IMG/VR virus record: IMGVR_UViG_3300035698_001799
Coordinates: 1 to 33,246 of that record
Source: a virus
Reading direction: 5' to 3' (one strand)
Length of the DNA: 33,246 nt
Below are positions 1 to 33,246 of this stretch, piece after piece (the first letter of the stretch is position 1; every line of letters begins with the position of its first letter). Both the position numbers and the translations under genes were made by a program. Under the pieces are notes generated by a model that was not told where the DNA came from, did no database searches, and saw only the letters and a program-made list of their open reading frames with translations.

Positions 1-50
1 CTTTTATTTAATAATATTTCCAGGACAGTTTCTAGTGATTCATTGTTCAT
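1..50 (-). CDS. 5' end of an unidentified leftward gene (partial)
   Basis: An ATG at 50 overlaps the methyltransferase stop codon in an ATGA junction and opens a frame that runs off the window after about 16 codons (MNNESLETVLEILLNK). A purine-rich GGAAAT lies just upstream as a possible ribosome binding site. The ATGA overlap is the usual junction in this genome, which supports a real gene, but too little is visible to identify it. Confidence 0.5.
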   Translation of the reverse strand, partial: MNNESLETVLEILLNK

Positions 51-943
51 TTCATTATTTCCATTAGTGTTGGGACTTCAGGGATATAATTAACAGTTTC
101 TAATCTTCTTTCTGCTATATCAATATACTCAGGATTCAATTCTATTCCTACATAGCCGCGTTTTAATTTCTTTGCTACTACTCCTGTGGTACCAGCTCCG
201 AAGAAAGGATCTATTACAGTACCATTCATTGAACATCCTGCTTTAATACACGGCTCAATTAACTCTTCTGGATAAGCGGCAAAGTGTCCTTTAGCTTCTT
301 TACAATGTTTTGTATTAACATTCCAAACCGATCTTTTATTTCTTTTCTCACAGATTGGAGTAGTTATAGCTATTTCTTTAATAGCTTCTAAATCATAATA
401 ATACTTTTGTGATTTACTTAAAAGGAAAATGTACTCATGAGATTTGGTAGGACGATCGATTACACTTTCTGGCATTGATGTTAATCCTTTGTTCCATATT
501 ATATCCGCTCTCAAGTACCAGCCATCATCTCGTAAAGCAAATGCAAGCATCCAAGGTATTCCGATCAAATCTTTATTCTTGAGTCCTTTTTGTGACATTC
601 TATTTGGTGGAACAAAGTCAGTTACATATGATCTTTTTTTCTTACCAGAGATTGTTTGAAGCGGCATTGCTGTACCTTTAGAGGATATATATGTATCACC
701 GATGTTTAACCAGAGAGTCCCGTCTTTCTTAAGAACTCTTTTAACTTCAGAGAATACTTTAACCATAGACTCACAGTAAGCCTTTGGGGTTAATTCTAAA
801 CCTAGTTGCCCGGGCATTGCATAATCTCTTAATGAAAAATAGGGCGGGGATGTAACACAACAATTAATACTTTCACCATCTAGCTTTTTTAATTCTTGAA
901 TACAATTACCCTGAATGATTTTTTCGGTTCTATTTTTAATCAT
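47..943 (-). CDS. DNA methyltransferase, beta class (N4-cytosine or N6-adenine)
   Basis: The protein is a 298-residue S-adenosylmethionine-dependent DNA methyltransferase. The catalytic motif IV (TSPPYF) is near the N-terminus, and the AdoMet-binding motif I (DPFFGAGTTG followed by GYVGIELNPEY) is near the C-terminus. That IV-then-I order defines the beta class. The TSPPY variant is most often found in N4-cytosine enzymes, but base specificity is not certain. I start it at the ATG at 943, which overlaps the previous gene by 8 bases, instead of an upstream in-frame codon 12 residues earlier that lies deeper in that gene. No restriction endonuclease is adjacent, so it is probably an orphan enzyme that protects or marks phage DNA. 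Confidence 0.88.
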   Translation of the reverse strand: MIKNRTEKIIQGNCIQELKKLDGESINCCVTSPPYFSLRDYAMPGQLGLELTPKAYCESMVKVFSEVKRVLKKDGTLWLNIGDTYISSKGTAMPLQTISGKKKRSYVTDFVPPNRMSQKGLKNKDLIGIPWMLAFALRDDGWYLRADIIWNKGLTSMPESVIDRPTKSHEYIFLLSKSQKYYYDLEAIKEIAITTPICEKRNKRSVWNVNTKHCKEAKGHFAAYPEELIEPCIKAGCSMNGTVIDPFFGAGTTGVVAKKLKRGYVGIELNPEYIDIAERRLETVNYIPEVPTLMEIMK

Positions 944-1619
944 CAAGATCTTGTATAATCCCATCTTTGACATCTGCATCTACATCTTCATCCGGCCAGG
1001 GCCCTTCCAAAATTTCATCTTCGTTGCTATGAATATAATCTATTAGCAATTCATTAACACATTGATTAAAAGTAATATCTTTTTCATGCGCTACCTTAGA
1101 AATTTTTAGGAAAGTATCATCTGTAATGTCTATTTCAACTGCAACATCTACCCCGGATTCATCAACAACATTCTCGGGCCCTACGAAATCTACTGGTAAG
1201 AGCTCTTCTGTTTCATTTACAATACTCTTGTTCGTTTTCATAATTTCTCTCCCGTCCCAATATTCTTTAAAGATTGAATTTTCCATACGTCTTATAATGC
1301 TATGTACTTTTTGGTTGTAGTCAAATTCGTTACAATGATCAGAGGCCACCTGAGCTATTGGAGATAACATTATTTCAGCTACTTCATGGAATGCAACTTC
1401 AGCAATCTCCCGGTCTGTAACTTCAACACAACCTTCCCAATATTCTTCTAAAGCAATATAGGCAGACATTGAGGCCCAATGATATTCAAAGTTTGCTCTT
1501 GTGTCTTCAACGAAATCTCCATGACGAAATTCTATTCGCCATTGTTTCATTGCCCAGTAGTCAATCCAATGTTTACATTCTTTAACAAACATCTCAAAAT
1601 GTTTATCTGTTGTTATCAT
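936..1619 (-). CDS. Unknown protein with HEVAE motif and ribbon-helix-helix-like segment
   Basis: The product is 227 residues and I do not recognise a named family. The N-terminal half is rich in Trp and Tyr and contains FHEVAEIML on a predicted helix. This resembles the first half of a zincin HExxH motif, but the second His is replaced by Glu, so a standard metalloprotease site is not present. Around residues 165-195 there is a short strand-helix-helix segment (DDTFLKISKVAHEKDITFNQ) of the kind seen in ribbon-helix-helix DNA-binding or antitoxin-like domains. The C-terminus is strongly acidic. It sits between the ClpP-like gene and the methyltransferase and is probably co-transcribed from the promoter at 2259-2287. 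Confidence 0.7.
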   Translation of the reverse strand: MITTDKHFEMFVKECKHWIDYWAMKQWRIEFRHGDFVEDTRANFEYHWASMSAYIALEEYWEGCVEVTDREIAEVAFHEVAEIMLSPIAQVASDHCNEFDYNQKVHSIIRRMENSIFKEYWDGREIMKTNKSIVNETEELLPVDFVGPENVVDESGVDVAVEIDITDDTFLKISKVAHEKDITFNQCVNELLIDYIHSNEDEILEGPWPDEDVDADVKDGIIQDLDD

Positions 1620-1630
1620 ATATACCTATC

Positions 1631-2220
1631 CTATTCAAACATAAGATTATCAGCAAGGCCGTTCTCAATTATATCATTTCCTCTGATAAAATAAAGATCA
1701 TCGTTAATAACTTTAGCAAGATTTTTTACACTAGCATATTTCTTATATAAACTCTTAACAAAATTAAAATGATCATTCATTTTTTCTTTTATTCTCTCTG
1801 CCTCTGTTTCATTATGAGCTGGCCTGTTTCCAGTACTACCTAGATGACAAAGATGTTCTGCGAACGGAGAGATATTTCTATGGCCTTTAGTTCCAGCACA
1901 GGCAAGTATTGAGCCACAAGAATAAGCAGAACCGAACACATTAGTTTCAATTACAATATTTTCTTTTTTTGCATATTCTACGAGAGTTAACAGATTTTGT
2001 AATACATATATATATCCACCGCGCGAATTGATATAAAACTTAATTTTTGGTTCTTTAAGTTTTTTAACCTCTTCAATTTTTTTCATTAGATCTGGGATAA
2101 TGTTTTTCATAATAGTATCATCGAAATCACCATAAATAAAAAATCTTCGTTCTTTACAAAATTCTCATCTGTGTTGATAGTGATACTTGGTGTTGGCGTT
2201 GGTACTGTTGGTGCTGGCAT
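1631..2220 (-). CDS. ClpP-like serine protease, apparently expressed by -1 frameshifting
   Basis: The long frame (ATG at 2110, 159 residues) matches the ClpP/crotonase fold: FYINSRGG, a nucleophile loop GSAYSCGSIL with Ser after Tyr, then a CHLGS loop carrying the His. It lacks the first beta strand. Reading upstream in that frame gives IYGDFDDTI, which aligns with the missing ClpP segment, but a stop lies 20 codons above ATG 2110 with no ATG between. A second frame starts at ATG 2220 behind a strong AAGGAGAT and encodes MPAPTVPTPTP and onward for 28 codons up to the heptamer T TTT TTA. A -1 slip there joins it to IYGDF and yields about 196 residues, close to mature E. coli ClpP. Without a slip, the 37-residue frame ends in a TGA overlapping ATG 2110, so re-initiation could also make the short form. 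A sequencing indel in the six-T run is the main alternative. Confidence 0.75.
2137..2143 (-). promoter_or_regulatory. Candidate -1 ribosomal frameshift heptamer T TTT TTA
   Basis: Read on the minus strand in the frame of ATG 2220, the codons are GAT TTT TTA TTT, which gives the X XXY YYZ heptamer in the correct register. The -1 frame continues directly into the ClpP-like coding sequence. I see no clear downstream stimulatory stem-loop; the run AAAGAACGAAGA upstream is only a weak Shine-Dalgarno-like stretch. Confidence 0.6.
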
Positions 2221-2258
2221 ATTCAAGATCTCCTTTTGTTAATTAATATTACAAAGAG

Positions 2259-2287
2259 AATATAGCATAAACTTCTTCGTTTGTCAA
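2259..2287 (-). promoter_or_regulatory. Sigma-70-like promoter for the ClpP-like operon
   Basis: On the minus strand there is a perfect TTGACA (2287-2282), a 17-base spacer ending in TGC, and TATATT (2264-2259), so it also has an extended -10. It lies in the gap after nrdJ, about 40 bases upstream of ATG 2220. The same layout recurs at 10118-10146 and 18644-18672. Confidence 0.85.
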
Positions 2288-2295
2288 GGTGTTTA

Positions 2296-5200
2296 TTAGC
2301 CGCCACAAGCTGTAGAATTACAATCGATACAAGAGAAACAGCCTCCCTCTATTTTAAGGTTATCGCTCTTACAATTAGGACACACCATACCTACAACTTT
2401 GGTACCGTCTTCTATTGTGCTCCCTATAAACTTACGTACGGCGGTAAGTAGACTTGAGATGTTATCGCCCTCTATACCAGTTAAAGAAACTAGGATTGAT
2501 TCTCGTGGGACATTGTGTCTCAGATTCAATGATATACATCTACCTAATCTATTGTGTGGTAAATCTCCTAGAGCTTTGTCCCATGTACCATCTATTATTT
2601 TTTGATCTATTCCACAGCCAACAGCCAGCTTCATTAAAGATCTACAAGCTCTATTACAAGCTACAGCCTCACCAATAGCATTTGTTATTATCCACATAGC
2701 TACAGGATATTGAAGATTGATATCGTCCGGCAAATAACTAAAGTGAATATAGAACTTCATATTTTCCCTAGTGATTGTAGAAGTTTTACCATTTATAAAA
2801 GTGTTCGGTAATTTAAGATCCTTTTTAATTATCTCTCTTTTCTTATCAGCATCTTCAATAGTTTCCAATACAGATTCCATAGAACCTTCGCGGTATGTAG
2901 TAAAGCCAACGAGCCCACGTTTCCAAGCATCCATATATAGATTCTTAAATTGTTTGAACGGATAAGATTTGGGAACTATACATGTTTTACTAGTAGCCTG
3001 ATTGTTATAATATTGGACCATTTCTTGTATGTTCAAATGATCCTCTGTATCAATTTCTCTGGTTGTAACAACAAAGCTTTCTTTTATTTTTTCGGGGAAG
3101 TTGTCTATCAACCATTGATAACCATAATCTCTTAATATTTTAACTTCACAGAGTCCTCTATTGTGCGGCTCGTAATAATATTTCTTATCATTATACTTAC
3201 CCTCAAAATATGTATAGTCTTTCTTTGTTTTCTGTTTCAAATATTGATCTATATTGTTTGATGTTAAACCTTCGGGCCATTCACATATCATTTTTCTTTC
3301 TACTTCTTTGGCGAAGATCGGCTCAATGCCATTAGAAACATTATCACAAATGATTGAGGTGTTTCCTAGTGGTGGGGCTGTAGTAGTCTTAGCGTTTCTT
3401 ACACCATACAGCATGATCATTTCTTTTGTTTCTGCTGTAATTCTATCAGACTTAAAATATTCTGTGTTAGTAAATTTATCTTGATCGTAAAGCGGGAACT
3501 TACCCTTCTCTTTAGCAAGTAGAGCAGACGCCTGCCATGTGAGGTTTTCTTTTATCTTACAAACGCTCTTAGTAAACGCAACGGCTTCTTTAGAATTGTA
3601 TGGTATCCCTAGCATGAGCAATGCCGATCCTAGGCCATTGATTCCCATACCGAACTGTCTGAAGTTTTTAACGGCATGTTCATATGAAGGAAGAGGAAGT
3701 TCAGTAAGATCACAAACATTATCTAGCATTCTTGTAAAGACTTTAATATCTTCTTCGTATGTTATCCAATCAAATGTTATCATTCCTTCTTCGTGAGTTG
3801 TTGTTTTAATTGCTTTTACATATTGAGTTAGATTTACAGATCCTAAAAGACAGACAGTAGTAAGGTCTGGAGATCCTGGTACCTCGCCGCAGCGCGCACA
3901 AGAACATCCATTAACTACCATGTTTTTATTAGTATCTTCTTTAATACAATAAACATCTTGTTTGATATCTTCTGTAATACTTTTAACTTTTATATATTTT
4001 TTTCTTTTAGATATAGTTTTTATGTGTTTTGTTATTCTTTCTGTTTTATGGTTCTGAAATAAATCAGAAACAATTTTATAAAAATAATTAAATTCTGATT
4101 TATACATTAGCAATTCGTAATTTGCTTGACAATAATATTCTTTTAACCCACCCTTGCCATTCGGAAGTTGTCTTAAACCGGCTTCTCTTCTTGGTAGTAT
4201 TGATGAATGAATTCCAAAAGAAGATAATAATATTCCTATTTTTTGTAAATATGGCTCATCACTTTGATTAATTCTAATAGATTCTTTGCCTTTTGATTTG
4301 TTTACTGTACCATCCGCAAAAAATAAACCGGCAATATAATTTTTAGCATATTTAAATTTCCTTGAATTTTCAAAGAAGATATTAGGAATGTTTTTTTTCT
4401 TACCAGACCAATTAAATTTATCTATTAACAAATAATATATAAAACTAGAAGAAATCCTAATTTTATTCTTTAGTTCTGAAATATAATATGGAGTTATATT
4501 TCTATTTCGATTTTTTCTTATTTCTTTACCATATTTCTTATACAGTTTATTAATAATACCAATCACTTTTATTCTTAAAACATCAATATCATCTCCCCAA
4601 AAATCTAAATTGATTATATGTTTCCCATTGTCATTAACAATACAGCCATCTCCATCTATTAATCCTAAAAGAAATGCTAGGTCATCTAAATCTGTAGTTT
4701 CAAATTCTGGGAAATTTTGTCTTGTATATAATATAGAATCTCCTGCTTTCAAATCAACAGCTCTTTTTGGTCCTTTTTTTGTCATATAACGATGATTCGG
4801 AGTTGATACAATAGGAAGAAAATGTGACTTAAATTCTATTTTTAAAGTTTCTATATTAGTTTGTGTTAATGTAATTGGCGTTTCAGATTCTATATAACTA
4901 TAATCTATTTTTTTGTTATCTATTATAAAAGTATCATTTTCTGATTTTACTCTACCATCTTGTAATAATTTTATTTTATTTTTATCGATAGAATTTTCTA
5001 TTAAGTGTACACCATTTTCAGAATAAATATACATATCTTTTGAAAAACATGGATTGGTTGCATTAACTTTACCAACATAAGCGATCGGATTATTCTTCAT
5101 TGCGTTATCAAAGAACAAAACTCCTGGTTCGGCTCTATTGTATGTTGACTTCATAATAAGATTGTATAGATCTTTAGCTTTAACTTTCTTATAAACTTTA

Positions 5201-6027
5201 TTATTGAATTTAAGTTCAAACATTTCATCGCCTTCAACAGCCAGCATAAAATCATCTGTAATCCCAACGCTCAAATTGAATTTAGTTAGCTTACCAGATT
5301 CTTGTTTAACTCTTATAAACTCTTCGATGTCTGGGTGGTCAACAGGAAGGACGCCCATCATGGCACCCTTTCTTGGTTGTTTTTTTATCATACCATGCAA
5401 TTCGTTTAGTTGTTCTTTGGTAAGATAATTTTTAATTTTATCAGCATAGCCATCGTTGTTACCTTTGACTATACAATTAGAGACCGCGTCCCAAATCTCC
5501 ATATAAGAAATAACACCTGGATGTTCTATACCCGTGCCCTTTATTAAACTTCCTCTTGGTCGGATCCATCCAAATGACATTCCATACCCACCTTCAGAGG
5601 CGAGGGTCTTAGCCTGTTCCATTATAGTAAGGAAAATATTATAAATGTCATCAGAAGAATCACTTGTTTTTGTTTTAACATCATATGAAATTAATTTATC
5701 TGCGGATTCTCTTTTATAATTTACAACAGCACTATTGATAGGGCCCGAGATAAAACAATTTATGAGGGTAGCTTTCCCAAAACTTGTCCCGGCGTTTGCA
5801 GTAATCCGTCCGCCCGGTGTACATTTAAGACCAATAGGGTTTTGGTTATCATCAAACTTCACTATAGTCTTAATAAACTTCTCGGCCCATAGTTCTGAAT
5901 CTTTCTCTTTGGATGCTAGGGCGTTGGCTACTCGTTGAAATGTTTCAAGTGGTGTTTCATTTCCGAACCTATATTTTGACTTCCAATTATCATAAGCGCT
6001 TTTTGTTTTAAAAAAATGATTTGCCAT
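2296..6027 (-). CDS. nrdJ: Class II (adenosylcobalamin-dependent) ribonucleotide reductase with intein
   Basis: The enzyme makes deoxyribonucleotides from ribonucleotides using a B12-derived radical. The 1243-residue precursor contains a 386-residue intein, leaving an extein of about 857 residues. Diagnostic features are the first redox Cys in INCFIS (residue 91), the active-site loop NATNPC / GEVPG broken by the intein, the following VCLLGSVNL with the second Cys, and a C-terminal zinc-ribbon-like tail (CPNC, CFSC, TACGG) that ends the protein. No small radical subunit gene is adjacent, which fits class II and not the class I NrdAB of T4. I start at ATG 6027, behind AAAAGGAATC, because the upstream TTG is too close to that site. 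Confidence 0.92.
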   Translation of the reverse strand: MANHFFKTKSAYDNWKSKYRFGNETPLETFQRVANALASKEKDSELWAEKFIKTIVKFDDNQNPIGLKCTPGGRITANAGTSFGKATLINCFISGPINSAVVNYKRESADKLISYDVKTKTSDSSDDIYNIFLTIMEQAKTLASEGGYGMSFGWIRPRGSLIKGTGIEHPGVISYMEIWDAVSNCIVKGNNDGYADKIKNYLTKEQLNELHGMIKKQPRKGAMMGVLPVDHPDIEEFIRVKQESGKLTKFNLSVGITDDFMLAVEGDEMFELKFNNKVYKKVKAKDLYNLIMKSTYNRAEPGVLFFDNAMKNNPIAYVGKVNATNPCFSKDMYIYSENGVHLIENSIDKNKIKLLQDGRVKSENDTFIIDNKKIDYSYIESETPITLTQTNIETLKIEFKSHFLPIVSTPNHRYMTKKGPKRAVDLKAGDSILYTRQNFPEFETTDLDDLAFLLGLIDGDGCIVNDNGKHIINLDFWGDDIDVLRIKVIGIINKLYKKYGKEIRKNRNRNITPYYISELKNKIRISSSFIYYLLIDKFNWSGKKKNIPNIFFENSRKFKYAKNYIAGLFFADGTVNKSKGKESIRINQSDEPYLQKIGILLSSFGIHSSILPRREAGLRQLPNGKGGLKEYYCQANYELLMYKSEFNYFYKIVSDLFQNHKTERITKHIKTISKRKKYIKVKSITEDIKQDVYCIKEDTNKNMVVNGCSCARCGEVPGSPDLTTVCLLGSVNLTQYVKAIKTTTHEEGMITFDWITYEEDIKVFTRMLDNVCDLTELPLPSYEHAVKNFRQFGMGINGLGSALLMLGIPYNSKEAVAFTKSVCKIKENLTWQASALLAKEKGKFPLYDQDKFTNTEYFKSDRITAETKEMIMLYGVRNAKTTTAPPLGNTSIICDNVSNGIEPIFAKEVERKMICEWPEGLTSNNIDQYLKQKTKKDYTYFEGKYNDKKYYYEPHNRGLCEVKILRDYGYQWLIDNFPEKIKESFVVTTREIDTEDHLNIQEMVQYYNNQATSKTCIVPKSYPFKQFKNLYMDAWKRGLVGFTTYREGSMESVLETIEDADKKREIIKKDLKLPNTFINGKTSTITRENMKFYIHFSYLPDDINLQYPVAMWIITNAIGEAVACNRACRSLMKLAVGCGIDQKIIDGTWDKALGDLPHNRLGRCISLNLRHNVPRESILVSLTGIEGDNISSLLTAVRKFIGSTIEDGTKVVGMVCPNCKSDNLKIEGGCFSCIDCNSTACGG
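3892..5049 (-). mobile_element. Intein with LAGLIDADG homing endonuclease in NrdJ
   Basis: It spans 386 residues, from Cys1 (CFSKDMYIYS) to just before the Cys of CGEVPG, interrupting the NPCGE active-site motif. The Hint blocks visible are a block-B-like STPNH and a block-F-like NMVVNG. Two LAGLIDADG helices are clear: LLGLIDGDG and IAGLFFADG. By alignment to the common ending NG-xxVHN|C, the last five intein residues are CSCAR. The penultimate His is therefore Ala and the terminal Asn is Arg (codon CGC). Arg cannot undergo the Asn cyclisation that releases the C-extein, so splicing may be impaired or the mechanism unusual. Confidence 0.85.
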
Positions 6028-6041
6028 GTTCAAGATTCCTT

Positions 6042-6488
6042 TTAAAATAATGTAGTTTCTGTAATAATTCGCCAGGTAATTCCATGTTGTTTACAAAACT
6101 TTTCGGCGGCCTGCCACTTCTCTACATTGCGAATGTATGTTTTAGTTTCATTTAAATATCTACTTTTGGTCTTTCGGGTTTTTCTTTTTGGTACTTTAGG
6201 CGCCATCGTTTGGCATTTAGGTTTTACTTCAACCAGGTACTTTTGTAGTTTGTTATCAGCGTCTACTAATTCTACATAAAAATCAACAATGTACTTATGC
6301 ATCTTATGGTCTATTGAATAATAATAAGGGATAGTTATTATTTCATATCCCCATCTTTTGACATTTCTATTTTGATCTAAAAAATAACACAATCTTCTTT
6401 CCCAAGAGCTCCTATATTTTGGATTTTTAGGGCCGACATATTTGTTTCTATTAACAATTTGATATGTACCCGTTTGATATTTGCTCAT
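6042..6488 (-). CDS. 4: Head completion protein, T4 gp4-like
   Basis: The 148-residue protein shows the PD-(D/E)XK nuclease-like core found in T4 gp4 (gp50/65): YRSSWERRL, then IVDFYVE, then YLVEVKP, and a C-terminal helix-strand KFCKQHGITWRIIT. In T4 this protein finishes DNA-filled heads before tail joining, apparently acting on the packaged DNA end. It lies between RNase H and NrdJ with a small gap on each side. The central region after EVKP is very basic (KVPKRKTRKTKSR), consistent with DNA contact. Identification rests on remembered family motifs. Confidence 0.8.
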   Translation of the reverse strand: MSKYQTGTYQIVNRNKYVGPKNPKYRSSWERRLCYFLDQNRNVKRWGYEIITIPYYYSIDHKMHKYIVDFYVELVDADNKLQKYLVEVKPKCQTMAPKVPKRKTRKTKSRYLNETKTYIRNVEKWQAAEKFCKQHGITWRIITETTLF

Positions 6489-6515
6489 TTAGGACCTTCA
6501 AAGAAGGCCCATAGT

Positions 6516-7436
6516 TTATCTAAGAACCTTTATATATTCACTATTTTGTTGCCACTGTTCCATATGCTTCATCATACGGTTTTTAGTAAAGAATGACATC
6601 AATTTAGAACCGTTGATCTCAGCTATTTCATAATCATCGTATGTATTTATAATCCCATTTTTAATATCATCGGGTATAAAATTCATATCAATAAGTATTC
6701 TATTTCGTTCCCAATTTTCCTTGATCTGAGTATCTGATTCTAGTAGATCCACAAGGCCGGCCTTTAAAATCTTCTCTGCTGTCGCTATACCACACTTAGG
6801 TTTAATGGCAGGAATACAATCTGACTTATCTCCCATTATAATCTTAATGTCCAATTCTCTTTTTGGATTCAAACACCCGACAAATTTTTGTTTGATTGGT
6901 TCATATTGTCTAACATTATCAATTGTCAATAGCTGGTTCATATCTTTATCTGATGAAATAATAATCTTTTCTTTATTGGCTGGGAGTATATCTTTGATCA
7001 ATACAGCAATAATATCATCGGCTTCGGTGCGCGGGGAATCAAGCACATACATATTAGAGAACGTTTCCTTTAAGCTAATGACAAAATCGTTCATGATAGG
7101 ATGGAATCTTTCAAAATCAACAGCGGCTTTATCTCTTGCAGTTTTTCTTTTATTTTTATAATCTTTATAATGGTCATATCTCCAACTGCCCCTACTATCG
7201 ACAGCTAGAAAGATCTGCTTTGGCTTAAATTTTTTGGCAGAGGTTATAATACTATTAAGCATTAAATGTTTCCAGAAAAAGAAATCATAATTATCTTCTG
7301 GTTCATAATGAATAGCAGTAAATACATTTCGATAAGCAAGATTATGAAAATCGAATATCAGAATTTTACCACCAGAAGTTTCTTGTACTTCTTTTATGTT
7401 ATCTGTAGGGAATAGTTCATATAAAGCGTTTTGCAT
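6516..7436 (-). CDS. rnh: RNase H / 5'-3' exonuclease (FEN family), T4 Rnh-like
   Basis: The 306-residue enzyme removes RNA primers and adjacent DNA from lagging-strand fragments. The metal-binding acidic clusters of the 5' nuclease family appear in order: LIFDFHNLAY, LAVDSRGSWRYDHYKDYKNK, EADDIIAVL, ISSDKDMNQLL and GDKSDCIPAI, followed by the helix-hairpin-helix-like GIATAEKIL. Length matches T4 RNase H (about 305). Its start has CAGGAGAATGATATG, and the upstream RuvC stop lies within this ribosome binding site, so the two are translationally linked. Confidence 0.92.
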   Translation of the reverse strand: MQNALYELFPTDNIKEVQETSGGKILIFDFHNLAYRNVFTAIHYEPEDNYDFFFWKHLMLNSIITSAKKFKPKQIFLAVDSRGSWRYDHYKDYKNKRKTARDKAAVDFERFHPIMNDFVISLKETFSNMYVLDSPRTEADDIIAVLIKDILPANKEKIIISSDKDMNQLLTIDNVRQYEPIKQKFVGCLNPKRELDIKIIMGDKSDCIPAIKPKCGIATAEKILKAGLVDLLESDTQIKENWERNRILIDMNFIPDDIKNGIINTYDDYEIAEINGSKLMSFFTKNRMMKHMEQWQQNSEYIKVLR

Positions 7437-7437
7437 A

Positions 7438-8106
7438 TCATTCTCCTGGCTTTTGTATAAAGTCTCGTACTAATATATTCAGAGGATTAGCTTTAGAGAC
7501 TTGATTAAATATCTCAATTTGTTTCAATGGCAAATCTTGTACCTGAACAATACCATGTCTAATTTTTAACTCAAGAGCTAAAAGCATTGTAATGTAATAA
7601 GCATCTATCAAATCTTCTTTAGGGTTCTTATGTTCAGGTAGATGGTCAAAGTAATGAACCCCGTCGGCTACATATGATTGTTCCATTCTTATTTTATCGG
7701 CGTTACCATAACCTGTAGCAAGTTTCTTTATTTGACTTGGTGTATATAATCTTAATGGTATACCCGCTTCATATATCGGTAGCTTAATTGTTTGGGCCAT
7801 CTCACCGATCTGAAACACTCGTCCCGTGCCAGCGAATGCATAATCTTCCATTGCAATATAATCATGATGTTCGTCTAACAATCTATCTACAATTTTGTCG
7901 CGCATCCATACCATTTGTTCGATTCCACTTGAGAATTGTTTCTTTTTGAAATACGCAATTTGGTCCCAATCACAAACGGCTGTCTTCTGTACAGTAGTGA
8001 ACGCATACCAATCATACGTCTCTCTTACAATATCAAAATTTTCATCGAACTCTGCGGTAAAATATGCAGGAGAATTGATCGAACAATCTATACCAGCTAA
8101 TATCAT
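7438..8106 (-). CDS. RuvC-like Holliday junction resolvase
   Basis: The 222-residue protein has the RNase H-fold acidic residues of RuvC-type resolvases: GIDCSINS at the N-terminus, AMEDYAF in the middle, and KEDLIDAYYI near residue 170. T4 uses the unrelated endonuclease VII (gp49) to resolve branched DNA before packaging, so this looks like a functional replacement. It sits between primase and RNase H in a tight leftward operon; GTGAGGC precedes its ATG. Substrate preference cannot be read from sequence. Confidence 0.8.
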   Translation of the reverse strand: MILAGIDCSINSPAYFTAEFDENFDIVRETYDWYAFTTVQKTAVCDWDQIAYFKKKQFSSGIEQMVWMRDKIVDRLLDEHHDYIAMEDYAFAGTGRVFQIGEMAQTIKLPIYEAGIPLRLYTPSQIKKLATGYGNADKIRMEQSYVADGVHYFDHLPEHKNPKEDLIDAYYITMLLALELKIRHGIVQVQDLPLKQIEIFNQVSKANPLNILVRDFIQKPGE

Positions 8107-8116
8107 TTCGTTTGCC

Positions 8117-9145
8117 TCACATGATTAAGTGTACTTTGTCAAAGAAGTTATTACTAAAGAAGGGTAGTAATTCATCAAAAGAAAACTTCTTGTCTCTGTT
8201 CAAGAACAGGTACACGTCATTGATATCCCATTTCTCTCTTTGTGGTAGTTTATATTCTTTAATGAATTTGCTCCACAAAAATACAAACTCTCCTTTTAAC
8301 AAGAGCTCTTGAGATATTCTTCGTCCATCTTTATCTGAATCTAATAGAAAATATCTATATTTAAAATTCTGTAATCTTTTCCAAATCACTTCATTGTTTA
8401 TTTTCAAACCTGTAATTGCTATACTGTTATCAATGAATAGAGAATCTATCATACCCTCAAAAATTATAACTGGCATATCATCATCTACTAGATAATAATT
8501 GTAGATGCTATTCATTTTATTTTCTGGGTCTTTTCTAGATAGATACTTTGGTTCCATCTTACTATAAATAGATCTTGCTTGATAATAATATGTTTTACCT
8601 AGATGATCATAAAATGGTATTATAATTCTGTTTTTGTAAATGCCGTCCATCGCAACATACCATCTACTCCAAACTTCTTTAGGTATCTTTCTTTCTTCAC
8701 AAAGAAACTTCGCTCTTATAATAGGAACTTGTTCGTTTACTGTTATGATTGGAACGAAATGTTTTGTTTCTTTCTTTTCTTTTTTGTCAGCGAGACTATC
8801 AACTTTAACTTCAACAGTCTTATTCAATGATTGTTCGTCTCGCTGACTCAAAAGATCTCTAAGATATTCTTTATAGTAAATCTGATAATAATCTTTTAAC
8901 CAATTCGCAGCAGACATTTTGTTCCCGCAATTATGACAATAAAAGGTCCAACATCTATTGTCACTCTTGAGAATGTATGCTCTCTTTTTAGATTTAGATT
9001 TTTTAGAATCACCACAAATATCACATCTAAAATTATAATAGGTACCGGTCTCTCTGTATCTAGGATGTTGATAGTAAACGTTCATGACGTTCTTGATCTG
9101 ATTATCAAGATATCCTGTGGCACCTGTAATGTTATCAAAGTTCAT
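8117..9145 (-). CDS. 61: DNA primase, T4 gp61-like
   Basis: The 342-residue primase synthesises RNA primers for lagging-strand replication with the gp41 helicase. It has an N-terminal zinc-binding domain (CDICGDSK near residue 41 and CHNCG near residue 71), a central polymerase domain, and a TOPRIM fold with IIFEGMID (catalytic Glu) and LLDSDKDG (metal-binding Asp residues). Length matches T4 gp61 (342). It follows gp32 by 36 bases, and those bases are almost entirely a stable hairpin lying between a Shine-Dalgarno sequence and the ATG (see the hairpin entry). Confidence 0.93.
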   Translation of the reverse strand: MNFDNITGATGYLDNQIKNVMNVYYQHPRYRETGTYYNFRCDICGDSKKSKSKKRAYILKSDNRCWTFYCHNCGNKMSAANWLKDYYQIYYKEYLRDLLSQRDEQSLNKTVEVKVDSLADKKEKKETKHFVPIITVNEQVPIIRAKFLCEERKIPKEVWSRWYVAMDGIYKNRIIIPFYDHLGKTYYYQARSIYSKMEPKYLSRKDPENKMNSIYNYYLVDDDMPVIIFEGMIDSLFIDNSIAITGLKINNEVIWKRLQNFKYRYFLLDSDKDGRRISQELLLKGEFVFLWSKFIKEYKLPQREKWDINDVYLFLNRDKKFSFDELLPFFSNNFFDKVHLIM

Positions 9146-9153
9146 ATGAAATT

Positions 9154-9175
9154 GGGCGGCACTTGCGCACCGCCC
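9154..9175 (-). promoter_or_regulatory. RNA hairpin with GCAA tetraloop between gp32 and primase
   Basis: On the minus strand the arms GGGCGGTGC and GTGCCGCCC pair over 9 bp, including two G-U pairs that form only in RNA of this strand, and they close a GCAA (GNRA) tetraloop. AAAGGAAA lies immediately 5' and AATTTCATATG immediately 3'. No U-run follows, so it is unlikely to be an intrinsic terminator. Folding would bring AGGA to an effective spacing of about 10 bases from the primase ATG. Confidence 0.75.
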
Positions 9176-9181
9176 TTTCCT

Positions 9182-10036
9182 TTAAGACTTTTCTAGATTC
9201 TCGAAGAATGTATCATCATCTTCATCAAACACCTTTTCGGTTGGTGCAGATTCGTCAGCTTGTTCCGTCACATTCTCACTTCCACTTTTTTGTGCGGTGC
9301 CAGTGGCCGGTACATCTGTATTCAACACTCTGGCCAACTGAGCTTCAAGTTCTGCGTAAGGCTTAAACTTATCTTCGGCAAAGAACTCAAGTATATTATA
9401 TCTTGTGGTTTCGATTTCCTCAATCTTCTTTTCTGTTAAAGCCTTTGGAGCAATAAATTGAGATTCATCATAATTTGGATATGAAGTATTACCAGTCTTC
9501 ACCTTTTTGATCTTCAATTTGAAATCCGCTCCTTCATACCAATCAAAAACCATTACAGGCTCATCAATTCCACCTGAAGGGGGCTGAATCTGATCCATAA
9601 TCTTACCACCGATCTTCTTACCATACTTGAAAAGAAATACCTTGCCCTCGTTTTCTGGAGTTTGAGGATCCTTAACAACAAGAATGTTCGCATAGTAATG
9701 GGTCTTTCTTGCTCGTTGCCTAGCTGTTTCTTCGTCCCCAGCCTTCCAAGCAATTGTATTGGCCTTACAGACGGGACACTGCTTGCCAGCTATTGTAGTT
9801 GGGCATCCTTCAATCATCCAACCACCAATATCTCTAAATCCATGTGAGTATGTAAGAGCAAATGGAACTTCTGTATCAGGAGCTGGGAGGAATCTAATAA
9901 CTGCTTCGCCTGTTCCATCGTCCTTCAACTTAGGATAATAAATTCTTTCATCCTTATAATTTGCCTTACTGTTGTTTTGTTTGTCAATCTTCTTCATTGC
10001 TGTTGACCAATCAATTGAATACTTTTTTCTGTTCAT
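9182..10036 (-). CDS. 32: Single-stranded DNA-binding protein, T4 gp32-like
   Basis: The 284-residue protein coats single-stranded DNA and organises the replisome and recombination machinery. It has the basic N-terminal cooperativity region (NRKKYSIDWS), an OB core with a zinc site (HGF upstream, then CPTTIAGKQCPVC), a LAST-like aromatic and basic core, and a very acidic C-tail (FDEDDDTFFENLEKS) used for partner binding. It has its own strong ribosome binding site (AAGGAGATGCAAAAATG) and its own promoter inside the upstream gene (10118-10146), consistent with the high level this protein needs. The order gp33-gp59-gp32 is as in T4. Confidence 0.95.
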   Translation of the reverse strand: MNRKKYSIDWSTAMKKIDKQNNSKANYKDERIYYPKLKDDGTGEAVIRFLPAPDTEVPFALTYSHGFRDIGGWMIEGCPTTIAGKQCPVCKANTIAWKAGDEETARQRARKTHYYANILVVKDPQTPENEGKVFLFKYGKKIGGKIMDQIQPPSGGIDEPVMVFDWYEGADFKLKIKKVKTGNTSYPNYDESQFIAPKALTEKKIEEIETTRYNILEFFAEDKFKPYAELEAQLARVLNTDVPATGTAQKSGSENVTEQADESAPTEKVFDEDDDTFFENLEKS

Positions 10037-10626
10037 TTTTGCATCTCCTTATATGTTTTAATAAAGTACTTCGCTTTCCATTTAAAGGCCTGGTAATCAT
10101 CATACTCTTGTGTATCAAATATAGCATCATTTTCCCGTAGTGTCAAGGGTTTTTTTAACAAAATGTATAAATAAAACATTGGAGAAATTAACTGTTCTTT
10201 CATTAATTTATATATGATTGGTTGGCCAGGACTTCGTATTTCAAATAGCTCTGAGAAATCTTTAAGATTCGCTTCTTTTATGATTTCTTTAATGAATTCC
10301 ATCTCCTTTTGTAATTGTTTTTTACAGAACCATTTTCTAAAGGTTTTAATGTGTTTGTGTTCCATTTTATCTATTCGTACAATCTTATCATCAAATCTAT
10401 TAGCTATCGATAATAAGATCATATCGTCGTGTGTATAATATCCATTTTCTATTTCGTTATAAATTATTTTAGCAAATAGAATTAAAAATTTATTTGATTG
10501 TAATAATCTATCTGTATCAAAAATGTGATATAGATCTACCATATCTTCGTCGCATCCTTTATCTAACACCTTTCTCAAATTATAATAGATTGATAAAATG
10601 TTAAGCGAAGAATTTTTAATTTTCAT
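10033..10626 (-). CDS. 59: Helicase loader, T4 gp59-like
   Basis: The 197-residue, all-helical basic protein matches T4 gp59, which loads gp41 helicase onto gp32-coated forks. The clearest similarity is the C-terminal segment with FSELFEIRS and IIYKLMKEQLISP, which resembles the gp59 stretch FKEIFEY...YIFKLL...IIS. Position also supports it: between the gp33-like gene and gp32, as in T4. The start is taken at ATG 10626, preceded by AAAAGGATAG. The gene overlaps gp32 by 4 bases and carries the gp32 promoter in its coding sequence. Confidence 0.8.
   Translation of the reverse strand: MKIKNSSLNILSIYYNLRKVLDKGCDEDMVDLYHIFDTDRLLQSNKFLILFAKIIYNEIENGYYTHDDMILLSIANRFDDKIVRIDKMEHKHIKTFRKWFCKKQLQKEMEFIKEIIKEANLKDFSELFEIRSPGQPIIYKLMKEQLISPMFYLYILLKKPLTLRENDAIFDTQEYDDYQAFKWKAKYFIKTYKEMQK
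10118..10146 (-). promoter_or_regulatory. Sigma-70-like promoter for gp32, inside the gp59 gene
   Basis: On the minus strand TTGACA (10146-10141), a 17-base spacer ending in TGC, and TATATT (10123-10118) form a consensus extended -10 promoter. It sits within the 3' third of the helicase-loader gene, with a predicted transcript start about 75 bases upstream of the gp32 ATG. Confidence 0.85.
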
Positions 10627-10629
10627 CAA

Positions 10630-11022
10630 CTATCCTTTTAATAGATCACACAGATTGTTTTTTTCAATTTCAATATTATATCTCTTTGCCATTTTTTGTT
10701 TTAATAATAGTTTGGTTTTACTATCTAACATCGAAAGAACTTTATTAAACTTAACAAAAATATCTTCAAGATATATAATAGCCTCTACTAATTCTAGACC
10801 CGTTTCTTCTATAACTTCTATTAGAGCCACATTAAATTTGTTTTGCTGAATCCCGCTTATTCTTGAATTCGATCCGATATCATACAAAACTTCTATAGAA
10901 AATCCTCGTTTGTCTAGTTGCTTAAAGAATTCTGTCTTGCTCATTTCAGTTACTATATTATCTTCATCCGTTCGATTAATGATCTTCTCTGGGTCTATTA
11001 AATTAATTTTATGTTTTGACAT
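10630..11022 (-). CDS. 33: Late-promoter coactivator, probable T4 gp33-like
   Basis: The 130-residue protein is assigned mainly by synteny, directly upstream of the gp59-like gene as in T4. A faint match to T4 gp33 runs over VIEETGLELVEAIIYLED and the hydrophobic C-terminus LCDLLKG, which is comparable to the short clamp-binding LDFLL tail of gp33. In T4, gp33 links RNA polymerase and gp55 to the sliding clamp so that late transcription depends on replication. The presence of gp55 and TATAAATA promoters in the window makes such a factor expected. Its ATG overlaps the gp41 stop by 1 base. Confidence 0.62.
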   Translation of the reverse strand: MSKHKINLIDPEKIINRTDEDNIVTEMSKTEFFKQLDKRGFSIEVLYDIGSNSRISGIQQNKFNVALIEVIEETGLELVEAIIYLEDIFVKFNKVLSMLDSKTKLLLKQKMAKRYNIEIEKNNLCDLLKG

Positions 11023-12227
11023 TATTCCAATCCTATTAAACTTTTAAATTTATCTTCATCATCTTTGTTTAAAACCTTATTAACAATTCCAGCAGCAGCA
11101 TTAAGTTTGTGTTGTTTTTGTGCTTGTGTTTTGTTTTCCTCAACTTCAGCCATATTAACAACAGGCGCATCCAGATCCTCACTGATCCTCATCTTATTAT
11201 AATTGACGTTTATCAGTATCTTCTGCTTGTTTATACCATATCTATTTTTTAAGAATACCCAAGCGTACTTTCCTTGTTCTCTTAATTCTTCTGATTGTGT
11301 CACACCTACAATGATATCAGCGGTGGCGGCAGAACCAATAGAGTCGGCTACATTCTTCAAATCTATTTCAGCACTACCGATGGCGGCTCTATTACTTTGT
11401 ATGGCCGAGACAATGGGTACTCCAAATTCTACTGCTAGTGCCCTTACCTCTTCTGATATTCTTTTAAGCTCAACATAAGTGTTATCGCTCTTTCTAGATA
11501 TAGTTGACATCATTATACCAAGATAATCTATAAAAATAATGTCTGGTACAAATTTCCTTTTAGCTTCTAGTTCTTTTAATAAAACTCTAATATGATTAAC
11601 ACTAATAGATCTAGGAGCATATTCTTTCACATAAAATTGTTCTGGTATCTTCTTATCAAATACCTCAAACTTATCCATGAATTTATCTCTTGGAATTGTA
11701 TTAAGAACCCCAATGTCAACATCGAACATATTAGCCATCACTCTCTCAGCTATTTTCTCTTCTGCCATCTCACAAGTTACATACAACACATTCTTATTTT
11801 GTAACAAGCACTCTACACCGATCGAAGTCATAATCAAACTTTTACCAAGATTTGTGTTATGGCTACTAACACCATTTGTATAATATCTATGGTTGTTATT
11901 GTCCACGGCTATGTCTACAACATTAATTATTTGGTCTGTTAATTTAACATCAAACGATTTAAATTTTCCATCTTGACATAAAATTTTATGTTTTTTATTA
12001 TCTAATTTATTTGTACTTACCCAACCCGAATTTGTTTCAAATAAATGTTTGCTAGATGATAATATTTCTTTATCATCTATTTTCAATTTCCAACTTTGTT
12101 TCTTTCCCTTTTCTACATATTGTTTTACCGCCACCCAACCATCAGGAGAATTAACTTCTACTATATTATTTTTAAGTAATTGTTTTACTTCTTTTATTGG
12201 TACTTCTTTTTCAATCCAATCTGTCAT
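11022..12227 (-). CDS. 41: Replicative helicase gp41, C-terminal fragment with split-intein C-part
   Basis: The first 124 residues are the C-part of a split intein and the remaining 277 are the RecA-like motor of a DnaB-family helicase. The intein part ends NNNHRYYTNGVSSHN, and the extein begins with Thr in TNLGKSLIM, the second half of the Walker A motif. Walker B is DIIFIDYLGIM. The block-B His is in SSKHLF. Translation starts at ATG 12227 behind AAGGAG. Joined to the 196-residue N-extein from the preceding gene, the spliced product is about 473 residues, matching T4 gp41 (475). The fragment alone would lack a complete ATP-binding loop. Confidence 0.93.
   Translation of the reverse strand: MTDWIEKEVPIKEVKQLLKNNIVEVNSPDGWVAVKQYVEKGKKQSWKLKIDDKEILSSSKHLFETNSGWVSTNKLDNKKHKILCQDGKFKSFDVKLTDQIINVVDIAVDNNNHRYYTNGVSSHNTNLGKSLIMTSIGVECLLQNKNVLYVTCEMAEEKIAERVMANMFDVDIGVLNTIPRDKFMDKFEVFDKKIPEQFYVKEYAPRSISVNHIRVLLKELEAKRKFVPDIIFIDYLGIMMSTISRKSDNTYVELKRISEEVRALAVEFGVPIVSAIQSNRAAIGSAEIDLKNVADSIGSAATADIIVGVTQSEELREQGKYAWVFLKNRYGINKQKILINVNYNKMRISEDLDAPVVNMAEVEENKTQAQKQHKLNAAAGIVNKVLNKDDEDKFKSLIGLE
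11856..12227 (-). mobile_element. Split intein, C-part (124 residues)
   Basis: It runs from MTDWIEKEVP to SSHN, with Thr as the +1 residue. It contains nearly all Hint strands, including SSKHLF (block B His) and the HN C-terminus. No homing endonuclease domain or gene is present between the halves. Because the partner N-part is only 15 residues, this belongs with the atypically split inteins cut just after the first strands. Confidence 0.9.
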
Positions 12228-12251
12228 TTATAAACTCCTTACACTCGTTTA

Positions 12252-12887
12252 TTACAATTTTCGGTATCTTATTTTAACAGTTGTATTTTCATCTACACAC
12301 TCGGCCAAGAACAGACTCAATGATTTTTCATGGAATCCACCTTCAATAATATTATCGAACGGTTTGATACCGGTCGAAACAGTTTTATCTTTGTCGTGTA
12401 GAAAGTCATACAGTCTATCTTTATCGTTAAAGAAGTCAAGACCTATTTGTGTATTGAAACTAAACGACAAGGCGTCCCTTAATCTTTCAGGACAATTCCC
12501 TAACTTTGCCATATCATCACTGTTAACATATTCAGCGGCGTCGGTGATAGTATTAAAGATCAATTTCTTTTTAAAGAAGTCTTCAATCTTATCTATCAAC
12601 ACATCGTCGTTGTCAAACTCTTCTGCTAACGTAGTTGTAATTTCTACAAACCTGTTATAAATATCTGGTATCTCAATTTCTAATTTCATTTCCTGTAAAG
12701 TCGGAAACCGATCTTTTCTTTCTAAAAAACCAAGAACCTTTTTAATGATATGAGCATTTGTACCATCATTAAATACATCAACAGTAAGGAACGGTAAAAT
12801 TCTATCTCTTACCTCACCGTTTTTGAAAAGAAATTTGATTAATAATTTCTCAAAAAATATTGGATCTATTATTTGTTCTTCTGCCAT
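12252..12887 (-). CDS. 41: Replicative helicase gp41, N-terminal fragment with 15-residue split-intein N-part
   Basis: Residues 1-196 form the helical N-terminal domain and the start of the motor domain, ending LSLFLAE, the first residues of the Walker A motif (AE|TNLGKS). The last 15 residues, CVDENTTVKIRYRKL, are an intein N-part starting with the catalytic Cys1. The stop is followed after 24 bases by the C-fragment gene with its own ribosome binding site. The two genes are therefore separate cistrons, not a frameshifted single one. Trans-splicing is expected to restore the hexameric 5'-3' replicative helicase. Confidence 0.92.
   Translation of the reverse strand: MAEEQIIDPIFFEKLLIKFLFKNGEVRDRILPFLTVDVFNDGTNAHIIKKVLGFLERKDRFPTLQEMKLEIEIPDIYNRFVEITTTLAEEFDNDDVLIDKIEDFFKKKLIFNTITDAAEYVNSDDMAKLGNCPERLRDALSFSFNTQIGLDFFNDKDRLYDFLHDKDKTVSTGIKPFDNIIEGGFHEKSLSLFLAECVDENTTVKIRYRKL
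12255..12299 (-). mobile_element. Split intein, N-part (15 residues)
   Basis: The encoded CVDENTTVKIRYRKL has Cys1, the T-x-[VI] pattern of Hint block A and one further strand, and then stops. It is much shorter than the roughly 100 residues of usual split-intein N-parts such as the UvsW one in this window. Confidence 0.88.
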
Positions 12888-13946
12888 TTATATTTCCTCA
12901 AGGTCTGCTTCATTTTTACACATGTCCAATTGATTATGATACGAATAAGTCTTTTCTAAGTAGTCTTTGAAATCTGTTTCTTTAAACACAGGCAACCAAA
13001 ATTCAGAGTTGTAAATGTTCTTCTCTCTCCACTTCTTATCATCTTTCACATTAGGTCTAGTATAAAATCCCTGTGTAGGACAATCAAGGAACCCACCAGC
13101 TAAAGCATCATCCTTCAATCCAAAGAATGTATCAAGGCCGCCGTTATGTTTGATTCTGAATTTCAACTTAGCGGCTTCAACTGAATAACGAGACTTAAAA
13201 GTTATTGCTGTTATTATATGACCTGTTATTTCTTTCTTAGAATTTTTCTCTACGGCTCTTGAAGATCCCAAAATGATACTAGAAGAATTAAAAACTACCT
13301 TTCTTCCACCAGGGATTCTTAACGATTGCCCCATTGCCATTGGATCATCATAGACATGGTTAATGATAAAAAATGTACAGCCGGTCGCAAGACAACAATT
13401 AGCAAGGTTATTCTTTTTCTTTGGATCAGAGAAATCAACAACATCATTTCCTGTCAATCCATCGTTAATAGATTTGGATGTAATTAGAGCTCCCCAACTA
13501 TCTATAACAAAGAATACATTATGCTTTTCTTCTCTTGTCATTTCATCTGTGATCTTTAATATAATTCCCTTGATTTGTTCGATTCTATTTTCCTGAAGAA
13601 TAATTAGTTTCTTAGGATCTAAATCTACTCCAACTGCTGTAGCGTTTATTTTACTGAACGCACTTTCTGTATCAATAACCACAATCTGCATTCCTTTCTT
13701 TTGGGCATTTTTAATTAGTCCCATACCAACAAAAGATTTACCTAACATTGAAGGTGCTGACATCATTGACATTTTACCTATTGGGATGCCGCCCTGAACC
13801 TTGCCACTAAACAAAAGGTTTAGCGCTATTACATTTGTTGATAGAAATTCTGTTTCTTTTGTATCGTCTAACAAATAAGATGATAGGGCTGGGCTTCCTT
13901 TCGTTCCCTTATCTTTTGTTACAATATCGTAAATACTTTTAGCCAT
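12888..13946 (-). CDS. uvsX: Recombinase UvsX, RecA family
   Basis: The 352-residue strand-exchange protein has a Walker A variant APSMLGKS, a glutamate in VVIDTESAF, Walker B VFFVIDSWGAL, and the RecA-like IINHVYDDPMAMG and IPGG loops. Its length is close to T4 UvsX (391). The start at 13946 follows AAGGAGAAACAAAATG. A frame extending 22 residues upstream would run back into the polymerase gene and is rejected. It works with UvsY, gp32, UvsW and gp46/47 in recombination-dependent replication, all encoded in this window. Confidence 0.93.
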   Translation of the reverse strand: MAKSIYDIVTKDKGTKGSPALSSYLLDDTKETEFLSTNVIALNLLFSGKVQGGIPIGKMSMMSAPSMLGKSFVGMGLIKNAQKKGMQIVVIDTESAFSKINATAVGVDLDPKKLIILQENRIEQIKGIILKITDEMTREEKHNVFFVIDSWGALITSKSINDGLTGNDVVDFSDPKKKNNLANCCLATGCTFFIINHVYDDPMAMGQSLRIPGGRKVVFNSSSIILGSSRAVEKNSKKEITGHIITAITFKSRYSVEAAKLKFRIKHNGGLDTFFGLKDDALAGGFLDCPTQGFYTRPNVKDDKKWREKNIYNSEFWLPVFKETDFKDYLEKTYSYHNQLDMCKNEADLEEI

Positions 13947-13957
13947 TTTGTTTCTCC

Positions 13958-16900
13958 TTAAAATTGTATAAATTGCGACAAAGCATTCTCTTCTAATTTG
14001 ATATCGCCCCAATCAAGAACGTCAAAGAATCTCTGTATAATATTCTCAAAGCTTTTTTCCCATTGTAAATCAATATCTATTTTAAAATAATCATTAAATT
14101 CTTTTGGATAGTTACCAAGAAACCCGACCACATTAGTATTATATTCATTGATATCAGAAATATAAATGTACTTAACTTTAGAACCATTAGCCACAGGTTG
14201 TAATTTTAGTTTCTTAGTATCAATGATATAGTTATAAACAATACTGGCCTTTGCATGGATCGGTGTTTTAAGTTTATATGTTATTCCCCGCTCAACATAA
14301 TGACTGATTGGCTGGGCCCACTTGGTATATTCAGATATTCCTTTTGGTGTTGCGATATCTTCTATAGATGATTTATCAAATTCTTTTCTTATTTCTTTGA
14401 GCTGTTTGATAGTATGTTTTTTATCATGCAGCTCAAATATTCCTGATATCACTTCCTTCAATTTCTTTCTACAAAATGTAGGTGTACTAGTCCTTACAGT
14501 TTCTACACCCGTAACATCCATCTTTGGTATATCAAATACATCATCTTCGTCCTCAATAACCATATCAACATATTTCTTTTTGGCCAATATGATTTTCTTA
14601 TCAATAATCTTTTCTCGTTTAAAATTAATTATATTAGGCACTTCATATTTCTTAGCATAAATTCCTATAATCTTCTTCCAAAATTTATTAAAAAATCTTT
14701 TATCAAGGTCATTTGCCCACAGACGAAACTCTTTGGTTGTTTTAAATTCTAATCCAAGAGATTTTCTTAATTCATCCAAACAAATATAATTACTGTCCGT
14801 ATCAATAAGAACGACCATATCTTTCTCAAGAGGTTTAATCGATTTAATGTTCGGATATAATTTAGTTGCTAGTTGAACCCAATTTTCTTTAAGATATCTA
14901 TTAACTGTGTTTGAAAGATATTTGATCAAATCTTGACCACCAAGAGTGATCGCCCTAGCATTATCTAAATTGTAGAACGGAAAGTATCTATTTCCGAGGC
15001 AACCATAAACAGATTGGCCCGTCCACATAAATTTACCATTATTACCAACGTACACAGTATGGTTATCTTTTACTGTTAGATTATATACTTTTCCTTTATG
15101 AAATTCTTTAGTACAACTATGTTTTCTTACTTTAAAATGTATTTTATTCCAACAAATTCTATAACAACCGCTGTCTATATGATATCTAGGGGCATATCCC
15201 ATTTCTATAACCAGTTTTATAAAATCTTGAAACAATTGTTCGCATTTAGTACTTATATTATATCTTAATTGTTTTTTAGTACCATCTCCTTCATACATTG
15301 TTTTAAACAATTCTACTTTATTTAATATACCAAACATTACAGGGTGGATTTTTTTATCATATTTTACTCCAAAATATTTTTTAATTATTTCAAACATAAC
15401 ATCAGAACAAGAATTTATTCCTTTATTATTAACAGAAACTTTATTATAAAATATTTCGTTCATAACTTTTAAAATTTTATTATATATAAGAGGATGAACA
15501 TTTTTATATTGACTTATGTTTATTCTTTTTGTTAATCCTCTTTTAGTTGTTTTATATATTTTAGTATTACTTTCATACGCAGATCCTTCTGATAAATAAT
15601 ATCCTATAAATTTAGAAAAGGTTTTATTATTAACTCTAGCTTCTATAATATTACATCTTTGTTTGTTTCTTTTACTTCTTAAGAAAACTTTATATCCATT
15701 ATCATATATTTCTTTAATCATTTCTTTTGTTAGTTGTTCATTTATAAATGCCATTTGTTTCCTATTATGATTCTGTTTCAAATTAACAAAAGGCAATTTA
15801 TTTTTAACATATCTAAGATCGTTTTCATTATATTCTATTAAACCATCATAATTATATAAATCTATAAAATCGCTTAAGAATATAAACTCTGAAGAATTAT
15901 TTAATGAACGATTATGTACAGGGATTAAATTATAACATCTATTAACAAAATCTTTCGCTGGTTTAGTTTCTATTTTATCACTATTCTGTATTAACATTTT
16001 ATGTTCTGGGGTAACACAAACGTCAACTTTTGTATTTTTAATTCTATGCATTTCTCCATTATAATCATATTCATATGTTTTTTCTACCGGCTTTATTTCT
16101 AAATCGTTTGTTTCTTTATTAATAGAATAAACAAGCTCACCAACTTTAATATCTTTAATTTTTTTAATGCCAGTTGTTGTTAAGATATCCGTTTCTTCAT
16201 GAAAACAATTAATAATAATCTTTCTTACTTTCTGTTGTGAGTCATAATATTTAACTGATGTGTCTTTATATCTCAGCTCATCTTGAACCATTGTAACAAA
16301 CTCTAGATCTGTGTTATATGTTTTTGCGATCTCTTCTGGATCCGCACCTTTAGTTAATTCATTGGCTACACTTTTCTTTAATTTAAAAACAACTCTATCA
16401 TTAAATACTTCTTCAACTATTTGAGGTAGCACTCCCTTTTTAGTATTGTCATAAAAGAGGCCCGGTATAGGAGTCTCAAACACTTTACTCATATCCGTCG
16501 GTTCCTTTACCAATGTTTCAGGCGAGATATTGTACTGCATGATCATGAACGGATACAAAGAAGTCACATCATATGAAATTAGATGACGGTACCAACCCGG
16601 CTTTGCCATACAATAAGCGCCCGGATATGTGCCCTCTGTCCCTAATGTCAAATCAGGAAATACTATATTGTTTCTACGGAAATATCTCAGCATATAACCA
16701 GATATCAAACTGATTGAAGAGAATACCCTTTCAAAAGGAATTAACGCTTGGTAACAAATACTTAAAGCGAGCTCGATATGTTTCTTAACTTTCTCTATTT
16801 CAATTACCAATAGAACATCTTGCACATTATATTCAACGAAGCCATCCCAATCAACCCGCCAGGCGTCGTTAATCGTTCCTTCATAATCTAGCTTACCATG

Positions 16901-17704
16901 ACCGGTTTCTTCCATTCCTATTGCTTGTAGGCTGTATGATGGCATCTTTTTATAAACGAAATTCTTATACAGATCCTGACCATCCAAGATAGATATTCCT
17001 GCTATCTCATAACCGCCGCCCTGAATATGATATCCTGCTGTTTGTGATTTCTCTTTGTAGATATTAACAGGCGACAATGATTTTTCTATACCAAGTCTTT
17101 TACATCTATTAATGATATAAGGAAAATCGAACAAACGACTATACCATCCAGTAGCAATATCAACCTTCTTCTTTCTAAACAGATCTATAAATCTTTCAAT
17201 CAAATGAACTTCATCAGGACAATAATAATAATTTTTAACTATATCACTCTTGCCATTATAAGGACGCAAACCAAATGTATGCATACTATTATCTTGTGAA
17301 AAATGTACACTAATCAAATTGATAGGATATTTAGCTTGAGCGGGATGAGGAAATTCGTTTTCTGCTTCAACCTCAATATCAATTGTACAAACCTGAAAAT
17401 TATTAATGTCTGGTTTAATATCTTGGGCGCCGTATCTTTTGTGTAGGAATTTAACATCTTCAGCAAGGTTAGCTTCACAAGTTTTGATTCCTTGTTTGCT
17501 AGCTTGCCTCATATCTTTTCTTGTTTTAGCTCGTCTTTGTACTACAGGATTGCCCCAGATATCTTTTGTTTCAGATCCCTTGTTTGGGTCTGGTACATAA
17601 TATTCATTGGCTGCTTTGGTTTCAACTCTTTTATTTTTACCGTCAACAGTTTCCCAAAGAAATATTTTGCCTGTCTTATTATTGTAATATATTTTTCTAT
17701 ACAT
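13958..17704 (-). CDS. 43: Family B DNA polymerase gp43 with intein in motif B
   Basis: The 1248-residue precursor contains a 398-residue intein, so the mature enzyme is about 850 residues (T4 gp43 is 898). The 3'-5' exonuclease motifs are TIDIEVEAE, GWYSRLFDFPYI and YNVQDVLLV. Polymerase motif A is YDVTSLYPF. Motif B is KVRKIIIN|SVYGCLG, split by the intein. Motif C is LIDTDSNYI. All catalytic Asp residues are present. Its TAATG start overlaps the DHH gene stop, and uvsX follows 11 bases downstream. Without splicing, the conserved Lys and Tyr of motif B would be separated and polymerisation should fail. Confidence 0.95.
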   Translation of the reverse strand: MYRKIYYNNKTGKIFLWETVDGKNKRVETKAANEYYVPDPNKGSETKDIWGNPVVQRRAKTRKDMRQASKQGIKTCEANLAEDVKFLHKRYGAQDIKPDINNFQVCTIDIEVEAENEFPHPAQAKYPINLISVHFSQDNSMHTFGLRPYNGKSDIVKNYYYCPDEVHLIERFIDLFRKKKVDIATGWYSRLFDFPYIINRCKRLGIEKSLSPVNIYKEKSQTAGYHIQGGGYEIAGISILDGQDLYKNFVYKKMPSYSLQAIGMEETGHGKLDYEGTINDAWRVDWDGFVEYNVQDVLLVIEIEKVKKHIELALSICYQALIPFERVFSSISLISGYMLRYFRRNNIVFPDLTLGTEGTYPGAYCMAKPGWYRHLISYDVTSLYPFMIMQYNISPETLVKEPTDMSKVFETPIPGLFYDNTKKGVLPQIVEEVFNDRVVFKLKKSVANELTKGADPEEIAKTYNTDLEFVTMVQDELRYKDTSVKYYDSQQKVRKIIINCFHEETDILTTTGIKKIKDIKVGELVYSINKETNDLEIKPVEKTYEYDYNGEMHRIKNTKVDVCVTPEHKMLIQNSDKIETKPAKDFVNRCYNLIPVHNRSLNNSSEFIFLSDFIDLYNYDGLIEYNENDLRYVKNKLPFVNLKQNHNRKQMAFINEQLTKEMIKEIYDNGYKVFLRSKRNKQRCNIIEARVNNKTFSKFIGYYLSEGSAYESNTKIYKTTKRGLTKRINISQYKNVHPLIYNKILKVMNEIFYNKVSVNNKGINSCSDVMFEIIKKYFGVKYDKKIHPVMFGILNKVELFKTMYEGDGTKKQLRYNISTKCEQLFQDFIKLVIEMGYAPRYHIDSGCYRICWNKIHFKVRKHSCTKEFHKGKVYNLTVKDNHTVYVGNNGKFMWTGQSVYGCLGNRYFPFYNLDNARAITLGGQDLIKYLSNTVNRYLKENWVQLATKLYPNIKSIKPLEKDMVVLIDTDSNYICLDELRKSLGLEFKTTKEFRLWANDLDKRFFNKFWKKIIGIYAKKYEVPNIINFKREKIIDKKIILAKKKYVDMVIEDEDDVFDIPKMDVTGVETVRTSTPTFCRKKLKEVISGIFELHDKKHTIKQLKEIRKEFDKSSIEDIATPKGISEYTKWAQPISHYVERGITYKLKTPIHAKASIVYNYIIDTKKLKLQPVANGSKVKYIYISDINEYNTNVVGFLGNYPKEFNDYFKIDIDLQWEKSFENIIQRFFDVLDWGDIKLEENALSQFIQF
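15014..16207 (-). mobile_element. Intein with LAGLIDADG endonuclease in DNA polymerase
   Basis: It spans 398 residues from CFHEETDILT to FMWTGQ and is followed by Ser in SVYGCLG. Block B is VTPEHKM. The LAGLIDADG-type helices are FIGYYLSEG and LFKTMYEGDG, the first divergent. Block F is VYNLTVKDNHTVYV. The terminal residue is Gln preceded by Gly, instead of His-Asn; Gln-ending inteins are known to splice in some cases. Confidence 0.9.
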
Positions 17705-18597
17705 TAATTACATACCATATATTCTTTAGAAATAATCGTTTCAATCACATCTACCTTTCTTTCAAAATCTTTACCATCAATAATAGTCATCCCAGCAGAC
17801 TTAGCATGACCGCCGCCCCAACCCTTCTCTTTTAAATAAGATCCTAGGTCAAAACTTTCTATTTGATGTCTGACACTAATGCTACCGTTCCATGGATTTT
17901 TAATAAACACAATCTCCATATCTTCTTCCTTCATTAACTTAGAAGCTATTTCGTTCATAAAATGGTTCGCCTGTATAATACATCCTGGAACAATTCTCAT
18001 ATCTTGTACTTCTAAATTATTCCACAATCTATTAAATGTTTCTCTTCTTTTTTTGAGCCATGTTATTTCTTCGTCTGTGAATCTTGTTCTTCCATCAAAA
18101 AATAGTTTTCTAAACTTAGCGGGACGACACTTGTAAAACATAATATCATTCATAAATTTACTCTTGCCATTATGTAATGTATAGGTATCGTAATCATTGG
18201 TGAGATATACTAATTGATATAAGTGTGGGAGTTTAATTGCATACAAATTCTCAATATATTTTAATGTCAACTTAGATGCACACATATCTTCTTTAGATGT
18301 TATGAATCTCATTTCAGATGGATTGTGTAATGCTTTAGCCGACGCATGATGATCGATTATTATTAGATTAGGAATCGTACCTATTATATGATGGTCGTCT
18401 GGTACAATATCTGTTAGGTATATGTAATCATAATCATTATAATTTACAGCCCTTAAAATATTATCTATGTTACGGTACGATGCATTGATGTATTCTATAT
18501 CTTCATAAACATGTCCCAAAATGATTTGTACCACTGTCCCGTCCAGATCATTGTGTGATATTGATAATATTTTACTATCTCTAGGTATAATTTTCAT
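17704..18597 (-). CDS. DHH-family phosphoesterase
   Basis: The 297-residue protein has the DHH signature IIIDHHAS, an N-terminal SHNDLDGTV metal-binding motif, a second Asp motif YLTDIVPDD, and the C-terminal DHHA1 motif GWGGGHAKSAG. The family includes oligoribonuclease NrnA and RecJ-like nucleases. A role in degrading short RNAs or trimming nucleic acids during infection is reasonable but not demonstrated. The start is ATG 18597, after TTGGAGAG; a TTG four codons earlier lies inside that ribosome binding site. It is the first gene behind the promoter at 18644-18672 and is followed directly by DNA polymerase. Confidence 0.88.
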   Translation of the reverse strand: MKIIPRDSKILSISHNDLDGTVVQIILGHVYEDIEYINASYRNIDNILRAVNYNDYDYIYLTDIVPDDHHIIGTIPNLIIIDHHASAKALHNPSEMRFITSKEDMCASKLTLKYIENLYAIKLPHLYQLVYLTNDYDTYTLHNGKSKFMNDIMFYKCRPAKFRKLFFDGRTRFTDEEITWLKKRRETFNRLWNNLEVQDMRIVPGCIIQANHFMNEIASKLMKEEDMEIVFIKNPWNGSISVRHQIESFDLGSYLKEKGWGGGHAKSAGMTIIDGKDFERKVDVIETIISKEYMVCN

Positions 18598-18643
18598 TAA
18601 GCTCTCCAATGATTTACAAATGGTAATTTTAAACTACGAATAC

Positions 18644-18672
18644 AATATAGCATCATTGTGGATGTTTGTCAA
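18644..18672 (-). promoter_or_regulatory. Sigma-70-like promoter for the DHH-polymerase-uvsX operon
   Basis: On the minus strand TTGACA (18672-18667), a 17-base spacer ending in TGC, and TATATT (18649-18644) lie in the gap between the glycosyltransferase and the DHH gene. The -10 and its flank (GATGCTATATT) are the same as in the gp32 promoter. Confidence 0.85.
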
Positions 18673-18698
18673 TAGTTAATTTACATAAGGGGAACTGT

Positions 18699-19886
18699 TT
18701 ATAATATTTCGCTCATCATATTAACATACTTTTTGCTTTCCGTATATCTTCCGGTTGTTGCCATCATTTTATATTGTTTGGCAATCGTTTTATTAAATAT
18801 ATCTGGCTCTGTATATTTCTTAAATAACTTATCGATTTCTTTTACTGTAATGTTATCTGAAACCTTTACAAAATTATTATCATAAGGAGAAATCATACCG
18901 TTGTCAAATATCGTACCGATACTGATGGCACCTATTGCTGAATATTCTACAAACTTCAAATCTGATTTAGAGCTCGAGAAATGATTTTGTACCAATGGAG
19001 ATAAACCAAAGTCCGGCCTGAACTTTTTAATTGGAAGATGATATTGATAACTATTCACCCAAGGAACGATTTTAATTTTATTCGCTATTGGTTGAAAGAA
19101 CCAAGGCAGGCCACCCATTACACAAAATTCAATCTCATCTTTCATAACAGATTTAATAACCCAATCACACCAAGCATTTTCCCAATCACCCTTCAATTTA
19201 TGTTCATTACTATAATGAGTAGGGGACCCGGTGTATATTACTTTAGGCTTTGTTAGTTTACTTTTTATCTTCTTTCTCTTATGTGGGCCCCAAAGATGTT
19301 TAGCTACCACGTTAGGAACCACTTTAATTTTCTTTTCATCTATTCCGAGACCAACTATATAATCTCCAAGGAATTTGGTACTGACACAAACAATATCCAT
19401 CATCAGCATAATCTCAGTACAAGCTGCTCTTACTGGATCTGATATATTCTTATGACCGAAATTATATTCTGGAATCGCTTCTCCTTCTTCACCACCCTTC
19501 CAAATAAAATCATCAATATCATAAACCATTCTATAACCAAATTTGGGCTGCATGTCTTTATATCTTTTCACTAAAGCTATTTGATTAGGATCCATTGTTC
19601 TTTGAAAAAATATAGTACGGGTTCTCATCAATAGATCTGGTTGCCATAACATCACTGGAGTTAATAACAAATCAAAGTTTCCAGTTTTACCATGAACGGA
19701 ATTGAGATATGTAAATGGTTGTATACATCTAACGTGGCCACAGCCAGCAGTATCAGATCTTATTGCCAATACTATGTTCTTTTTCAATTTTTTTATTTTA
19801 GATTCTTGAGTATGGTCAGCAAATGCTGTATTGGGGCTCAAAATTTGTTGTCTAAAATCTGGTATATTAGACGTTGGTATCTTCAT
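18699..19886 (-). CDS. Glycosyltransferase, GT4-like (GT-B fold)
   Basis: The 395-residue protein looks like a nucleotide-sugar-dependent glycosyltransferase. The middle has YDIDDFIWKG and VCVSTKFLGDYI, then KVVPNVV and a domain-two start KPKVIYTGSP. The C-terminal donor-site region is SSSKSDLKFVEYSAIGAI, with the conserved Glu. The acceptor is unknown; modified phage DNA bases or virion proteins are both possible. It overlaps the upstream GIY-YIG endonuclease gene by 4 bases (ATGA), and AAGGAGGATGAAGA at the end of that gene supplies its ribosome binding site. Confidence 0.82.
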   Translation of the reverse strand: MKIPTSNIPDFRQQILSPNTAFADHTQESKIKKLKKNIVLAIRSDTAGCGHVRCIQPFTYLNSVHGKTGNFDLLLTPVMLWQPDLLMRTRTIFFQRTMDPNQIALVKRYKDMQPKFGYRMVYDIDDFIWKGGEEGEAIPEYNFGHKNISDPVRAACTEIMLMMDIVCVSTKFLGDYIVGLGIDEKKIKVVPNVVAKHLWGPHKRKKIKSKLTKPKVIYTGSPTHYSNEHKLKGDWENAWCDWVIKSVMKDEIEFCVMGGLPWFFQPIANKIKIVPWVNSYQYHLPIKKFRPDFGLSPLVQNHFSSSKSDLKFVEYSAIGAISIGTIFDNGMISPYDNNFVKVSDNITVKEIDKLFKKYTEPDIFNKTIAKQYKMMATTGRYTESKKYVNMMSEIL

Positions 19887-20581
19887 TCTTCATCCTCCTT
19901 CAATTTTCTTGTTATTTTCCAACCCTTATAATTATTATACTTAAAATTAAGATTGTGTTGTTTCCATTTATATTTGTTACAAAAATCTTGTAAATTTTTT
20001 ATATCATTAAAAACTTCTCCATTAGGACTAACAAAATAATAAACATATTTTGTTCTTAATTTACTACTCGCGCCTATTAATTTTAAAGATTCTTTTTTAT
20101 GTTTCTTTCCATAAAATGTATTTTCTTTACCTAGTCTAGTGCCTTTTCTATTTTTACTCCATTTTTCTTTTTGTTTCTCTGAATGATGTTTATTATAAAA
20201 TGTATTATTTTTTCCTGAGCCAATACCTTTTAATGATTTACTTATTTTATTTTTTATTTCTTGAGACCGGTGATTTCCAAAATTTGGATTCTTTTCACCG
20301 AACAAACGAGGGCCCAGGCCGCCTAATGAAATATTATAACCAATATTTGGATCGGTAGCACTTGTTTTAAGTATCCAATAAGTTTCTAATTTAGGAACTT
20401 CAGCAGATGTACAAAATTCCAACGTTTCTCTATCAAAATTATCCTTACCATATTTTTTAATTGCTAATTTAAGAATTGTTCCGGATCCTAAATAACCATC
20501 ATTGGCACTGGTCCAGTGTTGACCAACATAAATCTTTTCGTTAATTAAATTTGTAGTTTTGTAAATAATATATGTACTCAT
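19883..20581 (-). CDS. GIY-YIG homing endonuclease (Seg-like)
   Basis: The 232-residue free-standing endonuclease has the GIY-YIG domain at its N-terminus (YIIYKTTNLINEKIYVGQ), three NUMOD3-like DNA-binding repeats (GEKNPNFGNH, GKNNTFYNKH, GKENTFYGKKH) and a C-terminal helix-turn-helix-like module (NIKNLQDFC-type, FKYNNYKGWKI). Enzymes of this type spread their own gene into related genomes. The start at 20581 has GGAGGTATCTTATG. An ACCTC five-base complement lies 19 bases upstream and could pair with GAGGT. A late promoter is about 95 bases upstream. Its last codons encode KLKEDEE, the same as the end of the 83-residue ORF at 20995. Confidence 0.9.
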   Translation of the reverse strand: MSTYIIYKTTNLINEKIYVGQHWTSANDGYLGSGTILKLAIKKYGKDNFDRETLEFCTSAEVPKLETYWILKTSATDPNIGYNISLGGLGPRLFGEKNPNFGNHRSQEIKNKISKSLKGIGSGKNNTFYNKHHSEKQKEKWSKNRKGTRLGKENTFYGKKHKKESLKLIGASSKLRTKYVYYFVSPNGEVFNDIKNLQDFCNKYKWKQHNLNFKYNNYKGWKITRKLKEDEE

Positions 20582-20674
20582 AAGATACCTCCAGTAAGGT
20601 TTAAATGTTAGAGGTTGAAGTAATCTTTGTACTGGCAAAGAAACCGTGCCCGGCTGTCCTTCGTACCCTATAAG

Positions 20675-20682
20675 TATTTATA
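20675..20682 (-). promoter_or_regulatory. T4-type late promoter upstream of the GIY-YIG gene
   Basis: The minus strand reads TATAAATA between the 102-residue ORF and the endonuclease gene. It matches the -10 recognised by gp55-type late sigma factors, and a gp55-like gene is present at 23354. Late expression is typical of T4 homing endonucleases. Confidence 0.6.
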
Positions 20683-20689
20683 TATTCCA

Positions 20690-20998
20690 CTATTCATCTC
20701 CTTTCCACATACTAACACCGACAATATGTTCGTTATCATCAACATCAAATGCCATACGTTCTCCAATTAAAACATCTGTGATTGTTGCAATAATAGAAAA
20801 GGTGGTCATGCAATGACCCTTTGAGGCATCATCATAATCAATAGGTCTGATACCAATCCTATCGTCTTCTTGTTCTATTATAACTAAAGAATCTTTTTCC
20901 TTCTCTTTAATTGTATTATTAATATCAGACCATTTTATTGGCTCTGATGCTTTTATCATTTTGTTTAATACACCAATTAGTTCTTTTGCTTTGCTCAT
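20690..20998 (-). CDS. Unknown 102-residue protein
   Basis: I do not recognise this protein. It is compact, with a helical N-terminus (KELIGVLNKMIKAS), a segment PIKWSDINNTI faintly like the W-N-N-L motif of nearby small ORFs, and a beta-rich acidic C-terminal half (ITDVLIGERMAFDVDDNEHI). Its ATG overlaps the stop of the 83-residue ORF by 4 bases, with AAAGGAGGATGAAGA as a strong ribosome binding site, so it is a real member of the operon. Confidence 0.7.
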   Translation of the reverse strand: MSKAKELIGVLNKMIKASEPIKWSDINNTIKEKEKDSLVIIEQEDDRIGIRPIDYDDASKGHCMTTFSIIATITDVLIGERMAFDVDDNEHIVGVSMWKGDE

Positions 20999-21246
20999 TC
21001 TTCATCCTCCTTTAATTTTTGTTTCCATTTAGCGATCACGTCATACATTCCTTCTTTAAATTTATCAGAATGTATGATATCTATTACATGATTATCATAT
21101 TTTGCTTGATCTTCTGCCTCGCCCATCATATCATGAAGAATTCTTTCATCTTCTTCTTCGTGCCATGCGGCTATCGGATCACATAATCTTTCTGCATCTT
21201 TCTTCTTAAAAATATAAGGCTTCTTTTTATTTCTCTTCTTCATCAT
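20995..21246 (-). CDS. Unknown 83-residue charged protein
   Basis: The protein is highly charged, starts with a basic run (MMKKRNKKKPYIFKKKD), has a central acidic helix (WHEEEDERILHDMMGEAED) and ends KLKEDEE. It has ATGA-type overlaps with both neighbours. Either of the two adjacent ATG codons could be the start. No family is recognised. Confidence 0.65.
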   Translation of the reverse strand: MMKKRNKKKPYIFKKKDAERLCDPIAAWHEEEDERILHDMMGEAEDQAKYDNHVIDIIHSDKFKEGMYDVIAKWKQKLKEDEE

Positions 21247-21395
21247 TGACCACCATTATAAGAAACCATTTTACGTTGTTGTATATGCTTTTTCATTTCG
21301 AAAGATGCTTTAATAATCAAATCAATTATAGATTCTAAATTATTCCAATTAATAATTTCCATCATTGGTACTTCTATTTTATGAACCTTTGTCAT
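21243..21395 (-). CDS. Small 50-residue protein of the IIdWnNLe family
   Basis: This small ORF begins MTKVHKIEVPMMEIINWNNL and ends in a TGA overlapping the next ATG. It has a good ribosome binding site (AAAGGA, 9 bases upstream). The segment EIINWNNLES recurs as EIIDWNNLEP in the 46-residue ORF at 22171 and as KIIDWKNLAE in the 234-residue ORF at 21470, so these are paralogues. The bases just upstream are a decayed copy of the gp47 gene end, which indicates a local duplication. Confidence 0.7.
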   Translation of the reverse strand: MTKVHKIEVPMMEIINWNNLESIIDLIIKASFEMKKHIQQRKMVSYNGGQ

Positions 21396-21434
21396 TTATA
21401 AATTTCCTTTAGCGTCATTATATATTCCTAAAGT
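21396..21434 (-). repeat. Diverged duplicate of the 3' end of the gp47 gene
   Basis: The minus strand encodes LGIYNDAKGNL followed by a stop and then ATG, matching the true gp47 end (LYNDAKGDL, stop, ATG) at 22309-22350. The TCATTATATA stretch and the start-codon flank are identical, and in total roughly four fifths of about 40 bases match. It lies outside any ORF with a start and appears to be a leftover of tandem duplication. Confidence 0.75.
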
Positions 21435-21458
21435 GCAATGTTGCCAACATAGGAATAT
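21422..21458. repeat. Nested inverted repeat downstream of the 234-residue ORF
   Basis: The outer arms ATATTCCTA and TAGGAATAT are perfect 9-base complements. They enclose a second inverted repeat, TGTTG-C-CAACA. It lies in the only gap in this small-ORF cluster. There is no U-run, so it is not an obvious intrinsic terminator; a transcript-processing site or the scar of an insertion are possibilities. Confidence 0.55.
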
Positions 21459-21469
21459 TATTTGTTTTC

Positions 21470-22174
21470 TTAACTTATAATAAAATAATAACTATCTATT
21501 ACATTTCCATCTCTTAGTAAGACATACCCATCCCTATAAGATAATGATCCGGGGCCATAGATATCACCAGATGCTACTCTCACCTCATCGGTTGGTAGAA
21601 CTGTTGCATTTTTGAACGTTTCTGTCATTTTCTCAAAAGACATTTCAACAACCTGTTTGACAATAGTTTCTTTAAAATTTGCATTTTCTAATTTATGTAA
21701 TATTTCAGTGCTAGTTTTGTGATCGCTATTTTTCATAGTACCAATAATAATTTTCTTAAGTTTTTCTCTTTCTACTTCAGTTTCTGTAGTATGCTTTTTA
21801 TTATTTTTTAACACTTTTAAATGCACAGCTCTTTTTATATTCCAATCCAAGAATGTTTCTAATTTATCCCAGCTAACAATTTTCATGGGCGGCATTATTG
21901 TTTCATCAATGGTACTTTCTTTTATTATTTTCTTTTCTCTTTTTTTAAATTCACACTGATATTGTGTCATTACATATTGTTTATAATACTGTAGCGCTCT
22001 ATCTACTTCTCCTCCAACATTAAGTCTAATAGCATTGGCATCTAATAACGCTTCAATATCTATATTTAAACTAACAATCATTCCAGATCTATCAACCATA
22101 CTATCAGACTCTGCTAAATTCTTCCAATCAATTATCTTAAAGGGGAGAACATGTATTTTATGATCCTTTGTCAT
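21470..22174 (-). CDS. Unknown 234-residue protein with two copies of the IIdWnNLe motif
   Basis: Its N-terminus (MTKDHKIHVLPFKIIDWKNL) resembles the starts of the 50- and 46-residue ORFs beside it, and a second copy of the motif appears internally (MKIVSWDKLETFLDW, about residue 95). Between and after the copies it is helical and Lys/Glu-rich, and the C-terminal 40 residues are beta-like (SGDIYGPGSLSYRDGYVLL). It looks like a fused or expanded member of the small-protein family. Function is unknown. The start overlaps the upstream ORF by 4 bases. Confidence 0.75.
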   Translation of the reverse strand: MTKDHKIHVLPFKIIDWKNLAESDSMVDRSGMIVSLNIDIEALLDANAIRLNVGGEVDRALQYYKQYVMTQYQCEFKKREKKIIKESTIDETIMPPMKIVSWDKLETFLDWNIKRAVHLKVLKNNKKHTTETEVEREKLKKIIIGTMKNSDHKTSTEILHKLENANFKETIVKQVVEMSFEKMTETFKNATVLPTDEVRVASGDIYGPGSLSYRDGYVLLRDGNVIDSYYFIIS

Positions 22175-22311
22175 TTAAATAGTCTCCTCTTTAATTTTTT
22201 AACTCTTTTAAAAATATCTTCAAAAGCAATAACCTTTTCAAACAACGGATCGAGAATTGGTTCTAAATTATTCCAATCTATTATTTCGGTTGTAACAACT
22301 TTTATTTTCAT
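22171..22311 (-). CDS. Small 46-residue protein of the IIdWnNLe family
   Basis: The ORF starts at the ATG directly after the gp47 stop (TAAATG) and ends in an ATGA overlap with the 234-residue ORF. It contains TTEIIDWNNLEPILDPLF followed by a basic tail (KRVKKLKRRLFK). GGGGAT lies upstream of the start, and GAGGAG at its own 3' end serves the next gene. Perfect packing between two genes and the paralogy with neighbours support that it is translated. Confidence 0.7.
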   Translation of the reverse strand: MKIKVVTTEIIDWNNLEPILDPLFEKVIAFEDIFKRVKKLKRRLFK

Positions 22312-23361
22312 TTACAGATCCCCTTTGGCGTCATTATATAGATCTAAAAGTTTATCATATATTTTATCTTTATCAGCTATACCAAGAGTATCAATATAAT
22401 CTCTCATTAGTTCTTTCATAGAGCCGATGTTATATTCAGTTAAATCTAAACTACCACCGAGCGCAGAACCATTAGCCACAAAAATATTAACAGGCATAGC
22501 AGGGTTCCAAGATTCAATACGCTTAAGATATCTATCGACCTTTCCTTCATTATAAGTATCATCATAATTTAAATGAACATCTACAATATTTCCGTTTACT
22601 GTTTTTTTAGAAAACTTAGCAGGATATTTCAATTTTATATACTTTAGTGATACAGTATTGTTAATGTATTCGTATGTCATATCATCTGTATCTAGTACAA
22701 CGAATCCTCTTTCTTCATCAATATCATTTCTAGACATTTGATAAGGAGCGCCGGTATATACAATTTCAAAATCCCCATTTACTTTTTTATTTCCACGGAT
22801 ATGAAAATGTCCCGTGAATAAATATTTGCATTTGTTTTTAAATGTATTTTCTGATAGACCAGATTGGCTTATTTTAAATTTGTTAAGATTGAATCCTGAT
22901 ATATCAAAATGTCCCATACAAATATCACAGCTTTGTTTTGCAAAATCTTTCATAAATTCATCATGATCTATAATCCAAGGGACCATAACAATGTTCTTAT
23001 CTTTTTCAACTACGGTGGTCATTTTATCGATCACTGTAACGTTCGGGAATGCTATCAATGATTTCAATGAATTGGTTTCGATATTAGAATTGAAATAAGT
23101 ATCATGATTTCCTATTAAGATATATATTTTGAAGCTTTTAAGATCTTCATTAAACAAATCGAAGACAGCATTTTCTATTTTAACATTAATGCTGGTGCGA
23201 TTATCGAACAGATCACCTAAGATATAAATTGTTTTAATTGAGTTTTCTTTAAGATATGGAACGAATTGTTCTTTAAGAAATTTCAAATGGCTATTAAGAA
23301 AAACATCAGAATTTTTTCTAACACCAAAATGTATATCACTAATCAGACAAACTTTATTCAT
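22312..23361 (-). CDS. 47: Recombination nuclease subunit gp47 (Mre11/SbcD-like)
   Basis: The 349-residue metallophosphoesterase shows the Mre11 motifs in order: LISDIHFG, LGDLFDNR, LIGNHDTY, a DHDEF segment, MGHFDISG and FTGHFHIRG. With gp46 it forms the end-processing nuclease for recombination-dependent replication and host DNA breakdown. Length agrees with T4 gp47 (339). I choose ATG 23361, which overlaps the sigma gene by 8 bases, because the motif LISDIHFG should lie at the extreme N-terminus. Its 3' end has been duplicated at 21396-21434. Confidence 0.93.
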   Translation of the reverse strand: MNKVCLISDIHFGVRKNSDVFLNSHLKFLKEQFVPYLKENSIKTIYILGDLFDNRTSINVKIENAVFDLFNEDLKSFKIYILIGNHDTYFNSNIETNSLKSLIAFPNVTVIDKMTTVVEKDKNIVMVPWIIDHDEFMKDFAKQSCDICMGHFDISGFNLNKFKISQSGLSENTFKNKCKYLFTGHFHIRGNKKVNGDFEIVYTGAPYQMSRNDIDEERGFVVLDTDDMTYEYINNTVSLKYIKLKYPAKFSKKTVNGNIVDVHLNYDDTYNEGKVDRYLKRIESWNPAMPVNIFVANGSALGGSLDLTEYNIGSMKELMRDYIDTLGIADKDKIYDKLLDLYNDAKGDL

Positions 23362-23752
23362 ATTTTTTCCCATTCTTTCCAAAAATACTATCAGATTCAA
23401 AGGATGCATTCTCTATATATTCTAATGGAGAAAACATATCATCCCGTTTTTTATAGCCGTTTAGTGTTTGAAGGAATCCATTATAAGCTATTCTTGTGAA
23501 GTAAGCGAACGGGTTTGTCCTTTCGGTATTATATCTATCAACATATTTGCACATAAAGTAAGTAGCTTCAGAGATCATCTCGTCCTTCCGATCTTGTGTA
23601 TAATTTATAAAGCTTCCTTTGTTCAACAAATTCTGTGCAATTAACAGAAATATCTTCCCCAGTTCATTAAATACTTTCCTATCCTTAGTTTCTTTATATT
23701 GAATAATAAGTTCTAGAAATCGTTTATTGTTTACATAATTATTTTTTCCCAC
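23354..23752 (-). CDS. 55: Late-transcription sigma factor, T4 gp55-like
   Basis: The 132-residue protein matches the N-terminal and central parts of T4 gp55: NYVNNKRFLELII near the start, then GSFINYTQDRKDEMISEA and YNTERTNPFAYFTRIAYNGF, which are the sigma region 2-like helices that bind core polymerase and read TATAAATA. It is shorter than T4 gp55 (185), and no clear copy of the hydrophobic clamp-binding tail is visible at its end. Its place between gp46 and gp47 and the TATAAATA sites in the window support the call. Confidence 0.85.
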   Translation of the reverse strand: MGKNNYVNNKRFLELIIQYKETKDRKVFNELGKIFLLIAQNLLNKGSFINYTQDRKDEMISEATYFMCKYVDRYNTERTNPFAYFTRIAYNGFLQTLNGYKKRDDMFSPLEYIENASFESDSIFGKNGKKYE

Positions 23753-23769
23753 AAGATGTTATACTCTCC

Positions 23770-25524
23770 TCAATTCTCTAAGACTGAAAAATTGTTTTGT
23801 TTTTGAATTGTAATAGATTTTTCAAATAATTCACTATAATCAGTTTGAAGTCTATGAGAGATAATATACACACAAAGGTTCGGAGAGTCTTCAGTCATGG
23901 CCCTGAGGCTTGTAACTAGTTTATCTAGACCTTCTTCATCTATAGCGCTGTCCAATATTTCATCTAACATTAAAAGATTACAGTTCCAATTAGAAATTAC
24001 TTTGGTTATATTAATAAAAGAAAGCAGGATCGACATATCTATTCTTTTCTTTTCACCCTCAGAATAAGAATAATAAGATACTGAATTGCTCATATTTTCT
24101 ACGTTAACAATCTTCTCGTTCATATATTCATCGAATTCTAACATTGAAGGGAGCTCAAATAATTGTAAGTATTCATTTATTTTAGCATTTAATATTGGAA
24201 TAAGTTTTTTAAAAAAGAAAGCTTTAATACCGTTCTCAGAAAGGATGTTGATTACCATTTCATTATTCTTGATATCAGTCTTTATTGTCTCACAGTTCTG
24301 ATGTTTTTCCTTATAATCAACACATTTATCATCAAATTCTGCTTCTAGTTCCTCAAGATTAAAATCTATTTGCTTCTGTTTAATCTCTTCTTTATTCTTT
24401 TCTAAATGAGATATTTCATCTTCAAGGTTCTCAAGCTTTTCGATAATAAAATTCTGTTTATGTTCAAGATCTACAGATTTTCTTTTGCTATCTGATTTTT
24501 CTTTGATCTTAATTTCAAGTTTCTTTTTATCACTTAATATATTCTTAAGGTTTTCATCTGCCACTTTTATCTCTTCTGTCAATCTTTTCAGCTCTGTATC
24601 TCTATGTTGTGGTGTTATTTCATTAACACACAGCGGACATATTGTATTCTCTTTAAGATGCTTAATTGTTTTCTTGAAATTCTTTGTTTCGTATTCCCAG
24701 CGGGCAGTTGATTTAACTAATGTCTCTCGATTCTCTTTAAGCGAGTCAAGGACGGCGAATGCGGGTAGATCACTAATATCTTGACGTATGGTATCCCTTT
24801 CCTTCTCAGATAGCTCCTTGGCCGTACATTTATCTTGTATTCTATTATCTAGATTTTGTATTTCTTTTTCTTTGTTATCATCGAAACTTTTACTAGCTTC
24901 TTTTAATTGCTCTACTCTTTTTTTCATTGACTTGATATTTTCTTTTAAAATATCTAGTGTTCGCTTAATAATCTCATATTGCATATACAGATCTACATTT
25001 TCTTTCTTAACAGCTCCTAACATCTCACCAAATATTTTAATATTAAATATCTGTTCTATGATTGCTCTCTTGTCATTAGCTTTTAAAGATAGGAATGGTC
25101 TGTTGTAATTAATTGCTAGTGAGATAACGTTCTTAAACATAGCATGGTTGATGCCGACTATCTTATCAATTTCTTCTTGGTTCAATTTTTTAGAAGACAT
25201 TAGATCTGCCTTCTTACCATTCTTGATAATTTTAATAGCATTGGGGCGCATCGTTCTAATAATTGTATATTTATCTCGATTGTCAACTAGAAAATCGCAT
25301 TTGACATACAATTTCTTTTTGTTCTTACGATTAATGATTTCTTCTATTCTTATTTTACGATAGGGTTTTCCAAACAAACAAAATGATATGGCGTCGAGGA
25401 TGGTTGACTTACCACTTCCATTTTTACCTGCTATTAAATTCAGGCCTGTTGTAAAGTCTATCTTTTCTATTTTTGATCCGAACGATAAGATATTACTAAA
25501 TTCTATTGATTCAAATTTGACTAT
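23770..25524 (-). CDS. 46: Recombination nuclease subunit gp46 (Rad50/SbcC-like ATPase)
   Basis: The 584-residue SMC-like ATPase has Walker A AGKNGSGKST near residue 35, long coiled coils on either side of a zinc-hook CPLC (about residue 300), an ABC signature YSEGEKKRIDM, Walker B LLMLDEILDSAID and a downstream ISHR His switch. It partners gp47. The start at 25524 follows AGGAAGGAATATG; a frame reaching 21 residues further upstream would extend into the promoter and is not used. It is the first leftward gene after the divergent promoter region. Confidence 0.94.
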   Translation of the reverse strand: MVKFESIEFSNILSFGSKIEKIDFTTGLNLIAGKNGSGKSTILDAISFCLFGKPYRKIRIEEIINRKNKKKLYVKCDFLVDNRDKYTIIRTMRPNAIKIIKNGKKADLMSSKKLNQEEIDKIVGINHAMFKNVISLAINYNRPFLSLKANDKRAIIEQIFNIKIFGEMLGAVKKENVDLYMQYEIIKRTLDILKENIKSMKKRVEQLKEASKSFDDNKEKEIQNLDNRIQDKCTAKELSEKERDTIRQDISDLPAFAVLDSLKENRETLVKSTARWEYETKNFKKTIKHLKENTICPLCVNEITPQHRDTELKRLTEEIKVADENLKNILSDKKKLEIKIKEKSDSKRKSVDLEHKQNFIIEKLENLEDEISHLEKNKEEIKQKQIDFNLEELEAEFDDKCVDYKEKHQNCETIKTDIKNNEMVINILSENGIKAFFFKKLIPILNAKINEYLQLFELPSMLEFDEYMNEKIVNVENMSNSVSYYSYSEGEKKRIDMSILLSFINITKVISNWNCNLLMLDEILDSAIDEEGLDKLVTSLRAMTEDSPNLCVYIISHRLQTDYSELFEKSITIQKQNNFSVLEN

Positions 25525-25565
25525 CATATTCCTTCCTGAAAATATTAGCTTGACATCTGTTAATA

Positions 25566-25594
25566 AATATACTATATTAATTTCCACTTGTCAA
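25566..25594 (-). promoter_or_regulatory. Sigma-70-like leftward promoter for the gp46 operon
   Basis: On the minus strand TTGACA (25594-25589), 17 bases, and TATATT (25571-25566) stand about 40 bases upstream of the gp46 start. It lacks the TGC extension seen in the other leftward promoters. It faces away from the rightward promoter at 25658. Confidence 0.85.
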
Positions 25595-25657
25595 GTAAAT
25601 AATTGCTTATTTTTGCAAAAATAAGATCTTATAATAAAATCTTTTTTAAAATAAACC

Positions 25658-25686
25658 TTGACAAACCGAAATAATTTTACTATATA
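25658..25686 (+). promoter_or_regulatory. Sigma-70-like rightward promoter for uvsY
   Basis: TTGACA (25658-25663), a 17-base spacer and TATATA (25681-25686) form a good promoter. Transcription would begin near 25693, only a few bases before the CTTAAG array, so the whole array would be in the 5' leader of the uvsY transcript. Confidence 0.8.
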
Positions 25687-25699
25687 TAATAGGGAGTAT

Positions 25700-25849
25700 C
25701 TTAAGAGACCTTAAGAACATCTTAAAAAAACCTTAAGAAATACTTAAGGGCCCTAGGACCTTAAGAAATACTTAAGGGCCCTTAAGAAAACCTTAAAGGG
25801 CCCTAGGACCTTAAGAACATCTTAAGATATATAGGACCTGGACCTTAAG
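25700..25849. repeat. Array of helically phased CTTAAG palindromes between promoter and uvsY
   Basis: Ten perfect CTTAAG hexamers start at 25700, 25710, 25732, 25743, 25760, 25771, 25781, 25810, 25821 and 25844, and two CTTAAA variants start at 25721 and 25792. Most spacings are 10 or 11 bases, with breaks of 17, 18 and 23. An 18-base unit GGGCCCTAGGACCTTAAG occurs twice (25748 and 25798), and CTTAAGGGCCCTTAAG (25771-25786) is a perfect 16-base palindrome. The array is non-coding and occupies much of the 450-base gap between gp46 and uvsY. T4 has a replication origin at uvsY, so an origin role is plausible but inferred. Operator, leader-RNA or packaging roles are alternatives. Confidence 0.85.
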
Positions 25850-25909
25850 GACCAAGATAATGGCCCCAGGAAATTTTCTAAATAAAATCTTACGGACGAA
25901 GAAAATGCT

Positions 25910-25938
25910 CAACATCGTCTGCTTCGCATCCAATGTTG
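25910..25938 (+). other. Possible stem-loop in the uvsY leader
   Basis: The arms CAACAT and ATGTTG are perfect complements enclosing a shorter TGC-TTC-GCA hairpin. It lies between the CTTAAG array and the uvsY ribosome binding site and is followed by a GC-rich GCGCAGCGCG stretch unusual for this AT-rich genome. The function is unknown. Together with the two promoters and the array, this accounts for what I can see in the 450-base gene-free stretch. Confidence 0.4.
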
Positions 25939-25974
25939 CGCAGCGCGTTGTTTGAAAAAGGAGAACGAATTATT

Positions 25975-26385
25975 ATGAACCTTGTTGATCTTAAGAACCT
26001 TAAATTGAAAGCTAAAGACCATTTTAAAATAACCCCAGAAAATATTTTGGATAAATCGATCCAATTAGGAACGCTTTTCCAAAGATACTCGCAGATTCAT
26101 AATACAGAACTTCTGAAATTGAAAACATTATCAGTAGAAAAGGATAAATTGTATGGAGATCTGTATCATAAAAAGAAGTTTGAGGGTAGTTTCACTTTAG
26201 ATTCTAATAAAGAAATCGATATTTATGTTAAGGCAGATGATACATATTACAAATTACTGGTAAAAATAGCAAACCAAGAAGTAATTGTAGACTGGTTAGA
26301 ACAAACTATCAACAATATAAACAAATTAGGTTTCTACATTAAGAATTATGTTGACATATACAAATTTAAGAATGGTGATGTTTAA
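25975..26385 (+). CDS. uvsY: Recombination mediator UvsY
   Basis: The 136-residue protein loads UvsX onto gp32-coated DNA. It matches T4 UvsY (137 residues) in length and in the overall helical pattern: YSQIHNTELLKLKTL, the polar KKKFEGSFTLDSNKEI segment and a C-terminal DWLEQTINNINKLGFYIKNY. The start at ATG 25975 has AAAGGAGAAC about 10 bases upstream; a frame 14 residues longer lies in leader sequence. The neighbouring uvsW gene downstream is also as in T4. Confidence 0.85.
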   Translation: MNLVDLKNLKLKAKDHFKITPENILDKSIQLGTLFQRYSQIHNTELLKLKTLSVEKDKLYGDLYHKKKFEGSFTLDSNKEIDIYVKADDTYYKLLVKIANQEVIVDWLEQTINNINKLGFYIKNYVDIYKFKNGDV

Positions 26386-26390
26386 TTATA

Positions 26391-26398
26391 TATAAATA
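26391..26398 (+). promoter_or_regulatory. T4-type late promoter upstream of uvsW
   Basis: TATAAATA lies 5 bases after the uvsY stop and 45 bases before the uvsW start, giving a correct distance for a late transcript with a short leader. Confidence 0.6.
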
Positions 26399-26442
26399 CC
26401 TATGTGATAATATTTTAAGTTTATAACTATATAGGTACTGAT

Positions 26443-27435
26443 ATGAATCTGATTACTGTTGATAAATTGAATGAAGTATATTTTAAGATTAACTGCAACT
26501 ATTCACAAGCTCTAGAGCTCCGTGATTTCTTTTCTGAGTTTGTTCCTGGATTTCAATACAGCCCAAAATTTCGTAATAAAATATGGAACGGTAAGATTTC
26601 GTCGTTTAATATGACAACATCACAACTTCCGATCGGTCTGTATAGAGAATTGTGTAAATTTATAAAGAAATATCATTATGACATTAAATTCAATTTTAAA
26701 GTTGAAGATGTCAGAAACAATATATCAGATCAAGAAATGGACGAGTTTTACGAGGCTATATTTAAAAACTCATCGTTCTACCCTAGAGATTATCAAGACA
26801 TGTCTGTTCACCGGGCACTGAACCGCAAACGAGGAATTATAGAGTCCCCTACTGCATCAGGTAAATCTTTAGTAATATATTGTATCATTAGATTTCTTTT
26901 AGCCCAAGATAAAAAAATAATGCTGGTAGTTCCTAATATCGGACTGACAACACAAATGTTCAACGATTTTAAAGAATATGGTTGGACAGCTTGTGAAGAT
27001 TATACTAGTATTTTATATGGTAAAAGTAAAAAATATGATCCAAATAAACCAGTTCTAATTACAACCTGGCAGAGTATTTACAAGAAAAAAACAACTTACC
27101 TGAAATCATTCGACGCGGTATTGGTAGATGAATGTATATCCGGAGATTCATTAATAAAAATGGCAAATAATACATATAAGAAAATAACAGATATTAAAAA
27201 AGGAGATAAAATTTTAAGTTATAATATAGAAAATAATAAAATAGAAGATGACGAAGTTTTAAAATTACATGAAAATTTATTTATTTCTTCTTCGGAAGAG
27301 ATGTATGAAATTGAATTAGAAAATGGAAAAAACTTACAGTTAACAGGAAATCATAAAGTATTAACTAAAAACAGAGGGTATGTTAAAGTTAAACATTTAA
27401 AAGAAAAAGATGATATAGTAGATTTAAAACTATAA
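26443..27435 (+). CDS. uvsW: UvsW helicase, N-terminal fragment with split-intein N-part
   Basis: Residues 1-230 are the N-terminal DNA-binding domain and first motor domain of UvsW, an SF2 helicase for branch migration and R-loop or D-loop unwinding. The Q-motif region is FYPRDYQDMSV, Walker A is ESPTASGKS, motif Ia is VVPNIGLTTQM, and Walker B breaks after AVLVDE. The last 100 residues are an intein N-part starting CISGDSLIKM, with a block-B region LTGNHKVLT. The frame stops inside the intein, so the product requires trans-splicing with the fragment at 28401. Confidence 0.93.
   Translation: MNLITVDKLNEVYFKINCNYSQALELRDFFSEFVPGFQYSPKFRNKIWNGKISSFNMTTSQLPIGLYRELCKFIKKYHYDIKFNFKVEDVRNNISDQEMDEFYEAIFKNSSFYPRDYQDMSVHRALNRKRGIIESPTASGKSLVIYCIIRFLLAQDKKIMLVVPNIGLTTQMFNDFKEYGWTACEDYTSILYGKSKKYDPNKPVLITTWQSIYKKKTTYLKSFDAVLVDECISGDSLIKMANNTYKKITDIKKGDKILSYNIENNKIEDDEVLKLHENLFISSSEEMYEIELENGKNLQLTGNHKVLTKNRGYVKVKHLKEKDDIVDLKL
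27133..27432 (+). mobile_element. Split intein N-part in UvsW (100 residues)
   Basis: It runs from Cys1 in CISGDSLIKM to DDIVDLKL before the stop. Blocks A, N2-like and B (GNHKVLT, with the His) are present. It interrupts the helicase DE|CH box. Its partner, 35 residues ending ICVSN, is encoded at 28401-28505 beyond the intervening endonuclease gene. Confidence 0.9.
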
Positions 27436-27478
27436 ATACATATAGCTAAAACTAAATGTTTACAAGGAGAGCTATATG
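27431..27478 (+). promoter_or_regulatory. Late promoter overlapping a start-codon-sequestering hairpin
   Basis: TATAAATA is at 27431-27438. CATATAGCT (27439-27447) is perfectly complementary to AGCTATATG (27470-27478), whose last three bases are the endonuclease start codon; AAGGAG sits at the edge of the loop. Read-through transcripts can form the 9-bp stem and hide the ATG. A transcript starting from the late promoter should begin within the left arm and lose most of it. Confidence 0.7.
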
Positions 27479-28432
27479 CATATAAATGAAAAAAGAAGAT
27501 TGAATGCTTTTAATGAATATAATGTTCTGTTAAAAAATAATGAACAAAATCTTTTTATTAAGAACTGGAAAAATAATGCTTTGTTACTTTCAAATAGTAT
27601 TTTTTTAGGAAATAGAAATGATGTTAGAAATTTTTTAAATAGATGTAAATCTAAAATTACAGGAAAATTAATTGATTATTTATATGAAGATTTGGATAAT
27701 ATTAAGAGTAAATTAAAAAAAATAAGGAAAGAAATAAATTCTTATGGTGGCAAACGGTGCTGGGAATTAAATAAAAAGACTCTATTGAAAAATTTTTCTG
27801 GAGAACCTTGGAATAAAGGATTGACAAAGGAAATAGATGATAGAATTCCCTCGGCTTGGAATAAAGGATTGACAAAGGAAATAGATGATAGATTGATGAA
27901 AATGTCTAATGATAGAATTGGTGTTGGAAATCCTATGTATGGTTATAAACATTCAGAAGAATATAAAAAAAAGAAGTCTAAATTAATGAAAGAAAAAATA
28001 TTAAATGGAACTTTTACTCCAAATATTCATAATTCTAGAACTCATTGGCAAGCTGAATATAATGGTAAAAAATATAGATCTTCATGGGAGGCTGTTTATC
28101 ATCATTTAAATCCAGAATGTGAATATGAAAAAATTAGAATAGAATATTATTTAAATGATAAAAGAAAAATTTATATAACAGATTTTGTAAATGAAAATAA
28201 TAAAATTGTATATGAAATAAAACCAGAATCTAAAATAAAAGATCAAATAACAAAATTAAAAGAAACCGCAGCATTGAATTGGTGTAAAAATAATGGTTAT
28301 AGATACGAATATATTACTCAAAAGTATTTTTATAAAAATTTTAATAAAATTGATTTTAATTGTTTTGATATAAATGTTAAACAGAAAATGGAAAAATTAT
28401 ATGAAATTGAAAAGTGTAAAGAAAATAACTAA
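27476..28432 (+). CDS. Free-standing homing endonuclease between split-intein halves, PD-(D/E)XK type
   Basis: The 318-residue protein has a helical N-terminus, two WNKGLTKEIDDR repeats and a GVGNPMYGYKHSEE segment like the NUMOD3 DNA-binding motif. It ends in a nuclease-like domain: YRSSWEAVYHHL, ITDFVNE, VYEIKPE, then a WCKNNGYRYEYIT helix-strand. That order (Glu, Asp, Glu-x-Lys) is a PD-(D/E)XK core and resembles the gp4-like protein at 6042. Its location between the two halves of a split intein fits the fractured-gene arrangement known from phage metagenomes, in which the endonuclease gene drives homing of the split intein. It overlaps the UvsW middle fragment by 32 bases. Confidence 0.85.
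   Translation: MHINEKRRLNAFNEYNVLLKNNEQNLFIKNWKNNALLLSNSIFLGNRNDVRNFLNRCKSKITGKLIDYLYEDLDNIKSKLKKIRKEINSYGGKRCWELNKKTLLKNFSGEPWNKGLTKEIDDRIPSAWNKGLTKEIDDRLMKMSNDRIGVGNPMYGYKHSEEYKKKKSKLMKEKILNGTFTPNIHNSRTHWQAEYNGKKYRSSWEAVYHHLNPECEYEKIRIEYYLNDKRKIYITDFVNENNKIVYEIKPESKIKDQITKLKETAALNWCKNNGYRYEYITQKYFYKNFNKIDFNCFDINVKQKMEKLYEIEKCKENN
27807..27892 (+). repeat. Perfect 38-base direct repeat inside the endonuclease gene
   Basis: A 38-base unit at 27807-27844 is repeated exactly at 27855-27892 with a 48-base period, so the reading frame is kept. Each copy encodes WNKGLTKEIDDR. The lack of any third-position change indicates a recent duplication or ongoing conversion. Confidence 0.85.
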
Positions 28433-28505
28433 ACCAGAAAAAGTTTATAATTTACATGTTAAAAATAATAATAATTATTTTGCAAATGATATTTGTGTAT
28501 CTAAT
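28401..28505 (+). mobile_element. Split intein C-part in UvsW (35 residues)
   Basis: The block F-like VYNLHVKNNNNYFANDI is followed by CVSN and then the Cys of the extein CHGAK. The terminal Asn and +1 Cys are present; the usual penultimate His is Ser. Together with the 100-residue N-part it makes a complete, endonuclease-free Hint domain. Confidence 0.9.
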
Positions 28506-29156
28506 TGTCATGGAGCAAAAGCGATGCAATTACAAGGCGCACTCAAAAAGATGACCAATGCTGAATATAGAGTTGGTCTAACAGGTACATTACAAGAGGA
28601 TAGATATAATCTTCTTAACATTAATGGATATCTGGGCCCAACTATTATGGCCTTGAAGTCATCTGAGCTGATAGATAGAGGTATATTATCAAAAATTAAA
28701 ATAGCTAATTTGATATTAAAATATCCTGAAGATATTGTTGAGATGCATAAAAATCGCCCATATGAAGAAGAGGTGCGAACGATTATAGAATATCAACAGC
28801 GTCAAAAGGTATTTAACATCATAGTAGATCATACAAAACCGGATGATAATATTTTAATGTTGTTTTCAAGGATCCAACATTTAAAAGATACCAAAGAATA
28901 TCTTGAGAAACAATATCCAGATAGAAAAATTCATGAGATATACGGTGATATTGATCCTGACAAAAGGGAATCAATTAGAACGTCATTAGATAGAACTGAA
29001 AGAAAAATTTATTTAACAACCAATTCGTTTATAATTGTTGATAGTAATGAAGAAATCATTTTAAAAAATGGACAAAAAAAGAAGGGATCAATGATTACAA
29101 TAGAAGATGATATTGATGATGATTGGATAAAAACAAAAAAAATTCATGTAAATTAA
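28401..29156 (+). CDS. uvsW: UvsW helicase, middle fragment with split-intein C-part
   Basis: The first 35 residues (MKLKSVKKIT to ICVSN) are the intein C-part. The extein resumes with Cys in CHGAKAMQLQ, completing the DECH box. Motif III is VGLTGTL, and motif IV lies in NILMLFSRIQHL. The recognisable helicase sequence ends at KIYLTT (29021), just before motif V. About 44 further residues (starting NSFIIVDSNEEI) do not belong to UvsW and end at a stop. ATG 28401 is chosen because it is preceded by ATGGAAAAA and gives a normal-length C-part. An ATG 9 codons upstream (28374) is possible. Confidence 0.88.
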   Translation: MKLKSVKKITKPEKVYNLHVKNNNNYFANDICVSNCHGAKAMQLQGALKKMTNAEYRVGLTGTLQEDRYNLLNINGYLGPTIMALKSSELIDRGILSKIKIANLILKYPEDIVEMHKNRPYEEEVRTIIEYQQRQKVFNIIVDHTKPDDNILMLFSRIQHLKDTKEYLEKQYPDRKIHEIYGDIDPDKRESIRTSLDRTERKIYLTTNSFIIVDSNEEIILKNGQKKKGSMITIEDDIDDDWIKTKKIHVN

Positions 29157-29160
29157 TGTT

Positions 29161-29188
29161 TATTGGTATAAATATAATTAAACCAATA
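29161..29188 (+). promoter_or_regulatory. Late promoter inside an inverted repeat upstream of the HNH endonuclease
   Basis: TATAAATA (29167-29174) lies between the arms TATTGGT (29161-29167) and ACCAATA (29182-29188). AAGGAG and the ATG follow immediately. As at 27431, a late transcript would start after the left arm and so lack the hairpin that read-through RNA can form. Confidence 0.6.
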
Positions 29189-29203
29189 GATACAAGGAGT
29201 TAC

Positions 29204-30070
29204 ATGATTTTTCAAAAATTTATTCAGTTATTAGGAGAGCCTAGTGATATAAATTTATTAATGAAATATATAAAATTTTGTAGATCGAGTTATCAAATCG
29301 AAGGTAATATAATTGAAAAACATCATATTGTACCAAGAAGTATTTGTAAAGAGTGGATTAAAGAAGAATTTAATATTATATCAATGTCATATGAAAATCA
29401 TATTAAATCTCATAAAATGCTTGTTGAACTTTATCCAATACGGAAATTTTATAGACCATTGAACTATATGTTAAATTTCAATAAACCAGAAGAATATTCA
29501 AAAATGAAAAGTAAAGAAGTTTCTGAATGGTGGAAAACATTTAAAAAAACCGACAAATATATATTATGGATAGAAAAAAGACGCAAGAGTACTAATAATT
29601 TTGAAAATTTTATTAAAGGTGGGATTAAAAGTACGATTAAAAGGAATAAAAGTAAAACATATCGTAAGAAAATTTCTAAAGCTTGTCGAGATTTTTGGGA
29701 TGAAGATAAAAAATTTTTACATTCAAAAAAAATGAAAAGTAAAATGACAGTAGAAAGGAGAAAGAAAATGTCTGAAATTTTATTAAATCGTTGGGCGGAT
29801 GATAATTTTAAAAATAAAATGAAAATAAAAATGAAAGAAATAAATCAAGAAGAAGGAAAGAGAAATGTAAGTTCTGAGAAAAATAAAAAATATTGGAAAG
29901 ATCCAGATTATAGAAAAAAGATGAAAATAGCTAGACAAAATGGTAAACAAAGAGATATAAAAAGTCAATCAAATAAAATGAAAGAAAACTGGAAGGATCC
30001 GGAGTTTAGAAAAATGATGTTAGAAAGGAGAAAGAAATCTAATGAAACCAAAGAAAATAGAGGAAATTAA
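29204..30070 (+). CDS. HNH homing endonuclease inserted in uvsW
   Basis: The 288-residue protein carries an HNH nuclease motif, EKHHIVPRSICKEW followed by SYENHIKSHKML, near residues 45-80. The rest is a highly basic region with repeated units of the type W-x-D-x-x-[FY]-[RK]-x-K-M (YWKDPDYRKKMK, NWKDPEFRKMM, RWADDNFKNKMK), probably DNA-binding modules. The start at ATG 29204 has AAGGAG at ideal spacing; a longer frame beginning at 29123 overlaps the UvsW fragment and lacks such a site. It separates the UvsW middle and C-terminal fragments. Confidence 0.85.
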   Translation: MIFQKFIQLLGEPSDINLLMKYIKFCRSSYQIEGNIIEKHHIVPRSICKEWIKEEFNIISMSYENHIKSHKMLVELYPIRKFYRPLNYMLNFNKPEEYSKMKSKEVSEWWKTFKKTDKYILWIEKRRKSTNNFENFIKGGIKSTIKRNKSKTYRKKISKACRDFWDEDKKFLHSKKMKSKMTVERRKKMSEILLNRWADDNFKNKMKIKMKEINQEEGKRNVSSEKNKKYWKDPDYRKKMKIARQNGKQRDIKSQSNKMKENWKDPEFRKMMLERRKKSNETKENRGN

Positions 30071-30099
30071 AAGTCCCGGCCATATTTTGGTCGGGACTT
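30071..30099 (+). other. Strong 11-bp hairpin between HNH gene and UvsW C-fragment
   Basis: AAGTCCCGGCC pairs with GGTCGGGACTT (one G-U pair) across a 7-base loop. It begins directly after the endonuclease stop and lies 15 bases before the next ATG. It is not followed by a U-run, so termination is doubtful. It may be part of an intron 3' end or an RNA-processing element. Confidence 0.6.
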
Positions 30100-30114
30100 A
30101 TTAGCTGAGCAACT

Positions 30115-30396
30115 ATGAGCACAGGTATAAATATAAAAAGGTTGCATCATGTAGTGTTTGGTAGTTCTTATAAGTCTAAGATTAAAGTCTTGCAGAGTAT
30201 TGGAAGAGGCCTTAGAACACATGAGACAAAGAAACAACTGATACTATGGGATCTTGTTGATGATATGACATGGGTTAATCGTCTTAAGAATATTAGTAAG
30301 AATCATGTTTATAAACACTTTGAAGAAAGATTAAGATTTTATAAACAACAAGGCTTTGAATTTATATCTAAAAAGATTTCTTTGGGAGATTTATGA
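30115..30396 (+). CDS. uvsW: UvsW helicase, C-terminal fragment
   Basis: The 93 residues contain helicase motif V (STGINIKRLHHVVFG) and motif VI (VLQSIGRGLR) and end like UvsW (KHFEERLRFYKQQGFEF). They complete the second motor domain. Together the extein parts add up to about 495 residues, near T4 UvsW. The ATG has a poor ribosome binding site (GCTGAG), and a stop lies two codons upstream in frame, so no intein C-part is attached. How this piece is joined to the middle fragment is unresolved: RNA splicing, non-covalent assembly, or loss of function. Confidence 0.85.
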   Translation: MSTGINIKRLHHVVFGSSYKSKIKVLQSIGRGLRTHETKKQLILWDLVDDMTWVNRLKNISKNHVYKHFEERLRFYKQQGFEFISKKISLGDL

Positions 30397-30842
30397 ACAA
30401 TTACAATAAATTAATAGATGCGATCTTAACAGAAGAGATTGAATATTCTACTGAAGCAGGATTTAAAACTACAAAGGACGCCCCTATTTTTAATATCTAC
30501 GGTGCTGGAAAGCAGTTTAGGATCCGAGACAATTCTATTTTATTTGAAATTGTTAAGATGGTAAAGGATGTATTAGACAAACATTTTTATAGGGATCAGA
30601 TAATTTATGATATTGATATTAAATATGATGTATTAGAGATGAAATTTGTTATGTCGAGGGGTGAGTATAAAGCAGAAGCATTTGTAGAGGGTATAGCGGA
30701 TTGGATTAGAAATAAGATGTTTAAAAAATATGATGACAAATCTTTTATAATAAAACAAAAAATCGGGAAACTTGATCATTCTACAGGTCCAAAGACTGTA
30801 GTAACTGTTGAAATAAGAGAATCTCAGGAGGACGATGATTAA
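30393..30842 (+). CDS. Unknown 149-residue protein
   Basis: The ATG overlaps the UvsW stop by 4 bases. The protein is mixed alpha/beta, with MNNYNKLIDAILTEEIEYS at the start and an acidic tail (EIRESQEDDD). There is no recognisable family, signal peptide or membrane segment. The tail codons contain AGGAGGACG, which serves the next gene. Confidence 0.75.
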   Translation: MNNYNKLIDAILTEEIEYSTEAGFKTTKDAPIFNIYGAGKQFRIRDNSILFEIVKMVKDVLDKHFYRDQIIYDIDIKYDVLEMKFVMSRGEYKAEAFVEGIADWIRNKMFKKYDDKSFIIKQKIGKLDHSTGPKTVVTVEIRESQEDDD

Positions 30843-31594
30843 TGAACTTGGATTTTTTAAAAACTATATTTAGTAAGGTGGGCCCATTGGAATGGTGGCA
30901 GGCTCTTATAATTGTTTTTGTTATTATAGTTACCATCTTTGTTGGTAAATATTGGCAGAATGTTATTGGTTGGTTTGGTACATGGTTCACAGGAAACAAA
31001 AGAAGTTGTTCTGATTGTATTATGATAATTTTTGGTAAGAGAGAAATATATGAAACGAAGAAAAGAGAATTAGATAAGACATTAAAGAGACAAATGAATT
31101 TTGCAGAACAGAAATTGCTTACATTACAATCGAAGATGATTAATTATTATAGCGATAAATTATATGCATTAACTTCATTAGATGTAGTGAATGATAATCA
31201 GATCGTTGAGTTTAGAATGTTTTCTCATTTAATACATACGACGTTGCATATTTTAATTAAAGATGAAATACGAAGGTCGTTTAAAGAGAACGGTTTTGAT
31301 GATCTGACAGATTCTGAATTTAATACATATTTAAAAGATAAGCATAGTACTTTGTTTTCAGTATTAAAGCAGCAGATTGTAAATTTATATCCGCCGCCTG
31401 GTTCTAAAATGATCATCCCAATGGATAGTGTGAATAAATATTTGAATAGCATTAAGGATGACATAAGAGAGATGGTGAGTGAGATATTTATTGAAGCAAA
31501 AGAAATTAAATTAGACGATCTTAAGAAGTTGGAAACCTTAAAAAAATCATTTACAAAGGATATGGAAAATTTTGTTACTAAACATGAGAATTAA
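30842..31594 (+). CDS. Unknown single-pass membrane protein
   Basis: The 250-residue protein has one strong hydrophobic helix near residues 18-38 (WWQALIIVFVIIVTIFVGKY), then a short CSDC motif, and a long charged helical domain (residues 60-250) with coiled-coil potential. No signal-peptidase site is obvious, so it is likely anchored in the inner membrane with the bulk on one side. A TAATG overlap links it to the upstream gene. Function is unknown. Confidence 0.75.
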   Translation: MNLDFLKTIFSKVGPLEWWQALIIVFVIIVTIFVGKYWQNVIGWFGTWFTGNKRSCSDCIMIIFGKREIYETKKRELDKTLKRQMNFAEQKLLTLQSKMINYYSDKLYALTSLDVVNDNQIVEFRMFSHLIHTTLHILIKDEIRRSFKENGFDDLTDSEFNTYLKDKHSTLFSVLKQQIVNLYPPPGSKMIIPMDSVNKYLNSIKDDIREMVSEIFIEAKEIKLDDLKKLETLKKSFTKDMENFVTKHEN

Positions 31595-31596
31595 AA

Positions 31597-31604
31597 TATA
31601 AATA
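31597..31604 (+). promoter_or_regulatory. T4-type late promoter upstream of the 74-residue ORF
   Basis: TATAAATA immediately follows the membrane protein stop and precedes the next ATG by 18 bases, with TAGGAG as ribosome binding site. This is the start of what looks like a late gene block. Confidence 0.65.
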
Positions 31605-31622
31605 AGTTTATAGGAGAATGTT

Positions 31623-31847
31623 ATGGACACAGATAAAGTAAAAGATAAGTTTGCAAAGATGTTGAGCGAAACAAAAAATAGTGGTTTGGAGTCGATTATT
31701 AAGGATTTGGTTTTTGATAACGCCAAAGAAGTTGATTGGGACCGGGTTAATGAATCGATGGAAAAACATTTAACAGAAGAAAATACAGTTATAAAAGAAT
31801 CAGAGGGATCTTTGTTTGTTAAAAGGGCAGCCGATTTTATAATGTAG
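31623..31847 (+). CDS. Unknown 74-residue protein
   Basis: A small, mostly helical acidic protein (MDTDKVKDKFAKMLSETKN at the start, FVKRAADFIM at the end). It has a late promoter and a good ribosome binding site (AGGAGAATGTTATG). No family is recognised; position at the head of a late block hints at a virion or morphogenesis role. Confidence 0.7.
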   Translation: MDTDKVKDKFAKMLSETKNSGLESIIKDLVFDNAKEVDWDRVNESMEKHLTEENTVIKESEGSLFVKRAADFIM

Positions 31848-31857
31848 GAGATGTGTA

Positions 31858-32238
31858 ATGGGATTTTTAAATTATTTAGATGAATATGAAATAGATATAG
31901 ACGAGGATCTTGTTGATAAAGAAACTAAGATTTATAGAAAAAAGAAAATAGTTACTAAAGAAGCTTGTGTATCTAAAAAGAAACCCAAGAAATTTATTAA
32001 GAAGCAAATTGTTAAAGAATCTATATCTAAGAAAAAAAAACCAGTGGTTAGAAACGCTATCAAAATATCAGATTATACAGACCATGCATCTTCTATATTG
32101 GGTGGTATGTCTGATGATTGTGAAATTGTAATGGAAGCTACAGCGCAAGCTCAAGCACCACAACAACCAGCACAACAAACAAATGATATTGAGACAACGT
32201 CGCGTGGTGTTACTAATCATGCAAATTCTATTCTTTAA
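31858..32238 (+). CDS. Unknown Lys-rich protein with repeated HA[SN]SIL motif
   Basis: The 126-residue protein has an acidic start (YLDEYEIDIDEDLVDKE), a very Lys-rich middle (residues 35-68), and two copies of a short motif, TDHASSIL and TNHANSIL; the second forms the exact C-terminus. Between them is an Ala/Gln/Pro-rich linker (AQAQAPQQPAQQ). Low complexity and charge blocks recall prohead core proteins, but I cannot assign it. The ribosome binding site GTAGGAGATG lies before the ATG. Confidence 0.7.
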   Translation: MGFLNYLDEYEIDIDEDLVDKETKIYRKKKIVTKEACVSKKKPKKFIKKQIVKESISKKKKPVVRNAIKISDYTDHASSILGGMSDDCEIVMEATAQAQAPQQPAQQTNDIETTSRGVTNHANSIL

Positions 32239-32247
32239 GGATATGAT

Positions 32248-32667
32248 ATGGCAGTAACCGCGTTTAATAAAGCAAAGTATTTAATTATTAGTCAAGAGCT
32301 CGATCTTTTGACAGATGATATGTACATATTATTGACTAGTGGTTATACACCAGACATTGACAATCATGATTTTGTATCTGATGTTAGTGCATACGAAGTC
32401 ACCGGTGGAAGTTATGTCAGAAAGTTGTTGGCAGGAAAAACATTAACAAGAGATGATGTTAATAATTGGACCAAATTTGAAGCGGATGATTTGACATGGA
32501 TCAATATTAATGTTATTACTGATGGGGCCATTCTTTATAAAGATGTTAGCTCAACAGATAATTTATCACCACTTGTTGCGTATATAAGTTTTACTCAAAA
32601 GTCTCCGAGTAATACTCAGTTTAAAATAAATTGGAGCGATGAACAAGGTTTAATCTATTTAATGTAA
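32248..32667 (+). CDS. Putative virion protein, paralogue A
   Basis: The 139-residue beta-rich protein belongs with the next ORF. Shared features are a central FEADDLTWININ segment, GAILYKD, LVAYISF, and a C-terminal FKINWSDEQGLIYL. Small proteins of this pattern are common in tailed phages near structural genes and are usually annotated as virion or structural proteins of unknown role. SD AAGGATATG precedes the start. Function is inferred. Confidence 0.75.
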   Translation: MAVTAFNKAKYLIISQELDLLTDDMYILLTSGYTPDIDNHDFVSDVSAYEVTGGSYVRKLLAGKTLTRDDVNNWTKFEADDLTWININVITDGAILYKDVSSTDNLSPLVAYISFTQKSPSNTQFKINWSDEQGLIYLM

Positions 32668-32679
32668 GAGAGGAATATT

Positions 32680-33117
32680 ATGGCAAGTTTTGTATTTAAT
32701 ACTTTTAAGACGGAAACACTTAAAGGCGAACACAATTTGAGTGCTGCCGCAGATGGAACATATACAGTTAGTTTGGTTAATACATCAGCATTTGTAGTTT
32801 CTGAAGCAGATGAAAATGCACTTTGGCAATCAGTATCCGCAACATGGGATATATCTCTGGATTCAAGTTTTAGTGCTGTTAGTTATACTAATAGAGGATT
32901 GTCTGGATGTACTGTCGTTAGTGGCACCAATGAAGCACAATGGGACGCCGATGATATAACATGGGCATCTTCTTCTATTGATGCCAGAGGGGCTGTTATA
33001 TGGAAGACAGCAACAGGTAATCTAATATGCGCAATTGATTTCGCGGCTATAAAGACATCATCTAATGGAGATTTTTCCCTGGTTTGGAACGCAGAGGGTA
33101 TTATAAATCTAGCTTAA
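32680..33117 (+). CDS. Putative virion protein, paralogue B
   Basis: The 145-residue protein repeats the plan of the previous ORF: WDADDITWASSS, ARGAVIWK, LICAIDF and a final FSLVWNAEGIINLA. It is the better match to the common phage virion-protein pattern. It is rich in Ser, Thr and Ala with alternating hydrophobics, as expected for a beta sandwich. It has its own AGAGAGGA ribosome binding site and is followed by a terminator-like hairpin. Confidence 0.78.
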   Translation: MASFVFNTFKTETLKGEHNLSAAADGTYTVSLVNTSAFVVSEADENALWQSVSATWDISLDSSFSAVSYTNRGLSGCTVVSGTNEAQWDADDITWASSSIDARGAVIWKTATGNLICAIDFAAIKTSSNGDFSLVWNAEGIINLA

Positions 33118-33121
33118 TTAA

Positions 33122-33148
33122 GGGCGGACATGTTCCGTCCCTTTCTTT
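33122..33148 (+). terminator. Probable intrinsic terminator
   Basis: GGGCGGA pairs with TCCGTCCC (one bulged T) and is followed by TTTCTTT, 4 bases after the stop of the second virion-protein gene. Confidence 0.6.
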
Positions 33149-33169
33149 ATAACTTCAGTTTCTAATAAT

Positions 33170-33177
33170 TATAAATA
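33170..33177 (+). promoter_or_regulatory. T4-type late promoter between two terminators
   Basis: TATAAATA lies 50 bases upstream of the last ATG in the window. The expected start (about 6-7 bases downstream) falls in the left arm of the terminator hairpin at 33182. Confidence 0.6.
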
Positions 33178-33181
33178 TGAT

Positions 33182-33205
33182 CGGGTACATTGTGCCCGGT
33201 TTTTT
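33182..33205 (+). terminator. Intrinsic terminator
   Basis: CGGGTA and TGCCCG pair (one G-U) around a 5-base loop, and a run of six T follows. It would stop transcripts arriving from the left. Confidence 0.75.
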
Positions 33206-33226
33206 GTGTATGCGCGGAGATGTTAT

Positions 33227-33246
33227 ATGGCAGATGATATTGTTAA
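33227..33246 (+). CDS. 5' end of an unidentified late gene (partial)
   Basis: ATG 33227 follows GGAGA at a good distance and opens MADDIV before the window ends. It is preceded by a late promoter and is presumably another late gene. Confidence 0.5.

Follow-up and report, generated by a model that had tools for sequence, protein, structure and literature searches.

In phage T4, the origins oriE, oriF and oriG lie near strand switches and have no local sequence motif in common; oriF requires a promoter together with an unwinding element, and its R-loops are removed by UvsW (PMC3016281). The T4 annotation places oriF at uvsY, whose transcript primes it. At oriE, 12-nt direct repeats are arranged in tandem at the strand switch, and similar repeats occur in the syntenic regions of relatives (PMC3016281). 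Regarding small hairpins, the closest descriptions are those of the N4 virion RNA polymerase promoters, whose C(GNA)G loops are needed for hairpin extrusion (PMC4496689), and of d(GCGAAGC), an extra-stable DNA mini-hairpin (PMC10527192), which is a physical motif and not a biological family.

The virus record analysed here (33,246 bases, referred to as the window) comes from a T4-like phage, of which it covers the replication and recombination part. Its genes include gp46, gp47, a gp55-like late sigma factor, UvsY, UvsW and an SSB-like protein, and intein and homing-endonuclease-like insertions are present among them. No nucleotide similarity of the window to known phages was found, and a single-sequence search yielded no close relatives of its UvsY. 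Around 450 non-coding bases separate the leftward gp46 (SbcC-like recombination nuclease subunit; 23770-25524, minus strand; PHROG 77, E 7e-104, and Pfam AAA_23) from the rightward uvsY (recombination mediator; 25975-26385, plus strand; Pfam UvsY PF11056, E 1.5e-9, and PHROG 231) and uvsW, a helicase gene whose 5' part (26443-27435, plus strand; Pfam UvsW_N and Hint) runs into an intein. The gap consists, in this order, of an AT-rich stretch with divergent promoter-like sites, a palindrome array, a 3' part and the uvsY ribosome-binding site AAGGAG (about 25958-25963, plus strand). Towards gp46, a consensus scan gave the sigma-70-type promoter-like site TTGACA-17-TATATT (25566-25594, minus strand), and most relatives have a site of the same kind in the same place. 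Towards uvsY, a promoter-like site was read by eye at 25658-25690 (plus strand), composed of TTGACA at 25658-25663, 17 bases, and TATATA at 25681-25686, the latter overlapped by TATAAT at 25685-25690; this site is absent from the list of a stricter promoter scan.

The array, supported by motif count, Tandem Repeats Finder and folding, occupies 25700-25849, and holds ten CTTAAG and two CTTAAA words with GGGCCC and CCTAGG palindromes between them. The exact CTTAAG copies are at 25700, 25710, 25732, 25743, 25760, 25771, 25781, 25810, 25821 and 25844, and the CTTAAA variants at 25721 and 25792. Given that shuffles of the whole window contain a mean of 10.5 CTTAAG per 33,246 bases, i.e., about 0.05 per 150 bases, ten copies in 150 bases are far more than chance would give. 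Tandem Repeats Finder reports a 50-bp unit in 2.4 copies (score 164) at 25707-25826. The 16-base perfect palindrome CTTAAGGGCCCTTAAG is found at 25771-25786, and the 18-base unit CCTTAAGAAATACTTAAG occurs exactly at 25731 and 25759, with identity continuing through GGGCCCT. The highest palindrome coverage of the whole window also falls on this stretch. The initial annotation, made from the sequence alone, had described these words, the two exact units and the palindrome, an array start a few bases past a rightward promoter (the TTGACA-17-TATATA site ends just before it), and a location where transcription diverges directly upstream of uvsY; all of these were recovered.

The same annotation held that the sites are mostly 10-11 bases apart and thus lie on one face of the helix. 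The spacings are indeed of this kind (10, 11, 11, 11, 17, 11, 10, 11, 18, 11 and 23), but the single helix face was rejected at 10.5 bp per turn, with a phase concentration R of 0.36 for the ten sites and 0.41 for all twelve (Rayleigh p of 0.28 and 0.14, respectively). Only a period of 10.0 bp fits the array (R 0.70-0.74). The 10-11 spacing is the one expected of 6-bp palindromes pairing across loops of 4-5 bases. A restriction-site decoy, considered since the array words are palindromes, received no support.

In comparison with T4 oriF, the locus agrees in its position upstream of uvsY and near a strand switch, in a promoter reading into uvsY (here by consensus only), and in a phage-encoded UvsW. 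It differs in that oriF relies on an AT-rich unwinding element and lacks a palindrome array, the T4 uvsY leader has 77 bases, T4 uvsW is on the opposite strand, and oriF is a known origin whereas the element described here is a candidate. Unlike that unwinding element, the array is GC-richer than its surroundings: GC content rises from 14-26% at 25500-25699, a stretch that includes the promoter and the bases before it, to 28-42% in the array. The AT-rich stretch precedes the window promoter, and no AT-rich unwinding element was found downstream of it. Like oriE, the locus has repeats in tandem where the coding strand switches, and relatives carry comparable repeats in syntenic regions, but here they are palindromes and hairpins instead of direct repeats, spelled in other letters in each phage, and the locus is a different one. 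Direct repeats of one initiator-binding word common to close relatives, as in an iteron origin, were not found: the words differ, and several relatives have hairpins but no direct repeats. Cow-rumen-2 RNA (RF02947) is likewise a structured element adjoining a divergent gp46, in two large contigs of more distantly related phages, but it is conserved in both sequence and structure and was not found in the window. Its matches are at L187 3972-4078 and L188 4059-4165 (minus strand), in contigs of 424 kb and 230 kb, and a literature search for this RNA together with phages found nothing.

Relatives, mostly uncultured T4-like viruses, were collected as contigs found by searches with UvsW, gp46 and UvsY. 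Each contig with the junction between gp46 and uvsY carries a palindrome or hairpin array there, in words that differ from those of the window (L067/L244, L070, L177, L178, L179, L181, L182, L183, L085, L069, L068, L095 and L246; L180 duplicates L070, and L189 and L184 end within the leader, so that uvsY on the far side is not seen). The array of L070 has five copies of ACCTAGGCCTAGAATAACCCTAAAGG, and the words are TTTAAAACCCTGGGTTACTCTAG in L067, AAAGCTTTTAAAAGCTTT and CTAGGTACCTAG in L179, TGACCGGTCATGACCGGTCA in L177, CCTAGGTTA in L181, and GATATCC-GTA-GGATATC plus GGATCC in L182. Tandem units are 24-26 bp long in L067 and L070, while L183, L085, L069 and L068 have hairpins without short tandem units. 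The words differ between phages whose UvsY proteins are 42-77% identical: L070 has 77% UvsY identity with L181 and 70% with L179, and these arrays have only CTAG-type words in common. Between L067 and L244, which are 98.2% identical over 2766 aligned bases, the 48 gap positions are exactly two 24-bp units (3 versus 5 copies), which indicates fast turnover of the array at a constant place and with its folding retained. A check for phased CTTAAG arrays in other phages, as suggested initially, gave 58 scattered pattern matches, none with more than 3 CTTAAG per 150 bases. The conserved properties are place, self-complementarity and type of hairpin loop, and neither the letters nor the helical phase is conserved. 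A mobile palindromic element is disfavoured, as none of the repeat units tested recurs elsewhere in the contig that carries it.

The arrangement has variants. An inserted ORF lies between array and uvsY in L067/L244, where it is a free-standing HNH-type ORF, and in L242. In L249, whose UvsY belongs to the same group, uvsY directly follows another gene and there is no array; in L096/L186, a 591-residue ORF lies between gp46 and uvsY, and structure is only weak. In L068 (1-260), a hairpin of the uvsY leader and its AT-rich neighbour are directly duplicated over about 160 bp. Upstream of uvsW, a survey of 92 further T4-like loci found no such hairpin clusters; in many of these loci, uvsY sits among tail or head genes. 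Bacterial and archaeal genome contigs searched with the UvsY alignment gave no matches, a further viral scan with an L085-type UvsY alignment gave no new phages, and no paper on such arrays at uvsY was found in the open-access literature.

The hairpins of the leaders favour one loop type. The count covered perfect hairpins with a three-base loop, stems no shorter than 4 bp and three or more G/C per arm. Of 25 such hairpins in the leaders, 20 have a C(GNA)G or C(TNC)G triloop, compared with 11 of 345 elsewhere in these contigs and 1 of 37 in other intergenic DNA; Fisher values for these figures are only descriptive, because it was in these leaders that the loop type first drew attention, prior to counting, and because the leaders have a common ancestry. 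Two counts came afterwards: in the first 50 kb of Ochrobactrum phage OC, 5 of 6 such hairpins are within the uvsY leader, and in the 92 other T4-like loci the loop type accounts for 14 of 239 (stems of at least 5 bp). The core heptamers have a density of 3.6 per kb in the leaders and 0.30 per kb over all contigs. Stems of 5-7 bp with a C(GNA)G triloop are present in the leaders of L070, L178, L179, L182, L183, L095, L246 and OC, and the special loop is lacking in L067, L177, L189 and L242. The window has C(GNA)G core heptamers only, with stems of 3 bp or less, two of which lie in the 3' part of its leader: GCGAAGC at 25921-25927 (minus strand, the uvsY template strand; stem of 3 bp in context) and GCGCAGC at 25938-25944 (plus strand). 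The former is exactly the mini-hairpin heptamer, which is also present in the leaders of L070, L085, L069, L183 and OC. As in N4, the hairpins are small and their three-base loop reads C(GNA)G on one strand and C(TNC)G on its complement (PMC4496689); here, however, they form clusters in T4-like phages and are accompanied by longer palindromes, and the likeness is of hairpins, not of polymerase or promoter. The same part of the window holds a possible 16-residue leader ORF at 25905-25955 (MLNIVCFASNVAQRVV), which lies in the GC-richest part of the leader and ends just 5' of the uvsY ribosome site.

Folding strength points to the same stretch. As RNA, 25690-25980 folds at -84 kcal/mol, compared to -57.9 in shuffles (z = -5.6), and as DNA the window leader presents z values of -6.2 on the plus strand and -5.7 on the minus strand. 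The strongest folding for composition in the whole window is on the array. Stronger folding than in dinucleotide shuffles was obtained for all 18 leaders compared (z from -1.7 to -8.3). By folding residual, the leader ranks first in 10 of 15 contigs (window, G001, G002, G004, G009, G011, G017, L179, L181 and, in a tie, L095), including first among 5278 windows in the 264-kb G009, where palindrome coverage is also highest. It ranks second in G003, third in the OC piece, about fifth in L067 and eighth of 5071 windows in the 254-kb G010, and is not outstanding in G012; a separate scan with shuffles put the L067 leader first. In that scan, some other strong folds are inverted repeats in coding sequence. 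Strong long-range inverted repeats in apparent coding regions are found at 8701-8860 of the window and in L087 and L086 (G001 12901-13080 and 1081-1240), and belong, after the uvsY leader, to the strongest folds. Rfam 15 gave no match above gathering score on the searched stretch, only sub-threshold, mostly miRNA-type matches on the self-complementary array.

Transcription diverges mainly at the junction in the larger contigs examined: in the 254-kb contig, 46 leftward genes lie on one side and about 60 rightward genes on the other, and the others are similar. In OC, the uvsY leader is not at a divergence point. The element is kept beside the uvsY promoter by a group of T4-like phages, mostly at the main divergence point. 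A look at GC skew around 25.7 kb had been proposed initially, and cumulative nucleotide skew minima do fall at the junction. In a first look at third positions, the skew seemed to follow the arm; at 4-fold sites, with stricter ORF filtering, it follows gene orientation. Since gene orientation accounts for the minima, they give no independent support for an origin, and skew was dropped as evidence.

Given these results, we consider, tentatively and with a probability of roughly 40%, that the array may represent one form of a hairpin element that is conserved in structure but free in sequence, and that is probably the counterpart of T4 oriF. Of the initial proposal of an origin or regulatory element, the location is retained, as it is kept in relatives and oriF is annotated at uvsY, but CTTAAG and its phasing are not the key. 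We infer the origin role from synteny with oriF and from structure, since skew adds nothing and an unwinding element is not seen downstream. In such an origin, the duplex would be opened by an R-loop of the uvsY transcript or by negative supercoiling from diverging transcription, whereupon the palindromes and the C(GNA)G/C(TNC)G mini-hairpins would fold, keeping the region open and offering single-strand structure that resists SSB. The uvsY transcript would prime the leading strand, and helicase and primase would load on the folded displaced strand. A bolder version, rather unlikely in our view, is an origin class defined by hairpin shape and loop type, with a fixed position beside uvsY, in which SSB-resistant C(GNA)G DNA mini-hairpins on the opened strand would load the replisome while the letters turn over. 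To our knowledge, few origins have been mapped in T4-like phages other than T4 itself. If the reading is true, a place- and structure-conserved, sequence-free element at uvsY would be a testable rule for origin finding across many viruses, and would show that origin conservation is possible without sequence conservation. Even with a role in transcription or mRNA, this would be an unusual case of hairpin loop types kept while sequence turns over. Ochrobactrum phage vB_OspM_OC (OC; MT028491), whose uvsY leader spans 20398-20839, is an isolate, which makes the element testable.

The main rival, which we regard as rather unlikely, is a structured 5' leader of the uvsY-uvsW mRNA, whose hairpins would protect the transcript or delay translation until late infection. 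In most phages the array has the placement of an mRNA leader, beginning just past a promoter and ending 5' of the uvsY ribosome site; in the window it starts within about 10 bases of the promoter and runs to the ribosome site, and the arrays of L070 and L067 start just after the late-type NATAAATA. In 14 of 19 leaders, NATAAATA lies on the uvsY-sense strand; a gp55-like late sigma factor is encoded in the window, and RNA folding is strong. Yet the sense strand has no folding advantage (sense and antisense are equal across leaders, Wilcoxon p = 0.55), and the DNA-type triloops occur on either strand, with the GNA form being sense 8 times and its TNC complement 12 times. Many palindromes have no spacer, and the hairpins persist where they are cut off from the uvsY mRNA: in OC, a terminator-like hairpin lies downstream of the hairpins, as does a TTGACA-17-TAGAAT promoter adjoining uvsY, and in L242 an opposite-strand ORF parts the array from uvsY. 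These observations favour a DNA-level role, and DNA rather than RNA is presumably the working form.

Improbable in our assessment are supercoil-sensing DNA hairpins, or an insulator, between divergent early gp46 and late uvsY units, with no role in replication. Nearly all leaders have divergent promoter-like sites, and the loops are of the type of N4, whose promoters use extruded hairpins; but in the window, L070 and L067 the array is downstream of the uvsY promoter and not between promoters, and OC is without divergence. Even less credit is given to a mutational by-product, in which template switching or slippage would pile up functionless palindromes and tandem units. The very fast turnover of the 24-bp unit and the lack of a sequence common to the arrays agree with it, but the arrays occupy one place in all relatives with the junction, with little alike elsewhere in 250-kb genomes, and a specific loop class recurs in unrelated hairpins. 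Finally, a dimeric protein reading CTTAAG and binding co-operatively on one helix face is very improbable because relatives with 42-77% identical UvsY carry the same kind of array in other letters, despite the many copies of one palindrome in the window, the tandem units of L067 and L070, and the iterons of unknown role at T4 oriE (PMC3016281): each array has several different palindromes, the phasing fails at 10.5 bp, and L085, L069, L183 and OC have hairpins without iterons.

Downstream of the leader, the uvsW region of the window (26443-30396) is in pieces. The intein starts at the end of 26443-27435, a NUMOD3/TnsA-like endonuclease ORF (27476-28432) and an HNH/homing endonuclease ORF (29123-30070) follow, and helicase C-terminal pieces are at 28374-29156 and 30115-30396. 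Judging from translations only, more intein-like insertions are present at 2296-17704, in the ribonucleotide reductase, replicative helicase and DNA polymerase ORFs.
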